Positions 1-64,000 of a stretch of DNA of 64,000 nucleotides are shown piece after piece. The stretch spans positions 1,040,769-1,104,768 of the forward strand of contig NZ_LT671417.1 of NCBI RefSeq assembly GCF_900128445.1, read 5' to 3'. The position numbers and the translations under genes were made by a program. The notes under the pieces are model-generated. The model ran no database searches, was not told the origin of the DNA, and worked only from the letters and a program-made list of their open reading frames with translations. The DNA comes from Thermophilibacter provencensis (GTDB taxonomy: Bacteria > Actinomycetota > Coriobacteriia > Coriobacteriales > Atopobiaceae). The first letter of the stretch is position 1, and each line of letters begins with the position of its first letter.

Positions 1-200
1 CAATCCACAAAGGAGAAGAAAGGGCGCGGGGCTTTTTGTGAGACTCCTCCCCCCCCTCGAGTTCAGCCTGTTTTTTTTTTTTAAAGGTAAAAAAGAAGGG
101 GGGGGGGGGGGGGAAAAGGTGGGTTTTGGGACGAGAGGGGGGGGGGGGGGGGGGGAGGCAGGAGAGGGGGGGGCCGGGGGGGGGGCCCGGGGGGGCCCGC
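1..200. other. Low-complexity poly-G/poly-T stretch, probable artefact
   Basis: The stretch has a T run near 71-82 and G runs of about 16 to 19 bases near 98-113 and 137-155, followed by further G/C blocks. Nothing like it occurs elsewhere in the window. Long G runs at a sequence end are typical of two-colour sequencing dark cycles or a badly assembled contig end. No gene is supported here; the open frame across it encodes only glycine-rich low-complexity sequence. Confidence 0.75.
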
Positions 201-202
201 CT

Positions 203-233
203 CTGTTAATTGGGGACTGTCCCCAATTAACAG
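203..233. repeat. Dispersed palindrome, class A (GGGGACTGTCCCC core)
   Basis: A perfect inverted repeat with 15-base arms around one central base. The core GGGGACTGTCCCC recurs at 25217-25298 and 45764-45825. The stop codon of the leftward gene (227-229) lies inside the right arm, so the hairpin begins in the last codons. It could act as a terminator or be a REP-like element. Confidence 0.85.
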
Positions 234-1027
234 GTCAGGGTGCCCATGACGATGAGCTGGGTAAGGGCGGGGAACTCCGCTGGGTCATCGGCCTTCACCA
301 TGTCGGAGAGACGGATCCACTCGATGTCGCGACCATCCTCGCCAAGTGAGAAGCGCTGCGGCACGCCGGTCTTCTCCAGCTGCACGGTGAGCTCGAGGCC
401 GTCCGAGCAGGTGAGCCTGGCCTGCCGCCACCAGGTGTCGTGCGGGAAGTCCGCGCGCAGGACGAGCACGGCCTCCTCGGCGTGGACCGGACGGCCAAAG
501 TCCACCTGGAGCCAGGCGTCGTCGCGGCCGTTGATGCCCCAGGACTCGTAGGGCCAGCGTCCGTGGTGGATGCTCTGCCAGGTGCCGTCAATCGCGTTGC
601 GCGCGATGAAGCGCGGATTGGTGGCGCCGGAGTTGGTGGTTGCGTGCGGGTAGACGCCCTCGGCGCCCTCGAGGTCATGCGCGTTGAGGGCGAGGTTGCG
701 CCAGCTCTTGCGCTCGCGGGGGTCGAGCACGCGGGCATAGCCCCAGTGGGTGTCGCCGAGGAAGGCGTGGCTGGGGTACGAGTCGCGGGCGGGCCCAAAG
801 GGGACCGGGAACTCGAGGTGCCCTTCGGTCAGATAGACGACGCTTGGGGGCAGGGACTCGTCGAGCATGACCTCGAGCTCGACGTTCTTCTCGTCCGAGG
901 TGAGGACGAGGACGTCACCGGGCTGGTACTCGGCATAGCGGGTGTCGAGCTGCGCGAGGTCGGTGTCGGTCGAGGTCCCGCGCACGGCGCCGTCGGCACC
1001 GACGAGACTAAGGGTGAGCTGGGGCAT
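227..1027 (-). CDS. Cytosolic protein with discoidin-like carbohydrate-binding domain
   Basis: A 266-residue protein with no signal peptide or membrane segment. The first ~100 residues are not recognised. Residues from about 113 read like an F5/8 type C (discoidin) galactose-binding fold: NLALNA, then ATTNSGATNPRF, AIDG and WLQVDFG are characteristic strand motifs. The gene follows the kduD-type dehydrogenase after an 84-base gap that contains a hairpin, so it is probably cotranscribed with it. A sugar-binding fold inside the cell is unusual; it may bind an uronic-acid oligosaccharide or act as an enzyme accessory. Domain assignment is by motif only; function is unknown. Confidence 0.7.
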   Translation of the reverse strand: MPQLTLSLVGADGAVRGTSTDTDLAQLDTRYAEYQPGDVLVLTSDEKNVELEVMLDESLPPSVVYLTEGHLEFPVPFGPARDSYPSHAFLGDTHWGYARVLDPRERKSWRNLALNAHDLEGAEGVYPHATTNSGATNPRFIARNAIDGTWQSIHHGRWPYESWGINGRDDAWLQVDFGRPVHAEEAVLVLRADFPHDTWWRQARLTCSDGLELTVQLEKTGVPQRFSLGEDGRDIEWIRLSDMVKADDPAEFPALTQLIVMGTLTC

Positions 1028-1051
1028 TGCGACTCCTTCCTTAAATCGGGA

Positions 1052-1086
1052 AGCGCCGCAGGACGCGTTTGCGATCCTGCGGCGCT
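1052..1086 (-). terminator. Intra-operon hairpin between kduD and the discoidin-like gene
   Basis: A 12-base perfect inverted repeat (1052-1063 with 1075-1086) and an 11-base loop. It lies between the stop of the upstream gene and the start of the downstream one. There is only a weak T-rich stretch after it on the minus strand, so it may be a partial terminator or an mRNA-stabilising stem. Confidence 0.5.
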
Positions 1087-1111
1087 GGGAGATGACATCG
1101 GCTCAAAGCCC

Positions 1112-1945
1112 TTACTGGGGCTGCTTGCCGATGTAGGCGAGGATGCCGCCGTCGACGTAGATGACCTGGCCGTTGACGAAGCTGGAGGCGTCGGAGGCGA
1201 GGAAGACGGCGGTGCCCATGAGGTCGATCGGGGTGCCCCAGCGGGCGGCGGGAGTCTTGGCAACGATGAACTGGTCGAACGGGTGACGAGAGCCGTCGGG
1301 CTGGATCTCGCGCAGGGGCGCGGTCTGCGGCGTGGCGATGTAGCCCGGCCCGATGCCGTTGCACTGGATGTTGTGCTCGCCGAACTCGGAGCAGATGTTG
1401 CGGGTGAGCATCTTGAGGCCACCCTTGGCGGCGGCGTAGCCCGCGACGGTCTCACGGCCGAGCTCGCTCATCATGGAGCAGATGTTGATGATCTTGCCGT
1501 GGCCCTTCTCGATCATGCCGGGCAGCACGGCCTTGGAGACGATGAAGGGTGCGTTGAGGTCGACGTCCACGACCTGGCGGAAGTCCTCGGCGCTCATCTC
1601 GAGCATGGGGATGCGCTTGATGATGCCGGCGTTGTTGACGAGGATGTCCGGCGTGGTGCCGAAGTCGGCCTTGATGTCGGCGACGAGCTTCTCGACCTGC
1701 TCGACGTTGGTGACGTCGGCAACGTAGCCCTTGGCCTCGATCCCCTCGGCGGCATAGGCCTTCTCGCCCATCTCGGCCTTCTCGGCGTTGATGTCGTTGA
1801 AGGCGATCTTGGCGCCGGCCTTGGCGAGCGCGGTGGCGATGGCGAAGCCGATGCCGTAGGAGGCGCCGGTGACCAGGGCGACCTTGCCATCAAGACGGAA
1901 GCTGTCCATGCTGAACGTGCTGGGATCTGCATACTGCTCTGCCAT
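1112..1945 (-). CDS. kduD: KduD-type short-chain dehydrogenase (2-dehydro-3-deoxy-D-gluconate 5-dehydrogenase family)
   Basis: A 277-residue classical SDR. TGASYGIG (about 26-33) is the Rossmann nucleotide site, NNAG is at about 104-107, and the catalytic Tyr170 and Lys174 are in GYAAAKGG. The start was set at MAEQYADPS because a strong ribosome site (GGAGGACAC) precedes it; the open frame extends upstream without one. In the family KduD interconverts 5-keto-4-deoxyuronate-derived sugars in pectin and glycosaminoglycan breakdown. The rest of that pathway (kduI, kdgK, kdgA, unsaturated glucuronyl hydrolase) is not in the window, so the exact substrate is not shown. A LacI-type operator lies in its promoter. 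Confidence 0.88.
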   Translation of the reverse strand: MAEQYADPSTFSMDSFRLDGKVALVTGASYGIGFAIATALAKAGAKIAFNDINAEKAEMGEKAYAAEGIEAKGYVADVTNVEQVEKLVADIKADFGTTPDILVNNAGIIKRIPMLEMSAEDFRQVVDVDLNAPFIVSKAVLPGMIEKGHGKIINICSMMSELGRETVAGYAAAKGGLKMLTRNICSEFGEHNIQCNGIGPGYIATPQTAPLREIQPDGSRHPFDQFIVAKTPAARWGTPIDLMGTAVFLASDASSFVNGQVIYVDGGILAYIGKQPQ

Positions 1946-1994
1946 GTGTCCTCCTTGTCGGATGGCCTTCTGTTGATTCTCAGTTAAGGACAGT

Positions 1995-2004
1995 AAACCG
2001 GTTT
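1995..2004. promoter_or_regulatory. LacI-type operator, proximal to kduD
   Basis: AAACCGGTTT is a perfect 10-base palindrome with a central CG step, the usual form of LacI/GalR-family operators. It lies in the divergent promoter region between kduD and the DUF362 gene. No LacI-family gene is in the window, so the regulator is elsewhere. Confidence 0.6.
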
Positions 2005-2105
2005 TGTCAACAGTAAAGGAAAAGTAGCTCCCGTGAGCGGTTGAGTTCAAATAATCTCTACAGTTCCCCTGCATTTTTCAAGATAATTGGGTGTGGTCAG
2101 TAAGT

Positions 2106-2115
2106 AAACCGATTT
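2106..2115. promoter_or_regulatory. Second LacI-type operator in the kduD/DUF362 divergent region
   Basis: AAACCGATTT differs by one base from the palindrome 111 bases away. Two near-identical sites in one divergent intergenic region suggest common control of both transcription units, possibly with looping. Confidence 0.5.
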
Positions 2116-2220
2116 TCTATGGTTACCCAGGCGGCGCCGAGCCTCCCAGCGAATCACAAGTTACGCAACGTTTCCAAATCATATAATGAGAGACAAGGAG
2201 TGCTCAAAGAAGGAGGCATC

Positions 2221-3222
2221 ATGTCCGAGAAGAACCCGCGGCCCGGCACCGGCGGCGAGCGCCGCGTCCCCTATGGGGACCGCACCGGGAACGAGTCGAT
2301 CGTCTACTTCACGCGCGACCTCTCTGCGTCCGGGCTGAGGCGTGCCTACGAGCAGGTGAGCGCGCACATTGGCGGCAGGGTGGCCGTGAAGCTGCACACC
2401 GGGGAGCAGCACGGCCCCAACATCATCCCGCGCCCGTGGGTGGCCGAGCTGCTCGAGAGCGACCTCCCGGACGCCACTATCGTGGAGACCAACAGCTACT
2501 ATGCCGGAGACCGCGACTCCACCGAGAAGCATCGCAGGACGCTCGAGGTCAACGGCTGGACGTTCGCACCGGTTGACATCATGGACGAGGAGGGTGCCGC
2601 TCTCTTCCCCGTGGAGGGCGGGAAGTGGTTCGACGAGGTGCACATGGGGTCACACCTCGCCGACTACGATTCCCTGCTCGTGCTCACGCACTTCAAGGGA
2701 CACACCAAGGGCGGCTTTGGCGGCTCGGCAAAGAACATCGGCATCGGCTGCGCCGACGGCAAGATCGGCAAGCGGGAGATTCACACCACACCCGGCTCGG
2801 ACGACATGTGGGACATCTCGAACGAGGAGTTCATGGAGCGCATGACGGAGTCCGCCAAGGCGGTCTGCGACCACTTCGGCGACAAGATCGCCTTCGTCAA
2901 CGTGATGCGCAACATGTCCGTCTCCTGCGACTGCGAGGGCACGGCGGCCGAGCCCGTCGTGACCCCCAACGTGGGCATACTGGCCTCCACGGACATCCTG
3001 GCGATTGACCAGGCGTGCGTCGACCTCGTCTATGCGATGGGGGAGGAGGACCGCCACGCCCTGGTGGAGCGCATGGAGACCCGTCATGGGCTGCGCCAGC
3101 TCTCCTATATGAAGGAGCTTGGGATGGGCAACTGGCGCTACGTTCTTGTGGACCTCGACAACGGCGGGGCGCGCATCCTGCCCGAGGACGCCGTGGCGCA
3201 CGTGACGCCGTTCGAGGGGTAG
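2221..3222 (+). CDS. DUF362 family protein
   Basis: A 333-residue protein starting at an ATG seven bases after AAGGAGG; the open frame continues upstream but has no such site. The DUF362 hallmarks are present: HTGEQHGPNIIPRPWV near the N-terminus, THFKGHTKGGFGGSAKNIGIGCA in the middle, and a late aspartate-rich segment around DILAIDQACVDLVY. Many DUF362 proteins carry a ferredoxin 4Fe-4S insert; this one has only an isolated CDC and no CxxCxxC cluster motif. It is divergent from kduD and shares its operator region, so it may belong to the same catabolic response. Biochemical role unknown. Confidence 0.8.
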   Translation: MSEKNPRPGTGGERRVPYGDRTGNESIVYFTRDLSASGLRRAYEQVSAHIGGRVAVKLHTGEQHGPNIIPRPWVAELLESDLPDATIVETNSYYAGDRDSTEKHRRTLEVNGWTFAPVDIMDEEGAALFPVEGGKWFDEVHMGSHLADYDSLLVLTHFKGHTKGGFGGSAKNIGIGCADGKIGKREIHTTPGSDDMWDISNEEFMERMTESAKAVCDHFGDKIAFVNVMRNMSVSCDCEGTAAEPVVTPNVGILASTDILAIDQACVDLVYAMGEEDRHALVERMETRHGLRQLSYMKELGMGNWRYVLVDLDNGGARILPEDAVAHVTPFEG

Positions 3223-3241
3223 GACGCCGAGGCCCTTTCGT

Positions 3242-3285
3242 GCCGGGCCCCCGCCGTGCCTGTCTGGGCGCGGCCGGGGCCCGGC
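3242..3285 (+). terminator. Probable terminator after the DUF362 gene
   Basis: Ten-base perfect inverted repeat GCCGGGCCCC / GGGGCCCGGC with a 24-base loop, followed by TTGTCGTTGG. It lies between two convergent genes and has no strong T-run, so it is only moderately supported. Confidence 0.45.
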
Positions 3286-3351
3286 TTGTCGTTGGCAGAG
3301 ATGCCGCTCGTCGGGGTGCCCGTCCGTTGCGTCCGACCGCCAGTTCCGGCC

Positions 3352-5943
3352 TTACTCGTCGTCCACGAAGCCCACTCGGTAAGCGGAAAAGACCGCGGCG
3401 CCCTCGTCCTGCGTGGCGTCGAGGTCCACGTCTCCCCAGATGCCGAAGTCACGCTCGTCGTCAGAGTCGCGGATTATCTGACGCACGTGCCAGACGTGCG
3501 CAGACCTCTCGTCCTTCTCGTCAACAAGGAAGTACGCGGAGCTGCGGGCGTCGGCGTCCAGCAGGATCTCCTCGTGCTCCTCGAAGAAGCGGTCAAGCGC
3601 GCGCTGCCACACGGGCGCGCGCCAGCCCCACTCGGCGTCGAGCTTGCCGAGCTCGTCCACCGCCTCGTGCGCCGCCAGCCGCACGCGTGCGAAGAGCGCG
3701 TTGCGCACGAGCAGCATGAGGCCGCGCCGGTCGCGCACGACCTCGTCCGCCGCGGGCGGTGCGGCGTCGAGTCCCTCCGACGACCCCTCTCCGGCGGCTG
3801 CCCACTCGTCCACGAGGGAGGAGTCAACCGTGCGCACCACAAGGCCGAGCCACGCGATGATGTCACGCAGGCGCTCGTCGCGCTTCTCGATCGGCACCGT
3901 GCGGTCGAGCGCACGGAACGCCTCGGAGAGATAGCGCAGCAAGAGTCCCTCGGAGCGCGCGACGTTGTAGCGACCCACGTATTCCTTGAAGTCGCTCGCG
4001 GTCTCTACCATGTCGCGCAGGACGGACTTGGGGGAGAGCGCAAAGTCGCGCGCCCACGGCACCTGCTCGCAGTACTGCTCGAAGGCGGGCTCCAGCACCT
4101 CCTCGAGCGGCTTTGGGTAGGTGACCTCCTGAAGTCGCTCCATGCGCTCGTCGTAGTCTATGCCCTCGGCCTTCATCTCGCTCATCGCGCGGTCGCGCGC
4201 AACGCGCTGCTGCGCGCGAAGGATCTGCCACGGGTCCTCAAGCGTGGCCTCGGCCATTGAGATGACGTCGAGCGCGTAGGTCTCAGACTCCGGATCAAGA
4301 AGCTCGAGCGCCGCCAGCAGAAATGGCGACAAGGGCTGGTCAAGCGCAAAGTCGTCCGGCAGGTCAACGGTCGTGGACCACGACGCGCTCCCGTCGGGCA
4401 GCTCCTCGCGCGTGACCACTCCGGCGTCCTGCAGCGTGGCGAAGATCTCGTCTGCGCGTGTGGCGAGCGCGGCCTTCTCCGCCTCGGGCTGCGCCGACTC
4501 CTCCACAAGGCGGTGCACGCGCGCCCAGGCGTCCCCGCCCTGCTCGACCTCGGCGAGCACCATCGAGTGCGTGACCTTCATGCGAGGGCGCAGCGGCTCT
4601 GGCACGGCGGCGATCAGGCGCTCGAAGGTCTGCTTGTTCCAGCCCACGAACCCCTCGGGCGGCTTCTTGGTCTTGATCTTGCGCGCCTTCTTGGGGTCGC
4701 CCCCGGCCTTGCGCAGGGCCCGCGCGTTCTCTATGTCGTACTCGGTGGCCTCGGCGATGACGTGGCCCTCGGTGTCAAAGCCGGCACGTCCCGCACGGCC
4801 CACAATCTGGTGGAACTCGCGCGCGTTGAGGTGGCGCATGCGTCGGCCGTCAAACTTGGAGAGGGCGGTGAGCACCACGGTGTGGATGGGCACGTTGATG
4901 CCCACGCCGAGCGTGTCCGTTCCGCAGATGACCGGCAGCAGGCCCTGCTGAGCGAGCCTCTCCACGAGCAGGCGATAGCGCGGCAGCATGCCCGCATGGT
5001 GCACGCCCACGCCACAGCCCAGCAGGCGCTGGAGCGTCTTGCCGAAGGTCGTGGTGAAGCGCGTGCCCTTGATGGCCTGCTTCACGGCGTCGCGCTGCTC
5101 CTTGGTGGAGACTCCGTAGCTCGCCAGGCTCTGCGCGCTCGCAAGGGCGGCGTCCTGCGAGAAGTGCACGATGTAGAGCGGCGCCTCGCCGGCGCGCAGC
5201 GCCAGCTCGACGGTCCCCTCGAGCGCCGTGTCCACGAACTCGTAGGAGAGCGGCACGGGGCGCGGCGCGTCGGCAATCGTGTCAACGGTGCGGCCGCCGG
5301 TGTGCTCAGAGAGCGCGCCGGCAATGGCGGTGGTGTCGCCCAGCGTGGCGCTCATGAGCAGGAACTGCGCGTGGGGAAGCGTGAGCAGCGGCACCTGCCA
5401 TGCCCAGCCGCGGTCGGGGTCCGCGTAGAAGTGGAACTCGTCCATGGCCACGCAGCCCACGTCGCACGCATCTCCTTCGCGAAGCGCTTGGTTGGCCAGG
5501 ATCTCCGCGGTGCAGCAGATGATGGGCGCGCCCGCGTTAATTGACGCGTCGCCGGTGATCATGCCCACGTTCTCGCGACCGAAGAGCTCGACGAGGTCAA
5601 AGAACTTCTCGCTCACCAGCGCCTTGATGGGGGCGGTGTAGTAGGCGCGCCGATCCGTGCACACGCTCATGAAGCACATCCCCAGCGCGACCATTGACTT
5701 GCCCGAGCCCGTGGGTGTGCCCAGAATCAGGTGGTCTCCCGCCGCAAGCGACAGCAGGGCCTCCTCCTGGTGGGGCCAGAGCTCGATCCCGCGCGACCCC
5801 ACCCAGCCCAGGAAGAGGTCGAGCGCCTCCTCGGCGGGGATGTTGGGGTAGGTCTCCTCGTCCGGCCACGGTATGAGGCGTCCCAGCGAACCTGCGGCGT
5901 TGGGCCCCTCGTCGACGGACTCGGTTGTGGGGAATGCGGGCAT
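3352..5943 (-). CDS. DEAD/DEAH-box helicase with DUF3516 C-terminal region
   Basis: An 863-residue superfamily 2 helicase. GTPTGSGKS (75-83) is Walker A, DEFHF is the DExH box, MSATLGD is motif III, and QIVGRAGRAGFDTEG is motif VI. The C-terminal half has no enzymatic motif that I can see and matches the layout of DUF3516 helicases of actinobacteria, related to Ski2/Mtr4-like enzymes. The start MPAFPTTES was chosen because of AAGGAGG directly upstream; the frame extends 44 codons further with no ribosome site. The role is probably RNA or DNA unwinding; the precise substrate is not shown. It is a single-gene unit. Confidence 0.9.
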   Translation of the reverse strand: MPAFPTTESVDEGPNAAGSLGRLIPWPDEETYPNIPAEEALDLFLGWVGSRGIELWPHQEEALLSLAAGDHLILGTPTGSGKSMVALGMCFMSVCTDRRAYYTAPIKALVSEKFFDLVELFGRENVGMITGDASINAGAPIICCTAEILANQALREGDACDVGCVAMDEFHFYADPDRGWAWQVPLLTLPHAQFLLMSATLGDTTAIAGALSEHTGGRTVDTIADAPRPVPLSYEFVDTALEGTVELALRAGEAPLYIVHFSQDAALASAQSLASYGVSTKEQRDAVKQAIKGTRFTTTFGKTLQRLLGCGVGVHHAGMLPRYRLLVERLAQQGLLPVICGTDTLGVGINVPIHTVVLTALSKFDGRRMRHLNAREFHQIVGRAGRAGFDTEGHVIAEATEYDIENARALRKAGGDPKKARKIKTKKPPEGFVGWNKQTFERLIAAVPEPLRPRMKVTHSMVLAEVEQGGDAWARVHRLVEESAQPEAEKAALATRADEIFATLQDAGVVTREELPDGSASWSTTVDLPDDFALDQPLSPFLLAALELLDPESETYALDVISMAEATLEDPWQILRAQQRVARDRAMSEMKAEGIDYDERMERLQEVTYPKPLEEVLEPAFEQYCEQVPWARDFALSPKSVLRDMVETASDFKEYVGRYNVARSEGLLLRYLSEAFRALDRTVPIEKRDERLRDIIAWLGLVVRTVDSSLVDEWAAAGEGSSEGLDAAPPAADEVVRDRRGLMLLVRNALFARVRLAAHEAVDELGKLDAEWGWRAPVWQRALDRFFEEHEEILLDADARSSAYFLVDEKDERSAHVWHVRQIIRDSDDERDFGIWGDVDLDATQDEGAAVFSAYRVGFVDDE

Positions 5944-6087
5944 GCGGCCTCCTTGATAGACGGACCACCATTCTAGCGTGCGGCGAAGGTTGCCTTCTCG
6001 GCTTGTTCGTCCATTCAAGACCGGTGAAAGGTGGGTATTCCGCGCCAAGCGGTTGGCATTTGTCATAAATCCCATTTGTATTTACAA

Positions 6088-6110
6088 TGTCATGTGACGT
6101 TATATCATCA
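6088..6110. promoter_or_regulatory. Candidate GntR operator upstream of the first PTS operon
   Basis: ATGTGACGTTATAT at 6092-6105 is a pseudo-palindrome. A closely related 12-mer, ATATGACGACAT, lies at 12912-12923 in front of the gntR gene that closes the operon. The shared form is ATRTGACGWYAT. This points to one regulator for both, but the motif rests on two sites only. Confidence 0.5.
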
Positions 6111-6140
6111 CACATAATCAATTCAGGCGAGGAGGTAGAA

Positions 6141-6545
6141 ATGGCGAGAATCGTACTTGCGTCTCACGGCCGTCTGGCGGACGGCATGAGGAACACTCTG
6201 AGCTTCATCCTCGGCGATCTTCCCAACGTATCGACAATCTGTGCCTATGTTGACCAGGACGTTTCGCTGCGCAGCCAGATTGACCAAACATTTGCCAAGT
6301 TCTCCCCGGAGGACGTAGTCGTTGTGGTGACGGACATCTTCGGCGGGAGCGTGAACAACGAGTTCATGGGGCTGCTCGGAGAGAAGGACTTCATTCTCGT
6401 GGCAGGAATGAACATGCCGATGCTCGTCGAGTTGGTCTCCGAGGACGCTCCCACCGTCGAAGGGATTCAAAGAGTTGTCGATCGGGGGAAGCAGTCGATC
6501 CTCGTCTGCAACGGGTTGGTCTCCGGCGAGGCCGAGGAGTTCTAG
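6141..6545 (+). CDS. PTS mannose-family EIIA
   Basis: A 134-residue single-domain EIIA of the mannose/fructose/sorbose family. His9 in MARIVLASHG is the phosphorylation site, and VTDIFGGSVNNEF is the family's second conserved segment (usually DLxGGSPxN). GAGGAGGT precedes the start. It receives phosphate from HPr and passes it to the EIIB encoded at 7425-7898. It is the first gene of an eight-gene rightward operon. Confidence 0.92.
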   Translation: MARIVLASHGRLADGMRNTLSFILGDLPNVSTICAYVDQDVSLRSQIDQTFAKFSPEDVVVVVTDIFGGSVNNEFMGLLGEKDFILVAGMNMPMLVELVSEDAPTVEGIQRVVDRGKQSILVCNGLVSGEAEEF

Positions 6546-6548
6546 GTC

Positions 6549-7421
6549 ATGGACGTCCAGTCTCTCTATCCCATGAACATCTGCTATCGCTACTTCGACC
6601 TCGAGGGGTTCTTTGCCAGCTGCGCGCGTCTTGGTCTGCACTCGGCCGAGTTGTGGCTCTGTCCGCAGCACATTCTGGTCAACGGTCAGTTCTCCGAGGG
6701 CCCTGAGCGCCTTCTTCGCCTCATGGACGCCTACGGCGTGCACCTCGAGTGCCTCTGCGGGGAGCAGAACAACCCAAAGCCCAACAACATGGCCGCCCGC
6801 GGAGAGCTTCTTGTGAGCAATACGTTGTCCTACTTCGAGAAGGTCATAGACCTCGCGCAGGAGACCGGTTGTCCGAAGGTACTCGTCACCCCGGGGTGGA
6901 ACTACTATGACGAGCCTGTCGAGCACGCGCGCGAGCGGAGCGTCATCATGCTGCGCCGGCTTGCCGACTATGCCGCCGAGCGAGGAATTGACCTCGTGCT
7001 TGAGAGCATTTGGACTAAGTCGTCCGAGATCGGCCCCGACATCTCCTCACTCGCGCTGATCAAGGAATGGGTCAATCGGGACAACCTCCTCGTGACCATT
7101 GACTTTGGCGCCATGTCGGCGGCGGGCGAGACGGTGGACGACTGGTTCGAGGCCTTTGGCGACGACGTGGCCCACTGCCACTTCGTCGACGGCACCCCGA
7201 CCGGCCACATGCCTTGGGGTCACGGGGAGCTCGACATGCTCGAAAGCCTGCGCGCCTTTGAGCGGCACGGGTATCGCGGCGGATTCTCGCTCGAGTACGT
7301 CCATCCCATGAGCTTTCGCGACCCCGAGTCCTACGTCCGGGAGACCAGGGAGCTCTATGAGGGCTGCCTTGCCCAGCTAGCACACGAGATAAACAGCCAG
7401 CCAGAGAAGGAAGAGAGGTAG
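6549..7421 (+). CDS. Sugar phosphate isomerase/epimerase, xylose isomerase-like TIM barrel
   Basis: A 290-residue protein of the AP-endonuclease-2/xylose-isomerase-like superfamily. Metal-binding residues are seen at LVLESIWTK (Glu), LLVTIDFGAM (Asp), VAHCHFVDG (His) and GGFSLEYVHP (Glu), in the usual barrel order. It begins three bases after the EIIA stop, between EIIA and EIIB, so it is built into the transport operon. Its likely role is isomerising or epimerising the imported sugar phosphate to a ketose that the downstream aldolases can cleave. The substrate cannot be read from the sequence. Confidence 0.82.
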   Translation: MDVQSLYPMNICYRYFDLEGFFASCARLGLHSAELWLCPQHILVNGQFSEGPERLLRLMDAYGVHLECLCGEQNNPKPNNMAARGELLVSNTLSYFEKVIDLAQETGCPKVLVTPGWNYYDEPVEHARERSVIMLRRLADYAAERGIDLVLESIWTKSSEIGPDISSLALIKEWVNRDNLLVTIDFGAMSAAGETVDDWFEAFGDDVAHCHFVDGTPTGHMPWGHGELDMLESLRAFERHGYRGGFSLEYVHPMSFRDPESYVRETRELYEGCLAQLAHEINSQPEKEER

Positions 7422-7424
7422 CAC

Positions 7425-7898
7425 ATGATTAAGCTTTGTCGCGTTGACCATCGGCTCCTGCACGGCCAGGTCGCGTTCTCCTGGTGCCACGCGCTGGGGG
7501 CGGACGCCATTCTCGTCGCCTCGGACGCGGCGGCGAGCGACCCCATTCGCATGAAGACCATGCGCTTGGCCAAGCCGGTGGGCATGAAGCTCGTGATCAA
7601 GAGTATCGACGATTCCGTTGCAGCCATAAAAAGCGGCGTGACCGACAAGTACAAGCTCCTTGTCGTGACCGGGAGCGTGGCGGATGGCGCCCGCCTCGTC
7701 GAGGAGTGTGGCATCCCCTCGCTCAACCTCGGCGGCACCGAGAAGACGGAGCAGACCACCAAGAGCCTGGGAATCGCCGTTCACGTCACCGACCAGGAAC
7801 GCGAGATTCTGCGAGGACTTGTCGAAAAGGGCGTCGAGGTCGAGGTCAGACAGGTGGCAAAGGACAAGAAGGCGGTGCTGTCCGCGGCCGATCTCTAG
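7425..7898 (+). CDS. PTS mannose-family EIIB
   Basis: A 157-residue EIIB. VDHRLLHGQV holds the phosphorylated His13, the standard D-x-R-L-x-H-G-Q motif with His in place of one flanking residue. It lies three bases after the isomerase gene. It transfers phosphate from EIIA to the sugar as it passes through EIIC/EIID. Confidence 0.93.
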   Translation: MIKLCRVDHRLLHGQVAFSWCHALGADAILVASDAAASDPIRMKTMRLAKPVGMKLVIKSIDDSVAAIKSGVTDKYKLLVVTGSVADGARLVEECGIPSLNLGGTEKTEQTTKSLGIAVHVTDQEREILRGLVEKGVEVEVRQVAKDKKAVLSAADL

Positions 7899-7950
7899 TC
7901 GCGGGCCAAGAGGATTCTCCGTACGACAAACCAAGCAAGGAGGGAAACAC

Positions 7951-8730
7951 ATGGCACTGCAAGCTTTTCTCATTGGCCTCATAGTGTTCGTGGGCAAGGC
8001 TGACTACTTTGTTGGCACCGCGATGCTGGGGCGACCGCTCGTTCTCGGCGCGCTCGTCGGACTTGCGCTGGGAGACGTTTCCACGGGGGTCATGATTGGC
8101 TTCCAGCTCGAGCTCGTCTTCATGGGCATGCAGGCTATCGGAGCTTCGATTCCGCCTGACATGATTGTGGGCTCGGTGCTTGGCACGGCCTTTGCAATCA
8201 CGACGGGCAACGGTATCGACACTGCCGTCACCATTGCCATGCCCGCGGCGGTTCTCTCGGCCTTCGTGGTCAACCTCTTCTACGGTGTCATCACCCCGAT
8301 CATGGCCCGCTCTGCGGACAAGTTCGCAGCCGAGGACAACGACAGGGGAATCTCCGCGGTCTTCCTGGCTAACGGCTTCCTGTTTGACGTGACCTTCGGC
8401 GTCATCGGCTTTGTGGCCTTCATGTTCGGAGGGGACGCGGTGTCCGCCTTGGTCAACAGCATTCCCGCTTGGCTTACGACGGGCATAACCATTGCCACGG
8501 GCATCCTTCCCGCCCTCGGCTTCGCGCAGCTGGTGACCATGATCGTCTCCAAGGAGACCGCGGTCTTCCTGCTGCTCGGCTTCCTGCTTGCCGCATACCT
8601 CGGCGTGCCCGTCCTCGGCATCGTCTGCTTTGCTGTCGTGCTCGTCGGCGTGCTGATGATGGCTCACATTTTCATTCCCAGCCAGGGCTCTGCTCTCGAG
8701 ACGGAGGTTGATGATGACAACGAGTTCTAG
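7951..8730 (+). CDS. PTS mannose-family EIIC membrane subunit
   Basis: A 259-residue, highly hydrophobic protein preceded by AAGGAGG. The segment GRPLVLGALVGLALGD, followed by GFQLELVFMG, is typical of the EII-Sor IIC family and its glutamate-containing loop. It forms the sugar channel with EIID. Its 3' end overlaps the EIID start by 17 bases, showing translational coupling. Confidence 0.92.
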   Translation: MALQAFLIGLIVFVGKADYFVGTAMLGRPLVLGALVGLALGDVSTGVMIGFQLELVFMGMQAIGASIPPDMIVGSVLGTAFAITTGNGIDTAVTIAMPAAVLSAFVVNLFYGVITPIMARSADKFAAEDNDRGISAVFLANGFLFDVTFGVIGFVAFMFGGDAVSALVNSIPAWLTTGITIATGILPALGFAQLVTMIVSKETAVFLLLGFLLAAYLGVPVLGIVCFAVVLVGVLMMAHIFIPSQGSALETEVDDDNEF

Positions 8731-9535
8731 CGAGAAGAAGCTCACCAAGAAGGAGCTCAACAGCCTCTTCTGGAGGTCGTTCACCACTTCTCACGCATGG
8801 CACTTCGAGCGTCAGCAGCACATGGCGTTCTGCTGGTCCATGATCCCGGCGATTAAGAAGCTCTACGACAACCGCGAGGACCGCATCGCTGCCTACCAGC
8901 GCCACCTCGAGTTCTACAACTGCCAGACCACCATGCAGCCCCTGATCGGTGGCATCGTCGCGGCCATGGAGGAGGAGAACGCCAACAACGAGGGCTTCGA
9001 CACCTCGTCGATCAGCTCGATGAAGGTTGCGCTCATGGGGCCGCTCGCCGGCATTGGCGACTCCCTTATTGCCGGAACCCTGCGCATAATCGCGACCGGC
9101 ATCGTCGGCGGCCTCTGCATGAGCGGCTCGATTCTCGGTCCGATTCTGTTCCTGGCGATTTACAACGTGATCACCATCGCCCTGCGCTATCTCGGCGTGA
9201 AGTACGGCTACGGCCTTGGCAGCAACATAATCTCCAAGGTCTCCGACACGAGCGTCATGCAGAAGCTCACGACCGCGCTGTCTGTCGTCGGCCTCATGGT
9301 CATTGGCGCCATGGTCGCGACGAACGTCGTGGTGAGTACGCCGCTTGCCTTTGATCTCAACGGCACTGCGTTCTCCCTGCAGGAGACCTTCGATTCGATT
9401 TTCCCGTGCCTGCTTCCCGCCGCCGCCTTCGCAGGGCTGTATGTCCTGAACAAGAAGGGCGTGAACATCCTCGTGCAGATTATTGGAATCATGGTCCTGG
9501 GCGTTGTCCTCGGAGCTCTTGGGATTCTTGGATAA
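8714..9535 (+). CDS. PTS mannose-family EIID membrane subunit
   Basis: A 273-residue EIID. LNSLFWRSFTTSHAWHFERQQHMAFCWSM is the family's N-terminal helix segment, and MGPLAGIGDSLIAGTLR is its conserved central motif. Three start codons lie close together (TTG 8708, ATG 8711, ATG 8714); 8714 has the best spacing from CGGAGG. It is coupled to EIIC by overlap. Confidence 0.92.
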   Translation: MTTSSSEKKLTKKELNSLFWRSFTTSHAWHFERQQHMAFCWSMIPAIKKLYDNREDRIAAYQRHLEFYNCQTTMQPLIGGIVAAMEEENANNEGFDTSSISSMKVALMGPLAGIGDSLIAGTLRIIATGIVGGLCMSGSILGPILFLAIYNVITIALRYLGVKYGYGLGSNIISKVSDTSVMQKLTTALSVVGLMVIGAMVATNVVVSTPLAFDLNGTAFSLQETFDSIFPCLLPAAAFAGLYVLNKKGVNILVQIIGIMVLGVVLGALGILG

Positions 9536-9545
9536 GGGGGAGACG

Positions 9546-10244
9546 ATGCTTGAGTTTTGTCTTGACACTGGCGACTTCGAAATGGTGAAATCTGCCAGCA
9601 AGATTTACCCCATCAACTGCTACAGCATGAACCCCTCCATTGCGGTCAGGTGCCTCGAGGGCACCGGGAGGACCTTCATTCAGAACGCCCTCGACATTCG
9701 TGGCGTCATCGGGAGCGAGACCCCCTTCTTCCTTGAGGCCATGGGCGATACCGCCGAGGAACTCGTCGAGGACGCCCAGGCAATGGTCAAGGCCGTACCC
9801 GGCAACACGTTCGTGAAGATCCCGGCGTGCTCCGAGGGCTTCAGGGCGATCTCCCTGCTGCGCGATCTGGGGATTCGCACATCCTGCACGGCGGTCTATA
9901 CCTTCAACCAGGCCATGCTCGCAGCCGTCGCGGGCGCCTCCTACGTCGCGGTGTACGTGAGTCGCCTCGACAAGAATGGTGGCGACGGCATTGATGTCGT
10001 GAGGCGCATCAAGGAGGCGTTCGTCTCCCACGGCATCGACTGCGTGGTAAGTGCCGCCTCGCTGAAGACCCCGCTCGACCTTCAGAGGGCCATTGAGGCA
10101 GGCGCCGAGAACGTTACCGTTGACCTGCCGATGCTTGACGCCATGGCCGTTCACCCCATGACTCAGGGAACGCTTGACACTTTCAAGTCCGACTGGGAGG
10201 GACTGTTCGGCAAGGGCGCAAGAATAGCCAACATGGTTGAGTAG
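9546..10244 (+). CDS. fsa: Fructose-6-phosphate aldolase (transaldolase family), first copy
   Basis: A 232-residue FSA/TalC-type protein. Lys91 in VKIPACSEGFRAI matches the Schiff-base lysine of FSA. YVSRLD carries the catalytic tyrosine, and AASLKTP is the conserved phosphate-site strand. The C-terminal helix (about 205-230, ending KSDWEGLF) is complete. FSA enzymes split fructose 6-phosphate into dihydroxyacetone and glyceraldehyde 3-phosphate, which fits the glycerol dehydrogenase two genes downstream. Some relatives act on other ketose phosphates, so the natural substrate is open. Confidence 0.85.
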   Translation: MLEFCLDTGDFEMVKSASKIYPINCYSMNPSIAVRCLEGTGRTFIQNALDIRGVIGSETPFFLEAMGDTAEELVEDAQAMVKAVPGNTFVKIPACSEGFRAISLLRDLGIRTSCTAVYTFNQAMLAAVAGASYVAVYVSRLDKNGGDGIDVVRRIKEAFVSHGIDCVVSAASLKTPLDLQRAIEAGAENVTVDLPMLDAMAVHPMTQGTLDTFKSDWEGLFGKGARIANMVE

Positions 10245-10255
10245 CGCGCAGCCTC

Positions 10256-10282
10256 GGCCTCCGCCGCTTGTCGGCGGGGGCC
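10256..10282 (+). terminator. Hairpin between the two aldolase genes
   Basis: An 11-base-pair GC-rich stem (one G-U pair) with a five-base loop, in the 60-base gap between the paralogous aldolases. There is no T-run. It may stabilise upstream mRNA or partly terminate, giving less of the second aldolase and the dehydrogenase. Confidence 0.55.
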
Positions 10283-10304
10283 TCTCTGCCGATTGGAGGT
10301 GACC

Positions 10305-10925
10305 ATGATTGAGTTCTGCCTCGTAAGTATGAGTCTGGACGAGGTGAGGGTCGCCACGGAGACCTACCCCTGCAATTGCTTCGCCGACAATCCGACCGTT
10401 GCCGTTCAGGGAATCGGGGATTCGGGGGAGGGCTTCCTAGTGCGTTCGCGCGCTCTTCGGGAGCTGGTTGGGCCCGAGGCCAAGCTCTACCTCGAGGTTA
10501 TGGGCGACACGTGTGAGGAGATGGTTGCCGATGCGCATAGGATTGTTGCCGAGGTCCCCGGGAACACGCTCGTGAAGATTCCGGCGTGCCCAGAGGGCTA
10601 CCGGGCCATACGTGAGCTCTCCGAGGCTGGCATACGCTCCTCCTGCACGGCGGTCTTTGACGTTGAGCAGGCGCTTCTCGCCGAGGCGGCGGGCGCCGTC
10701 TGCGTTGCGGTCTACGTGAGCCGCCTTGACCGGGCGGGGTGCGGCGGCATGGGGGTCGTGCACGACATAGTGACCGCCTTCAGGGAGATTGATGCGCGAG
10801 CAATGGTGTGCGCCGCCTCGCTCAAGACGCCACGCGACATTGAGCGTGCGCTGCTTGCCGGGGCCGAGAACGTTACCGTTGACCTCGCGCTTCTCCGCCA
10901 GTTGGCGATGAGCTCGCTTGCGTGA
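10305..10925 (+). CDS. Fructose-6-phosphate aldolase-like protein, second copy, short C-terminus
   Basis: A 206-residue paralog of the preceding gene with the same active-site layout: Lys91 in VKIPACPEGYRAI, YVSRLD and AASLKTP. It starts at ATG after GGAGGTGACC. It ends at about LLRQLAMSSLA and lacks the last ~26 residues, the helix that in FSA packs against a neighbouring subunit. The lysine and tyrosine are kept, so it is probably active or forms mixed oligomers with the first copy. A different substrate is also possible. Confidence 0.8.
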   Translation: MIEFCLVSMSLDEVRVATETYPCNCFADNPTVAVQGIGDSGEGFLVRSRALRELVGPEAKLYLEVMGDTCEEMVADAHRIVAEVPGNTLVKIPACPEGYRAIRELSEAGIRSSCTAVFDVEQALLAEAAGAVCVAVYVSRLDRAGCGGMGVVHDIVTAFREIDARAMVCAASLKTPRDIERALLAGAENVTVDLALLRQLAMSSLA

Positions 10926-10959
10926 GCTGATTTGTTGAATCGAACCGAAGGGAGCCTGC

Positions 10960-12063
10960 ATGAGGGCTTGGGGATCGGTGGGGCACTACCTTCAGGGCCC
11001 CGGAATCATAGAGCATGCGGCTCGCTACGCGAGCCTGTTCGGAACGAGGCACCTCTTCGTCGTGGACGCGTTCGTTCGGCAGATGCTGGGAGATGCGCTT
11101 TTCTCCGAATACGGGGACCTTGGTGCGTTCTCCTATGACCTCGTGACCTTCGAAGGGGAGATCAGCAGGGGGAACATTGAGCGCGTTCGCCGCAAGGCCG
11201 GCGCCGGCCATGACGTGATCGTGGCACTTGGTGGCGGAAAGGTAATCGACGTCGCGAAGATGCTTGCGGCGGACGGAGCGGCGCTAGTGGTGTGCCCGAC
11301 GATTGCGGCGACTGACGCCCCGACAAGTGCGATGTCGATTCTCTACAGCGACGAGGGCGAGATGAACGATATCGTCATTCACGTCAAAAACCCGGACCTC
11401 GTGCTTGTGGACACGCGGGTGATTGCGAATGCCCCCGTCAGGTTCCTTTCTGCGGGTATTGGTGATGCGCTCTCGACGTACTACGAGGGCGTCTCGAACG
11501 AGCGGACGGGACACGCGAACTACGTGTGGTGCCACACTGAGAGTGGCGTGGCCACGCTCGCCGGCAGGGCCGTGGCCCGCGCCTGCGTCGAGACGCTGTT
11601 TCGAGATGGCCCTGCTGCCGTGAGTGCAAATGCGGTGGGAATTGTCACGCCCGCCCTTGAGAACGTGGTGGAGGCGAACGTTCTTCTCAGTGGCATAGGG
11701 TTCGAGAACGTCGGGTGCTCTCTTGCCCACGGGTTGGGCAACGCCATGACCGTGGTGCCGAACGGCGAGAGGTCAATGCACGGCGAGCGCGTGGGCTTCT
11801 CGACCCTGAGCCTGCTCATAGCCGAAGACTACCCCTCGGAGGAGATTGAGCGTGTGGCGCGCCTGTGCGTGGATTGTGGTGTTCCGGTGACGTTTGAGGG
11901 GCTGCGCCTCGATCCGTCGGAAGACGACCTTGAAAAGATTGCCCGAGCGGCCCTGGAGGCGGAGTCTTGGGGGGCGAGCCCGGTGCGCCTTGGCGTGAGG
12001 GATGTCGTGGACGTCCTTCGTGCCACTGATGCCCTTGGACGTCGAATGGGGGACGTCACGTAA
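10960..12063 (+). CDS. gldA: Glycerol dehydrogenase family (iron/zinc-containing alcohol dehydrogenase)
   Basis: A 367-residue protein, the usual GldA length. ALGGGKVIDVAK (89-100) is the NAD-binding loop, TIAATDAPTSA (114-124) is characteristic of GldA, and the metal ligands are Asp169, His257 and His274. The family interconverts glycerol and dihydroxyacetone with NAD. Together with the FSA genes it suggests that dihydroxyacetone from aldolase cleavage is reduced to glycerol, regenerating NAD. A similar fsaB-gldA pairing exists in E. coli. It is the last gene of the operon. Confidence 0.87.
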   Translation: MRAWGSVGHYLQGPGIIEHAARYASLFGTRHLFVVDAFVRQMLGDALFSEYGDLGAFSYDLVTFEGEISRGNIERVRRKAGAGHDVIVALGGGKVIDVAKMLAADGAALVVCPTIAATDAPTSAMSILYSDEGEMNDIVIHVKNPDLVLVDTRVIANAPVRFLSAGIGDALSTYYEGVSNERTGHANYVWCHTESGVATLAGRAVARACVETLFRDGPAAVSANAVGIVTPALENVVEANVLLSGIGFENVGCSLAHGLGNAMTVVPNGERSMHGERVGFSTLSLLIAEDYPSEEIERVARLCVDCGVPVTFEGLRLDPSEDDLEKIARAALEAESWGASPVRLGVRDVVDVLRATDALGRRMGDVT

Positions 12064-12079
12064 CACTCTGAACGTGGGC

Positions 12080-12103
12080 GGGGCTCATTGGGTGATGGGC
12101 CCC
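12080..12103. terminator. Hairpin between convergent gldA and gntR
   Basis: GGGGCTCA pairs with TGGGCCCC (one G-U) across an eight-base loop, between two converging genes. It has no strong T-run on either side, so function as a terminator is likely by position only. Confidence 0.45.
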
Positions 12104-12112
12104 GTACTCTCT

Positions 12113-12868
12113 CTACGAAGTGACGACACGACCGTCGGGGGAGATGACGAACCTGAACGAGGCGCGATCCCCTCGCATTACCGACTTGGAGTAGTGGAGG
12201 GGCACCCCGTCGGAGTTCCTCGTGATTTTGTGGAGAATGTAAAGTGGTGATCCGACGAAACACGAGAGGAGTCGAGCCTCGTTCTCACGAGCGGTCGAGA
12301 CGTCGAGAACTAGCTCCTCGTTTCCAAGCACGCACTGGTAAGTGCTGGTGAGAAGGTTGTAGAGACTCATGTCCTCACCAAGGTCCTCGAGGAAGTCGGG
12401 GAAGAGCTGGGCGGAGACGTAGACATAGTCGATGGCGATTGGAATGGACTCCTCGTATATGAGGCGCTCGACCATGGAGACGCGCGAGCCTTCGGGAATC
12501 TCCAGAGCCTTGGCAAGTCGCCCCGTTGCATTGAGCGCCTTCCTGCTGAGGACTCGCCGGGGGCTTTTCCCCCCGACTTCGGAGAAGGCGTGGTAGCCGA
12601 AGTAGTTGGGAGAACCCTTCCTGATTAGGCGCTTAGGGGCGGAGACGAACGTTCCGCGGCCGCGAAGCCGGTAGATAAGGCCCTCGTCGACGAGGTTTTG
12701 GACTGCGCGGCGCACGGTTATACGGCTGACGCTGAACTGCTCGCAGAGTTCCTGCTCCGTAGGAAGCCGTCCCCCTATCTCAAGTTCCCCCGAGATTATT
12801 TTCTGACGAATGCTGTTCTCCACTTGGGCGTAGAGAAGGTCAGGGCGCACGCTATTATCTACCGACAC
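12113..12868 (-). CDS. GntR-family transcriptional regulator with UTRA domain
   Basis: A 251-residue repressor of the HutC subfamily. The N-terminal winged helix has GRLPTEQELCEQFSVSRITVRRAVQNLVDEGLI, and the rest has UTRA features (VERLIYEESIPIAIDYVYV and a late SGxPLHYSKS-like strand). I start it at GTG 12868 because GGGGGA sits just upstream; a TTG at 12886 would add six residues but has no ribosome site. UTRA domains bind sugar or sugar phosphate effectors. It converges on the PTS/aldolase operon, and similar operator-like sequences lie before both units, so it probably controls that operon and itself. Confidence 0.88.
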   Translation of the reverse strand: MSVDNSVRPDLLYAQVENSIRQKIISGELEIGGRLPTEQELCEQFSVSRITVRRAVQNLVDEGLIYRLRGRGTFVSAPKRLIRKGSPNYFGYHAFSEVGGKSPRRVLSRKALNATGRLAKALEIPEGSRVSMVERLIYEESIPIAIDYVYVSAQLFPDFLEDLGEDMSLYNLLTSTYQCVLGNEELVLDVSTARENEARLLSCFVGSPLYILHKITRNSDGVPLHYSKSVMRGDRASFRFVISPDGRVVTS

Positions 12869-13263
12869 TTGTTCCCCCGTGGTCAAGCAGGCAATACTTT
12901 TACATCAGATTATATGACGACATGATACAAATAAGAATTACTCCAAGAGACTGAGCCGTTTTTCACATTTCGTTTATCAACGCTGCCCAGCCGCGTGAGC
13001 GTCTCAGCCTGCCAATCGTGTCGCATAACCGTCCAGTTGCGACGAAGCTGCCGCGGCGTGCGCGCGGCGGCATACCATGAAGCCAACGGGGGTGCCCTCG
13101 CCCGCGGACGCAGATGCGATGCGCCGCTCCTCCCCTTCCTTCCCGGCCCCGTTCGGCGAGGGCATCCCTCTCTCCCCGCAGGGGACCGCCGCCGGCCGGC
13201 CCCCCCGCGGCGGATTGCCTCGCGCGGCGTATACTTTCCGAGACCACGTGAGGAGGGACCCCC
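12869..13263. other. Intergenic region between divergent gntR and nitroreductase
   Basis: About 395 bases without a credible gene. The left part is AT-rich and holds the gntR promoter and the candidate operator at 12912-12923. The right part is GC-rich and ends with a TATACT-like -10 box (13230-13235) and the GAGGAGGG ribosome site of the nitroreductase. Open frames across it have no ribosome site. Confidence 0.6.
12912..12923. promoter_or_regulatory. Candidate GntR autoregulatory operator
   Basis: ATATGACGACAT, 44 bases upstream of the chosen gntR start, resembles ATGTGACGTTAT at 6092-6103 in front of the PTS operon. Confidence 0.45.
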
Positions 13264-13779
13264 ATGACCGACTTCCAGCAGCTCGCGCACGACCGCTACT
13301 CCTGCAGGTCCTTCTCGGACCGCCCGGTGGAGGGCGAGAAGATCGACGCGCTCGTCGACGTCGCGCTCGCCGCCCCGACCGCCGTCGACAGGCAGCCCTG
13401 GCGCATGTGGGTCGTCGAGACCCCGGAGGCGGTCGCGCGCCTCGCGGCGCACACGCGGTTCGACTTTGGCGCGCGGGTCATCCTCGTTCTCGGCGCGCTG
13501 CCGGATGAGGCCTGGGTCCGCAAGTACGACGTCCGCAACTTCGCCGACGTCGACGCCTCCATCGTGGGGACGCACGTCATGCTTGCCGCCCACGACCTCG
13601 GCCTCGGCACCACCTGGGTGGGGCACTTCGACGCCCCGGCCGTGAAGGGGGAGTTTCCGGAGATGGAGCCCTACGACCTTGTGGCGCTCTTCCCGCTGGG
13701 CTATCCCGCCGAGGACGCGGAGCCCGCGCCGATGCACTTCAAGCGACGCCCCGCGGATGAGCTCGTGATCCGAATCTAA
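13264..13779 (+). CDS. Nitroreductase family protein
   Basis: A 171-residue FMN-dependent nitroreductase. RYSCRSFSDRPV (11-22) is the typical N-terminal FMN phosphate-binding segment, and APTAVDRQPWRMWVV is the second. GLGTTWVGHF is the conserved glycine-rich segment near the C-terminus. It starts at ATG after GAGGAGGG. These enzymes reduce nitro compounds, quinones or flavins with NAD(P)H; the physiological substrate is unknown. Monocistronic by spacing. Confidence 0.88.
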   Translation: MTDFQQLAHDRYSCRSFSDRPVEGEKIDALVDVALAAPTAVDRQPWRMWVVETPEAVARLAAHTRFDFGARVILVLGALPDEAWVRKYDVRNFADVDASIVGTHVMLAAHDLGLGTTWVGHFDAPAVKGEFPEMEPYDLVALFPLGYPAEDAEPAPMHFKRRPADELVIRI

Positions 13780-13780
13780 A

Positions 13781-13811
13781 GCGTGCAAAAGGGACAGTCA
13801 CTTTTGCACGC
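13781..13811. repeat. Dispersed palindrome, class B (GCGTGCAAAAG arms)
   Basis: GCGTGCAAAAG and CTTTTGCACGC flank a nine-base loop GGACAGTCA. It begins one base after the nitroreductase stop codon. Related copies are at 32554-32640, 57109-57189 and 61051-61075. Confidence 0.85.
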
Positions 13812-13999
13812 ATACGGTGCGCTCGCCGGCATGGTGCCCTGAGACGCGCTTCTTGCGAGTTGTGCACCTCTGGTTGCATGACGGTTCCGTCACGGTTGCC
13901 CGCGTCGCGAACTGATACCCTTGAGCATGCGCGGAGCCGCATCGGAAGCGGTAAACACAATATAGAGTCGAGACCTTCCCCGCGCAGACGGATGGCATC

Positions 14000-15538
14000 A
14001 TGACCAGCAGAAACAACCCCCGGCGTCCGCACCGACGCACGCGCAGCCCGCAGGCGTCCAACCCCTACATGCACCCGATTGACCTTCCCCGCGCGACGCC
14101 CTCGCGTTCTGACGAGGACCCGCGCGAAGCGCGGCCCCAGTCCCGCTCGGCACATCAGACGGACTACGATTCCTACGACGACCCCTATGTGGGCTCCTAT
14201 GCAGGGCAAGACAACGACCCCGATGAATCGGACTACGGCGACCCCTACGGGGACGCTGGGTCCTATCGCCGCACCGGGCACGGCCGGCAGGCGCCCATGC
14301 CGCGCCAGCGCGCCCCGCGCAGCCGCTACAAGAAGCGGCGCGAGGGGAGGGGCGTCACCATCGTGGCCCTTCTCGTCGTCGTGGCGATCGTGGGCGGCGG
14401 CGTGTGGCTGTGGCTCAACCGGACGGTCAACGTGAGCGTCAACGGCGAGCGCGCCGACGTCCGCGTGGGGTCCACGCTCGAGGAGATCGTGAAGAGCGAG
14501 GAGCTCTCGCCCAAGCCGGGCAACCTCGTCTCCGTGAGCGGGAACGTCATCACGGAGGGCGGCGGTGACGCGTTTTCGGCCACGGTCAACGGCGCGCAGC
14601 TGGACGCCGCCGGCCGCGACGCGTTCCGTGCGGAGGGCAACGAGGAGATCACCTTCGGGGACGGCGCGGACGTGACCGAGGCCTCGCACGAGGAGGAGCG
14701 TGAGATCCAGCCCCTGCTCGAGCCGCCCGACTCGGTGGGCTCGGTGACCTTTGTCTCCCAGTACGGCAAGACGGGCAGGCAGAAGTTCGTGGTTGGCGAC
14801 ACCTCGGGAGAGTCGGTTCCCGGAGACGTCGTCGAGCCCGCGCAGAACGTGAAGCTCATGAGCATCAACCCAAAGGCGGACGACGGCCGCAAGCTCATCG
14901 CGCTCACCTTCGATGACGGCCCGAGCAAGTACACCCAGCAATACCTCGACATCCTCACGGAGCACGGCATCCACGCCACGTTCTTCTGCCTCGGCTCCGC
15001 GGCGGCCAACAACCCCGACCTCGTCAAGGCGATCAAGGACCAGGGCTCGCAGGTCGCGTCCCACACCATGAACCACCAGCAGCTCACGGCCGTCGATCAG
15101 ACGACGCTGCAGTCGGAGATCACGGAGGCGTTCTCCGCCATCTCCGGCGCGGGCGGCGGGGACACCTCGGTCATCCGCCCGCCCTACGGCTCCTTTGACA
15201 CGTCGACGTGGCTGGCCTCGGGCGGCACGCTCTCGGCCTCGGTGATCTGGAACCTGGACAGCCTGGACTGGGAGCTGCCCGGAGCGGACGTCATCGTGAA
15301 CAACTGCACGAGCGGCGCCTTTTCCGGCAGCATCATCCTCATGCACGACGGTGGCGGCAACCGCGACCAGGACCTCGAGGCGCTGCCCCGCATCATCGAG
15401 CAGCTTCAGGGGGAGGGCTACGAGTTCGTGACCGTGGCGGAGCTCATGGCGTCCGACAGCCGCATCCCCGCCGAGGTTGCCGCCGGCAACGCCCACATCC
15501 CCGAGGGCTACACCTGGGCGACCGAGCTTGCCGAGTAG
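14000..15538 (+). CDS. Membrane-anchored polysaccharide deacetylase
   Basis: A 512-residue protein. Residues 1-118 are polar, with many Arg, Pro and Tyr, and probably cytosolic. A single transmembrane segment lies at about 119-139. An extracellular linker leads to a NodB domain starting near residue 300: TFDDGPS (303-309) holds the catalytic base and metal Asp, SHTMNHQQL the metal histidines, RPPYG the third motif and ILMHDGGG the last. It probably deacetylates peptidoglycan or a surface polysaccharide outside the membrane. Residues ~142-230 may be a small G5- or DUF348-like wall-associated region; this is uncertain. Confidence 0.9.
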   Translation: MTSRNNPRRPHRRTRSPQASNPYMHPIDLPRATPSRSDEDPREARPQSRSAHQTDYDSYDDPYVGSYAGQDNDPDESDYGDPYGDAGSYRRTGHGRQAPMPRQRAPRSRYKKRREGRGVTIVALLVVVAIVGGGVWLWLNRTVNVSVNGERADVRVGSTLEEIVKSEELSPKPGNLVSVSGNVITEGGGDAFSATVNGAQLDAAGRDAFRAEGNEEITFGDGADVTEASHEEEREIQPLLEPPDSVGSVTFVSQYGKTGRQKFVVGDTSGESVPGDVVEPAQNVKLMSINPKADDGRKLIALTFDDGPSKYTQQYLDILTEHGIHATFFCLGSAAANNPDLVKAIKDQGSQVASHTMNHQQLTAVDQTTLQSEITEAFSAISGAGGGDTSVIRPPYGSFDTSTWLASGGTLSASVIWNLDSLDWELPGADVIVNNCTSGAFSGSIILMHDGGGNRDQDLEALPRIIEQLQGEGYEFVTVAELMASDSRIPAEVAAGNAHIPEGYTWATELAE

Positions 15539-15582
15539 CGGGGCGGGCGCCCCGGGCGGGGCATCGAGCAAAAGCCGGGTGG

Positions 15583-15641
15583 TAAAAACAGGCCCCCTGC
15601 CTGCGGAAAGTAAAGAAACCGCAGGCAGGGGGCTCGTTTTT
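15583..15641. terminator. Strong bidirectional terminator
   Basis: A 15-base perfect stem (15592-15606 with 15619-15633) lies between convergent genes. TCGTTTTT follows on the plus strand, and the mirror A-rich stretch before it gives TGTTTTTA on the minus strand. It serves both the deacetylase and pyrE. Confidence 0.9.
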
Positions 15642-15681
15642 ATGCGGGGTCGTCGCGTGCCGGGCCGTGCGCCCGACCGGG

Positions 15682-16344
15682 CTACTTCACGCCGTACTGC
15701 TCGTAGTAGGCGTCGATCGCGGCCTTGAGCTCCGGCGTGATGACGGTGCCGTCAAGGGCCTCGACCACATCGGCCATGGAGACGATGCTCGCCACGGGGA
15801 AGCCGTACTTCTCCTGGATCTCCTGCTGGGCGGTCACGACCCCGCCCTTGCCGACCTCCATGCGGTTGAGGCTCACGATGAGGCCCTTGATCTCAACGCT
15901 TGCGGCGCCGGTGACCTTGGGATAGGTCTCGTCGATGGACTTGCCCGAGGTGGTGACGTCCTCGATCATGACCACACGGTCGCCGTCGGCGAGCTTGGTG
16001 CCGAGCAGTCCGCCCTTGTCGGCGCCGTGGTCCTTCTCCTCCTTGCGGTCCGAGCAGTAGCGGACCTCCTTGCCGTAGAGGTCGTGAAGGGCGATCGCGG
16101 TGGTCACGGCCAGCGGGATGCCCTTGTACGCCGGCCCAAAGAGCACGTCGAAGTCCAGGCCAAAGTTGTCGTTGATGGCGTGCGCGTAGTACTCGCCCAG
16201 GCGCTTGAGCTGGGAGCCCGTCACGTAGGCGCCCGCGTTCATGAAGAACGGGGACTTCCGGCCGCTCTTGAGGGTGAAGTCGCCGAACTTCAGGACGTTT
16301 GACTCCACCATGAAGTCGATGAACTCACGCTTGTAGGCTTCCAT
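15682..16344 (-). CDS. pyrE: Orotate phosphoribosyltransferase
   Basis: A 220-residue Pyr[14 protein letters not shown] is the PRPP-binding motif. [16 protein letters not shown] is the orotate-side loop, and [11 protein letters not shown] is the conserved FGxAYKGIxL motif. It converts orotate and PRPP to orotidine 5'-monophosphate in pyrimidine synthesis. GGAGCACAC precedes the ATG. Divergent from asnS; no other pyr gene is in the window. Confidence 0.94.
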
Positions 16345-16466
16345 GTGTGCTCCTTCCGGGGGCGGTCGTTCTTGTCGTTGCCCTGATTCTAGCCGAGACC
16401 ACGTCCTCTCGATGCGCTAGAGTTAGGGGCTGGAAAACAGGCGAGAAGAACCTCGGAGGAACGCCC

Positions 16467-17870
<1,404 letters not shown>

Positions 17871-17880
17871 GTGGGACTCC

Positions 17881-17914
17881 GGGGCCGGCCGCGTGCCGGC
17901 CCCGTTGCTGTTTT
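17881..17914 (+). terminator. Terminator of asnS
   Basis: GGGGCCGGC pairs with GCCGGCCCC across a five-base loop and is followed by GTTGCTGTTTT, directly after the asnS stop. Confidence 0.85.
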
Positions 17915-18009
17915 GAGGGCCTGCGCCGACGCGGACCGCTGCGCGGGCACGGGGCCGTCGTCAGGCCCGACCTCGGCTATGCTAGGAGCGGCCGACCTGA
18001 GGAGGCACC

Positions 18010-19209
18010 ATGCACGAGCGACGCGCACCCATCGCAGGACGCCTTCTGACACGGCGCGGGTTTCTCGCCGTGTCGGCGGCGGGCGCCGGCATGCTGGCAG
18101 GCTGCACAGGAACGCCCGCTGCCTCGCAGGAGGGCGAGCTGCGTCCCGCGCAGACCCTTCTCGACGACCCCGCCCCCGAACGCTCCGAGGTCACCATCCT
18201 CATGATCGGCGACGTTCTCGTGCACGAGGGGGTCTGGAGGAGCGGCGAGCGCGAGGACGGCACGCGCGACTACGAGCACCTCTTCGCACACGTCGCCGAC
18301 CTCGTCGCGGAGGCGGACGTGGCGATCGTGGACCAGGAGACCATCCTCGGCGGAACGGGCCTCGGCCTCTCGAGCTACCCGGCCTTCAACAGCCCTCAGG
18401 AGATCGGCTCCGCTGAGGCCGCCGCCGGCTTTGACGTGGTGCTCCACGCCAATAACCACGCTCTTGACAAGGGGATGGGAGGCATCGAGGCCGAGCTTGC
18501 GTTCTGGCGCTCGGAGCATCCCGAGGTTGCGGTCACGGGCATGGCGGACAGCGAGGAGGCCGCGGACGAGATTGCCCTCCTCGAGCGGGGCGACCGTCGC
18601 ATTGCGGTGCTCTCCTACACGTACGGGACGAACGGCATCCCCCTCCCGGCCGACGCGCCCTGGGCGGTGAGGATGCTCGATGAAGCCCAGGTCGAGAAGG
18701 ACTTCTCCTTGGCATGGGAGCGTGGGGCCGACGCCGTGGTGGTCTGTCCCCACTGGGGGACGGAGTATGCGGCTGGCCCGGATGACGACCAGCGGCGATG
18801 GGCGGAGCGCTTCGTGGAGCTGGGGGCGGACGTCATTCTCGGCTGCCATCCGCACGTTCTGCAGCCCGTCGAGGAGCTCGTCGCCCCGGACGGTCGCGTG
18901 GTCCCCGTGTTCTGGTCCCTGGGGAACTTCGTCTCCGGCCAGGCGCGCAAGGACACCATGGTCGGCGGCCTCGCGCAGGTGACGCTCGCCTTCGAGGGGG
19001 ACGCTCGGCGCGTCGCCTCATGGCAGATCACGCCGCTCGTCACGCATCGGGCCTCGGGGGTCGACTACACCACCTACCCGCTCGCCGACTATACCGAGGA
19101 GCTTGCGGAGGTCAACCACGTTCGCACCGTGTCCGGGCAGACGGACTTCTCGCGCCAATGGTGCGTCGACTTCTGCGCCGAGCGGCTCGGTGACGCGTTC
19201 CAGGCCTGA
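18010..19209 (+). CDS. CapA-family (PgsA-like) Tat lipoprotein
   Basis: A 399-residue protein. The N-terminus has a twin-arginine motif (LTRRGFLAV) and a lipobox LAGC with Cys32, so it is predicted to be a Tat-exported lipoprotein. The mature part has the CapA/metallophosphoesterase-like pattern: MIGDVLVHEGVW, AIVDQETILGG, VVLHANNHALDKG, VVVCPHWGTEY and VILGCHPHVLQPVE. These match the poly-gamma-glutamate capsule protein family and related calcineurin-like enzymes. No capB or capC is nearby, so the cell-surface role is unknown. Confidence 0.88.
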   Translation: MHERRAPIAGRLLTRRGFLAVSAAGAGMLAGCTGTPAASQEGELRPAQTLLDDPAPERSEVTILMIGDVLVHEGVWRSGEREDGTRDYEHLFAHVADLVAEADVAIVDQETILGGTGLGLSSYPAFNSPQEIGSAEAAAGFDVVLHANNHALDKGMGGIEAELAFWRSEHPEVAVTGMADSEEAADEIALLERGDRRIAVLSYTYGTNGIPLPADAPWAVRMLDEAQVEKDFSLAWERGADAVVVCPHWGTEYAAGPDDDQRRWAERFVELGADVILGCHPHVLQPVEELVAPDGRVVPVFWSLGNFVSGQARKDTMVGGLAQVTLAFEGDARRVASWQITPLVTHRASGVDYTTYPLADYTEELAEVNHVRTVSGQTDFSRQWCVDFCAERLGDAFQA

Positions 19210-19233
19210 TGCCGGCCCTCCTGACGGCCGGTT

Positions 19234-19297
19234 CTGACAATGGTGACAGGGTCGTCTGTCATAAAAACATGACATACGACCCTGTCACCACTGTCAG
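19234..19297. repeat. Dispersed palindrome, class C (TGACAxxGGTGACAGGGT)
   Basis: Near-perfect inverted repeat of 28-29 bases with a short AT-rich loop. It fills the gap between convergent CapA and glpK genes and contains GGTGACAGGGTCG. Related copies are at 24093-24188, 28580-28608, 44606-44640 and 61081-61107. Confidence 0.85.
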
Positions 19298-19300
19298 GAG

Positions 19301-20797
19301 CTACAGCACGCGGCGTACGGCGTCGTGCCAGCCGGCGAGCAGGCTGTCCACGCGTTCGGGGTCCATCGCGCGGCGGAAGACGTCGTCTGCCGCGCGCAGG
19401 CCGCGCAGCTCGTCGGTGCCTCCCCAGAAGCCCGTGTAGAGCCCGGCGAGAAATGCGGCGCCGAGCGAGGTGGTCTCGGTGTTTGCGGGGCGACGCAGCT
19501 CGCAGCCGAGGAGGTCGGCCTGGAACTGCATGAGGAAGTCGTTCGCCGCCGCGCCGCCGTCCACGTTGAGCACGGAGAGCGGGCCTCCCGCGTCCGCCGC
19601 CATGGCGTCCGCGAGGTCGCGAATCTGGTAGGCGAGCGCCTCGAGGGCGGCCCGTGCCAGGTGGGCACGCCCGGTGCCGCGCGTGAGGCCGAGGATGGCG
19701 CCTCGGGCCTCCGGCTGCCACCACGGTGCGCCGAGGCCCGTGAAGGCGGGGACCACGTAGACGCCGCCCGTGTCGGGGACGCTTCGGGCGAGCGCCTCGG
19801 TCTCGGCGGCGGTGCGAATGATTCCCAGCTCGTCGCGCAGCCACTGAATGAGCGCGCCCGCCACGAAGACCGAGCCCTCGAGGGCGTACTGCGTGCACGG
19901 GGCGTCCGGCGCCGCCGCGGCGATGGTGGTCACCAGGCCATGCGCGCTCGAGCGGGCCTGCCCGCCGGTGTTGAGGAGCATGAAGCAGCCGGTCCCGTAG
20001 GTGTTCTTTGCCTGGCCAGGCTCGAAGCAGCATTGGCCGAAGAGGGCTGCCTGCTGGTCTCCGGCCACCCCCGTGATGGGGACGCCCGCCGGGAGCCCCG
20101 GGTAGCTCGTCTCGCCGAAGAGGCCGGAGCTGGGACGGACCTCCGGCAGCAGGCAGGTGGGGATGTCAAAGAGCGCGAGCAGGTCCTCGTCCCAGCGTCC
20201 CTCGTGGATGTTGTAGAGCATCGTGCGTGACGCGTTGGTGGGGTCGGTCGCATGCACGAGCCCGCCGGTGAGCGTCCAGACGAGCCAGGTGTCCACGGTG
20301 CCGAAGAGCAGGTCCCCGGACCGCGCGCGGTCCCTCGCGCCTGGCACGTGGTCCAAGATCCACGCTATCTTGCTTGCGGAGAAGTACGGGTCGGGGAGCA
20401 GCCCGGTCTTCTCGCGCACCATGGCGCTGACCTCGTCGGACCCACAGATGCGCTCGACCATCTCCGCCGTGCGGCGGCACTGCCAGACGATGGCGTTCGA
20501 TATCGGGACGCCCGTCGAGCGGTCCCACACGATCGTGGTCTCGCGCTGGTTGTCAATCCCGATGGCGTCGATGTCCTCGGAGGTGAGGCCGTGCCTCGCC
20601 ACGAGTTCGGAGAGCGTCCCCAGCTGGGAGAAGAGAATCTCCTGCGGGTTGTGCTCCACCCAGCCGGGCCGCGGGTAAATCTGCTGGAACGGCCGCTGGG
20701 CGACGTCCACCATGCGGCCGCCGCGGTCGACGAGCGCCGCGCGCGAGGACGTGGTCCCCTGGTCGAGTGCAATGACATAGCTTCTGCCCGTGCCCAT
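19301..20797 (-). CDS. glpK: Glycerol kinase
   Basis: A 498-residue FGGY kinase. ALDQGTTSSRAALVD is the first ATP-site motif, and VEHNPQEI, GIDNQRETTIVWDR, YFSASKIAWILDHV and NVDGGAAANDFLMQFQADLL are all GlpK signatures. It phosphorylates glycerol to sn-glycerol 3-phosphate. The start at 20797 follows GGGGGGG. No glpF or glpD is adjacent. It could use glycerol produced by the GldA route encoded at 10960-12063; this link is inference. Confidence 0.95.
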   Translation of the reverse strand: MGTGRSYVIALDQGTTSSRAALVDRGGRMVDVAQRPFQQIYPRPGWVEHNPQEILFSQLGTLSELVARHGLTSEDIDAIGIDNQRETTIVWDRSTGVPISNAIVWQCRRTAEMVERICGSDEVSAMVREKTGLLPDPYFSASKIAWILDHVPGARDRARSGDLLFGTVDTWLVWTLTGGLVHATDPTNASRTMLYNIHEGRWDEDLLALFDIPTCLLPEVRPSSGLFGETSYPGLPAGVPITGVAGDQQAALFGQCCFEPGQAKNTYGTGCFMLLNTGGQARSSAHGLVTTIAAAAPDAPCTQYALEGSVFVAGALIQWLRDELGIIRTAAETEALARSVPDTGGVYVVPAFTGLGAPWWQPEARGAILGLTRGTGRAHLARAALEALAYQIRDLADAMAADAGGPLSVLNVDGGAAANDFLMQFQADLLGCELRRPANTETTSLGAAFLAGLYTGFWGGTDELRGLRAADDVFRRAMDPERVDSLLAGWHDAVRRVL

Positions 20798-20945
20798 GCT
20801 GCTCCCCCCCGTCTGCCTCACTCAAGTATCTATCAGTCTGCCAACCTGCGACTTTACGGTCCGCTGACCGGCCCAGCGCAACCGCTCGCGTTGCGCTACC
20901 ATTCCGGGAGGCATGTTCGCCGCCGCGCCGCCAGAGGAGGGGCCG

Positions 20946-21200
20946 ATGGGATTTCGCTGTGCCGACTGTGTGTTCAGCTCGTTTACGCACCATGAGCGCT
21001 CGGGCCTGTACCAGGGGGCCTGCAGCCGCGGCTACACGCTGACCGACCCGCATGTCCACACGAGTCCCGAGGACCACTTCGCCGCTGACCCGCGCGACCT
21101 CGTCCCCACCGTCGACCCCTTCGGGGAGGAGTACCTCCGCACCTCCTATGTCTGCGAGCGCTTCGAGCGCCCGGGCATGCCCCACGGCACCCGCCAATAG
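20946..21200 (+). CDS. Small Cys-containing hypothetical protein
   Basis: An 84-residue protein preceded by GAGGAGGGG. Four cysteines (5, 8, 26 and near 69), with a CxxC pair at the N-terminus and several histidines, suggest a small metal-binding fold. No family is recognised. It lies between divergent glpK and a TetR gene, with own promoter likely in the 148-base gap. Confidence 0.65.
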   Translation: MGFRCADCVFSSFTHHERSGLYQGACSRGYTLTDPHVHTSPEDHFAADPRDLVPTVDPFGEEYLRTSYVCERFERPGMPHGTRQ

Positions 21201-21312
21201 CTCGCGGTCGCGGGCGGCGACCCATTCGGCAGTTTCCCTCGGGGCCGGCTTATCGGATAATCTGACTCACGGAAACTGGCCGAGCTCGTTTTTCGGGGGA
21301 ACGGGGGCTGCC

Positions 21313-21930
21313 ATGACACGGGAGCGGGACGAGCGCGCAAGTGCTGGGACGAGGGAGAATCTCATCCGGGCAGCACTGCGGGAGTTTGCTACGAGGGGCT
21401 ATGACGAGTCGTCGGTGCGGGAGATCTGCGCCGCCGCGGGAGTGACCACGGGCGCCCTCTACTTCTTCTTCAAGAACAAGGAGAACCTCTTCAGGGAGGC
21501 GATCTCGCCTGTCATGGAGCCGCTCGAGGACCTCATTCGGAGCGTGGGCTCAGACCGGGTGAGCAAGCTCGTCATCGAGGGGCGGGCGCCCGAGGAGGGG
21601 CTTCCTGCCCGCGCGCGGAGGTTCCTCGAGCTCTGCGAGGAGCGGCGCGACGTGATCGACGTGCTCAAGAAGAACCGCACGAGCGCGGTCGCAGAGAAGA
21701 TGAGGGGCGAGCACATCGCCGCCCTCTCGGAGACGATTCGGTCCTTCCTGCGCACGAGCGGCGCGCCGGAGATGGCGGGGGATGACCTCGTTGTGAAGTG
21801 GCTCGCCAACATCGCCCTTCGCTCGATCCTCGTGGTGGTCGAGCAGGAGGAGAGTCCCGAGGAGGCCCTCAAGCACCTCCGCATCGTCTCCGAGTTCATC
21901 TCGGCGGGCGTGCTCTCCCTGCGCGGCTGA
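21313..21930 (+). CDS. TetR-family transcriptional regulator
   Basis: A 205-residue regulator. The HTH covers about 18-60: NLIRAALREFATRGYDESSVREICAAAGVTTGALYFFFKNKENLF, a clear TetR_N domain. The ligand-binding half is not recognisable to subfamily. Start ATG follows a G-rich ribosome site. It precedes a lipoprotein gene, 116 bases away; regulation of that gene is only a guess. Confidence 0.9.
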   Translation: MTRERDERASAGTRENLIRAALREFATRGYDESSVREICAAAGVTTGALYFFFKNKENLFREAISPVMEPLEDLIRSVGSDRVSKLVIEGRAPEEGLPARARRFLELCEERRDVIDVLKKNRTSAVAEKMRGEHIAALSETIRSFLRTSGAPEMAGDDLVVKWLANIALRSILVVVEQEESPEEALKHLRIVSEFISAGVLSLRG

Positions 21931-22046
21931 CGTTGCCCCCGTGCCATAACGGCCGGCATCTCCGCCTTCTCGTCATGAAATGCATCCTGATGGGGTAACA
22001 TTTCAGACGGACTTCAGTTTCCGAACGCGCGAGACGAGGAGGCACT

Positions 22047-22982
22047 ATGCGGCGCATGAGAATCGCCACCCTCGCCATCGCGGCAGCGCTCGCCGCGATG
22101 CTCGGGGCCTGTGGCGGAGGGGCGACAGACGGCGTGGACATCCCCTCGCTCGAGTCCCTCGAGGCGGGCTTCGTCGGCACCTGGGAGATCGAGTCGGCCA
22201 CGTCGACGGACGGAGACATCACTGCGGATGACATCGAGGCCATGAACGACCTCGGCATGAACGTGACCGTTGACCTCGGCGACGACGGGACGATGCTCAT
22301 CGACGTCTTCGGCGACCAGACCACGGGCACGTGGGAGATCAAGGACGAGAACACCCTCACGCTCTCCGTCGAGGGCGAGCCCCTCGACGCGCCAGTTGAG
22401 GACGGCATGCTCACGCTCTCCTACGAGGGCCAGACCATGACCTTCGAGAAGGTTGACGAGGAGCCCAACCTTGACCGCGACCCCTCAGAGAACGCGGGCG
22501 GCGTCACGGACATGGAAGACACGGTGGAGAGCCAGATCGAGGACGTCGACGACGTCTCGGACCTGGGCTCGGAGATGGACGAGCTCTTCTCCCCGGAGTC
22601 CGACCTCGCGATGACCGCGTACGCGGAGGGCGTCACCGTCGACGCGCCCCTCGACGTGACGGTTGCCGACGACGAGACCGCGCTCATCAAGATCACGGGC
22701 GTGGGGACCGACTACGAGGGCGACACGGGCTATCTCGTGACCGTGGAGAACCGTACGGGCGCGAACTTCGTGGCCATGAACTTCGAGACCTCCGTCGACG
22801 GCCAGTACGTCGACGACTACGCCACGCTCGTCAGGCCGGTCCCGGCGGGGGAGAGCCGCTCGGCGTTCTTCTTCTTCGACGCCCAGGCCGTGAGCGTCTC
22901 GGCGGACTCCTCCTGCACCGCCACGATCGTGCTCTTCGACGAGTCGCTCAATCCCGTAGGGATGTACGACCTCGCCATCTAG
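22047..22982 (+). CDS. Asp/Glu-rich lipoprotein
   Basis: A 311-residue protein with a signal peptide and lipobox LGAC (Cys22). The acidic mature part begins with a lipocalin-like strand pattern (FVGTWEIES, DDGTMLIDVFGDQTTGTWEIKDENTLTLS), seen in small actinobacterial lipoproteins. The C-terminal domain (about 185-311) is a separate beta-rich module. Acidic linker residues near 150-190 separate them. It is probably a surface protein; ligand unknown. Confidence 0.78.
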   Translation: MRRMRIATLAIAAALAAMLGACGGGATDGVDIPSLESLEAGFVGTWEIESATSTDGDITADDIEAMNDLGMNVTVDLGDDGTMLIDVFGDQTTGTWEIKDENTLTLSVEGEPLDAPVEDGMLTLSYEGQTMTFEKVDEEPNLDRDPSENAGGVTDMEDTVESQIEDVDDVSDLGSEMDELFSPESDLAMTAYAEGVTVDAPLDVTVADDETALIKITGVGTDYEGDTGYLVTVENRTGANFVAMNFETSVDGQYVDDYATLVRPVPAGESRSAFFFFDAQAVSVSADSSCTATIVLFDESLNPVGMYDLAI

Positions 22983-23113
22983 GGCCTCTCGTCCTTAGGG
23001 GCTTAAGCTGGCGAGGCTGACGGTCTCGTCGTTCGACGAACGGCGGGGTATGATAGGGCCGGGGCGCCGAAAGGGCGTCCCGGCCCAGTCGTGAGCGCGG
23101 AAACGGGGGAACC

Positions 23114-24082
23114 ATGCCAGACACCACGAGAGACCTGATCTTCCCGACGCCGATCTTCCACGAGAAGATTTGGGGCGGGCGCAAGCTTGCCGATGACTTC
23201 GGCTACGAGATTCCCGACGGCCCCATCGGCGAGTGCTGGGCCATCAGCGCCCACCCCAACGGTGACTGCGCGATCAGCGGGGGCGCCTGGGACGGCATGC
23301 GCCTCTCCGAGCTCTGGGACCAGCACCGCGAGCTCTTTGGCGACGTGGGGGGCGATCGCTTCCCGCTGCTTATCAAGATCATCGATGCCAAGGACAACCT
23401 CTCCGTCCAGGTGCACCCCGACGACGCCTATGCCGCCGAGCACGAGAACGGCAGCCTCGGCAAGCGCGAGTGCTGGTACGTGCTCGCGGCGGACGAGGGG
23501 ACCCAGATCGTCATCGGCCAGCGCGCGCACGACCGCGCCGAGCTCGCGGGCATGATTGACGAGGGCCGCTGGGACGACATGCTCAACCTCGTGCCCTGTC
23601 ACGTGGGCGACTTCTTCCCCATCGAGCCGGGCACCGTCCACGCCATTCAGGGCGGCACGCTCATCCTGGAGACCCAGCAGTCCTCCGACGTCACCTATCG
23701 CGTCTACGACTACGACCGCGTGGGCGATGACGGCAAGCCGCGCGAGCTGCACATCCAGCAGAGCCTCGACGTGGTCGACTACGCGGCGCAGGCGCCCGCG
23801 TCCGGCGAGGTCACCGCGCCTGAGGTCGACGGCGTGACCGAGCTCATGGAGTGCCCCAACTTCGTCGTGGACCGCGTCCGCGTGGCCGGCGAGAAGGACG
23901 TGGCGCAGCCCTGGCCGTTCCTGTGCGTGAGCGTGATCGAGGGCTCCGGCACCGTGTGCGCCTCCGAGGCGGGCGTCACGCACGAGATTGCGCGCGGCAC
24001 GCACTTCGTGGCCCCCGCCGGCTGCGGCGAGCTGTCCTTCGTGGGCGACATGACCCTCGTGACCTCCCACCTGCCGAAGTAG
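23114..24082 (+). CDS. manA: Mannose-6-phosphate isomerase, class I
   Basis: A 322-residue cupin of the short (Firmicute-like) class I group. KIWGGRKL near the N-terminus, SVQVHPDDAYA (zinc histidine), KRECWYVL (glutamate) and FFPIEPGTVHAI (histidine) are the zinc-site motifs. It links mannose 6-phosphate from a PTS to fructose 6-phosphate. It is preceded by GGGGGAACC and is monocistronic. Confidence 0.93.
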   Translation: MPDTTRDLIFPTPIFHEKIWGGRKLADDFGYEIPDGPIGECWAISAHPNGDCAISGGAWDGMRLSELWDQHRELFGDVGGDRFPLLIKIIDAKDNLSVQVHPDDAYAAEHENGSLGKRECWYVLAADEGTQIVIGQRAHDRAELAGMIDEGRWDDMLNLVPCHVGDFFPIEPGTVHAIQGGTLILETQQSSDVTYRVYDYDRVGDDGKPRELHIQQSLDVVDYAAQAPASGEVTAPEVDGVTELMECPNFVVDRVRVAGEKDVAQPWPFLCVSVIEGSGTVCASEAGVTHEIARGTHFVAPAGCGELSFVGDMTLVTSHLPK

Positions 24083-24092
24083 GCCCGCGACT

Positions 24093-24188
24093 CCTGACAA
24101 AGGTGACGGGGGAAACTGTCAGAAGCGCCGCCCGGCGGAGTGCCGGGCGGCGCTTTTCATGACAGTTTCCCCTGTCACCTTTGTCAGG
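24093..24188. repeat. Composite palindrome, class C, with internal GC hairpin
   Basis: Outer arms of 29 bases (24093-24121 with 24160-24188) pair with a single mismatch and contain GACAAAGGTGAC. Between them is an independent GC hairpin (AGCGCCGCCCGG with its complement) followed by TTTT. The right arm abuts the mscL stop codon, with no spacer. It separates convergent manA and mscL and looks like a bidirectional terminator. Confidence 0.88.
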
Positions 24189-24665
24189 TTAGGCTTCGAT
24201 CTTCTCGCCGCAGTGCGGGCAGCGGGTGGCGCCGGCCTTGACCTCCTCGAGGCAGTACGGGCAGTGCGGGGCGGCGGCCTCCTCGGCAGCCTCCTCGTCG
24301 GCCTCCTTCTTGGCAAGGGCGTCCATTCGCTCGCGCATGCCGTTAAGTGCTTTGACCAGGCAGAAGACAACGAAGGCGATGATCAGGAAGTTGATTACGG
24401 CGGAGATGAAGGCGCCGAGGTCGATGAACTGGTCGGTGCCGGGAACGGCCCAGCGCAGCCCGTTGATGACCTCGGTCGCGCCGTCTGAGGCACCTCCGGT
24501 GATGGTGCTCGTGGAGGTGGTCACGAGGGTGATCAGCGGGTTGATGAGGTTGCTTACGAGCGAGTTGACGATGGCGGTGAACGCGCCGCCGACGATGATG
24601 CCGACGGCCATGTCCATCACGTTGCCGCGGGCGATGAACTCCTTGAACTCATCAACGATCTTCAT
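24189..24665 (-). CDS. mscL: Large-conductance mechanosensitive channel with C-terminal zinc ribbon
   Basis: A 158-residue MscL. FKEFIARGNVMDMAVGIIVGGAFTAIVNSL is the canonical N-terminal helix and TM1; a second membrane segment is near 78-98. The channel part ends around residue 125 and is followed by CPYCLEEVKAGATRCPHCGEKI, a two-CxxC zinc-ribbon. The family is usually ~136 residues, so the tail is an addition. The stop codon abuts the class C palindrome. Confidence 0.92.
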   Translation of the reverse strand: MKIVDEFKEFIARGNVMDMAVGIIVGGAFTAIVNSLVSNLINPLITLVTTSTSTITGGASDGATEVINGLRWAVPGTDQFIDLGAFISAVINFLIIAFVVFCLVKALNGMRERMDALAKKEADEEAAEEAAAPHCPYCLEEVKAGATRCPHCGEKIEA

Positions 24666-24725
24666 AGGGCCCCTTTCTGCCGAGATGGAAACCAAGAAAT
24701 TGTATCAGCGTGACCCTGCGTCGCA

Positions 24726-25199
24726 TCAATTATTGGTTGAGCCCCACCCGAGCTCGTCAGTGTCGAGAAGAACGGTGAAGGGTCCGTCGTTCACCAGGCT
24801 CACGCGCATGTCGGCGCCGAAGACCCCTCGTCCCACTCTGCCGGCCCCGAGGTCCTCCTCCGCGAGCTCGCAGAAGCGCTCATACAGACGCTCTGCGAGG
24901 TCGGGCCCCGCGGCTCCCGTGAACGATGGCCGGTTGCCGCGACGGGCGTCGGCGTAGAGCGTGAACTGGCTCACCACGAGGACCGAGCCCGCGGTGTCCG
25001 CGAGCGAGCGGTTGGTCTTGCCCGCGTCATCCGCGCAGATGCGCAGTGCGGCGACCTTGCGCCACAGCCTCTCGGCGAGCGTCTCGTCGTCGCTCGGCGC
25101 GACGCCCAGAAGTATGAGATATCCGGCTCCGCAGCTGCCCACCACGGACCCTTCAACCTCGACCTGCGCGCACTCGACCCGCTGAATCAGCGCCCTCAT
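24726..25199 (-). CDS. dtd: D-aminoacyl-tRNA deacylase
   Basis: A 157-residue DTD. LVVSQFTLYADARRGNRPSF contains the SQFTLxA active-site motif and VNDGPFTVLLDTD the NGPFTxxL-like motif near the C-terminus. It removes D-amino acids wrongly attached to tRNA. Start ATG 25199; a GTG two codons upstream is an alternative. Confidence 0.93.
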   Translation of the reverse strand: MRALIQRVECAQVEVEGSVVGSCGAGYLILLGVAPSDDETLAERLWRKVAALRICADDAGKTNRSLADTAGSVLVVSQFTLYADARRGNRPSFTGAAGPDLAERLYERFCELAEEDLGAGRVGRGVFGADMRVSLVNDGPFTVLLDTDELGWGSTNN

Positions 25200-25216
25200 T
25201 CCCACATCCCCCGTCT

Positions 25217-25298
25217 GCTAATTGGGGACAGTCCCCAATTAGCACAAGTTCTTGATATCAAACGTATCTGTAAATTGGGGACTGTCCCCAATTTACAG
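25217..25298. repeat. Paired class A palindromes forming a composite element
   Basis: Two perfect palindromes, 25217-25243 (central A) and 25268-25298 (central T), are separated by 24 bases. The linker and right copy share AAACGTxTCTGxAAAT with the pair at 45764-45825, so the whole arrangement, not only the palindromes, is repeated. The M32 peptidase stop codon (25293-25295) is inside the right palindrome. Confidence 0.88.
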
Positions 25299-26837
25299 AC
25301 GGTAGAGCGCGGAGAACTTATCCGTGAGGTAGTCCGTGTAGTAGGCGGGCGAGAAGGGCTCGCCGCACGCGGCCTCGATGAGCTCGCCGGAGTCCTTGGA
25401 GCGGCCCCAGCGCCAGATGTTGTCGCGCAGCCACGCGCGGATGGGCGCAAGGTCGCCAGAGGCGCACGCTGCGTCGAAGTCAATGCCGTCGCGTACCATC
25501 GCGGCCTTGAGCTGCGAGCCGAAGGCGGACCCGAGAGCGTATGTGGGGAAGTACCCGAACGAGCCGCCCGACCAGTGGGTGTCCTGGAGTGCGCCGCGCG
25601 CGTCGTCGGGGACGTCCACGCCAAGGTATGCGCGGTACTTCTCGGCCCAGAGGCCCGGGACGTCCGCGGCGTGGGCCTCGCCCGAGAAGAGCAGCTGCTC
25701 GATCTCATAGCGCACGAGGATGTGAAGGGGATAGGTGAGCTCGTCGGCCTCGGTGCGGACGAGGCCCGGCTCGGCGCAGTTCTCGGCAAGGTAGAGCTGG
25801 TGCGCTGTCACGCGTCCGAACTGGCCGGGGAAGTGGCGGCGCAGCACCTCGAGGAGCGGCTCGGCAAAGGCCTCGGAGCGCCCCACGAGGTTCTCGAAAA
25901 AGCGGCTCTGCGCCTCGTGCATGCCCATCGAGGTGCCGCCCGCAAGCGAGGTCCCGGCGTAGGCGGCGTCGACGTTTTGCTCGTAGAGGGCGTGGCCGCC
26001 CTCGTGCAGGATCGAGAACACGTTGGAGAGCACGTTGTCGGCATAGGCATGCCCGGTCACGATGACAAAGTCGCGCGAGAGACCGTTCGTGAAGGGGTGC
26101 TCGGTTCGTCCGATCCAGAGCGCGTCCATATCGAGGCCCTCGAGTCGCACGAGGTCGTCGGCGAGGCGCCACTGGCGCTCCTCGTCAAAGGTCCCGTCCA
26201 CGCAGGCGTGGCTCGGCTTGTGGCGGCTTGCCATGCAGTCGGCAAGAAGCGGCACCACGCAGTCCTTCACCTGGGAGAAGAAGCGGTCGTAGAAGGCGCG
26301 GTCGGTCCCGCGCTCGTACTCGTTCAGCCAGACGTCATACGGGTCCTTCTCGGCATCCTTGCAGGCGGCCATGCGCCTGAGCGCGTCGACGATGCGGTCG
26401 ACGTAGGGCTCGAAGGACGCCCAGTCGTTGGCAGCCTTGGCCCGGCGCCAGACGTCGTTGGCCTCCACGGTGAGTCGGCTGAACGCGGCCTGCTCCTCGA
26501 CGGGGACGTCCACGAGCGAGGCGCGGTCGCGCTTGAGGACGCGCACCTGCGCCATGCGGGTCTCGCCCAGAAGCTCGGGCTGCTGCTCAAGGCGGTCGAG
26601 CAGCGGTCCCACCGCGGGGTCGCAGAGCGCGCGCGTGGCCATCTCCTGAAGCTGCGCCACCGCCTCGGCACGCTGCGCTGTGGCACGCGGAGGGTCGATC
26701 ACCTGGCCAAGAGAGTCGATCTCGCCCATGGCGTAGCCGAGCGAGAAGAGCGTGCGCTCGAGGGCGTCGAGGGCCTCCATGTCCGCTCGGGGGTTGGGGA
26801 GGGCGGCGTTGAGCTGCGTGTTGTCTGTGAGTGCCAT
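25293..26837 (-). CDS. M32 family metallocarboxypeptidase (carboxypeptidase Taq)
   Basis: A 514-residue M32 enzyme. HEGGH (278-282) is the zinc-binding HExxH, with HPFT (247-250) upstream as expected for the family and a later HExxY/E ligand region. It is cytosolic with no signal. It trims C-terminal residues from peptides. Start ATG 26837 follows GAGGAGCG; the longer open frame has no ribosome site. Its stop lies inside a dispersed palindrome, so the C-terminus may have been fixed by that insertion. Confidence 0.93.
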   Translation of the reverse strand: MALTDNTQLNAALPNPRADMEALDALERTLFSLGYAMGEIDSLGQVIDPPRATAQRAEAVAQLQEMATRALCDPAVGPLLDRLEQQPELLGETRMAQVRVLKRDRASLVDVPVEEQAAFSRLTVEANDVWRRAKAANDWASFEPYVDRIVDALRRMAACKDAEKDPYDVWLNEYERGTDRAFYDRFFSQVKDCVVPLLADCMASRHKPSHACVDGTFDEERQWRLADDLVRLEGLDMDALWIGRTEHPFTNGLSRDFVIVTGHAYADNVLSNVFSILHEGGHALYEQNVDAAYAGTSLAGGTSMGMHEAQSRFFENLVGRSEAFAEPLLEVLRRHFPGQFGRVTAHQLYLAENCAEPGLVRTEADELTYPLHILVRYEIEQLLFSGEAHAADVPGLWAEKYRAYLGVDVPDDARGALQDTHWSGGSFGYFPTYALGSAFGSQLKAAMVRDGIDFDAACASGDLAPIRAWLRDNIWRWGRSKDSGELIEAACGEPFSPAYYTDYLTDKFSALYRL

Positions 26838-27017
26838 AATCGCTCCTCGTGGGTTGTCGCGGGATGTGCGGCCAGCGGCCTCCCCCACAGTCTACCCGTC
26901 CTACCGGTCATGTCAGAAGTGGTGCAATCTGCGCCCAAAACGACCATGACACGAGAGGAAGGCCGTATCATCTGTGGTACGGAAAATGACGCGACCCCGT
27001 GGGGCAAGGAGGCACCA

Positions 27018-27989
27018 ATGGAAGCGGTTCTTGGTATTGACGTTGGCGGGACGAGCATCAAGGCGGGGCTCTTCACCCCGTCTGGCGAGCTTCTCGAGGA
27101 GCGCAAGATCCCCACTCCCGAGCTTGTGACCGAGGAGGCCTACGGGGTCGTGACCAGCGGTATCGAGAAGATCCTCGCTGCCCACGACGCCACGCCGTCC
27201 GACGTCGTTGCCTGCGGCCTGGACATTCCCGGCCCTGTGGCCGATGACGGAACGGTGGGCGTGCTCGCCAACATCAAGCTCGACCCCGAGGGCATGGTGG
27301 GCGCGCTGACCGCCGCCTTCCCCAACGCGACGGTCGCCTTCATCAACGACGCCAACGCGGCTGCGCTCGGCGAGATGTGGGCGGGCGTGGCGCAGCAGGT
27401 CTCGAGCTACGTGCTCATTGCTCTGGGCACGGGCGTGGGGGCGGGCGTCGTCGCAAACGGCAAGCTCGTCGCGGGCGCCTTCGGTGCCGGCGGCGAGATC
27501 GGCCACATCACGGTCAATCGCGAGGAGACCCTGACCTGCGGCTGCGGTCGTCGTGGCTGCCTCGAGCAGTACGCCTCCGCAAAGGGCATCGTCCGCCTCT
27601 ACCTCGAGGAGTGCGAGCGTCGCGGCGTGACGCCCGTGCACGTTGAGCACGCTACCGACACCCTCTCCGTCTTCCGCGCGCTGGCGGGCGGCGACGAGTG
27701 CGCCCGCGTGGCGGTACACAAGATGTGCGACTACCTTGCCCAGGCCATGGCGCAGATCTCCTGCGTGGCGGACCCCGCGATGTACCTCATCGGCGGCGGC
27801 GTGGCGGGGGCCTTCGCGACCTTTGCGCCCGAGCTGCGCAAGCTCTTCGCCGAGTACGCCTTCCCGGCGAGCAGGGAGGCCCGCATCGAGGCGGCGAGCC
27901 TCGGCAACCAGGCGGCCATGTACGGATGCGCGTACGAGGCGCTCCGCCTGCGCCGGGAGGCCCTGCGCCTCGACGTTGACGCGTCGTAG
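27018..27989 (+). CDS. ROK family sugar kinase (glucokinase-like)
   Basis: A 323-residue ROK protein without an HTH. DVGGTSIKAG is the phosphate-binding motif. ALGTGVGAGVV and CGCGRRGCLEQYAS, with the zinc-binding cysteines, are the ROK signature. AAGGAGG precedes the start. It phosphorylates glucose or a related hexose in the cytosol; glucokinase is most likely but N-acetylmannosamine or fructose kinase cannot be excluded. Confidence 0.9.
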   Translation: MEAVLGIDVGGTSIKAGLFTPSGELLEERKIPTPELVTEEAYGVVTSGIEKILAAHDATPSDVVACGLDIPGPVADDGTVGVLANIKLDPEGMVGALTAAFPNATVAFINDANAAALGEMWAGVAQQVSSYVLIALGTGVGAGVVANGKLVAGAFGAGGEIGHITVNREETLTCGCGRRGCLEQYASAKGIVRLYLEECERRGVTPVHVEHATDTLSVFRALAGGDECARVAVHKMCDYLAQAMAQISCVADPAMYLIGGGVAGAFATFAPELRKLFAEYAFPASREARIEAASLGNQAAMYGCAYEALRLRREALRLDVDAS

Positions 27990-28116
27990 GGGTGGTGCTG
28001 ACTATAACTGCCTTGACGGTGGTATCCTAGTCTTGTTGCTTTGCATGCGAGCCGCCCCCCGTCGGAAAACGGCGCGAAGGGCGATAAGAACGTTTACTTG
28101 CGAGTGAGGAGTCACC

Positions 28117-28575
28117 ATGAGCGATTTTGTCTCTGCGTCTCACGTTGTTCTCGGCTGCTCGGCCTCCACGGTCGACGACGTCCTCAAGCTCCTTTCCGAG
28201 CAGGCGGTCTCCTTCGGCATCGCCTCCGACGCCGAGGCGCTCTACGAGGCCTTCAAGGCGCGCGAGGCCGAGGGTACGACGGGCATGATGGGCGGCTTCG
28301 CCATCCCGCACGCCAAGAGCGACGCGGTCACGCAGTCCGCCATCATCGTCGACAAGTTCGACGAGGGGGTTGCCTGGCCGTCCATGGACGACATGCCGAT
28401 CACCTGCGCCATTGCGCTGCTCACCCCCGCCTCCGAGGCGGGCACCACGCACCTCCAGCTCCTTTCCAAGGTCGCCGTGCTCCTCATGAACGAGGACTTC
28501 CGCACGAGCGTCCAGGCTGCCGACGACCCCGCCAAGATCGTGGAGCTTATCAGCGCGGGAATCGCCGCCGAGTAG
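28117..28575 (+). CDS. PTS fructose/mannitol-type EIIA
   Basis: A 152-residue single-domain EIIA-2 protein. GGFAIPHAK carries the phosphorylated His65. The partner EIIB/EIIC genes are not nearby, so it is an orphan. It could feed a fructose-type permease elsewhere or have a regulatory (EIIA-Ntr-like) role. A class C palindrome starts four bases after its stop. Confidence 0.88.
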   Translation: MSDFVSASHVVLGCSASTVDDVLKLLSEQAVSFGIASDAEALYEAFKAREAEGTTGMMGGFAIPHAKSDAVTQSAIIVDKFDEGVAWPSMDDMPITCAIALLTPASEAGTTHLQLLSKVAVLLMNEDFRTSVQAADDPAKIVELISAGIAAE

Positions 28576-28579
28576 CCAC

Positions 28580-28608
28580 CTGACAAAGGTGACAGGGTAG
28601 TTTGTCAG
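28580..28608. repeat. Dispersed palindrome, class C
   Basis: CTGACAAA and TTTGTCAG flank GGTGACAGGGTAG. It lies just after the EIIA stop and before a separate terminator hairpin. Confidence 0.8.
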
Positions 28609-28612
28609 AATC

Positions 28613-28646
28613 GAGCCCGGCGCCAGTGCGTCGGGCTCTCCATTTT
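28613..28646 (+). terminator. Terminator of the orphan EIIA gene
   Basis: GAGCCCGGCG pairs with CGTCGGGCTC across a short loop and is followed by TCCATTTT. Confidence 0.7.
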
Positions 28647-28720
28647 GGATGCCTCATCTAATAGGGCCGCCCTCCGAAGAGGACGGCCCCGACTGAGAGC
28701 TGCCTTGTTACCGAGCGACC

Positions 28721-29572
28721 TTACGCCTTGTTGACGGAGCCGAGGTTGGTCATGCGGACCTTGACGAGGTTGGTGATCTCCTCCATGCCCGGCTTGTTGG
28801 CCTTCTTGGGGTCAAAGACGCCGGGGTTCTCGGCCATGAAGCCCATGAAGCCGCGCATGAACGCCTGGCGGAGCTCCGTGGCGTAGTTGACCTTGCAGAT
28901 GCCGTTCTTGACGGCCTCGGCGACCTGGTCGTCGGGCACGCCGGAGGTGCCATGGAGCACGAGCGGCACGTCCACGACGGAGCGGATGGCCTTGACCACG
29001 TCCTGCTCGATGTGCGGGGTCTCGGTATAGACGCCGTGCGCGGTGCCGACGCCGATGGCGAGCGACGTGCAGCCGGTGCGCTCGACGAACTCGCGGGCCT
29101 CGTCCGGGTCGGTGTAGGGGTTCTCGCCCTCCACGGCCGGGCCGTCATCCTCCTTGCCGCCAACCTTGCCGAGCTCCGCCTCGACGGGGATGTTGAGGGG
29201 CTTGGCAACCTTGGTCACGGAGGCGGTGAGGGCGATGTTGTCCTCGAAGGAATCGTGGCTGCCGTCGATCATGACGGAGGTGTAGCCTGCCTTCATGGCC
29301 TGGACAGCGCGGTCGAAGCCGTCGCCGTGATCGAGGTGAATGGCCACGGGGACGCTCGCCTGCTCGGCGGCCACGCGGCACATGGCGGCAAAGTAGTCGA
29401 GGTTGGCGTACTTCACGGTGCCCGGGGTGGTCTGCATGATGACGGGGGAGCGCAGCTCCTCGGCGGCCTTCACGACGGCCATGACGAACTCGAGGCTCTC
29501 GACGTTGAACGCGCCGACGGCGTAGTGGCCGGCCTGGGCGTCGAGCAGCATCTCCTTGGTGGTGACGAGCAT
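28721..29572 (-). CDS. Class II ketose-bisphosphate aldolase (fructose/tagatose type)
   Basis: A 283-residue class II zinc aldolase of the GatY/KbaY/FbaA family. HLDHGDGFD holds the catalytic Asp and a zinc His, EAELGKVGGKEDD is the conserved loop, and GTAHGVY and LHGTSG hold the other zinc histidines. The length and the VEAELG..GG.EDD segment resemble tagatose-1,6-bisphosphate aldolases, which would complete the lacABC-type route at 36-39 kb. A general glycolytic fructose-bisphosphate aldolase is equally possible. AAGGAAGGGAG precedes its start and a -10-like TACAAT lies further upstream. Confidence 0.9.
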   Translation of the reverse strand: MLVTTKEMLLDAQAGHYAVGAFNVESLEFVMAVVKAAEELRSPVIMQTTPGTVKYANLDYFAAMCRVAAEQASVPVAIHLDHGDGFDRAVQAMKAGYTSVMIDGSHDSFEDNIALTASVTKVAKPLNIPVEAELGKVGGKEDDGPAVEGENPYTDPDEAREFVERTGCTSLAIGVGTAHGVYTETPHIEQDVVKAIRSVVDVPLVLHGTSGVPDDQVAEAVKNGICKVNYATELRQAFMRGFMGFMAENPGVFDPKKANKPGMEEITNLVKVRMTNLGSVNKA

Positions 29573-29606
29573 CCGAACTCCCTTCCTTGGAGTGACTGAC
29601 GCCGAT

Positions 29607-29612
29607 ATTGTA
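29607..29612 (-). promoter_or_regulatory. Likely -10 box of the class II aldolase gene
   Basis: TACAAT on the minus strand, 35 bases before the aldolase start codon, fits a -10 element with a ~28-base 5' leader. The -35 region is weak. Confidence 0.45.
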
Positions 29613-29707
29613 CGTAGGGATGCGAGCTCGTGTATGGCTAGGCTGCCGCGGGCGGCCGCGCGAGCTCGGCAAAAGGGAAACCAAATGCAAGACCTGAGGC
29701 CGCGTTT

Positions 29708-29744
29708 GTAGTGTATTCCTAGAGGGGGAGCGTGAGTACACTAC
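29708..29744. promoter_or_regulatory. Inverted half-site pair 1, candidate DeoR operator
   Basis: GTAGTGTA (29708-29715) and TACACTAC (29737-29744) are inverted, with 29 bases between their starts. The same arrangement recurs 82 bases downstream. Confidence 0.6.
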
Positions 29745-29789
29745 ATTTGCATTTTTGGTAAAGCAGCAGCTCAGAACGTTGTTCGATTC

Positions 29790-29826
29790 GTAGTGTACTT
29801 GGGATGTTCTCCGGAAACCACACTAC
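29790..29826. promoter_or_regulatory. Inverted half-site pair 2, candidate DeoR operator
   Basis: GTAGTGTA (29790-29797) and CACACTAC (29819-29826), again with exactly 29 bases between starts. Identical geometry in two pairs supports a dimeric or tetrameric repressor binding both. Confidence 0.6.
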
Positions 29827-29995
29827 AAACGAGAGGCGACCTCCCGAGCGGCCCAGTCGGCCGCGCCCATGGCCTCCCTTTTCAAAACGAAAGAAAAAGC
29901 AATGTGATAGATTGCCTATAAAGAAAGAATCGGAAACACAATTCGCACATATTCGCGCAAGGTGCGGCACGGGCAACCAAGAAGGGCGAACGACC

Positions 29996-30763
29996 ATGGC
30001 GATGTCATCCGAGGAGCGGCGCGCGGCAATCCTCTCCATGCTCGACCGGGCCACTTCCGTACAGGTGACGCAGCTCGCCGAAGCATTCGGTGTCAGTCGC
30101 GTGACGGCCCGCGCCGACCTCGACGTCCTGGCGCGCGACGGCAAGCTGCGTCGAACGCATGGCGGGGCCGTCTCGCTCTCCAAGTCGCTCACCGTCTCCG
30201 TGCAGGAGCGGCGCATCAACGTGAACGCTGAGGCCAAGCGCGCGATCGCACGGCTCGCCGCGCCGCTGGTGGAAGACGGAGACTCTGTGCTCGTGGATTC
30301 GGGCACCACGGCCCTCGAGCTCGTTCGTGCCATCTCGGGCCGCACGGGTGTGACCGTGGTGACCGATGACTTCACGATCGCGGACTACGTGGACCGCTCC
30401 GCCCCCTCGCTCGACGTCATCATGCTCGGGGGGAGCCTGCGCAAGGGCCACCGCTACACGGCGGGCCCGCTTGCCATGCGGACCCTCGAGGTGCTTCATC
30501 CTCGCAAGGCCTTCGTCACGCCCACCTCCTACGTTCCCGGACGGGGGCTCATGACCAACAACCAGGATATGGCCGAGCTCAAGCGGGCGTTCCTGACCTG
30601 CGCGGACAGGACGTTCGTGCTCATGGACCAGAGCAAGGTCGGTGCTCCGGGCCTGCTCTGGTTTGGCACCCTCCGTGGGGTCGAGGCGGTGGTCATGGAC
30701 GCCGATCCCGATGGCCTGGTCTCCGAGGACGCCGCCGAGCAGGGGTGTCGCGTTCTATACTGA
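29996..30763 (+). CDS. DeoR-family transcriptional regulator
   Basis: A 255-residue DeoR regulator. The N-terminal HTH (about 7-58) has AILSMLDRATSVQVTQLAEAFGVSRVTARADLDVLARDGKLRRTHGGA. The C-terminal DeoRC sensor has VDSGTTALELVRAI and TNNQDMAELKRAFL. It starts at ATG 29996 after GAAGGG. Such regulators sense phosphorylated sugars. It is divergent from the aldolase, and the shared intergenic region has two half-site pairs, so it probably controls both genes. Confidence 0.9.
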   Translation: MAMSSEERRAAILSMLDRATSVQVTQLAEAFGVSRVTARADLDVLARDGKLRRTHGGAVSLSKSLTVSVQERRINVNAEAKRAIARLAAPLVEDGDSVLVDSGTTALELVRAISGRTGVTVVTDDFTIADYVDRSAPSLDVIMLGGSLRKGHRYTAGPLAMRTLEVLHPRKAFVTPTSYVPGRGLMTNNQDMAELKRAFLTCADRTFVLMDQSKVGAPGLLWFGTLRGVEAVVMDADPDGLVSEDAAEQGCRVLY

Positions 30764-30807
30764 CTGCAGTTCCAGACGGGGCAGGCCCCGGGCGAAGGGA
30801 GAAGAAC

Positions 30808-31623
30808 GTGGCCGTGAAGCTCATCCTCACTGACATCGACGGGACCATCCTCCCGCGGGGGCGCCGGCGTGTCTCCGAGCGCACCGTCTCGGCCTTCCAC
30901 GCCGCGCTCGCGGCGGGAATCGCCGTGGGGCCCGCGAGTGGTCGCGGCTACTCGTGGATCCCCGACTTCTTCGGCGGGGACGCCGCCTGCTGCGCCACCG
31001 CGCTTGCGACCAACGGCATGCAGGTCTACCTCGGAGCCGAGAAGGCCATGGAGCGGACGCTCGCGGCGGACGCCCTCGAGGCGGTGCGCGCGATCGTGGC
31101 GGAGACCCCGCGCGCGGGCCTGGTCTGCTTCGACGACGCGACCCCGCTTCTGGTGGAGGGCTCCGTCGAGGACCTGGCATCTCACTTTCCCGCCTATGCC
31201 GAGTGCTGTCGCGTGACCCGCGCGCTGCCGGACTTCCCCGTGATAAAGGCCAACGTCTTCACTGGGGCGGGGGAGCGCGCCGCCGCGGCGTTGGTGGCGC
31301 GCCTCAATGCCGAGGTAACGGCTCTCGACGTCGATCGCGCCATGCCGACCTACTCCAACATCATGCCCCGCGGCTGGAACAAGGGCACTGCGGTGGCATG
31401 GATGGCCGAGCGCCTGGGCGTGGGCCTTGATGAGGTCGTGGTCTTCGGCGATGCGGACAACGACCTTTCCATGTTCTCCGCGGTGCCCAACTCCGTCGCG
31501 GTGTCGGGCGCAACGGGCGAGGCTGCGAACGCCGCGCGCTGGCACATCGGCGCCTGCGAGGACGACTCTGTCGCGGCCGCCATCGAGGGTCTGGCCGCCG
31601 GCGAGTGGCCGTTTGTGGGATAG
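30808..31623 (+). CDS. HAD-superfamily Cof-type phosphatase
   Basis: A 271-residue HAD hydrolase. LTDIDGTI at the start is motif I (DxD nucleophile), and VVVFGDADNDLSMF is motif IV. NGMQVYL and WNKGTAV are Cof-subfamily segments. The start GTG 30808 follows GAAGGGAGAA. Members dephosphorylate sugar phosphates or FMN-like compounds. It lies 44 bases after deoR and may be cotranscribed with it. Confidence 0.88.
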   Translation: MAVKLILTDIDGTILPRGRRRVSERTVSAFHAALAAGIAVGPASGRGYSWIPDFFGGDAACCATALATNGMQVYLGAEKAMERTLAADALEAVRAIVAETPRAGLVCFDDATPLLVEGSVEDLASHFPAYAECCRVTRALPDFPVIKANVFTGAGERAAAALVARLNAEVTALDVDRAMPTYSNIMPRGWNKGTAVAWMAERLGVGLDEVVVFGDADNDLSMFSAVPNSVAVSGATGEAANAARWHIGACEDDSVAAAIEGLAAGEWPFVG

Positions 31624-31645
31624 GGCCCTTCGCGCCCCTCGCTTT

Positions 31646-31680
31646 CTCCGGGTACGTACACCCCCCCTCCGGGTACGTAC
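31646..31680. promoter_or_regulatory. Phased direct repeats, upstream pair
   Basis: CTCCGGGTACGTAC occurs at 31646-31659 and 31667-31680, 21 bases apart (two helical turns). A similar sequence in the opposite orientation forms another 21-base pair at 31766-31797. Candidate binding sites for the OmpR-type regulator encoded next. Confidence 0.65.
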
Positions 31681-31765
31681 GAACTTTCTGGTTTGATGTT
31701 CTTCCCGACAGCTTCTCCACCTGCGGCGCGTTCATTGCAAGCTGCCAAACAAATAATTGAATCTC

Positions 31766-31797
31766 GTACGCATCCGGACGAGGAGTGTACGCATCCG
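31766..31797. promoter_or_regulatory. Phased direct repeats overlapping the response regulator promoter
   Basis: GTACGCATCCG at 31766-31776 and 31787-31797, again 21 bases apart. The second copy overlaps the expected -35 position of the TATACT promoter at 31819. Confidence 0.65.
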
Positions 31798-31818
31798 AGG
31801 AGGGGCGGCTTCCAAGGC

Positions 31819-31824
31819 TATACT
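31819..31824 (+). promoter_or_regulatory. -10 box of a probably leaderless response-regulator mRNA
   Basis: TATACT lies six bases before the ATG at 31831, so transcription should start at or next to the start codon. No ribosome site precedes the ATG. This is the sequence pattern of a leaderless mRNA. Confidence 0.6.
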
Positions 31825-31830
31825 CGTGCC

Positions 31831-32553
31831 ATGGAGACGGGACCTGACACCTTCCGCGTCCTCGTGGTGGAGGACGACGCCGCGCTCTCCGAGGTGGTCT
31901 GCACCTTCCTCGGGGACGAGGGCTACGCGTGCACGCCGGCGTTCTCCGGAACGGAGGCGCTCCTGCTGGCAGAGTGCGCAACCGAGAAGGACGAGCGCTT
32001 CGACCTGGTCATCTTGGACCTCATGCTGCCCGGCGTCCCCGGGGAGGAGCTCATCGGCCGCCTGCGCGCCGCCGGCGTAGGGGCTCCCGTGATCGTGACC
32101 TCGGCGCGCTCTGCCGTGACAGATCGCGTGGGGCTGCTCCGCCTGGGCGCGAGCGACTACCTGACGAAGCCCTTCGACCTCGACGAGCTGCTTGCGCGTG
32201 CCGAGGTCCAGCTGCGCGACCGTGCTCGCGCGGCGGGGCGAGAAGGGCGGGCCGTCGCAACCCTGCGCTTCGGCCACTGGGAGCTCGACCCCGTCGCACG
32301 GACGTTTGCCGTGGACGGCGAGGCCCTACGCCTCACGCGCACGGAGTTCGACATCCTTGCCGCGATGATGCGCGAGCCGAGTCGTGTCTTCACCAGACAG
32401 GCCCTCTTCGAGCTCGTGCGCAACGAGGAGGCCCTGACGGAGGAGCGCACCATCTCCACGCACGTAAGCAACCTGCGCTCCAAACTTCGCCCAACCGGCA
32501 CCGACTCCTACATCCAGACCGTCTGGGGCATCGGCTTCAAGCTCCAGGCGTAG
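31831..32553 (+). CDS. OmpR-family response regulator
   Basis: A 240-residue regulator. The receiver domain (about 8-125) has VVEDDAALSEV, the phospho-acceptor Asp in LVILDLMLPGVPG, the Thr/Ser in VIVTSAR and Lys in YLTKPFDLDELLAR. The C-terminal winged helix (about 145-238) includes LTRTEFDILAAMMREPSRVFTRQALFELV and the usual VWGIGFKL end. It heads an operon with an ABC transporter and a histidine kinase, an arrangement typical of peptide-antibiotic sensing and resistance. Confidence 0.93.
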   Translation: METGPDTFRVLVVEDDAALSEVVCTFLGDEGYACTPAFSGTEALLLAECATEKDERFDLVILDLMLPGVPGEELIGRLRAAGVGAPVIVTSARSAVTDRVGLLRLGASDYLTKPFDLDELLARAEVQLRDRARAAGREGRAVATLRFGHWELDPVARTFAVDGEALRLTRTEFDILAAMMREPSRVFTRQALFELVRNEEALTEERTISTHVSNLRSKLRPTGTDSYIQTVWGIGFKLQA

Positions 32554-32646
32554 CCTGCGTCGGCATGCGAGGGGGACAGTCACTTTTGCACGCTGGAAAC
32601 GCGTGCAAAAGTGACTGTCCCCCTCGCACGCCGACGCAGGTTTCTT
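32554..32646 (+). repeat. Class B palindrome acting as a terminator-like hairpin
   Basis: Two 40-base arms (32554-32593, 32601-32640) pair with one mismatch across a seven-base loop, followed by TTTCTT. The left arm starts at the response-regulator stop. The inner core GGGGGACAGTCACTTTTGCACGC is that of class B. It lies between the regulator and the ABC genes and may limit readthrough. Confidence 0.88.
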
Positions 32647-32725
32647 GTCAAAGCCTTGTAGGTCTCTGAAGGGTTTCCCCGAACTTCCCGGGTAATCTTT
32701 GGATAACCCGAGGAAGGGAGGTCCC

Positions 32726-33700
<975 letters not shown>

Positions 33701-33705
33701 GCGCC

Positions 33706-34470
33706 ATGACAGCCCTCGCCAACCAGCTGCGCTCCGCGTTCTTTCTTGCCTCGCGCGATGCCTACGTGAAGGGCGCCTTCGTGCTGCCGGCGTTGCTCGC
33801 CGTGTCGACCATCCTGCTGGTGCTGCTCTTCCCTGATGCCAACATGCACGTGATGTTTGAGTCGGGCCTCCTCGGCATCGTCCGCACGGGTGCCCTCTTC
33901 GGCACCTGCCTCGCCATGGCGGGGATCGTCACGCACGACGTCTCGTCGGGCGGCCTGCGCGCGGCCGTCCTCGCGGAGCGCGGTCGAGGGGGATACGTGG
34001 CCTCCCGGGTGATCCTGGCGCTGGTGCTCGCGGTTCTTCTCGGCGTGTGGTCGGTGCTGCTGGGCATGGCGCCGCTTCTTGGCCCTCGCGTGGTCTTCGA
34101 GGGGATGCCTGCGGGCGAGCTGGCGCTCCGCGTGGCGGCCCACGTCCTGGTGGGCTGGACGTACGCCGTCTTTGGCATGCTCCTCCTCTGGCTCGCTCGA
34201 AGCCCCCGTGGCTTTGCCTCAGCGTTCTTCGCGGCGGTCATCCTGGGCGCGGGGGTGCTCAACGCGCTGCTCCTCGTGCCGGTGGCGGTGCTCATCCCGC
34301 TCTCCCAGGAGCTCGCCTTCGGGGCGATCCAGCTGATCGTGCCCATCTTGCCGAGCAGCCTGCTCGGCGACGCCTTCGTGGCCGACGCCCGCCTCGTCGT
34401 GCTGCCCATCGCCTACGTCATCGTCTTCTGGGCGCTCTCGCGCCGCGTGATGGCGCGGGCCCCGCTCTAG
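33706..34470 (+). CDS. ABC-2 type permease, first subunit
   Basis: A 254-residue membrane protein with about six hydrophobic segments. It resembles ABC-2 permeases of the lantibiotic self-immunity (LanE/LanG) size class. An alternative GTG start at 33697 overlaps the ATPase stop. Confidence 0.8.
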   Translation: MTALANQLRSAFFLASRDAYVKGAFVLPALLAVSTILLVLLFPDANMHVMFESGLLGIVRTGALFGTCLAMAGIVTHDVSSGGLRAAVLAERGRGGYVASRVILALVLAVLLGVWSVLLGMAPLLGPRVVFEGMPAGELALRVAAHVLVGWTYAVFGMLLLWLARSPRGFASAFFAAVILGAGVLNALLLVPVAVLIPLSQELAFGAIQLIVPILPSSLLGDAFVADARLVVLPIAYVIVFWALSRRVMARAPL

Positions 34471-34490
34471 ACCAAAAAGGAGGTCCCACC

Positions 34491-35255
34491 ATGGCAAACC
34501 AGCTTCGCGCCGCGCTCTATGCGCTCGTGCGCAACTACCGGACGTGGGTCGCGCTCGCTCTCGTCGTGCTCGGCAAGGCGTATGCCGCCTGGAGCGTGAC
34601 GCAGGGGGTGACCTACGGCCTGCAGGACTCGGTCTTCCGCGACAAGGCGCTCCTGCTCGTCGTCCTCTTCGCGGGAGCGGGGGTTGCGGCGTTCGACCAG
34701 CGCGGAGGGGCCCTTCGCTCGGCGTGCTGCACAGAGCGTGGCCGCACGGGCTATGTGGCCTCGCGCTTCGTGGCGGTGGCCGCGCTCGCCCTGGGGCTGC
34801 TCGCGGCGGCAGTGGCGCTGGACGTCATCGCTGGCGCGCTGGTGCCGGGCGCGTCCGTCATCGCAGCGTCACCGGCCATGGGGGCCCCGATGCGCGTGGT
34901 CGCCGGCGTGCTCACGTACCTCACGGTCGCGGAGATCGGCTTCGCCGCAGGGCTCGTCACGAGGGGGTGGAGCGCCATCGCCACGGCAGGGGTTGTGGTC
35001 GTGGCATACCTCGCGCTCTGCGTGATCGTGCTGATCGGCGTCGTGCCGGCGGGCTCGCCCACGCCTTTTGGGGTGACGCTCTCCGAGGCCATCGGCTTCG
35101 CGCTGCCGCTCGAGGGCCTCAAGGCGGACGTGATGTTCACGCCGACCGCCCTGCTCATCCCGCCCGACCCCCTGCGCGCCATCCTGGTGCCGATCGTGTG
35201 GGTTGGCGCGCTCTTCGCGCTGGCGCGCTTTGCGATGGCGAGAAGGACGGTGTGA
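34491..35255 (+). CDS. ABC-2 type permease, second subunit
   Basis: A 254-residue membrane protein of the same length and architecture as the preceding permease, sharing the start MANQLRAALYALVRNY versus MTALANQLRSAFFLASRD and GGLRAAVLAERGRGGYVASR versus GALRSACCTERGRTGYVASR. The pair is a tandem duplication and should form the heterodimeric channel. AAGGAGG precedes the start. Confidence 0.82.
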   Translation: MANQLRAALYALVRNYRTWVALALVVLGKAYAAWSVTQGVTYGLQDSVFRDKALLLVVLFAGAGVAAFDQRGGALRSACCTERGRTGYVASRFVAVAALALGLLAAAVALDVIAGALVPGASVIAASPAMGAPMRVVAGVLTYLTVAEIGFAAGLVTRGWSAIATAGVVVVAYLALCVIVLIGVVPAGSPTPFGVTLSEAIGFALPLEGLKADVMFTPTALLIPPDPLRAILVPIVWVGALFALARFAMARRTV

Positions 35256-35256
35256 C

Positions 35257-35283
35257 GTGGAAAGGGGATTGTCCCTTTTCCAC
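35257..35283. repeat. Palindrome at the histidine kinase start
   Basis: GTGGAAAGGGGA and TCCCTTTTCCAC pair with one mismatch across a TTG loop. It begins two bases after the permease stop and ends at the ATG of the kinase frame. It resembles the class A core (GGGGAYTGTCCC). Confidence 0.8.
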
Positions 35284-36129
35284 ATGAGGGGACGTCGGAA
35301 TCGCGACCTCTCGCGGCTTGCGGAGCTGCTCGACGGCGCGGCGGCAAACCCCGCGCCGCGAGCGCGCCTTGAGTCCTTCGACCCGGCGGTCGCGGCGCTC
35401 GCGCGTGCGGTGGACCGCCATCTGGACGCGGACCTCGAGCGCGACCTCGAGCGCCGTCGCGCCGACGAGCGCTTCCGCGAGCAGCTCGCCGCACTCAGCC
35501 ACGACATCCGCACCCCGCTCGCGGGCGCGCAGGGCTACCTGCAGCTCGCCCGGCGCGCGGAGGACCCCGAGCGTGCCGCTCGCTACCTCGAGGGTGCCGA
35601 GAAGCGCCTTGCGGCAATGCGCGTGCTCGTGGACGACCTCTTCTCGTACGCCCGTGCCGCGGACCCGTCCTGGGAGCCTGAGCTCGATGCCTGCGATCTT
35701 CCCGCGGCAATGATGGAGGCGCTCGCGGCCCGATACGGGGCCTTTGCCGCTCGTGGCTGGGAGCCTGAGGTTCACGTGGGGGAGTGCGTGCCGGTGCTCG
35801 CGGCGCCGGATGCGCTCGCGCGCGTGATGGCCAACCTGCTTGAGAACGCGCTGGCGCACGGCTGCGGGGCTCCGCGCGTCCGAGCGGAGGGCACGGGGCT
35901 CACGATAGAGAACCCCGTGGCGCCCGCCGACGCCGCCCGGCTCGACGCCGCCCGGCTCACGGAGCGTTTCTATCAGGGGGACCCTGCGCGCAACTCCGGC
36001 GGCACGGGCCTCGGCCTCGCCGTCGCCCGCGCGCTCACGGAGGCGATGGGAGGAACGCTCGCGGTGGGCGTCACCGCCGGCGCGCGCCCCTCCTTCTCGG
36101 CACGTCTTGAGCTTCGCCCGGCTCCGTAG
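35257..36129 (+). CDS. Histidine kinase without membrane segment, N-terminally altered
   Basis: A 290-residue kinase. ALSHDIRTPLAGAQGYLQLA is the H box, NLLENALAHG the N box and GGTGLGLAVARALTEAMGG the G box. Unlike most kinases of response regulator-ABC operons, it has no membrane helix: the segment RNRDLSRLAELLDG normally follows two N-terminal TM helices, and here it follows the palindrome directly. A GTG at 35257 has AAGGA nine bases upstream; the ATG at 35284 has no well-placed ribosome site. If GTG is used the first nine residues are encoded by the palindrome. The protein may be soluble or a truncated gene. Confidence 0.85.
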   Translation: MERGLSLFHMRGRRNRDLSRLAELLDGAAANPAPRARLESFDPAVAALARAVDRHLDADLERDLERRRADERFREQLAALSHDIRTPLAGAQGYLQLARRAEDPERAARYLEGAEKRLAAMRVLVDDLFSYARAADPSWEPELDACDLPAAMMEALAARYGAFAARGWEPEVHVGECVPVLAAPDALARVMANLLENALAHGCGAPRVRAEGTGLTIENPVAPADAARLDAARLTERFYQGDPARNSGGTGLGLAVARALTEAMGGTLAVGVTAGARPSFSARLELRPAP

Positions 36130-36243
36130 CGGCCCGCCTCGCGCAGGGAGCGGCTTTCCGGTGGCTTTCGGGTCGGGAGCGTCCGCGGCTTGGTGGTAAC
36201 CATGGCGCATCGTGCCATTCTGGCATCGTCTCAACAGAAGATC

Positions 36244-36288
36244 GCCCGGCGAGAAGAACGATCTGTAGAGACGTTCTTCTCGCCGGGC
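36244..36288. terminator. Perfect 17-base hairpin (class D repeat)
   Basis: GCCCGGCGAGAAGAACG and its complement flank an 11-base loop between the histidine kinase and convergent lacC-like gene. The GAGAAGRACG motif recurs in the hairpin at 62611-62675 and singly at 39160. It is well placed as a bidirectional terminator. Confidence 0.75.
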
Positions 36289-36331
36289 GGCCAGTGCGGT
36301 TCGGATGGATGCCCGTATATCCGGGATTGTC

Positions 36332-37267
36332 CTACGCGACCTTCTCGACGCTCGTGCCCGCGCGCAGCTCGTCGGCCACGGCCATGTCGAAGTGGCCGGT
36401 CGAGGGCGTGAGGCAGTTGGCGCTTGCGCAGGCCATGGCAAACGCGAGCTGATCTTCCACGGCCATCCCGCGCGCCATGGCGACGGCGAAGGCGCCCACC
36501 ATCGTGTCGCCGGAGCCCACGGGGTTCACCACGTCGATCTTGGGCGCGCGGCCGCGGAAGACGCCCTCGGGGCAGGCCATCACGGAGCCGTCGCCGCCAA
36601 GGGAGACCACGACCTTCTCGATGCCGTAGGTCTCGTGCACCTCGCGCGCGGCGGCGTAGATCTCGTCGATAGACTCCGGCTTGCGGCCGAGGATCGCCTG
36701 GATCTCGTCCGTGTTGGGCTTGATCATCGCGGGCCGCGCGGGAAGGCTGCCCACGAGAAGCGCTCCCGAGGTGTCTAGGATCGCCGGCTTGCCCGCCGCG
36801 CGCACGATCTCCACCAGCTCGCGGTAGATGGCGTCGCCGCATCCCGCGGGCACGGAGCCGTTGAAGGTCACCACGTCGGCGCGCGCCGCGATCTCACCCA
36901 CCTTTGCGCGCACGGCGATGACCTCGTCGGCCGTCACGGGGCGGCCGGGCTCGAGGAACTCCGTCGAGCGGCCGTCGGGCTCCAGGACGTTGATGCAGCA
37001 GCGCGTCTCGGCGGCCACGTGCACGAAGTCGTGCTCGATGCCATCGGCGTCCAGAAGCTCGCAGAGGAGCCGCCCGTTGTTGCCGCCCACAAAGCCCGTG
37101 GCCACGATCTTCTCTCCGCAGGTGGCAACCGCGCGGGCGGCGTTCAGGCCCTTGCCGCCGGCGTTGTCTATGCACGTCTCGACGCGCATGACGGTGCCGT
37201 CGACGAGCGGGCAGGAGAGCTGGTAGGCCTTGTCGATTGAGCTGTTGAGCGTGACGGTAGAGATCAT
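36332..37267 (-). CDS. PfkB-family sugar kinase (1-phosphofructokinase/tagatose-6-phosphate kinase, LacC-like)
   Basis: A 311-residue PfkB kinase. NAGGKGLNAARAVATCGEKIVATGFVGG near the N-terminus is the substrate loop, and NPVGSGDTMVGAFAVA is the ATP/catalytic-base motif. TLNSSIDKAYQL is the LacC/FruK-style start. It sits on the same strand as lacB and lacA, so tagatose-6-phosphate kinase is the favoured role. FruK cannot be excluded since no EIIB-fructose gene is near. The neighbouring orphan EIIB is divergent from it. Confidence 0.85.
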   Translation of the reverse strand: MISTVTLNSSIDKAYQLSCPLVDGTVMRVETCIDNAGGKGLNAARAVATCGEKIVATGFVGGNNGRLLCELLDADGIEHDFVHVAAETRCCINVLEPDGRSTEFLEPGRPVTADEVIAVRAKVGEIAARADVVTFNGSVPAGCGDAIYRELVEIVRAAGKPAILDTSGALLVGSLPARPAMIKPNTDEIQAILGRKPESIDEIYAAAREVHETYGIEKVVVSLGGDGSVMACPEGVFRGRAPKIDVVNPVGSGDTMVGAFAVAMARGMAVEDQLAFAMACASANCLTPSTGHFDMAVADELRAGTSVEKVA

Positions 37268-37373
37268 GGCGTCTCCTTTTGAGTCGATGTGGGGCGTGCG
37301 CTCAGTGCATCTTATCCCGTTGCGGGCGAGTAAGATAGAAACCACTGGGGTACCACCGGAAGAAAGGTCGGAA

Positions 37374-37847
37374 ATGTCGGGGGCCGACGGCGCGCTCGTG
37401 CGCATTGACAGTCGCCTCGTGCACGGGCAGGTGGTGGCCGCGTGGGTTCGCGCGATCGGAGCGCGCCGCATCGTCGTGGCCAACGACGAGGCCGCCGGAA
37501 ACCCCATGCGGCAGCGCGTGATGCGCATGGCCGTCCCCCAGGGGGTCGAGGTGCTCTTTGAGACCGTGTCTGAGGCGGCGGACACGCTCCGGGCCCTGGG
37601 CTGCGGCCCGACGCTCGCCGTGGTGGAGACTCCCGCGGACGCCCTCGCGCTCGTGGAGGCGGGGGTGCGGCCGACGGTAGTCAACGTGGGCAACCTGCAC
37701 ATGGCCGCGGGAAAGCGGCGGGTCGCCCCGGCCGTGGCCGTGGATGACGGGGACCGCGCCGCACTGCGCGCCCTCCGAGAGCGCGGCGTTGAGGTCGTGG
37801 TGCGCCGCACCCCTCTCGCGCCCGAGGGCTCGCTTGACTGGCTCTAG
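37374..37847 (+). CDS. Orphan PTS mannose-family EIIB
   Basis: A 157-residue EIIB. VRIDSRLVHGQVVAAW holds the phosphorylation histidine (His17 from this start). It has no adjacent EIIA, EIIC or EIID. It is divergent from the lacC-like kinase and convergent on lacB. It may serve a permease elsewhere, or substitute for other EIIBs (for example, with the 40 kb system, which has its own EIIB). Confidence 0.85.
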   Translation: MSGADGALVRIDSRLVHGQVVAAWVRAIGARRIVVANDEAAGNPMRQRVMRMAVPQGVEVLFETVSEAADTLRALGCGPTLAVVETPADALALVEAGVRPTVVNVGNLHMAAGKRRVAPAVAVDDGDRAALRALRERGVEVVVRRTPLAPEGSLDWL

Positions 37848-37935
37848 CCCGTCCTGGGAGGTGAGTCGCGCGGGGCGCTCGCCTATGCCCGTCCTTCTCA
37901 CCTTGCGCCGGTCCATCTGGCCTAGTCTGCCGTAA

Positions 37936-37981
37936 GGCCGATCGGGCGGCGCGCCGCTGCAGGTACGCCGCCCGATCGGCC
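37936..37981. terminator. Bidirectional terminator between EIIB and lacB
   Basis: GGCCGATCGGGCGGCG and its complement (37966-37981) give a 16-base perfect stem with a 14-base loop between two convergent genes. Confidence 0.75.
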
Positions 37982-37997
37982 GGAATTGCGTCTGGAC

Positions 37998-38519
37998 CTA
38001 GTCGTGATACTCGCCGCGGTCCCACTTCTCGAGGAACTCGTCGAAGAAGTGGGGGTCCGCCTGAGCCTCGGCGTCGCAGCCCGCCTCGATGGCGTCGATC
38101 TTGGCGACGAGGGCGTCGCGCTCGGGAGTGGGCTGATAGCTCGCGGCGAGGAAGGCGTCGACGATGTCGGCGATGAGGAACTCGCCGGTAATCTTGCCGC
38201 CAAAGCCGATGACGTTGGCGTTCAGGCACTCGCGGGCGTGCACGGCGGTGGACATGTCGCGGACGAGCGCGCAGCGGGCGCCCGGGACCTTGTTCACGGC
38301 GTTGGTGATGCCCACGCCCGTGCCGCACATGACAACGCCGGCGTCTGCCTCGCCAGAGGCGACCTTCTCGCCCACGGCCTTGCCGTAGATGGGGTAGTGG
38401 GTGCGCGCGTGGTCGTAGGTGCCGCAGTCGATGACGGTGTGGCCGCAGGCCTTGAGATGGTCGGAGATGGCCATCTTCTCGTTGGTGACGATGTGATCGC
38501 AGCCAATCGCGATGATCAT
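37998..38519 (-). CDS. lacB: Galactose-6-phosphate isomerase subunit LacB
   Basis: A 173-residue RpiB/LacAB-family protein, close to the 171 usual for Lac[11 protein letters not shown] near the start, [15 protein letters not shown] and [24 protein letters not shown] are LacB signatures. It forms a heteromer with LacA and converts galactose 6-phosphate to tagatose 6-phosphate. It is 36 bases downstream of lacA. Confidence 0.92.
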
Positions 38520-38555
38520 GGTGTCCTCCTTGGGTGTCGGGTTCCGGCGCTGGCG

Positions 38556-38984
38556 CTAGGCCATCTTGTTGAGCATGTCCACGCGAATCTGGTGACGTCC
38601 GCCGGCATAGGGCTCCGAGAGGAACTCGCGCACGATCCCGCGGGCGATCTCGTCGCCCACGACGGCCGACCCCATGGTGATGAGGCGCGCGTTGTTGTGC
38701 TGGCGCGTCATGAAGGCGGAGCGCTCGTCGGAGCACTCGCAGGCGACCATGCCCTTGACCTTGCAGGCGGCCATGTATGAGCCGTCGCCGTAGCGGTCGA
38801 AGGCAAAGCCGAGGCTGTCGGGGTTCTCAAGGAGGTCGCGCGCGACGGCGAGAGTGGAGTCCACAAGATCTGCCGCGGGCTCCTCGCTCTTGTCCACGAC
38901 CTCGTGCCCGAGCTCGACGAGGTAGGCCTTGACCGTCTCCTTGAGCGGCATGCCCTCAGCGTCAGATCCGATGACGATTCTCAT
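38556..38984 (-). CDS. lacA: Galactose-6-phosphate isomerase subunit LacA
   Basis: A 142-residue LacA, the usual length. [18 protein letters not shown] at the N-terminus and [21 protein letters not shown] near the C-terminus match LacA. It pairs with LacB. The start is ATG 38984; the longer open frame lacks a ribosome site. A candidate LacR operator lies at 39053-39073 upstream. Confidence 0.91.
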
Positions 38985-39052
38985 AGTTGTCCTTTCCCCA
39001 GGGTGGCCTGCAAAGGTGAACCTACGAGAAGTGTACTCGATTTGGGGGAATT

Positions 39053-39073
39053 CAAACAGATTCGAACAAATTG
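39053..39073. promoter_or_regulatory. Candidate LacR operator upstream of lacA
   Basis: CAAACAGATTCGAACAAATTG. It matches the sequence at 40222-40242 upstream of the 40 kb PTS operon over most of its length, especially CGAACAAATTG. Confidence 0.6.
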
Positions 39074-39107
39074 GCACAATGCGCGTACGAGCGCCCGCGC
39101 AAGTGGT

Positions 39108-39216
39108 GTCGCGACGGCCCCGCACGGCGGCCCTGCGGGGGTCTGGCGACGGACGGGGCGAGAAGAACGTCGCGACGGCCCCGCACGGCAGCTCCGCGGG
39201 GGCGTCGCGACGGACG
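39108..39216. repeat. Direct repeat in the lacA/deoR intergenic region
   Basis: Two copies about 48 bases long, starting with GTCGCGACGGCCCCGCACGG, occur 61 bases apart (39108 and 39169). Between them is GGCGAGAAGAACG, the class D motif. The region lies between the stop of the regulator gene and lacA. Confidence 0.7.
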
Positions 39217-39240
39217 CGCCCATCTCGTCATGCGTCGGTG

Positions 39241-40005
39241 CTAGAGCAACACCCGCGCGTACGTGCGAAGATCCTTGAGCTCCTCGGGGTCAACGCCGTC
39301 ATCGCAGATCACGGTGTCATTGGGCTTCAGCGAGTAGAAGGAGTAGAACCCGCGGGAGCCGATCTTGCTGCTGTCGGCGAGCACGAAGCACTCCGTGGCG
39401 TGGTCAAAGACGGTGCTGTAGAGCCGGCCCGCGTCGAGCGTGCTCGTGAAGAGCTGACCGTCGCGCAGGGCGTCGACGCCGATGAAGGCCTTGTCAAAGC
39501 CCAGCGAGGCGAGGGCGTTCTCCGTGATGGGGCCCATGAAGGTGCCCGACCTCGGGCGATAGGTGCCGCCGAGCATGATGATCTCGCGGATGTCCCCGTC
39601 GACGAAGAGGTTGAAGATCGGCAGGCTGTTGGTCACGATGCGCAGCGGAATGACGGGCAGGAACTGGGCCGCCATCTCGACCGTGGTGCTCGAGCCGAGA
39701 AAGATCGTGTCGTCCTCGCTCACGAGAGACGCCGCCGCCTTGGCGATCTTGGTCTTTTCCTCGATGTGGAGAAGCTGGCGCTCGAGATGGGCGGACTCGC
39801 GGATGAGCGCGCGGTCGCGCACGCCCTCGGACGTCTTGGCCCCGCCCCTGAGGCGCTCGATGCGCCCCTCCTCGGAGAGCTCCTCGAGGTCGCGCCGAAC
39901 GGTCATGTCCGAGACGCCGAGCGTGGTGGCTATCTCGTGTACCGAGACGGTGCCGCGCACGCGACACATCTCAACGATTCGGTCCTGTCGCTCGGCCTTG
40001 AGCAT
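39241..40005 (-). CDS. lacR: DeoR/LacR-family regulator
   Basis: A 254-residue DeoR regulator. The HTH covers about 6-57 (MLKAERQDRIVEMCRVRGTVSVHEIATTLGVSDMTVRRDLEELSEEGRIERLRGG). The sensor domain has LGSSTTVEMAAQFL and SSKIGSRGFYSFYSL. It lies upstream of lacA and lacB on the same strand and divergent from the 40 kb PTS operon. Sites of the CGAACAAATTG type occur before both. It is likely to be the tagatose-6-phosphate-responsive repressor for this locus. Confidence 0.87.
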   Translation of the reverse strand: MLKAERQDRIVEMCRVRGTVSVHEIATTLGVSDMTVRRDLEELSEEGRIERLRGGAKTSEGVRDRALIRESAHLERQLLHIEEKTKIAKAAASLVSEDDTIFLGSSTTVEMAAQFLPVIPLRIVTNSLPIFNLFVDGDIREIIMLGGTYRPRSGTFMGPITENALASLGFDKAFIGVDALRDGQLFTSTLDAGRLYSTVFDHATECFVLADSSKIGSRGFYSFYSLKPNDTVICDDGVDPEELKDLRTYARVLL

Positions 40006-40308
40006 GGTTCACCGTCCTCCGCGTCAGCTGTTAATGAACACTATACCCGGCAAATCGCACATCGTTGGGACAGCGTGACAACTCTTGATAACTTGCAACG
40101 TTTCTTGCCAAACCACACGTCATGGTGACGGTCACCGACATTTCGCTACCGTCTGCCCCTATTCTTTCAAAGATACAGTAGCTCGAGTACACATTTTCCG
40201 AACAAATGGCTAGTATTGTTTCGAACAGAAACGAACAAATTGAATCCAAATCTGTTCTGTTATGAAAAATAGCGGCTGATGCGGCTGCGCCAAGGGAGAG
40301 GAATCACC
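40006..40308. other. Divergent promoter region of lacR and PTS operon
   Basis: About 300 AT-rich bases with no gene. It holds three operator-like sites (see 40198-40242) and likely promoters for both directions. The right end has the AAGGGAGAGG ribosome site of the EIIA gene. Confidence 0.55.
40198..40242. promoter_or_regulatory. Cluster of LacR-type operators before the PTS operon
   Basis: CCGAACAAATGG at about 40198-40209 and CGAACAGAAACGAACAAATTG at about 40222-40242 contain repeated CGAACA units, shared with the site at 39053-39073. Confidence 0.6.
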
Positions 40309-40749
40309 ATGAGGGTAGGCGTCATCGTTGCGAGCCACGGCGAGTTTGCGAGGGCGGCACTCGGAAGCGTTGAGATGGTTGCCGGTCCTCAGCAGGACGT
40401 GCGTGCGCTCGCGCTGACGGCCGACAAGTCGGCCGAGACGTTCGAGGCGGAGTTCGCTCAGGCGTACGCGGAGCTCAAGGCCGAGTGCGACCTCATCGTC
40501 ACCATCTGCGACATCCACGGCGGCACGCCGTTCAACGTCATCTCGCGCAGCATCCTCAAGGGCATGGACATGGTCGCCTTTACCGGCCTCAGCCTGCCCG
40601 TCCTTATCGAGCTCCTGCTCTCCCGCGACCAGGCCTCCGACGCTGACGAGATTCGCGGGCTCATCGAGGCGGCCCACGCCCAGACCCTCGCCGAGATCCA
40701 GGTCGAGATGGCCCAGGGGAGCTCGGACGAGGATGACCTCGACCTCTAG
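40309..40749 (+). CDS. PTS mannose-family EIIA
   Basis: A 146-residue EIIA with phosphorylated His10 in MRVGVIVASHG and CDIHGGTPFNV as the second motif. It opens the operon that runs through to the sulfatase and maturase genes. Under presumed LacR control by upstream sites. Confidence 0.93.
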   Translation: MRVGVIVASHGEFARAALGSVEMVAGPQQDVRALALTADKSAETFEAEFAQAYAELKAECDLIVTICDIHGGTPFNVISRSILKGMDMVAFTGLSLPVLIELLLSRDQASDADEIRGLIEAAHAQTLAEIQVEMAQGSSDEDDLDL

Positions 40750-40835
40750 ACCTCGGTCAGCTGCCCGCGCGCGGGGATGGGACCGCCCGCGGGCTTCAAG
40801 AACGGCACGTTAGGCACAGAGAAAGGGAGAAGAAC

Positions 40836-41324
40836 ATGGCACTCAAGCTCGTTGACATCGACGACCGCCTCATCCACGGCCAGCTGGCGTCCACCTGGAT
40901 TCCGGACAACGGCATCGAGTCCGTGATCATCGTCGACGACAAGGTCGCCAACGACCCGGTGCAGAAGTCCGTCGCCGGTCTTGCCGTCCCCAAGGTCAAG
41001 GTCTCGGTCTTCGGCGTCGACAAGTTCATTGACGTCCTCAAGAAGACCACCCTCAAGAAGGTGACGATGGTTCTGTTCACCAACCCCGTCGACGCCCTCA
41101 AGATGCACGAGAACGGCCTGCCGTTCGACTATCTCAACGTCTCCGGCATGCGCTACAACGACCAGCGCACGCGCCTGCACAAGAACATGTCCGTGACCCC
41201 CGAGGAGCGCGAGGCCTTCGAGAAGCTCATCGCCATGGGCGTTGAGTGCTGGATGCAGCCCACCACGCGCGACCCCAAGGTCTCCGTCTCCGAGCTGCTC
41301 GCCGGCGCGCACGCGGAGGCGTAA
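40836..41324 (+). CDS. PTS mannose-family EIIB
   Basis: A 162-residue EIIB; IDDRLIHGQLASTW has the phosphorylated His14. Preceded by AAGGGAG and 86 bases after EIIA. Confidence 0.93.
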   Translation: MALKLVDIDDRLIHGQLASTWIPDNGIESVIIVDDKVANDPVQKSVAGLAVPKVKVSVFGVDKFIDVLKKTTLKKVTMVLFTNPVDALKMHENGLPFDYLNVSGMRYNDQRTRLHKNMSVTPEEREAFEKLIAMGVECWMQPTTRDPKVSVSELLAGAHAEA

Positions 41325-41393
41325 CGAGGCAATGTCGGCGCGGAGAGGGCGCGCCGTCAGCACAAGCGACGACTGTCGTCAGAAGGAGGAGAA

Positions 41394-42203
41394 ATGATCC
41401 AAGCACTGCTGCTTGCCATCTGGGCGGGTCTTTGTACCTGGGACCAGTTTGGCCCGCACCTCGGATTCAGAAAGCCGCTGCTCGCCTCGGTGGGCGTCGG
41501 CATCATCCTTGGTGACATGCCCACGGCCATCATGATCGGTGCCACGATGGAGCTCATGTGGCTCGGCGTCAACAACATCGGCGCCTACGTGCCGCCCGAC
41601 GTCATCTCCGGCACGATCGTGGGCGCTGCCCTCGGCATCATGTCCGGCGGCGACACCGCGAGCGCCATCGCCCTGGCCGTTGCCATCGGCATCCCCACCG
41701 CCACGCTCGTCCAGCAGCTCAACATCCTCGTGATGACCACCAACATCACGTTCCTGCACGGCGCCGACAAGGCGGCCGAGAGCGGCGAGTTCAAGTCCGT
41801 CAACAAGTACTTCTGGGCCGGCGCCGTCTGCTTCTTCCTGACCCGCGCCATCCCGGTGTTCATCGCCACGGGCATCGGCTCGGTCGTGGTCGAGAGCATC
41901 ATGGGCTTCCTGCAGAACCAGGTGCCCTGGGTCCTCTCCGCCTTCTCGACCGCGGGCGGCATGATGCCCGCCGTCGGCCTCGCGATGCTGCTCACCATGA
42001 TGATGAAGAAGAACATGTGGATCTTCCTCATCTGCGGCTTTGTGCTCGCGGCCTTCCTCAAGGTCCCGACGATCGGCATCGCCCTCGTGGCCGCCGCTGC
42101 CGCGGGCTTCTATGACTTCGTCGTCGAGGGAACCAAGAAGTCCCAGGCCACCGCAGCCGTCGACGCCCCTGTCAGCGACGAGGACGAGGAGTATGATCTC
42201 TAA
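41394..42203 (+). CDS. PTS mannose-family EIIC
   Basis: A 269-residue membrane protein; LGVNNIGAYVPPDVISGTIVG and FRKPLLASVGVGIILGD are typical EIIC-Sor segments. Its stop codon overlaps the EIID start by one base. Preceded by AAGGAGG. Confidence 0.93.
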   Translation: MIQALLLAIWAGLCTWDQFGPHLGFRKPLLASVGVGIILGDMPTAIMIGATMELMWLGVNNIGAYVPPDVISGTIVGAALGIMSGGDTASAIALAVAIGIPTATLVQQLNILVMTTNITFLHGADKAAESGEFKSVNKYFWAGAVCFFLTRAIPVFIATGIGSVVVESIMGFLQNQVPWVLSAFSTAGGMMPAVGLAMLLTMMMKKNMWIFLICGFVLAAFLKVPTIGIALVAAAAAGFYDFVVEGTKKSQATAAVDAPVSDEDEEYDL

Positions 42204-43036
42204 TGGGTAAGATTTCCAAGAAGACGCTCAACCGGGTTCTCCTGAGGACCCAGGGCTGCCAGTTCGCCCACAACTACGAGCGCATGCAGTCTCTCTCGCT
42301 CACCTACTGCGTCTCCCCGGTCCTCGAGGAGCTCTACAAGGACGCCCCCAAGGAGCAGCGCGTCAAGGCGATGCAGCGCTACCTCGAGTACTTCAACACG
42401 CACCCCATCGCGATCCCGTTCATCCTCGGCATCGCCACGGCGGTTGAGGAGAACACCGACGAGGACCACAAGGACACCGTCACCGCGATCAAGACCTCGC
42501 TCATGGGCCCCTTCGCCGGCATCGGCGACTCGCTGCTCAACCTCACGTGGTTCCCGATCGCGGGCTCCATCGGCGCCTCCCTGTGCGTCGACAACGGCAG
42601 CCTCATCGGCCCGCTCGTGATGTTCCTGCTCATCAACCTCCTGTACTGGCCGCTCAAGTACTTCGGCCTGCACAAGGGCTACGAGTCCGGCATGGCGCTC
42701 GTCGACAAGTTCGGCGTCGAGGTCTTCGACCGCCTCGGCGACGCCGCCAACGTCCTCGGCGTCATGGTCACCGGCGGCCTCATCGCCACGACGGTCAAGC
42801 TCAAGACCGCCATCGAGTTCTCCTTCGGCGAGGGCGACCCGCTCGTGCTCCAGACCCAGCTCGACTCCGTCCTGCCGTGCCTGCTGCCGATCATCGTGAC
42901 CTTCATCTGCTACCGACTCCTGAAGAAGGGGCAGGGCAAGAACTCCGCCCAGATCATCCTCGGCATCATCGCCGTGTGCCTGGCGCTCTTCGCCCTCAAC
43001 TACTACATCCCCGGCTTCCCGAAGATCATCTCGTAG
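42203..43036 (+). CDS. PTS mannose-family EIID
   Basis: A 277-residue EIID; LRTQGCQFAHNYERMQSLSLTYC and MGPFAGIGDSLLNL are the family motifs. It starts at the EIIC stop, so translation is coupled. Confidence 0.93.
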   Translation: MGKISKKTLNRVLLRTQGCQFAHNYERMQSLSLTYCVSPVLEELYKDAPKEQRVKAMQRYLEYFNTHPIAIPFILGIATAVEENTDEDHKDTVTAIKTSLMGPFAGIGDSLLNLTWFPIAGSIGASLCVDNGSLIGPLVMFLLINLLYWPLKYFGLHKGYESGMALVDKFGVEVFDRLGDAANVLGVMVTGGLIATTVKLKTAIEFSFGEGDPLVLQTQLDSVLPCLLPIIVTFICYRLLKKGQGKNSAQIILGIIAVCLALFALNYYIPGFPKIIS

Positions 43037-43051
43037 GAAGCGCCCTTTCTC

Positions 43052-43083
43052 GGCGCCCCGCCCACCCCTCTGGGCGGGGCGCC
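43052..43083 (+). terminator. Strong hairpin between EIID and the first sulfatase
   Basis: A 13-base perfect stem GGCGCCCCGCCCA / TGGGCGGGGCGCC with a six-base loop, then TCGTATCAATTTT. Its 3' end is 23 bases before the sulfatase start. It fits partial termination or 3'-end protection of the PTS mRNA. Confidence 0.7.
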
Positions 43084-43106
43084 TCGTATCAATTTTCGGA
43101 GGACCC

Positions 43107-44606
43107 ATGAGAACCGTACTCGTCCTGATGGATACGCTGCGCCGGGACGCGCTCGGGTGCTACAACCCCGGAGGCAGCGCGCGAACCCCGAACCTCGACG
43201 CCTTCTCGAGCGAGGCGGTCACCTTCGACAACCACTGGATCGGCTCGGCGCCCTGCATGCCGGCCCGACGCGACATCATGTGCGGGCGCTACAACTTCCT
43301 CGAGCGTCCCTGGGGCCCGATCGAGCCCTTTGACGTGACGCTCGTGGACTGCCTGCGCGCCGGGGGCGTCCGCACGCACATCTCAACGGACCACTGCCAC
43401 TACGCGCGCACCGGCGGCGAGGGCTACCTGCAGCTCTTCAACACCTTCGAGTTCTTCCGCGGCCAGGAGGGCGACCCGTGGGTGAGCCGCATCGACGAGC
43501 CGGACAACATGCCCGAGACCTTCTATGGCCGCGTGCGCGAGCAGTACCAGAAGAACCGCCTCAGGTGGCCCAGCGAGGAGGACATGCCCTCCCCGAGGAC
43601 CTTCCGCTCCGCGTGCGAGTTCATCGACCAGAACGAGGGGAAGGACGACTTCTTCCTCATGGTCGAGGCCTTCGACCCGCATGAGCCCTTCGACGTGCCC
43701 GACCGCTACATGGACGAGTACGGCGGCTCCGAGGGGCTTGACCGCGACTACTTTGAGATCCCGCCCTACAAGCGCGTCTCCGACACCGACATCCCCGAGA
43801 GCGCCGTCGACTACGTGCAGCGCCGCTACAAGGCGCTCGTCACGATGACCGACCACTGGTTCGGAACCCTCGTCGACAAGCTCAAGGAGAAGGGCATGTA
43901 CGAGGGAACGACCGTCATCGTGACCACGGACCACGGCTACTTCCTCGGGAGCCGCGACTACCTGGGCAAGAACTACATGCACATGTACAACGAGATGGCC
44001 CACCTGCCGCTGATCGTGAAGTTCCCCCACGGGGAGCGCGCGGGCGAGCTGGCCCACCAGCTCACCCAGGCCATCGACATCATGCCCACCGTGCTCGAGG
44101 CCCACGGACGCCCCGTGCCCGAGACCGTCATGGGAACCTCGCTCATGCCGCTTGCCACGGACGCCGCGGCGCGGACCCGCGAGTACGCCCTCTACGGCGT
44201 CCACGCCATGACGGTCAACGTGACCGACGGCCGCCACACCTACTTCCGCGCGCCCGTGCCGGGCAACCAGCCCTGCTACGAGTACGCGGCGATTCCCCAC
44301 ACCATCCGTAAGAAGATGGGCGTCGACTGCGTGGACCAGATCGAGATGGGCCGCTTCCTCTCGTGGACGGACTATCCCGTCTACAGGTTCCCGTGCCGCA
44401 AGCCCGCCAACATCGACCAGCGCGAGGACTGCCTCGAGGAGGTCCACGACTCGATGCTGTTCGACCTGAAGGAGGACTACGGCCAGACCCACAATCTCGT
44501 GGGGGAGGACGCCGACGCGGAGGCGCGCATGATCGGGCTGCTCAGGCGCGGCCTCGAGGAGCACGGCGCCCCCGCAGAGCAGTTCGCCCGCCTCGGCCTT
44601 GCGTAA
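43107..44606 (+). CDS. Cytosolic Cys-type sulfatase
   Basis: A 499-residue sulfatase without signal peptide. DTLRRDALGC near the start holds the first metal Asp. Cys50 in APCMPARRDIMCGR is the C-x-P-x-R site, converted to formylglycine. TTDHGYFLGSRDYLGK has the second metal residues. It probably removes sulfate from a sugar in the cytoplasm, since the PTS genes lie directly upstream. The substrate is not readable. The same subfamily as the truncated gene at 62734 (both share FDPHEPFDVP and DHGxxLGxxDYLGKN). Confidence 0.93.
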   Translation: MRTVLVLMDTLRRDALGCYNPGGSARTPNLDAFSSEAVTFDNHWIGSAPCMPARRDIMCGRYNFLERPWGPIEPFDVTLVDCLRAGGVRTHISTDHCHYARTGGEGYLQLFNTFEFFRGQEGDPWVSRIDEPDNMPETFYGRVREQYQKNRLRWPSEEDMPSPRTFRSACEFIDQNEGKDDFFLMVEAFDPHEPFDVPDRYMDEYGGSEGLDRDYFEIPPYKRVSDTDIPESAVDYVQRRYKALVTMTDHWFGTLVDKLKEKGMYEGTTVIVTTDHGYFLGSRDYLGKNYMHMYNEMAHLPLIVKFPHGERAGELAHQLTQAIDIMPTVLEAHGRPVPETVMGTSLMPLATDAAARTREYALYGVHAMTVNVTDGRHTYFRAPVPGNQPCYEYAAIPHTIRKKMGVDCVDQIEMGRFLSWTDYPVYRFPCRKPANIDQREDCLEEVHDSMLFDLKEDYGQTHNLVGEDADAEARMIGLLRRGLEEHGAPAEQFARLGLA

Positions 44607-44645
44607 ACCTGACAAAGGTGACAGGGTGTTTTGTCAGGTTTTCTA
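44606..44645 (+). repeat. Class C palindrome after the first sulfatase
   Basis: AACCTGACAAA pairs with TTTGTCAGGTT across GGTGACAGGGTG, then TTCT. It overlaps the sulfatase stop codon and could act as a terminator before the maturase gene. Confidence 0.8.
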
Positions 44646-44670
44646 GTCCGCGGACGGGACGGGGAGAGAC

Positions 44671-45792
44671 GTGAAGTACATCAGCTTCCTCATAAAGCCG
44701 GCGTCGAGCGCATGCGACATGCGCTGCTCGTACTGCTTCTACCGTGACGTCGCGGACCATCGCGCGCACGCGGTGAGGGAGCTCATGTCGGAGGAGACCG
44801 TGCGCGCGCTCGTGGACCGGGCCCTCGGGCTCGGTTCCGACGCGCAGGTGACCTTCGCCTTCCAGGGCGGCGAGCCCACGCTCGCGGGGCTCGACTTCTT
44901 CCGCTCGTTTACCGCCTACGTTGACGAGCGCCGCACCGGACAGACCGTGAGCTACGCGCTTCAGACCAACGGCCACTCCCTCACGCCCGAGTGGGCGGCC
45001 TTCTTCCGGGAGCACGGCTTTCTCGTGGGGGTCTCCGTCGACGCCTACCGAGAGCTCCACGACAGCCTTCGGGGCGACATCAGGCTGGAGCCCACGCACG
45101 CGCGCGTCATGGAGTCCGTCCGGATGCTCCGCGAGGCGGGCGTCGAGTTCAACGTGCTCACGGTGCTCTCGGCGCAGCTCGCCCGGCACCCGCAGCGGGT
45201 GTTCAAGTTCTACCAGCGCGAGAAGATCGACTACGTGCAGCTCATCCCGTGCCTGGCGGGCTTCGACGGGGAGGGGGAGGAGTACGCCCTCACCCCGCGC
45301 GCGTTCTTCTCGTTCTACCGCACGTTCTTCGACCTTTGGCTGCGCGAGGCACGCGCCGGGCGCGCCTTCTCGGTGGGGCTCTTCGACAACGTGATGCAGC
45401 TCTCGCTGGGCCAGTGGCCCCAGGCCTGCGGGATGCTCGGCCGATGCGCCCCCCAGTTCGTCGTTGAGAGCAACGGCGACGTCTATCCCTGCGACTTCTA
45501 TGCCCTCGACGAGTACCGCTGCGGCAACATCAGGGAGGACTCGCTCGAGGAGATGGCCTCCTGCGCGGTCATGCGCGGGTTTCTGGCAGAGCCGCGCCGG
45601 GAGTGCGCGGCCTGCGCCGACTGCCCGTTCGAGGGGATCTGCCATCGGAACTGCAAGCGCCTCAACGCCTCGTACTATGACGAGACGTACTGCGGCTACC
45701 GGGAGTTTCTCGAGCACGCGTACAAGCCTCTCGCCGAGATGGCCCGCGCGCTCGTGCGCCAGCGAATTGGGGACAGTCCCCAATTCACATAA
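44671..45792 (+). CDS. Anaerobic sulfatase-maturating enzyme (radical SAM/SPASM)
   Basis: A 373-residue radical SAM protein. Cys15, Cys19 and Cys22 in CDMRCSYC bind the SAM 4Fe-4S cluster. FAFQGGEPTLAG is the GGEP motif. The C-terminal SPASM domain has ten or more cysteines, including CGMLGRC and CAACADCPFEGICHRNCKR. It oxidises the sulfatase Cys to formylglycine without oxygen, so it should act on the Cys-type sulfatases here. GTG start. The last nine residues (RIGDSPQFT) are encoded by a class A palindrome, so the true ancestral end was probably near MARALVRQ. Confidence 0.94.
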   Translation: MKYISFLIKPASSACDMRCSYCFYRDVADHRAHAVRELMSEETVRALVDRALGLGSDAQVTFAFQGGEPTLAGLDFFRSFTAYVDERRTGQTVSYALQTNGHSLTPEWAAFFREHGFLVGVSVDAYRELHDSLRGDIRLEPTHARVMESVRMLREAGVEFNVLTVLSAQLARHPQRVFKFYQREKIDYVQLIPCLAGFDGEGEEYALTPRAFFSFYRTFFDLWLREARAGRAFSVGLFDNVMQLSLGQWPQACGMLGRCAPQFVVESNGDVYPCDFYALDEYRCGNIREDSLEEMASCAVMRGFLAEPRRECAACADCPFEGICHRNCKRLNASYYDETYCGYREFLEHAYKPLAEMARALVRQRIGDSPQFT

Positions 45793-45825
45793 AACGTTTC
45801 TGCAAATCGGGGACTGTCCCCAATT
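45764..45825. repeat. Paired class A palindromes overlapping the maturase gene end
   Basis: A perfect palindrome (45764-45786) followed by an imperfect one (45805-45825), 18 bases apart. The first encodes the last residues of the maturase and the stop codon comes just after it. The spacer shares AAACGTxTCTGxAAAT with 25244-25272. Confidence 0.88.
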
Positions 45826-45843
45826 CACAGACAGGGAGGACTG

Positions 45844-47331
45844 ATGGCAGGCATTTCTGATGACGGCCTCGAGAGCCGTCGTCCCAACGTCGTCTTGATC
45901 ATGTGCGACCAGTTCAGGGGGGACTGCCTCGGCTTCGACGGCCATCCTGACGTGAAGACGCCCTATCTTGACACGCTCGCCGCGCAGGGAACCTACTTCG
46001 AGAACGCGCACGCGGCGTGCCCGAGCTGCATCCCGGCGCGCGCGTCGCTGCTCACGGGCACCATGCCCGCAACCAACGGTCGCGTTGGCTATCAGGATGG
46101 CGTCCCCTGGCGCTACGAGCACATGATGCCGGAGGAGTTCTCGGCCGCCGGGTACCAGACGGCACTGGTGGGCAAGATGCACGTGCACCCTCCGCGCCTG
46201 GCGTGCGGCTTCCAGCACCTGCGCCTGCACGACGGCTACATAGGCCACTACCGCAAGGCAAACCTCCCGCACTGGATGCATCAGGACGTCTCTGACGACT
46301 ACCTGCGCTTCCTCCGCTCCGAGCTGGGCCCCGAGGCGGATGTCAACGGCACGGGCGTGGAGAACAACTCCTGGATCGCGCGCCCTTGGGTCTACGAGGA
46401 GCGCCTCCACCCCACCAACTGGGTCGTCGACGAGTCCATCCGCTTCCTCGAGACGCGCGACCGCACCCGCCCGTTCTTCCTCATGGCGAGCTTCGTCCGC
46501 CCGCACCCGCCCTTCGACGCCCCTGCGGCCTACTACCAGCCGTACCTCGACCGCGAGCTGCGCGAGCCGGCGCATGGGGACTGGGAGGACGCGGAGGCGA
46601 CCGCGCGCGACGGCATGGTCATCGACAGCGCGCACGGCTGCCGCGACGCCACGCTGCGCCACGAGGCCATGGCGGGCTACTACGGCTGCATCACGCATCT
46701 CGACCACCAGATCGGCCGGCTCATCACGGCGCTCGAGAACGACGAGACCTACGAGAACACCGTGGTGCTCTTCACCGCGGACCACGGCGAGATGCTCTTC
46801 GACCACAGCTCGTTCCGCAAGGTGCTGCCCTACGAGGGGAGCACGCGCATCCCCTTCATCGTGCGCGTGGGCTCCAAGGTGCTGCCCGACGGACGGCCCC
46901 GGCCCCGACGCTCGGACGCGGTGGTGGAGCTCATGGACGTCATGCCCACCCTGCTCGACCTCGTGGGCGCAGAGGTGCCCGAGACCGTCGAGGGCTCGTC
47001 TCTCAGGGGGGAGATCACGGGCGAGAAGAACCTCGAGCGCGCGTACCTCCACGGCGAGCACTCCGGAAGCCACGAGCAGTCCAACCAGTGGATCTTGACC
47101 GGTCACGACAAGTACGTCTGGTTCACCCAGACGGGCGTGGAGCGCTACTTCGATCTCAATGCCGATCCGCGCGAGGAGCATGACCTCGCCCACGACCCGG
47201 CCCATGCCGAGCGCGTCGCGGAGCTCCGTGCCATACTCATGGACGAGCTGCGCGGCCGCGAGGAGGGCTACGTCGAGAACGGCGAGCTCGTCGTGGGCAG
47301 GACGCCCAGGACCGTGCTGGGGAGAGACTAG
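45844..47331 (+). CDS. Cytosolic Cys-type sulfatase, second
   Basis: A 495-residue sulfatase without a signal peptide. CDQFRGDCLGFDGHPDVKTPYLDTLA is the N-terminal metal-binding segment. Cys62 in CPSCIPARASLLTG is the modified cysteine. FTADHGEMLFDHSSF has the second metal residues. The C-terminal ~70 residues end in LAHDPAHAERV, the usual small C-terminal sulfatase domain. It lies 51 bases after the maturase. Its subfamily differs from the first sulfatase (CIPAR versus CMPARR context), so a different sulfate position or sugar is likely. Confidence 0.94.
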   Translation: MAGISDDGLESRRPNVVLIMCDQFRGDCLGFDGHPDVKTPYLDTLAAQGTYFENAHAACPSCIPARASLLTGTMPATNGRVGYQDGVPWRYEHMMPEEFSAAGYQTALVGKMHVHPPRLACGFQHLRLHDGYIGHYRKANLPHWMHQDVSDDYLRFLRSELGPEADVNGTGVENNSWIARPWVYEERLHPTNWVVDESIRFLETRDRTRPFFLMASFVRPHPPFDAPAAYYQPYLDRELREPAHGDWEDAEATARDGMVIDSAHGCRDATLRHEAMAGYYGCITHLDHQIGRLITALENDETYENTVVLFTADHGEMLFDHSSFRKVLPYEGSTRIPFIVRVGSKVLPDGRPRPRRSDAVVELMDVMPTLLDLVGAEVPETVEGSSLRGEITGEKNLERAYLHGEHSGSHEQSNQWILTGHDKYVWFTQTGVERYFDLNADPREEHDLAHDPAHAERVAELRAILMDELRGREEGYVENGELVVGRTPRTVLGRD

Positions 47332-47361
47332 GGCGCCTGACGGCGTCGGGAGGAGAGGCGC

Positions 47362-48000
47362 ATGGACCTCAGGCTGATAGGAATCATCGTGGTGGCGCTC
47401 TGCGTCATTTCGCTCGTCTATACCGAGGTCCAGAAGCGCCTCATCTTCTCGAGGTACGAGAAGCTCTTCGAGAAGGGCGACTTCGACGGCTGCCTGCGCG
47501 TTCTCGACGGGCCGGTCGTGAAGATCGTCTACCCGCGCTACAACCAGCTCTACATGCGCCTCAACGCGCAGATGTGCCTCGCTGACGCAGATGCCTCGCG
47601 GCGCACCATCGACGAGATGCTCGAGCTGAGCTCGAGCGACAAGCAGCGACTCGTGCTGCTCCTGCGCGCCTTCAACTTCTTCGTCGAGCAGGAGGACTAC
47701 GAGCGCGCGGGCGAGCTGCTCGAGGAGCTGCGCGAGAAGGCCTCGCCCGAGCAGCTCGCCGGGTGCGAGCGCACCTACGCGATCTTCGCCGAGAAGAGCG
47801 CTGCCTACGTCGACCAGATGGAGGCCGAGCTTAAGGACGCCACGGGGCCGGAGCGCACCACGCTGCTCTACCTGCTCTCCGTCCAGTATGAGAACAAGGG
47901 TGACGTCAAGCGTGCGAACGAGTATCTTGAGCAGGTCAGAAACGTCTTCGAGGCCGCGGTCGGCCCCGATGCGGGCACGGACGACGGGGGAAGGGGCTAG
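47362..48000 (+). CDS. Membrane-anchored TPR-like protein
   Basis: A 212-residue protein with one N-terminal transmembrane helix (about 5-23, IGIIVVALCVISLVYTEV) and a mostly helical cytosolic region with TPR-like repeats (YEKLFEKGDFDGCLRVLD, YLLSVQYENKGDVKRANEYLEQV). It may help assemble or anchor proteins of the operon. Function unknown; family not recognised. Confidence 0.7.
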   Translation: MDLRLIGIIVVALCVISLVYTEVQKRLIFSRYEKLFEKGDFDGCLRVLDGPVVKIVYPRYNQLYMRLNAQMCLADADASRRTIDEMLELSSSDKQRLVLLLRAFNFFVEQEDYERAGELLEELREKASPEQLAGCERTYAIFAEKSAAYVDQMEAELKDATGPERTTLLYLLSVQYENKGDVKRANEYLEQVRNVFEAAVGPDAGTDDGGRG

Positions 48001-48042
48001 GCGGCTCCCGTCGTCCGCGTTCCCGTCCTAAGGAGGGCTTCC

Positions 48043-48831
48043 ATGCAGGTGCTCGTTCTTCTCGTCAGCTTCTTCGCATGTACCGTCGGTGCCATCTGCG
48101 GCATCGGCGGCGGCATCATCATCAAGCCGGTGCTCGACGCCACGGGCGTGGCGGACGTCGCCACGATCAACTTCCTCTCGGGCTGCACGGTGCTCTCGAT
48201 GACGCTCTACTCCGTCCTCAAGGCAAAGCTCTCCGGAACCTCCACGATCGATCCCAAGACCGACACGCCGCTCGCCATCGGCGCCGCGGTGGGCGGCCTT
48301 GCGGGCAAGGAGCTCTTCTCCCTTGTGGCTGGGCTCTTCCCCGATCCCAACACCGCGGGTGCCGTGCAGGCGGGGGCGCTGCTGGTGATTACGCTGGGAA
48401 CGCTCGTCTACACCATCTACAAGGAGAAGATTCCCACCCTTCAGGTGACGTCCGCCGTGGCGTGCCTCGCCATCGGCTTCGTCCTGGGCGTGTGCTCCTC
48501 GTTCCTCGGCATCGGAGGCGGCCCCATCAACCTGGTGGTGCTCTTCTACTTCTTCACCATGGCGACCAAGCGCGCCGCGTCGAGCTCGCTCTACATCATC
48601 CTGTTCTCCCAGGCCACGAGCACCGCGAGCTCCATCGTCACCGGGGGCTACGTGGGCGTGGACCTGGCGCTGCTGGCGGCAATGGTGGTCTGCGGCATCC
48701 TCGGCGGCATCGTGGGCCGCAAGGTCAACGCCAAGATCGACGACAAGACCGTGGACAAGCTCTTCATGGGCCTCATGGTGCTGATCATCCTCATCAACGC
48801 GTACAACATCTGGAAGTTCGCGCTGGCTTAG
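48043..48831 (+). CDS. TauE/SafE-type sulfite/sulfate exporter
   Basis: A 262-residue membrane protein with about eight hydrophobic segments and the two GIGGG motifs of the TauE/SafE family (CGIGGGIIIKP near the N-terminus, FLGIGGGPINLVV in the middle). Family members export sulfite, sulfoacetate or sulfate. Directly after sulfatase genes the most likely cargo is sulfate released in the cytosol; that is an inference. GGAGGG precedes the start. Confidence 0.88.
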   Translation: MQVLVLLVSFFACTVGAICGIGGGIIIKPVLDATGVADVATINFLSGCTVLSMTLYSVLKAKLSGTSTIDPKTDTPLAIGAAVGGLAGKELFSLVAGLFPDPNTAGAVQAGALLVITLGTLVYTIYKEKIPTLQVTSAVACLAIGFVLGVCSSFLGIGGGPINLVVLFYFFTMATKRAASSSLYIILFSQATSTASSIVTGGYVGVDLALLAAMVVCGILGGIVGRKVNAKIDDKTVDKLFMGLMVLIILINAYNIWKFALA

Positions 48832-48921
48832 TGCGCCCCGCGACGCGCGAGAGCTCGACGTTTGCGCCGCGCCGCCCACCGTGCGACGATACATCTTAGT
48901 ATCGAATGAGGCGGGGGGCAC

Positions 48922-49728
48922 ATGGCAGACGGACCAATCGAGCGGCTCAGGGCGCGCCTTGGGGACTTCACCCCCTCGGAGGAGGCGGCCGCGCGCTACT
49001 TCATCGAGCACCCGACCTCGGTGGTCAACAAGACCATCGCCGCGGTGGCCCGCGAGGCGGGCCTCAGCTCGACTGCCATCATGCGCATGTGCCAGCGGAT
49101 CGGCTATAGCGGCTACGCGGAGTTTCGCTTCTGCATGAACCGTCAGCTCCTCTCGCACGGGGCGGATGCGGACAGGGGCGCGGACGAGGGCAGGGATCTC
49201 TCTTCCCACGACAACCTTGCCAACGCCTACTCCGCCTATCTCAGAAAGACGACGGACGGACTGGACAAGGCGCAGCTCGCGCGGTTCGCGCGCCTCATCC
49301 TGAACGCGCGCCGCATCAGCATCTGGGGCGCCAACCGCACCTACGAGAGCGTCAAGCAGCTCTCGCTGCGGCTCTTCCGCATCGGCATCTTCAACCAGAC
49401 CACCTCGGACGAGCAGGTCATGGATGACATCTCGACGATCCTTGGGCCGGGGGACCTCTGCATCGTCATGTCCATGAACGGGCGCGGGAGCAAGTCGTAC
49501 GGAACGCTCATGTCGTCTCTCGTGGAGCGCGGCTGCGACGTGCTGCTCGTGACGATGAACCCCAAGCTCCCCTTCATCAAGAACGCCTCTGAGGCCGTGG
49601 TCCTTCCCTGGATCAGCAGCGACTACGCGGCGGGCCTCCTCGAGGACCAGATCGTCGTGTTCATGTACGTGGAGTGCCTGCTCAACGAGATCGCGCACCT
49701 GCTCGACGGGGGAGAGGGCCGGGCATAG
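48922..49728 (+). CDS. RpiR-family transcriptional regulator
   Basis: A 268-residue regulator. The N-terminal HTH_6 (residues ~1-75) has FTPSEEAAARYFIEHPTSVVNKTIAAVAREAGLSSTAIMRMCQRIGYSGYAEFRF. The SIS domain (~120-245) binds phosphosugars. It precedes a sulfatase-PTS operon with three phased operator sites, so it is the probable regulator of that operon. Confidence 0.91.
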   Translation: MADGPIERLRARLGDFTPSEEAAARYFIEHPTSVVNKTIAAVAREAGLSSTAIMRMCQRIGYSGYAEFRFCMNRQLLSHGADADRGADEGRDLSSHDNLANAYSAYLRKTTDGLDKAQLARFARLILNARRISIWGANRTYESVKQLSLRLFRIGIFNQTTSDEQVMDDISTILGPGDLCIVMSMNGRGSKSYGTLMSSLVERGCDVLLVTMNPKLPFIKNASEAVVLPWISSDYAAGLLEDQIVVFMYVECLLNEIAHLLDGGEGRA

Positions 49729-49779
49729 GGACGATAGGGCCCTAGTCTGAAATTAATTCCAGATTCACATAACGTTCAC

Positions 49780-49835
49780 GGAATAAATTCTACCATTGAG
49801 CGGAATACGTTCCACTCTTGGGTGGAATATGTTCC
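49780..49835. promoter_or_regulatory. Three RpiR-type operators, 22 bases apart
   Basis: GGAATAAATTC (49780), GGAATACGTTCC (49802) and GGAATATGTTCC (49824) are palindromes of the form GGAATANNTTCC. Their starts are exactly 22 bases apart, so they lie on the same face of the helix. They sit 63-118 bases before the third sulfatase gene. Confidence 0.7.
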
Positions 49836-49897
49836 GAAGCCCCTAACATGGACGCCCAGCGTGCACCATCTCGTCCTGCGCGACCGAAGGAGCCAAC

Positions 49898-51286
49898 GTG
49901 AACGTTCTCTACCTGCACACCCATGACACGGGGCGCGTGGTCTCCCCCTACGGCTACGCCGTCGAGACCCCTCGCATCCAGGAGTTCTGCGAGGACGCGA
50001 TGCTCTTCCAGCGGGCGTTCTGCGTGGCGCCCACGTGCTCCCCGAGTCGTGCGGGGCTGCTCACGGGCACCTACCCGCATCAGAACGGCATGCTCGGCCT
50101 CGCGCAGCGCGGGTTTCGCATCGACGGGTCGCGCCATCTTGCGCGCCTGCTCGCGCATGAGGGCTTCCTCAGCGTGCTCTGCGGCGTCCAGCACGAGGTG
50201 GGCTACTACACCGACCATCAGCTCGCCCCGGAGGCCCTCGGCTACGAGATGGACCTCACCACCGACGCCTCGGGGTATGCCGAGAAGGACCTCGTGGTGT
50301 GGGACCGCAGGAACGCCGAGCGCCTGGCGGGGTGGCTCAGGTCCTACGACGGAGAGCGGCCGTTCTTCGTCTCGTTCGGCCAGCATGCGACGCACCGGGC
50401 GTGGCCTGACGCCGACCCCGGCGTCGCAGACTACGCCCAGCCGCCGGTGAACATCCCCAACAACGAGGTTACGCGCGCCGACTACGCGTGCTTCAAGAAG
50501 AGCGTCTCCATGGCCGACGCCAACTACGGGCTTGTGCTCGACGCGCTGCGCGAGAGCGGTCGCTTCGAGGACACCATCGTCGTGCTCACCACGGACCACG
50601 GGCTTGCCTACCCGTTCGAGAAGTGCACGCTGCTCGACGCGGGCACGGGGGTGCTGCTCGCCATGCGCGTGCCGGGCTCCCGCGCGCAGGGCCGCAGCTT
50701 CGACGGCCTCGTCTCGCACATCGACGTGGTGCCGACCCTCCTAGACCTGCTCGGCATCGAGCCGCCCGACTATCTCGAGGGCGCCAGCCACGCGGGCATC
50801 TTCCGCGGCGAGCAGGATTCGGGCGACGGCGCGGTATTCGCGGAGATCAACTTCCACACCTCCTACGAGCCCGTGCGCTCCGTTCGCACCGACCGCTACA
50901 AGTACCTGCGCTTCTTTGATGCGGAATGGCTGCGCCTCAACCAGTCGAACATCGACGGCTCGATCGTGAAGAACTACTACGAGGAGAATCTCGGCCTCGC
51001 CGACGTCACCAAGGACGCCGAGTGCCTCTACGACCTGGCCTACGACGTGTTTGAGACCAACAACGTGGCGGAGGACCCCCGCTACGCGGACGTGCTCGAC
51101 GAGATGCGCGCGCGGCTCGACGACTTCATGCGCCGCACCGGCGACCCGCTGCTCGAGGGTCCGATTCAGGTTCGTCCCGAGTGGAAGGTGAACCGCCGCG
51201 AGTGCGTGGCGGCGGGGTCCAAGGACCCGGCGGACTACGAGAGTCTTGGCGAGCGCTTCTCGGTGCGCGAGCGGGGCATGGCCTAG
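49898..51286 (+). CDS. Cytosolic Cys-type sulfatase, third
   Basis: A 462-residue sulfatase with no signal peptide. Cys47 in FCVAPTCSPSRAGLLTG is the modified cysteine (CSPSR). LYLHTHDTGRVVSPYGYAVETPRIQEF is the heparan/N-sulfoglucosamine sulfohydrolase-like N-terminal segment. VVLTTDHGLAYPFEKCTLLDAG holds later metal residues. GTG start 49898. The CSPSR form and the HDTGR start resemble N-sulfoglucosamine sulfohydrolases, so an N-sulfated sugar substrate is one candidate. Directly upstream of the EIIAB gene. Confidence 0.92.
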   Translation: MNVLYLHTHDTGRVVSPYGYAVETPRIQEFCEDAMLFQRAFCVAPTCSPSRAGLLTGTYPHQNGMLGLAQRGFRIDGSRHLARLLAHEGFLSVLCGVQHEVGYYTDHQLAPEALGYEMDLTTDASGYAEKDLVVWDRRNAERLAGWLRSYDGERPFFVSFGQHATHRAWPDADPGVADYAQPPVNIPNNEVTRADYACFKKSVSMADANYGLVLDALRESGRFEDTIVVLTTDHGLAYPFEKCTLLDAGTGVLLAMRVPGSRAQGRSFDGLVSHIDVVPTLLDLLGIEPPDYLEGASHAGIFRGEQDSGDGAVFAEINFHTSYEPVRSVRTDRYKYLRFFDAEWLRLNQSNIDGSIVKNYYEENLGLADVTKDAECLYDLAYDVFETNNVAEDPRYADVLDEMRARLDDFMRRTGDPLLEGPIQVRPEWKVNRRECVAAGSKDPADYESLGERFSVRERGMA

Positions 51287-51340
51287 GGGCCATCGGCTGC
51301 CGCGCGGCGGCCGTGTTGGATACGAGAGAGGGAGGACCGC

Positions 51341-52267
51341 TTGAACGCAATCGTTTTGGTGGGTCACGGAGCGCTGCCCGAGGCAATGAGGGGCTCCGTG
51401 GAGATGATCGTGGGGGAGCGTGAGGACATACGCACGGTGTGCCTCTCCCCGGACGACGGCAAGGAGGACCTCGAGCGCAAGCTCGCGGCGCTCGACGAGG
51501 AGCTCTCGGGCTGCGAGTCGGTCCGCGTGATCGCCGACCTCATGGGCGGCTCGCCCTGCAACGCCGCGCTCGAGCACTACGCGAGCGACGAGCGCGTGAG
51601 CGTGGTGTCGGGCATGAACCTCGCCATGGTGATCTCCGCCGCCATGGAGGAGGCCGACGCGGCGGGCATCGTCTCGACCGGCCACGAGGCCATCCACGAC
51701 GTCAAGGCGCTCGCCGCGGGGACCGAGAAGCCCTATGCGCCCGCCCGCAGGGTCGCCGCGCCGGCGGTCTCCTCGGACGAGCCCCAGAAGATCGTGGGCG
51801 TGCGCGTCGACGCGCGCGGCATCCACGGCCAGGTGGCGACGGCATGGGTGCCGCGCACCGGCGCCACTCGCATCGTGGTGATCGACGACGTGGCGGTGCG
51901 CGACGAGACGCAGAAGATGGCCCTCAAGATGGCCAAGCCCGCCTCGGTCAAGCTCTCGATCCTCTCGACCAAGAAGGCCGTGGAGCGCCTGTCCGACGAG
52001 CGCTCCTACCCGGGGGACCGCGTGCTCGCGGTGATGATGCGCGTTGAGACCCTGGCCGCCCTCGACGAGCTCGGCTGGCACTTCGACCTCGTCGACCTGG
52101 GCAACGTCCCCAACCGCTCGGACACGAGGACCTACGTCAAGTGCGTGAACCTCACCGAGCGCGAGGCGCAGGTCGTGCGCGACCTTGCCAAGAAGGGCAC
52201 CGCTTTCACGGCACGCCAGGTCCCCGCAGACCCGCAGATCGACTTCGTCGAGATAGTCAGCAAGTAA
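51341..52267 (+). CDS. Fused PTS mannose-family EIIA-EIIB
   Basis: A 308-residue two-domain protein. The N-terminal EIIA has His9 (IVLVGHGALPEAM) and ADLMGGSPCNAA. An Ala/Pro linker near 128-148 leads to EIIB with His162 in VRVDARGIHGQVATAW. The start is TTG 51341 after GAGGGAGGACC. Fusion of IIA and IIB occurs in E. coli ManX; the other two complete systems here have separate subunits. Confidence 0.92.
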   Translation: MNAIVLVGHGALPEAMRGSVEMIVGEREDIRTVCLSPDDGKEDLERKLAALDEELSGCESVRVIADLMGGSPCNAALEHYASDERVSVVSGMNLAMVISAAMEEADAAGIVSTGHEAIHDVKALAAGTEKPYAPARRVAAPAVSSDEPQKIVGVRVDARGIHGQVATAWVPRTGATRIVVIDDVAVRDETQKMALKMAKPASVKLSILSTKKAVERLSDERSYPGDRVLAVMMRVETLAALDELGWHFDLVDLGNVPNRSDTRTYVKCVNLTEREAQVVRDLAKKGTAFTARQVPADPQIDFVEIVSK

Positions 52268-52280
52268 GCAAGGAGGAAGC

Positions 52281-53105
52281 ATGGAACTTTGGCAGGCGGC
52301 CCTCATCGGCCTCTTCGCGTACCTGGGCAGAAACCAGGTGCCCTGGCTCTGTGGCACCACCGGCGGCTGGTACGGCATCGGACGCCCCCTCGTGGCCGGC
52401 CTCATCTGCGGCGTCATCCTGGGCGACGTCACGGCGGGCGTGCTGTGCGGCGTTGCCGTGCAGGCCATCTTCATCGGCCAGATCACCCCGGGAGGCGCGG
52501 TTCCCTCTGACCTCAACCTCGCGGCCTACATCGGCATCCCGCTCGCCATCGTTGCCGGCGGCAGCGCCGAGATGGCCGTCGCGCTGGCCATTCCCGTGGG
52601 CGCCCTCGGCGTGGCGCTTCACAACTTCACGATGACCTTCAACGCCATCTGGCCCCACCGTGCCGACAAGTGCGCCGTCGCCGGCGACGCCCGCGGCATC
52701 CGCGTGGCCAACCTCTGCGGCCAGCTCATCGAGTTCGCCGAGCGCTTCTTCATCGTGACCTTGGCCTGCTACCTCGGCTCGGGCTTCGCTGAGGGTCTCT
52801 TCGCCGCCCTGCCGCAGGTGGTCATCGACTGGCTCGCCATCGGCGGCAAGATGCTGCCCGCGCTGGGCTTCGCCATCCTGCTTAACCAGATCGTCCAGGA
52901 GAAGTGGATGATCGCCCTGTTCGTCCTGGGCTGGGTGCTCGTCTCGTCCTTCTCCCTCACCACGACCTCGCTTGTGTTCATTGCCCTGGCGTTCGCCCTC
53001 ATCTACGTGATGGCGCGCTACAACGGTGGCGGCGCCCAGGCGGCGTCCGCGCTCGAGGCGACGGCGATCATTGAGGACGAAGACGGAAACTACGAGGAGC
53101 GATAA
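52281..53105 (+). CDS. PTS mannose-family EIIC
   Basis: A 274-residue membrane protein; RPLVAGLICGVILGDVTAGVLCGV and GQITPGGAVPSDLNLAAY are EIIC-Sor segments. AAGGAGG precedes the start, 13 bases after EIIAB. Confidence 0.92.
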   Translation: MELWQAALIGLFAYLGRNQVPWLCGTTGGWYGIGRPLVAGLICGVILGDVTAGVLCGVAVQAIFIGQITPGGAVPSDLNLAAYIGIPLAIVAGGSAEMAVALAIPVGALGVALHNFTMTFNAIWPHRADKCAVAGDARGIRVANLCGQLIEFAERFFIVTLACYLGSGFAEGLFAALPQVVIDWLAIGGKMLPALGFAILLNQIVQEKWMIALFVLGWVLVSSFSLTTTSLVFIALAFALIYVMARYNGGGAQAASALEATAIIEDEDGNYEER

Positions 53106-53106
53106 C

Positions 53107-53958
53107 ATGACCGAGCAGACTCATTCCGGTGCCGCGGGCGTCAAGCACGAGGTCCACCTCAGCAAGCGTGACGTCTCCACGGCCGCATGGCGCTGGGCGT
53201 TCTTCTGCCTTGCGTCCCAGAACTACGAGCGCATGATGGGCACGCCCTTCTGCCACAGCCTCTCCGGCTCGCTCGAGAAGCTCTACGAGGGCGACAGGGA
53301 GGGCCTGTCCCGCGCGCTGCAGCGCAACATGACCTTCTTCAACACCGAGCCGCAGCTCGGCGCCATCATCCCGGGCATCTGCCTGGCCCTCGAGGAGGAG
53401 AAGGCCAACGACCCCTCCTTCGACGACGAGATTATCCAGAGCACCAAGAACGCCCTTATGGGGCCCTTCGCCGGCATCGGCGACTCCATCCTGGTGGGCA
53501 CGATCAACCCGATCCTGCTCTCCATCGGCATCGGCCTCTCCGCCGGCGGCAACCCCCTCGGCCCGATCGTCTTTCTCGCCCTGTGGTGCGGCATCGTCAT
53601 CCCGCTCAAGTACTTCCTCTTCGTCAAGGGCTACGACCTCGGCGCGGACGCGGTGAAGCTGCTCACCAACGTGGAGCTCAAGGACAAGATCACCACCGCC
53701 CTCACCATCGTCGGCCTGATCGTCATCGGCGGCGTGGCGGCGACCACCATCAGCGCCCCCGTGGCGTTCACCTACACCTCGGGGGACATGGTCATCAACC
53801 TCCAGGAGATTCTGGACAAGATCATGCCCAACCTCGTGCCGCTGGTGATCGCGCTCGTGAGCTACCTGCTCGTCTCCAAGAAGGGGTGGTCCGCCAACAA
53901 GCTGATCGTCGCCATCCTGATCTTCGCCGCGGTCATGGTCGTCACCGGAATCATGTAG
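53107..53958 (+). CDS. PTS mannose-family EIID
   Basis: A 283-residue EIID; CLASQNYERMMGTPFCHSLSG and MGPFAGIGDSILVGTINPILLSI are its motifs. It starts one base after the EIIC stop. An ORF that reads on to 55505 in another frame is not the same gene. Confidence 0.92.
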   Translation: MTEQTHSGAAGVKHEVHLSKRDVSTAAWRWAFFCLASQNYERMMGTPFCHSLSGSLEKLYEGDREGLSRALQRNMTFFNTEPQLGAIIPGICLALEEEKANDPSFDDEIIQSTKNALMGPFAGIGDSILVGTINPILLSIGIGLSAGGNPLGPIVFLALWCGIVIPLKYFLFVKGYDLGADAVKLLTNVELKDKITTALTIVGLIVIGGVAATTISAPVAFTYTSGDMVINLQEILDKIMPNLVPLVIALVSYLLVSKKGWSANKLIVAILIFAAVMVVTGIM

Positions 53959-53966
53959 GGGGCGCG

Positions 53967-55505
53967 ATGAACTACAAGAGCTACATCACCGACCTCCACC
54001 TCAACCTCCACCCCGGCCAGATCGACGAGCTCGAGGCGTGGTTCGAGCACTGCGAGCGCGTGAGCGACTTCTTCACGCTGGCCTACTACCCCTACCAGAT
54101 GGTAGAGCTGCCCGGGGGCTTCGGCACCGAGCGCGAGATGGACCGCGACCTCATGCGCGAGCAGTGGCAGCGCATCCTCGCGTTCCTGGAGCGGCGGGAG
54201 CGCGAGGACGGGTTCGTCTGCTTCCCGGGATTCGAGTGGCAGGGAACCGGCGAGGACGGCGACCACAACGTCTACTTCAAGACGTCGGGCCAGATCGAGC
54301 TCCCGGCTCGCTACCAGGAGCTCGTCGAGACCTACCGCGGTCAGGACGCAATCGGGATTCCGCACCACCTCGCGTACTCGCTGGGCAACCGCGGCAAGAA
54401 CTGGGACACCCACGACGAGTCCTTCTCGCCCGTGGCGGAGATCTTCTCCCACCACGGCAGCTCGGAGCGCGATGCCACCTCCGTTCCCATGGAGCGTCAC
54501 ATCCACATGGGCCCGCGCGTGGACGGGACGAGCGTCGTCGCCGGGCTCAAGCGCGGCAAGCACTTCGGCCTCATATGCTCGGGCGACAACCACGAGGTCC
54601 CCGCCATGGTCAAGTACGGCCGCGCGGGAGTCTGGGCGGACGAGTACGGCAAGGACGCCATCTGGGACGCGCTGACCTCGCGCCGCACGTTCGGGTTCAC
54701 GGGCTCGCGCATCGACGTGTGGACGGAGGCGGAGGGCCACCCGCTGGGGTCGGTCTTCTCGACCACATCCGACGAGGTCGAGCTCAAGGTTCGCGCGCAC
54801 GCCAACTCCAAGGTCGAGCGCATCGAGCTCTACCGCGACGGCGACCTCGACGACGTGCACGTGGTCCGCTGGCGCGCGCCCGAGCCGTCCTCGGACGGCA
54901 CCGTTCGCTTCAAGTTCCGCGTGGAGTTCGGCTGGGGCCCCAACGTCAGGTACTTCCCCGAGGCGACCGAGAGGACCTGGGAGGGCACGCTCTCCACGAC
55001 GGGCTCGGTGGTCTCCGTGGAGCCGGTCTTCAGCAGCTTCGACAACCGCCACGAGATCGTCGACGAGAAGAGCGTGAGCTTCGTGGCCAAGTCGCAGAAG
55101 GTCGGAGGAACGCACTGGGTGCGCGACAGCTCCATGCGTACCGAGGGCTACGTCTTTGAGATCCAGGCGCCGCTCGACGGCACCGTGACCATGGAGGTCT
55201 GCGGAGAGCGCTTCGTATGGCCGGTCGAGAAGATCCTCGCGGGCAGCTTCCTCGAGGTCTTCGAGGACGAGGCCAAGGAGCTGATCCGAGGGACGGCAGG
55301 AATCGAGGAGTACTACCGCAGCGACGCGTGGTACCACAACGCCTACAAGGTGAAGGTGTACCAGGGCTTTGCCTCAGACCTCTATGAGGTGGAGGACTCC
55401 TTCGCGGTCCGGCCGGGAGCCGAGGAGGCGAGCTGGTTCGTGAAGGTCGTCCAGGCGGACGGCCAGACGGCCTGGGCATCCCCGATCTGGATCTCGCGCG
55501 CATAG
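53967..55505 (+). CDS. PHP/DUF3604-like metallohydrolase
   Basis: A 512-residue protein with no signal. Motifs of a PHP-like metal-dependent hydrolase are seen: SYITDLHLNLHPGQ, FPGFEWQGTGEDGDHNVYF, IPHHLAYSLG, FSHHGSSE and CSGDNHEVPAM. The layout resembles DUF3604 proteins found in sulfatase and glycan clusters. Residues after ~270 look like beta-rich domains. The start ATG 53967 is eight bases after EIID. It may hydrolyse a phosphate ester or glycosidic-type bond of the imported sulfated sugar; function not established. Confidence 0.78.
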   Translation: MNYKSYITDLHLNLHPGQIDELEAWFEHCERVSDFFTLAYYPYQMVELPGGFGTEREMDRDLMREQWQRILAFLERREREDGFVCFPGFEWQGTGEDGDHNVYFKTSGQIELPARYQELVETYRGQDAIGIPHHLAYSLGNRGKNWDTHDESFSPVAEIFSHHGSSERDATSVPMERHIHMGPRVDGTSVVAGLKRGKHFGLICSGDNHEVPAMVKYGRAGVWADEYGKDAIWDALTSRRTFGFTGSRIDVWTEAEGHPLGSVFSTTSDEVELKVRAHANSKVERIELYRDGDLDDVHVVRWRAPEPSSDGTVRFKFRVEFGWGPNVRYFPEATERTWEGTLSTTGSVVSVEPVFSSFDNRHEIVDEKSVSFVAKSQKVGGTHWVRDSSMRTEGYVFEIQAPLDGTVTMEVCGERFVWPVEKILAGSFLEVFEDEAKELIRGTAGIEEYYRSDAWYHNAYKVKVYQGFASDLYEVEDSFAVRPGAEEASWFVKVVQADGQTAWASPIWISRA

Positions 55506-55530
55506 GCGGGCGGGCTCAGCCCTCATGTCG

Positions 55531-55569
55531 CGGCGGGGCGTCACCCAGCGGACGCCCCGCCGCCTTTCT
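55531..55569 (+). terminator. Terminator of the sulfatase/PTS operon
   Basis: CGGCGGGGCGTC pairs with GACGCCCCGCCG across an eight-base loop, followed by CCTTTCT. Confidence 0.85.
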
Positions 55570-55652
55570 AACGGTTTCGTCACGTTGCCCGCCGCGCCTC
55601 ACCTGCTCCGCGTCGCCGGGTATCATGGTCAAAAGGGCGGACGGAGGTGACG

Positions 55653-56957
55653 ATGCGGCTGCGCGGCGAGGGACGGAGACGCACGAGGCGGCGGCGGAGC
55701 CTGCTGTTCGTCCTGCTTGTCACGGTCGTCCTTCTCGACAGCGCGACGCTTGCCGGGGCCGCGGTTCTGCACGCGCGCCGCATCGAGCAGGCAACGGGGA
55801 CCAACGCGGTCATAGCGCCGGAGGTCAGCGCGGTAGAGCGGCCGCCCTCGTTCACGACGGACATCGAGTACGCCGCCCTGTTCTCGGGCGACGGACACCA
55901 GGTCTCCTCCCAGGTCGCCTGGGACGACGAGTGGTTCTTCCAGGACCCGACGGTCTACAACGCCGAGCTCGCGCACACCTGCGCGGTCCTCTCCGCCGTC
56001 GCCAACGCCGAGAGCGCCTACTATCAGCAGGGCTCGAGCGTGCCCGCCTTTGCGGAGAACGCGTTTGCGAGCCTGGGCTTCGACGAGGTGTCGACGGCCT
56101 CCTACCGATATCGCAGCGAGGTGCTCGACGAGCTGAGGGGGCTTCTCGACGGAACGGACGTCGTGGCCTACACGCTGGCCACGAAGCGCCTGCGCTCGCG
56201 GGAGACCGGCGCCGAGAAGGAGCTCTGCGTCGTGGTGGTGCGCGGGTCATATGGATCCGAGTGGCTCTCCAACATCCGCATCGAGGGCACCTCTGACGTG
56301 GCGGGCGAGCTGGGGGATGCCGACCACCTGGGCTTCACGCTCGCCGCCGCCGAGATCGTCCTCGACCTCGAGGCGCGTGCCGCCGCGGTGGACCCCGGGG
56401 TGGAGCGAAGCTACCTCTTCTGCGGCCACAGCCGCGGGGGCGCCGTGGCAAACCTGCTCGCGAGCTACGCGGACGGTGCCTCGGGCGCGCATGGCGCGAT
56501 CCCCTCCGCCGGGGACGTTCGCGCGTACACCTTTGCCACCCCCAACTGCACCTCGGCCGAAGACGCGCGGGACGCCACCTACGACAACATCTTCAACGTG
56601 CTCAACCCCTCGGACCTGGTCCCTCAGCTGCCGCTCGCGGAGTGGGGCTACCGCCGCTACGGCCGGGACGTGTGGCTTCCCGCTGAGGGGCAGACCGCGT
56701 TCGAAAGCTCGTATGACGCCATGCGCGACTCATACGAGCGCAGCATGGGGGCGGAGTGTCCCTACGACCCCTCCGACCGGGGGACGGTGGACGAGATGAT
56801 CGACGAGCTGGGGGACGAGGTGTCGAGCTTCGACAAGCTCACGTCCCCTGCCGGCCTGCTCACGCTGACCCGTCTCTTCCTCGGCGCTGACGCGGGGCGC
56901 CTCCTTGCCAGCCACTATCCCAACACCTACATTGCCTGGCTCGACGCCCTGCGCTGA
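55653..56957 (+). CDS. Lipase class 3-like secreted or membrane-anchored hydrolase
   Basis: A 434-residue protein with an Arg-rich N-terminus and one membrane/signal segment (about 17-40). GHSRGG (258-263, Ser260) is the nucleophile elbow of alpha/beta hydrolases of the class 3 lipase group. VVRGSYGSEWLSNIR, DVRAYTFATPNCT and FNVLNPSDLVPQLP are typical class 3 segments. It probably acts outside the membrane on lipid or ester substrates. The ATG at 55653 was chosen for its spacing from GGAGG. Confidence 0.86.
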   Translation: MRLRGEGRRRTRRRRSLLFVLLVTVVLLDSATLAGAAVLHARRIEQATGTNAVIAPEVSAVERPPSFTTDIEYAALFSGDGHQVSSQVAWDDEWFFQDPTVYNAELAHTCAVLSAVANAESAYYQQGSSVPAFAENAFASLGFDEVSTASYRYRSEVLDELRGLLDGTDVVAYTLATKRLRSRETGAEKELCVVVVRGSYGSEWLSNIRIEGTSDVAGELGDADHLGFTLAAAEIVLDLEARAAAVDPGVERSYLFCGHSRGGAVANLLASYADGASGAHGAIPSAGDVRAYTFATPNCTSAEDARDATYDNIFNVLNPSDLVPQLPLAEWGYRRYGRDVWLPAEGQTAFESSYDAMRDSYERSMGAECPYDPSDRGTVDEMIDELGDEVSSFDKLTSPAGLLTLTRLFLGADAGRLLASHYPNTYIAWLDALR

Positions 56958-57108
56958 GATGTGTGCTACCATGTCACGCTAGGCGATGACGGAGAGGTCT
57001 GGGCGTCGCGTTGCCAGCGGACAAGAGATGGGGGTCACCGGCTGAGAGCCCCCTCCAAGGCAGAGGCCCGGAGTTCACTCCACCAGCCGCGACCTGAACG
57101 GTCGTGCG

Positions 57109-57189
57109 GCGTGCAGAGGGGACAGTCACTTTTGCACGCTCGGGCGGTCACGCACGGCACGTGCAAAAGTGGCTGTCCCCTCCGCACGC
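57109..57189. repeat. Class B palindrome inside the T-box leader
   Basis: Arms of about 30 bases (57109-57138 and 57160-57189) pair with two mismatches. The core GGGGACAGTCACTTTTGCACG matches the copies at 13781 and 32554. It lies between stem I and the antiterminator of the pheS leader. Confidence 0.88.
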
Positions 57190-57288
57190 TCAGTAGGGAA
57201 GCCGTAGGCCCCACGGAACGGGGCGTGAAGAGCGGGCGCTCGGGGGAGACAACCCGTCGCGCCAACCGAGGTGGTACCGCGGATCATT

Positions 57289-57330
57289 CCGTCCTTGGGC
57301 AGCAGCACGGCTGCCAGAGGGCGGTTTTTT
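57289..57330 (+). terminator. T-box intrinsic terminator
   Basis: CCGTCCTTGGGCAGC pairs imperfectly with GCTGCCAGAGGGCGG, followed by TTTTTT. It competes with the antiterminator formed by the T-box sequence. Confidence 0.75.
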
Positions 57331-57350
57331 AGTAGAGAAGGGATTGCACG

Positions 57351-58430
57351 ATGTCGATGTCCGACGACCTCAAGGCGATCGAGGCCCAGTTCCAGGAGGG
57401 CCTGGCCGCCGCCGAGACCATGGAGGCCCTCGAGGCCCTGCGCGTGAGCTACCTGGGCAAGAAGGGCCAGCTCACGGCCATCATGCGTTCGATGGGCAAG
57501 GTGCCGCCCGAGGAGCGCCCGGCCATGGGTCAGCTTGCCAACACCGTCCGCGCCACCGTGGACGCCGCGCTCAAGGCGCGCAGGGAGGAGCTCTCCGCCG
57601 CGCTGCTGGAGCAGAAGATGGCCTCCGACGCCGTTGACGTCACGCTGCCGGGACGCCGCCTCTCCCAGGGCACCCAGCACCTCATCAGCCAGATCCGCGA
57701 GGAGATCGAGGACATCTTCGTGGGGCTCGGCTACACCGTCGAGGACGGCCCCTACGTGGAGAGCACCTGGTACAACTTCACCGCGCTCAACGCCCCGGAG
57801 GACCACCCCAGCCGCTCGGCCAAGGACACCTTCTACGTGGTGGACAACGCGCCCGGCACGATGCTCCACGCCGAGGAGACCAACGTCCAGGGCGAGTCCG
57901 ACATCCTGCTGCGCACCCAGACCTCAGGTGTCCAGGTGCACGTCATGGAGAGCAAGAAGCCGCCCATCTACATGATCTGCCCGGGCACGGTCTTCCGCCC
58001 GGACACCGCCGATGCCAACCACCTCCCGCAGTTCACGCAGGTCGAGGGTCTCGTCGTGGACGAGGGCATCACCTTCGGCGACCTCAAGGGCACGCTTGAC
58101 TACTTCACGCGCGAGATCTTTGGCAAGGACCGCGCCACGCGCTACCGCCCGCACTTCTTCCCGTTCACCGAGCCCAGCTGCGAGGTCGACGTCTCCTGCG
58201 GCGTCTGCGGCGGCAAGGGCTGCCGCTTCTGCAAGAACACCGGCTGGCTGGAGATCCTGGGCGCCGGCATGGTGGACCCCAACGTCTTCGGGTTCTGCGG
58301 CATCGACCCCGAGAAGTACACCGGCTTCGCCTTTGGCATCGGCGTCGAGCGCGTGGCCGCCCTGCGCTACGACCTGCCCGACCTGCGCATGCTCATGACC
58401 GGCGACATGCGCTTCCTCTCGCAGTTCTAG
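57351..58430 (+). CDS. pheS: Phenylalanyl-tRNA synthetase alpha subunit
   Basis: A 359-residue PheS. HPSRSAKDTFYV, LLRTQTSGVQVHVM, RPDTADANHLPQFTQVEGLVVD and GFAFGIGVERVAALRYDLPDLRM are class II catalytic motifs of the alpha chain. The N-terminal ~90 residues form the tRNA-binding coiled coil. AGAAGGGATT precedes the ATG. The subunit forms the alpha2beta2 enzyme with PheT. Confidence 0.96.
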   Translation: MSMSDDLKAIEAQFQEGLAAAETMEALEALRVSYLGKKGQLTAIMRSMGKVPPEERPAMGQLANTVRATVDAALKARREELSAALLEQKMASDAVDVTLPGRRLSQGTQHLISQIREEIEDIFVGLGYTVEDGPYVESTWYNFTALNAPEDHPSRSAKDTFYVVDNAPGTMLHAEETNVQGESDILLRTQTSGVQVHVMESKKPPIYMICPGTVFRPDTADANHLPQFTQVEGLVVDEGITFGDLKGTLDYFTREIFGKDRATRYRPHFFPFTEPSCEVDVSCGVCGGKGCRFCKNTGWLEILGAGMVDPNVFGFCGIDPEKYTGFAFGIGVERVAALRYDLPDLRMLMTGDMRFLSQF

Positions 58431-58437
58431 GGCTTCC

Positions 58438-58522
58438 TCTGGCACCCCATCTGGCGGCTCATTCGTCGCTTGCGTACCTAAGTACGCGTCGCTCCTCTTT
58501 CACCGCCATCTGGGGCACCAGA
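58438..58522. repeat. Inverted repeat in the pheS-pheT gap
   Basis: Imperfect arms around CTGGCACCCCATCTGGCGG and its complement, with an inner GCGTAC / GTACGC stem and CTAA loop. It fills most of the 151-base gap between two subunit genes that should be translated in a 1:1 ratio. Confidence 0.6.
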
Positions 58523-58581
58523 GAAACCCCTAGAACTACGAGAAAGTGTTTTTACTAAATCGCGCGAGAAGGAGAAGAGAA

Positions 58582-61050
58582 ATGCGCGTCTCATATGAGT
58601 GGCTCAAGAGCATGGTCGACGTGCCGGCAGACCCCGCCGAGCTCGTGGCCGAGTTCACCCGCACCGGCACCGAGGTCGAGGCGGTGGAGAAGGTCGGCGC
58701 CAACCTCGAGCACGTGGTCACGGCCCAGGTCGTGAGCAAGAAGCCTCACCCCGACTCCGACCACATGTGGCTCTGCCAGGTCAGCGTGGGCGACAAGAAC
58801 GTGGACGCGAACGGCAACCCCGTCCCCCTGCAGATCGTCTGCGGCGCCCAGAACTTCAACGAGGGCGACCACATCGTGTGCGCCATGATCGGCGCGGTGC
58901 TGCCCGGCGACTTCAAGATCAAGAAGAGCAAGCTGCGCGGCGTCGAGTCCTGCGGCATGAACTGCTCGGCCCGTGAGCTGGGCCTGGGCGCTGACCACGA
59001 GGGCATCATGATCCTGCCCGAGGACGCGCCGGTGGGCATGGACTTCACCGACTACCTCGGCATGTCCGACACCGTGATCGACTGCGAAATCACGCCCAAC
59101 CGCCCCGACTGCCTCTCCATGACCGGCATGGCGGTGGAGGTCGCGGCCATCCTCGACGAGGACACCCACATCGAGCTTCCCGCCGTGAAGGCCGAGCAGG
59201 GCCCGAATGCCGCCGACCTCGTCGACGTGACGATCGACGACCCCGAGCTCTGCCCGCGCTACACCGCGCGCGTGGTCCGCGGCGTCAAGATTGGCCCCTC
59301 GCCCGAGTGGCTCGCCCGGCGCGTGGCCGCCGCCGGCGGGCGTTCGATCAACAACGTCGTGGACGTGACCAACTACGTGATGTACCTCACGGGCCAGCCG
59401 CTTCACGCCTTTGACCTGGGCAAGCTCACGGAGCGTGACGGCAAGCGCCACATCGTGGTCCGCGCCGCGGCGGACGGCGAGAAGCTCGTGACGCTCGATG
59501 GCCAGGAGCGCGAGCTCACGCACGACATGTGCCTCATCACCGACGACGGCCACACGCCGATCGCGCTCGCCGGCGTCATGGGCGGGCTCGACTCCGAGAT
59601 CACGGAGGAGACCGTGGACGTCCTTCTCGAGAGCGCGAACTTCTCGAGCGGCCACACCTCCCGCACCTCGCGCAACCTCGACCTCATGAGCGAGGCCTCC
59701 ATCCGCTACGAGCGCAAGGTCGATGGCTCCAACTGCGCCAACGTCGCCGAGATCGCGGCAGCGCTCTTCGAGGAGTGCTGCGGCGCCGAGGTCTGCCCGG
59801 GCATCGTGGACGTCTACCCCGGCGAGGCGGACGACGCCCCGGCGCGCATCGAGTTTCGCCCGTATCGCGCCCGCGCGCTCGCCGGCGCCCCCATCACCAA
59901 CTCGTTCATGATGTCCCGACTCGAGCGCCTTGGCTGCACGGTCGAGAAGAACGACATCGAGCACTACGTCGTGACCGCTCCCACCAACCGGCCTGACCTG
60001 ACCCGTGAGGTCGACCTCATCGAGGAGGTCGTGCGCCTCTGGGGCGAGGGCGACATCGAGGCCACCCTGCCCGCCGCCAAGAACCACGCCGGCGGCCTCA
60101 CCGTCGAGCAGCGCCGCGTCCGCAAGATCGGCGCCGTGCTGCGCGCCTGCGGGCTCTCGGAGACCTCCACGTACAACTTCGCCGCGCCCGATGACCTCGC
60201 TCGCCTGGGCATCCCCGAGACCGGCCGCGGCGTGCCCGTGAGAATCATCCGCCCGCTCGTGGCCGAGCAGTCCGAGATGCGCCGCTCCATGCTGCCGGGC
60301 CTCCTTCGCTCCGTTGCGTACAACCTCGACCACGGCGTCTCCAACGTCGCGCTCTACGAGATCGGCCGCGTCTTCTTTGGCCACGAGAGCCGGAGCCTCC
60401 CCGACGAGCCGAGCTACGTCTGCGGCGTCCTGGCGGGCAAGCGCTCCGACGACGCGTGGAACCAGCGCTTCGACGAGTACGACTTCTTCGACGCCAAGGG
60501 CGTGGTCGAGGAGCTGCTCGACGCCCTGCGCCTCACGAAGGTCCGCTTCAAGGTGGCCGATCCCGAGCAGTACCCGTGGCTCCAGCCCGGCCGCGCGGCC
60601 GAGGTCACGGCCGGCGGTGGCCAGGTCATCGGCTGGGTCGGCAACGTCCACCCGCGCGGCCTCAAGGCCATGGGCGTGGACGTGCCCGTGGTGGCCTTCG
60701 AGCTCTCCCAGGCGGCGCTCCTGCGCCTCGCGGCCGATCAGCTGCCCTACGAGGACGTGCCCACGCTGCCCGGCGTGGACGTGGACCTTGCCATCGTGGT
60801 CGACGAGTCCGTGACCTGCGAGACCCTGATGCAGCGCATCTCCTCTGCCGGCGGCAAGCTGCTCTCCGACGTCCGCCTCTTCGACGTCTACCGCGACGAC
60901 GAGCGCGTGGGCAGGGGCAAGAAGTCCATGGCCTTCTCGCTCACCTACCGCGCGGCCGACCGCACCCTCACCTCCGAGGAGGTGGAGAAGGCCCACTCCA
61001 AGCTCGTGACCAAGGTCTGCAAGTCCACCGGAGGCGAGGTCCGCTCCTAG
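58582..61050 (+). CDS. pheT: Phenylalanyl-tRNA synthetase beta subunit
   Basis: An 822-residue PheT. The N-terminal tRNA-binding domain has HPDSDHMWLCQVSVG and IVCGAQNF. B3/B4 editing follows (EITPNRPDCLS, NNVVDVTNYVM, GVMGGLDSEIT). B5 and the class II-like core lie in the middle, and the ferredoxin-fold anticodon domain ends the protein (DVRLFDVYRDDERVGRGKKSMAFSLTYR). Start ATG after AAGGAGAAGAG. Confidence 0.96.
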   Translation: MRVSYEWLKSMVDVPADPAELVAEFTRTGTEVEAVEKVGANLEHVVTAQVVSKKPHPDSDHMWLCQVSVGDKNVDANGNPVPLQIVCGAQNFNEGDHIVCAMIGAVLPGDFKIKKSKLRGVESCGMNCSARELGLGADHEGIMILPEDAPVGMDFTDYLGMSDTVIDCEITPNRPDCLSMTGMAVEVAAILDEDTHIELPAVKAEQGPNAADLVDVTIDDPELCPRYTARVVRGVKIGPSPEWLARRVAAAGGRSINNVVDVTNYVMYLTGQPLHAFDLGKLTERDGKRHIVVRAAADGEKLVTLDGQERELTHDMCLITDDGHTPIALAGVMGGLDSEITEETVDVLLESANFSSGHTSRTSRNLDLMSEASIRYERKVDGSNCANVAEIAAALFEECCGAEVCPGIVDVYPGEADDAPARIEFRPYRARALAGAPITNSFMMSRLERLGCTVEKNDIEHYVVTAPTNRPDLTREVDLIEEVVRLWGEGDIEATLPAAKNHAGGLTVEQRRVRKIGAVLRACGLSETSTYNFAAPDDLARLGIPETGRGVPVRIIRPLVAEQSEMRRSMLPGLLRSVAYNLDHGVSNVALYEIGRVFFGHESRSLPDEPSYVCGVLAGKRSDDAWNQRFDEYDFFDAKGVVEELLDALRLTKVRFKVADPEQYPWLQPGRAAEVTAGGGQVIGWVGNVHPRGLKAMGVDVPVVAFELSQAALLRLAADQLPYEDVPTLPGVDVDLAIVVDESVTCETLMQRISSAGGKLLSDVRLFDVYRDDERVGRGKKSMAFSLTYRAADRTLTSEEVEKAHSKLVTKVCKSTGGEVRS

Positions 61051-61107
61051 TGCAAAAGGGACAGTCACTTTTGCACGCCTTGACATAGGTGACAGGGTCA
61101 TCTGTCA
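61051..61107. repeat. Back-to-back class B and class C palindromes after pheT
   Basis: TGCAAAAG/CTTTTGCA around GGACAGTCA (61051-61075) begins right after the pheT TAG stop. It is followed at once by TGACATAGGTGACAGGGT/TGTCA (61081-61107). Two classes in tandem at one gene end show they insert in the same positions. Confidence 0.82.
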
Positions 61108-61188
61108 TGAATGCGGCCGGGCGCATCGCGTCCGGCCGCGCTGCGTTAGGGTTACACTGTCAGGGTGACGCTGTTGCAAGGAGGGCCT

Positions 61189-61911
61189 ATGTTCTGCTCA
61201 AACTGCGGCGCCGAGATCTCCGACGGCGCGAAGTTCTGCGACTCGTGCGGCACTCCCGTCGGCACGGGCGATGCCGACAAGACGGCCGTCGTCATGTCGG
61301 CGGTCGCCCTCGTTGCGGTGGTCGCGCTCGTCGTGGTGGTGGCGAACCCCTTCGGCGGCTCGCGGAACGAGCCGGCTCAGAGCGCTCAGGAGCAGCCCGT
61401 GGACGACTCGGCCCCCGCGGGGGAGGAGTCCGAGGCCTCTGACGAGGGGGCCGAGAAGGACGAGGCGGCCGATGCGGCGGAGGCGGACTCCGAGGACGAG
61501 GCGAGCGCCGATGACGCGTCGGAGGACGCCGCCGGCACGCAGCAGAACAACGTGGTCGTGGTTGTCGAGGGCAACGACCGGGCGCCCGCCCCGCCCGCAT
61601 CGACGGTCGTGCACGTGAGCGACGACTACATCCTCCCGTACAGCGCCACGTACGAGTACTCGACGAGCGAGATCTCCCACCTGAGCGACTGGGAGCTCTA
61701 CCTCGCGAGGAACGAAATCTATGCCCGCCATGGCCGCGAGTTCAGGAACGACGACCTCGTCCGCTACTTCGGTGACAAGTCCTGGTACACCCCGATCTAC
61801 TCGCCTGATGACTTCGACGCGCGCGTCGACTCGTTCCTGAGCTACACCGAGCAGCGCAACGCTGCGACGATTCTCGCGCTTGAGCAGGCGCGCGGGTCCG
61901 CGTACATCTAG
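61189..61911 (+). CDS. Zinc-ribbon, membrane and YARHG-domain protein
   Basis: A 240-residue protein. MFCSNCGAEISDGAKFCDSCG is a zinc ribbon (Cys3, 6, 17 and 20). One transmembrane helix is at about 33-54. A long acidic, Ala-rich linker follows (about 60-118). The C-terminal domain has NEIYARHGREFRNDDLVRYFGDKSWYTP, the YARHG domain of extracytoplasmic proteins. Probably a surface or cell-envelope protein of unknown function; its ribosome site is AAGGAGG. Confidence 0.86.
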   Translation: MFCSNCGAEISDGAKFCDSCGTPVGTGDADKTAVVMSAVALVAVVALVVVVANPFGGSRNEPAQSAQEQPVDDSAPAGEESEASDEGAEKDEAADAAEADSEDEASADDASEDAAGTQQNNVVVVVEGNDRAPAPPASTVVHVSDDYILPYSATYEYSTSEISHLSDWELYLARNEIYARHGREFRNDDLVRYFGDKSWYTPIYSPDDFDARVDSFLSYTEQRNAATILALEQARGSAYI

Positions 61912-61926
61912 CCCCGGAGGGGACCC

Positions 61927-62592
61927 ATGCCAAGCTGGAACATCCATACGGCGCACGTGGAGCGGCTCCTCCGGGAGGAGGGCGCCGAGTCGCTGGGCGT
62001 CCGCGATGCCAACGCGTTTCTCCTGGGCAACCTCGCTCCGGACATCTACGTCGGCTACATGGTCCCCGACACCACGTACCGCATCGACTACAAGCTCACG
62101 CACCAGGCCCTGCGCGAGCACATACCCCTGCCCGGCTACGACGAGTTCTGGAACTTCTACGTCGCGCGCCAGGAGCGGGTGAGCGACCTCACGCTCGGCG
62201 CGTGGGCGCATCTCGTGACCGACCACGTCTACAATGCCCATACGCGTCGCTATCTTGAGCTCATCGGGGTTAAGCCCGGCGAGCGGGCGCGCATCGGCAA
62301 GCAGGCGGACTTCGCGCTCTTTGGCAGCACGCTCGACATCTCGATGGTCCCGAGCGTCGACGAGGCCCTTCTCGCCCAGTGTGCCGCGTTTCCGCCGTAC
62401 TCGATCCTCGAGCGCGACGCCCGCGCCGCGGCCAACGTCGCACGGCGCATCGTCGAGAAGAACCGCGATGAGCACGTGAGCGGCGTGCCCGTCTATCAGC
62501 TGCTCAGCTCGGAGTTCTTCGAAACGGCCCGTCAGGAGGCGCATGACACCATCGTGCGCGGCCTGCGCTCGTTTGCCAGCCATCGAGGCTAG
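61927..62592 (+). CDS. Zinc-dependent phospholipase C-like protein
   Basis: A 221-residue protein with histidine/aspartate motifs of the zinc-dependent phospholipase C/nuclease S1-like family: WNIHTAHVERLL, FLLGNLAPDIYVGY, LGAWAHLVTDHVYN. There is no signal peptide. The family also covers proteins of unknown substrate. GGAGGGGA precedes the start, 15 bases after the YARHG gene, so the two are probably cotranscribed. Confidence 0.78.
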   Translation: MPSWNIHTAHVERLLREEGAESLGVRDANAFLLGNLAPDIYVGYMVPDTTYRIDYKLTHQALREHIPLPGYDEFWNFYVARQERVSDLTLGAWAHLVTDHVYNAHTRRYLELIGVKPGERARIGKQADFALFGSTLDISMVPSVDEALLAQCAAFPPYSILERDARAAANVARRIVEKNRDEHVSGVPVYQLLSSEFFETARQEAHDTIVRGLRSFASHRG

Positions 62593-62610
62593 CCCTGGCA
62601 CAAGGGAGGC

Positions 62611-62675
62611 GCGCCCCCTGCGTGGTCCTTCTCGCGGCTTCGCAGAGGGCGAGAAGGACGTGAAGCAGGGGGCGC
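62611..62675. terminator. Large hairpin between convergent genes (class D repeat)
   Basis: Outer arms GCGCCCCCTGC / GCAGGGGGCGC and inner arms GTCCTTCTCGC / GCGAGAAGGAC form a 22-base-pair stem with a small internal loop. GAGAAGGACG resembles the hairpin at 36244. It lies between the PLC-like gene and the leftward sulfatase. Confidence 0.75.
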
Positions 62676-62733
62676 TCCTGAGGGGTATCGACCGATGCCG
62701 TTACCCTCATCGGAGCTGTCGCATGGCTGCCGC

Positions 62734-63999
62734 TCAGCCGCTCAGTCCGAGGCGCTTGAACTCTTCGGGTGGTGCCACGCAGGTGGACATCTCCTCGCGC
62801 AGGGCATCAACAAGCCGTGCCTCTAGGACGGGGTCCTCGATCTGGCGCTCGCCTTGGCGAACGTCCCAAAGCGAGCTGCCAAAGGCATGCGAGTTCATGA
62901 TGGACGAGGCAGGCATCTTGAGATAGGGAATCCCGTGCGAGTGACGATCTCCCGCAACGAGCTTCGCCTGCATGAGCGAGTCCCTGGAGAAGAACTCGCG
63001 CATGTGCGTGGGCATGAGCGTGCACTCAACGAGTGGCTCGTTGTCCGGCTCCCGTGCGGCGCGCATATAGACGTAGCTGCCATCTGTGATGCACACGTGG
63101 TTCCCATGGGCGCCGAACAGCGCATATGCGCAGGTTGGATTGTCTTTCTCTATGGTCGGCAGCAGGGAGCGCCCGTCCATCTCGGTCTCCGGATCGACCT
63201 TGAACCAATCCAGGAGGGTAGGGGCTATGTCGACGGTCCGGCAGAGCGCGGCGCGACGCTCTCCTTCTGCGGCGCCGGGGACATGCATGAAAAACGGCAG
63301 GTGAACGATCTCCTGGTGCATCGGCCAGAAGTTCTTGCCCAGGTAGTCGTGCTCGCCGAGAAGGAATCCGTGGTCGGTGTTGACGATAAGCAGCGTGTCC
63401 CGCCATAGGTCATGGCGGTCAAAGACGTCAAGGACGCGGCCGAGGCGCTCGTCGCACAGGCTCACCAGGGCAGCGTACTCGCGACGCATCTCGCCGACCT
63501 CGTCCTCGTTGCTCGCGGTTTCGACCTGGGCATATGCTGGCCAGTTGGCCTGGACGCGTTTGGGAAGCTGGTAGAGCGAGCGAAGTCTTTCGGGCACATC
63601 GAACGGCTCATGCGGGTCGAAGCTCTCGATGTGGAGCAGCCAGTTGTCTCGATCGGCATGCTCCTCGATAAAGGATATGCCGGCATCGAACGTGCGCGTC
63701 GATGACATGTCTGTCTCGGATGCCTGACGCCGACGATTTGCCTCGTGCTGGAACAGCGCCTTCTCGGACATCTGATTGACCGGCTGCTTGGAGTGGGACG
63801 AGCGCTCTGGGAGGGCGTCTATGATGTCGCGTGCCGCCCATCGGTCTCCCTCCTGGCCGCGAAAGCCCTCCCACGAGCTGTAGCGGTTGTGATAGGTTGC
63901 CCCTCCGTCCTCCCAGTAGTGGGAGTGGTCCGTGACGAGGTGCGTGTACACGCCCGCTCGGTCGAGCGCGCGAAAGCACGACCCGTCGAATGGCTCCAA
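62734..63999 (-). CDS. Sulfatase, partial (N-terminus beyond the right edge)
   Basis: At least 421 residues of a sulfatase; the frame stays open to the window edge. The sequence begins at about the residue that matches position 75 of the sulfatase at 43107 (EPFD), so roughly 75 residues, including the C-x-P-x-R cysteine, are outside the window. FDPHEPFDVP, NTDHGFLLGEHDYLGKN and DIAPTLLDWF are sulfatase motifs. Same subfamily as the 43107 gene. Cys or Ser type cannot be told here, nor whether it has a signal peptide. Confidence 0.9.
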   Translation of the reverse strand: MEPFDGSCFRALDRAGVYTHLVTDHSHYWEDGGATYHNRYSSWEGFRGQEGDRWAARDIIDALPERSSHSKQPVNQMSEKALFQHEANRRRQASETDMSSTRTFDAGISFIEEHADRDNWLLHIESFDPHEPFDVPERLRSLYQLPKRVQANWPAYAQVETASNEDEVGEMRREYAALVSLCDERLGRVLDVFDRHDLWRDTLLIVNTDHGFLLGEHDYLGKNFWPMHQEIVHLPFFMHVPGAAEGERRAALCRTVDIAPTLLDWFKVDPETEMDGRSLLPTIEKDNPTCAYALFGAHGNHVCITDGSYVYMRAAREPDNEPLVECTLMPTHMREFFSRDSLMQAKLVAGDRHSHGIPYLKMPASSIMNSHAFGSSLWDVRQGERQIEDPVLEARLVDALREEMSTCVAPPEEFKRLGLSG

Positions 64000-64000
64000 G

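Follow-up and report, generated by a model that had tools for sequence, protein, structure and literature searches.

In streptococci, lacAB is reportedly under the control of a sugar repressor, and streptococcal LacR is a DeoR-family protein. The AgaR regulon of E. coli involves the tagatose-6-phosphate route and is not known to include LacAB or sulfatases. It comprises galactosamine/GalNAc genes, unlike the lacAB target described here, and AgaR binds in tandem to repeats, according to the cited part of PMC5018945. The operators of RhaR, also of the DeoR family, consist of imperfect direct repeats, two per operator, with a period of 10-11 bp, and gel shifts with a tandem TCGAAA array of Chloroflexus aurantiacus reportedly confirmed the predicted RhaR motif (cited passages of PMC3870299). 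As for the uptake of host glycans, Streptococcus agalactiae takes up hyaluronan fragments by a PTS (cited section of PMC6837340), and in the chondroitin operon of Proteus vulgaris a putative sulfatase gene and putative PTS genes occur together (cited section of PMC9067506).

The locus analyzed here lies in a stretch of 64,000 nucleotides, referred to as the window, from Thermophilibacter provencensis, an Olsenella-type bacterium of the gut. Like the streptococcal LacR-lacABCD regulons, it encodes the conversion of galactose-6-phosphate to tagatose-6-phosphate, which is the LacAB reaction as given in the cited part of PMC3755991. Unlike in these regulons, the uptake functions predicted to be co-regulated with lacAB are a mannose-family PTS together with sulfatases, a maturase and a TauE exporter, the genome encodes no LacG over the model cut-off, and the genes for the lacC-like kinase and the aldolase are located separately. 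As in the case of RhaR, direct repeats with a 10-11 bp period are found in the target promoters, whereas RhaR controls rhamnose genes and has a different half-site. The GAG-PTS clusters share with this locus the predicted uptake of host glycans via an EIIABCD PTS; however, they use lyase and unsaturated glucuronyl hydrolase chemistry, and the cited passages on them describe neither lacAB nor a shared DeoR operator. The parts of the system are of known kinds, i.e. DeoR-family direct-repeat operators, the LacAB route, a PTS and anSME sulfatases; among the open-access titles listed by our searches, none described them combined into a local regulon with two targets.

The divergent block and its two operator-like sites

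The regulator gene (39241..40005, minus strand) encodes a DeoR/GlpR-family protein of 254 aa with an HTH_DeoR and a DeoRC sensor domain, for which we use the working name LacR. On the same strand lie lacA (38556..38984) and lacB (37998..38519), encoding the subunits of galactose-6-phosphate isomerase. LacA scores over the PRK08621 and TIGR01118 cut-offs and under that of PRK12613 (180.8 of 243), and LacB over the PRK08622 cut-off and under those of TIGR01119 (279.5 of 312.55) and PRK12615 (278.8 of 325). Also on the minus strand are genes for a lacC-like hexose kinase of the tagatose-6-phosphate/1-phosphofructokinase type (36332..37267), which is over the TIGR03168 subfamily cut-off only, with the lacC models below cut-off, and for a GatY/KbaY-like class II ketose-bisphosphate aldolase (28721..29572; over TIGR00167, below the GatY/KbaY cut-offs), a candidate for the last step of the tagatose route.

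Divergent from lacR, an operon-like row of genes occupies 40309-48831 on the plus strand. It begins with EIIA (40309..40749), EIIB (40836..41324), EIIC (41394..42203) and EIID (42203..43036) of a mannose-family PTS, all four below model cut-offs. These are followed by Sulfatase 1 (Sulf1, 43107..44606; Pfam Sulfatase over cut-off), the anaerobic sulfatase maturase anSME (44671..45792; a radical SAM/SPASM protein scoring 323.5 against an equivalog cut-off of 349.45), Sulfatase 2 (Sulf2, 45844..47331; over the PRK13759 arylsulfatase cut-off), a tetratricopeptide-like protein that is conserved in the block (47362..48000; weak Pfam match, below cut-off) and a TauE/SafE family exporter (48043..48831), the putative exit for released sulfate. 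With a Sulfatase domain, a C-x-P-x-R motif (CMPAR in Sulf1 and CIPAR in Sulf2, both by eye) and a maturase gene in the row, the two sulfatases have the features of anSME-dependent Cys-type enzymes. Neither translation has an evident signal peptide by eye, and the sulfatases are therefore taken to be cytosolic. Solved structures were tried as a guide to the sulfatase subfamily and set aside: Sulf1 is distant from all of them (best 96.2 bits, a choline-sulfatase), the closest structure to Sulf2 (9koq) is titled only "Sulfatase", and neither match gives the position of the sulfate.

The sequence-only reading had proposed that the same operator-like sequence precedes lacA and the divergent EIIA gene, with an extra copy at about 40198, and this is what the window motif scan returned. 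On the plus strand, CGAACAAATTG is perfect at 39063-39073 before lacA and at 40232-40242 before EIIA, and CGAACAAATGG at 40199-40209 is a one-mismatch copy of it. These three are the window matches to CGAACAAATTG at up to one mismatch, compared to a mean of 0.38 and a maximum of 2 in 100 dinucleotide shuffles. Each exact copy belongs to a direct repeat, CRAACA-N4-CRAACA, of which it forms the second half and whose period is 10 bp. Thus, the site before lacA (O-lacA, 39053..39073, plus strand), which reads CAAACAGATTCGAACAAATTG, consists of two direct half-sites 10 bp apart (CAAACA-GATT-CGAACA-AATTG), and the site before EIIA (O-EIIA, 40222..40242, plus strand), which reads CGAACAGAAACGAACAAATTG, has the same architecture (CGAACA-GAAA-CGAACA-AATTG); the two are identical at 18 of 21 bases. 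The period of 10 bp corresponds to about one helical turn.

O-lacA is located upstream of lacA, 69-89 bp from its start codon, and overlaps the -35-like TGTTTG of a promoter-like TGTTTG-17-TACACT (by eye). O-EIIA lies a few bases 3' of a -10-like TAGTAT (40211-40216, by eye) and, because it follows this box so closely, it is probably positioned over the transcription start. As judged by eye, the -10-like box at EIIA reads TAGTAT in the window and in L038, TACCAT in L039, TATAGT in four of the five clade-2 genomes and TAGAGT in L040. A consensus scan of 37200-40500 returned no standard sigma-70 promoter. The additional CGAACAAATGG copy (40199..40209, plus strand) is a single auxiliary half-site that precedes the O-EIIA pair by 23 bp, and its CGAACA is found at the same distance from the EIIA pair in L038 and L039.

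Conservation within and beyond the genus

Among 31 genomes of the genus, LacR (E<=1e-50) is encoded in nine, LacB (1e-40) in the same nine and Sulf1 (1e-60) in eight of these. All three occur together in 8/31 genomes and none of the three in the 22 genomes without LacR; these counts are raw, with no correction for relatedness, and the block may be mobile as a whole. The ninth LacR genome (G017) has, at its regulator locus, no more than fragments of Sulf2 and the PTS genes. The intact block, defined as lacBA-lacR divergent from EIIABCD-Sulf1-anSME-Sulf2-TPR-TauE, is found in eight genomes of the genus, including that of the window. All eight have a tandem site, either exact or with one mismatch, at both the lacA and the EIIA promoter, and all 16 tandem-site matches in the fetched loci and the window fall at these two promoters.

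The regulators form two clades, which are 95-100% and 66-70% identical to that of the window, and the intergenic DNA has diverged. We compared each intergenic 20-mer of the window with the five clade-2 genomes and scored it by the best match. The operator 20-mer ranks first in both intergenic regions, with 16.6 of 20 in one (mean 11.45, sd 0.99, 284 windows) and 14.8 in the other (mean 11.02, sd 1.00, 237 windows). Within each genome, we also compared the lacA and EIIA regions with one another. The window and L038 are the only cases in which the two tandem sites give the single best alignment; a GC-rich stretch scores equally well in L039, and the best common 20-mer does not pair the tandem sites in any of the five genomes of clade 2. 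The best alignment in L043 and L044 is that of the EIIA pair with a CGAACAAAC half-site nearer lacA.

Beyond the genus, relatives of Sulf1 (E<=1e-140) were found in 17 of 396 genomes of the class, namely seven of the genus, G032 and nine others. The class comparison covered the eight genus loci, G032 and nine further loci, which gave 18 EIIA regions and 13 lacA regions, the region before lacR-lacAB being used as the lacA region in L047 and L111. Because the hexamer was fixed after the sites had been seen, the figures for NRAACA pairs are descriptive: pairs exactly 10 bp apart are present in 11/18 EIIA regions and in 11/13 lacA (or lacR-lacAB) regions and, once near-duplicates are dropped (L038, L041, L043, L113 and L117, four of which belong to the lacA set), in 8/13 and 7/9, respectively, while Markov shuffles of the reduced sets gave means of 0.13 and 0.02 and a maximum of 2 in 1000.

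The strict pair is absent from seven of the 18 EIIA regions (L040, L041, L047, L113, L114, L115 and L119) and from two of the 13 lacA regions (L047 and L111). Relaxed pairs occur in some of these, i.e. CGCACA-N4-CAAACA before EIIA in L040 and L041 and CGCACA-N4-CGAACA before lacR-lacAB in L047. The EIIA region of L047 has GTAACA-N4-GTGACA instead (by eye), and this pair adjoins a second regulator with the recognition helix SEMTARRDL as opposed to SDMTVRRDL. In family f10, lacAB lies beside the operon in four of eight loci. In three of them (L116, L117 and L118), lacAB is at the other operon end with an upstream region of its own, and both regions contain half-site pairs or triplets in steps of 10 bp; L111, the remaining locus, has a strict pair before EIIA and a relaxed CTAACA-N4-CGAACA before lacR-lacAB. 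In G032, a tandem-like site with one mismatch is located just upstream of a lacC relative (L047:2072).

The tagatose-6-phosphate route had also been proposed to be tied to the sulfatase locus. For lacAB, this is supported by the sites at both promoters in 8/8 genomes, by the presence of such sites in further genera and, where the gene order differs, in a different family, and by the co-occurrence of LacR, LacB and Sulf1. By contrast, the lacC-like (36332-37267) and aldolase (28721-29572) genes have no tandem site at up to one mismatch, so that the isomerase step is the only part of the route linked by the operator.

A model for the regulon and its substrate

Seen from this comparative evidence, the shared-operator interpretation is well supported. 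We consider it quite likely that the DeoR-family regulator whose gene lies between the two sites uses both as operators and represses both units, and that a sulfated galactose-type sugar is used in the cytosol. In this model, LacR subunits would bind the two CRAACA half-sites of the 10-bp direct repeat on one face of the DNA and would repress the lacAB promoter as well as the divergent promoter of EIIABCD-sulfatase-anSME-sulfatase-TauE. The sulfated galactose-type sugar would enter via the mannose-family PTS and be phosphorylated, the maturase-activated sulfatases would desulfate it in the cytosol, and the released sulfate would leave via the TauE-type exporter. LacAB would convert galactose-6-phosphate to tagatose-6-phosphate for the LacC-like kinase and the aldolase, and a phosphorylated intermediate, galactose-6-phosphate or tagatose-6-phosphate, would probably release LacR. 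Such a regulon of two sites is small enough for a clean in vitro test, and because the shared operator points to a substrate class, it makes the substrate of otherwise uninformative sulfatase and PTS genes directly testable.

The link to galactose arises because the operator sits on lacAB, which converts galactose-6-phosphate. The genome of the window has a single LacB match at E<=1e-40, located in the sulfatase block, and no LacG over cut-off (six TIGR01233 matches, all below). A role of this lacAB in a classical lactose PTS is therefore unlikely. In G009 and G018, a second lacB is present about 5 kb from LacG, and no tandem site was found there within the 3.5 kb fetched (L068 and L069). In G052 and G059, regulator relatives (46-47% identical) adjoin galactokinase and galactose-1-phosphate uridylyltransferase genes, and in L045 and L046 a tandem TGAACA-N4-YGAACA lies just upstream of a regulator gene adjoining galK-galT. 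G233 has the same PTS-sulfatase operon with a 46% identical regulator, adjoined by galT, galK, galM and LacG, of which LacG is over cut-off, while GalK and GalM match Pfam and are below the NCBIfam equivalog cut-offs; a GH35 beta-galactosidase is encoded about 2.4 kb beyond the other operon end. Having Leloir enzymes and LacG, G233 points to a disaccharide in that genome. The suggestion of the sequence-only reading that a galactose-type sugar is released from the imported sulfated compound thus gains support from regulator relatives beside galK-galT, in one case together with LacG and the PTS-sulfatase operon. The genome of the window also encodes a galactokinase-type protein elsewhere, so that other galactose routes exist in it, and in one survey Leloir genes were present in all 29 genomes with the tagatose route (cited part of PMC5583593).

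Alternatively, the operators could be real and the released sugar N-acetylgalactosamine or another amino sugar, with lacAB as a mere side branch into tagatose-6-phosphate. Several matches lean this way: the best NCBIfam models for EIIA/EIIC are AgaF/AgaW, below cut-off, a lone EIIB (37374-37847) has an Aga-type model as its second best, and the closest model to a second DeoR gene (29867-30763) is AgaR, again below cut-off. However, the GalNAc route joins at tagatose-6-phosphate and the galactose route passes through galactose-6-phosphate (PMC5583593, in the part cited), and the operator is on lacAB. Moreover, the scanned subset of window ORFs includes no AgaS-type protein or deacetylase, and one relative has galK-galT-galM-LacG at that place. 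We therefore regard an amino sugar as an unlikely product.

A C6-sulfated sugar is reportedly unsuitable for PTS phosphorylation (cited section of PMC6837340), so that the sulfate would be elsewhere, e.g. at C3, if the sulfated residue itself is phosphorylated; in an imported disaccharide, it may be on the other residue. We tentatively speculate, with less confidence than we have in the regulon itself, that Coriobacteria import O-sulfated galactose (non-C6) by a dedicated mannose-family PTS as sulfo-galactose-6-phosphate, desulfate it later and export the sulfate via the TauE-type exporter, while the regulator senses galactose-6-phosphate or tagatose-6-phosphate and switches both units. An example of such a substrate is 3-O-sulfogalactose from mucin. 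Sulfate caps restrict how far bacteria can feed on mucin glycans, and mucin-desulfating sulfatases are assigned to Bacteroidetes and, in one survey, also to Akkermansia in the cited parts of PMC5583593 and PMC6069880. The block predicts a different logic in Actinobacteria, in which the sugar would be imported first, desulfated inside the cell and fed into the tagatose route.

The regulator and the specificity of its proposed sites

The regulator passes the PF08220 (61.8 bits, cut-off 21) and PF00455 (145.7 bits, cut-off 31.8) domain models. Its best NCBIfam model is GlpR_Halo, with 152.2 bits against a cut-off of 300, no curated NCBIfam equivalog cut-off is reached, and the match table contains no LacR model. 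Thus, the LacR-type gene that was earlier placed between the sites belongs to the DeoR family, whereas orthology to LacR is unproven, which is why the name is a working name. Regulators that are 95-96% identical to that of the window are encoded by Olsenella sp. SW781 and Olsenella uli An733, and regulators 70% identical by Olsenella sp. An285 and an uncultured Atopobiaceae MAG.

We favor repression of both units because both sites touch core promoter elements. An activator, or opposite effects at the two promoters, would fit the different placements of the sites, over the -35-like box at lacA and beside the -10-like box at EIIA (by eye), and the NCBIfam matches of the regulator include one DeoR-family activator, that of the L-fucose operon. 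Yet the other DeoR-type models with a sign in their name are repressors (SrlR, AgaR, YgbI and DeoR), which together with the promoter positions makes activation improbable.

Slightly less probable still is that the sites bind another DeoR-family protein or a wider GlpR-like regulator, with the adjacency of lacR being incidental. The genome has seven DeoR-type matches including LacR, each of them a protein that might recognize a CGAACA half-site, and this hexamer resembles the E. coli GlpR half-site, which would favor such a protein. Against this, the genome has no further close match to the paired sites. The 20-mer CRAACARAWWCRAACAAWTT, which was drawn from the two operator sites and spans both half-sites, has five matches at up to three mismatches in the whole genome (control, 2): the two operators at 0 mismatches, which is so by construction, and three other places at 3. 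Only the gap to these next matches is informative, and no place in the 2.63-Mb genome matches at 1-2 mismatches. Across the 31 genus genomes, the exact tandem hexamer occurs 14 times (control, 9); nine of the 14 are at lacA/EIIA promoters, and a single one is in the 22 genomes without LacR. Also, related sites are found upstream of the distant regulator homologues in L045 and L046. Binding by the regulator encoded between the two sites thus remains the reading that we prefer.

Chance similarity of two AT-rich intergenic stretches is very improbable: the longest common word of the two window regions, 11 bases, is reached in 16/500 Markov shuffles and one-mismatch bare tandem hexamers are as common as in controls, but the best common 20-mer (17/20) is reached in only 2/500, and conservation at both promoters in 8/8 genomes, the rank tests and the excess of 10-bp spacing all speak against it.

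The bare tandem hexamer was dropped as a genome-wide predictor because at one mismatch it has 11 matches in the genome of the window and 11 in the reversed control, so that the pattern alone predicts nothing. The exact 11-mer occurs five times in the 2.63-Mb genome and the reversed-pattern control not at all. Its three occurrences apart from the operators, as well as a third exact tandem hexamer at C3:1586188, which is inside an ORF, lack a 20-mer match at fewer than three mismatches, and none is therefore counted as a regulon member. The 11-mer at C3:445681 is inside a long ORF of a surface-type protein (by eye), and that at C3:449365 precedes the listed TTG start of an HTH-type ORF by about 60 bp and is contained in an ORF listed for the opposite strand. 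The 11-mer at C3:1628501 is within two mechanically listed plus-strand ORFs; it is also located about 100 bp upstream of a transposase-like ORF (by eye) on the minus strand.

The lacA–lacR gap and the neighboring EIIB gene

The gap between lacA and lacR is 256 bp long in the window, as compared to 625 and 484 bp in the loci of the two closest relatives (L038 and L039) and 127-147 bp in clade 2, i.e. the five genomes of the same genus with a LacR 66-70% identical to that of the window. Within this gap (38985-39240), GC-rich repeat-like units (gtcgcgacggccccgcacgg...) are present. Between lacB and lacC, a lone gene encodes a mannose-family EIIB (37374-37847), and this gene is retained in the two closest relatives.

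Composition of the PTS-sulfatase loci in relatives

Among 18 PTS-sulfatase loci that were compared, 17 encode the small TPR-like protein (47362-48000); the exception is L119, the locus of genome G233. In L119 (1604-19367), a GH35 beta-galactosidase, galK, galT, galM and LacG accompany the PTS-sulfatase operon, a gene content that suggests that the substrate in G233 is a sulfated galactoside disaccharide. In genome G017 (locus L049, 9347-13327), EIIA, EIIB, EIIC and Sulf2 are found as pieces beside two DeoR genes, and the PTS-sulfatase block seems to be in decay.

Additional sulfatase genes and a second DeoR gene

Downstream of the main block lies a second PTS-sulfatase unit (49898-55505), which comprises a sulfatase with a CSPSR motif, an EIIAB fusion, EIIC, EIID and a DUF3604/CehA-type protein, and is adjoined by a gene for an RpiR-family regulator (48922-49728). 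Two more sulfatase genes on the minus strand (62734-63999 and past the window end) encode proteins with 41% and 38% identity to Sulf1. Finally, an AgaR-like second DeoR gene is divergent to the ketose-bisphosphate aldolase gene (28721-30763 for the pair); this pair may represent a separate regulon supplying the tagatose-6-phosphate route.
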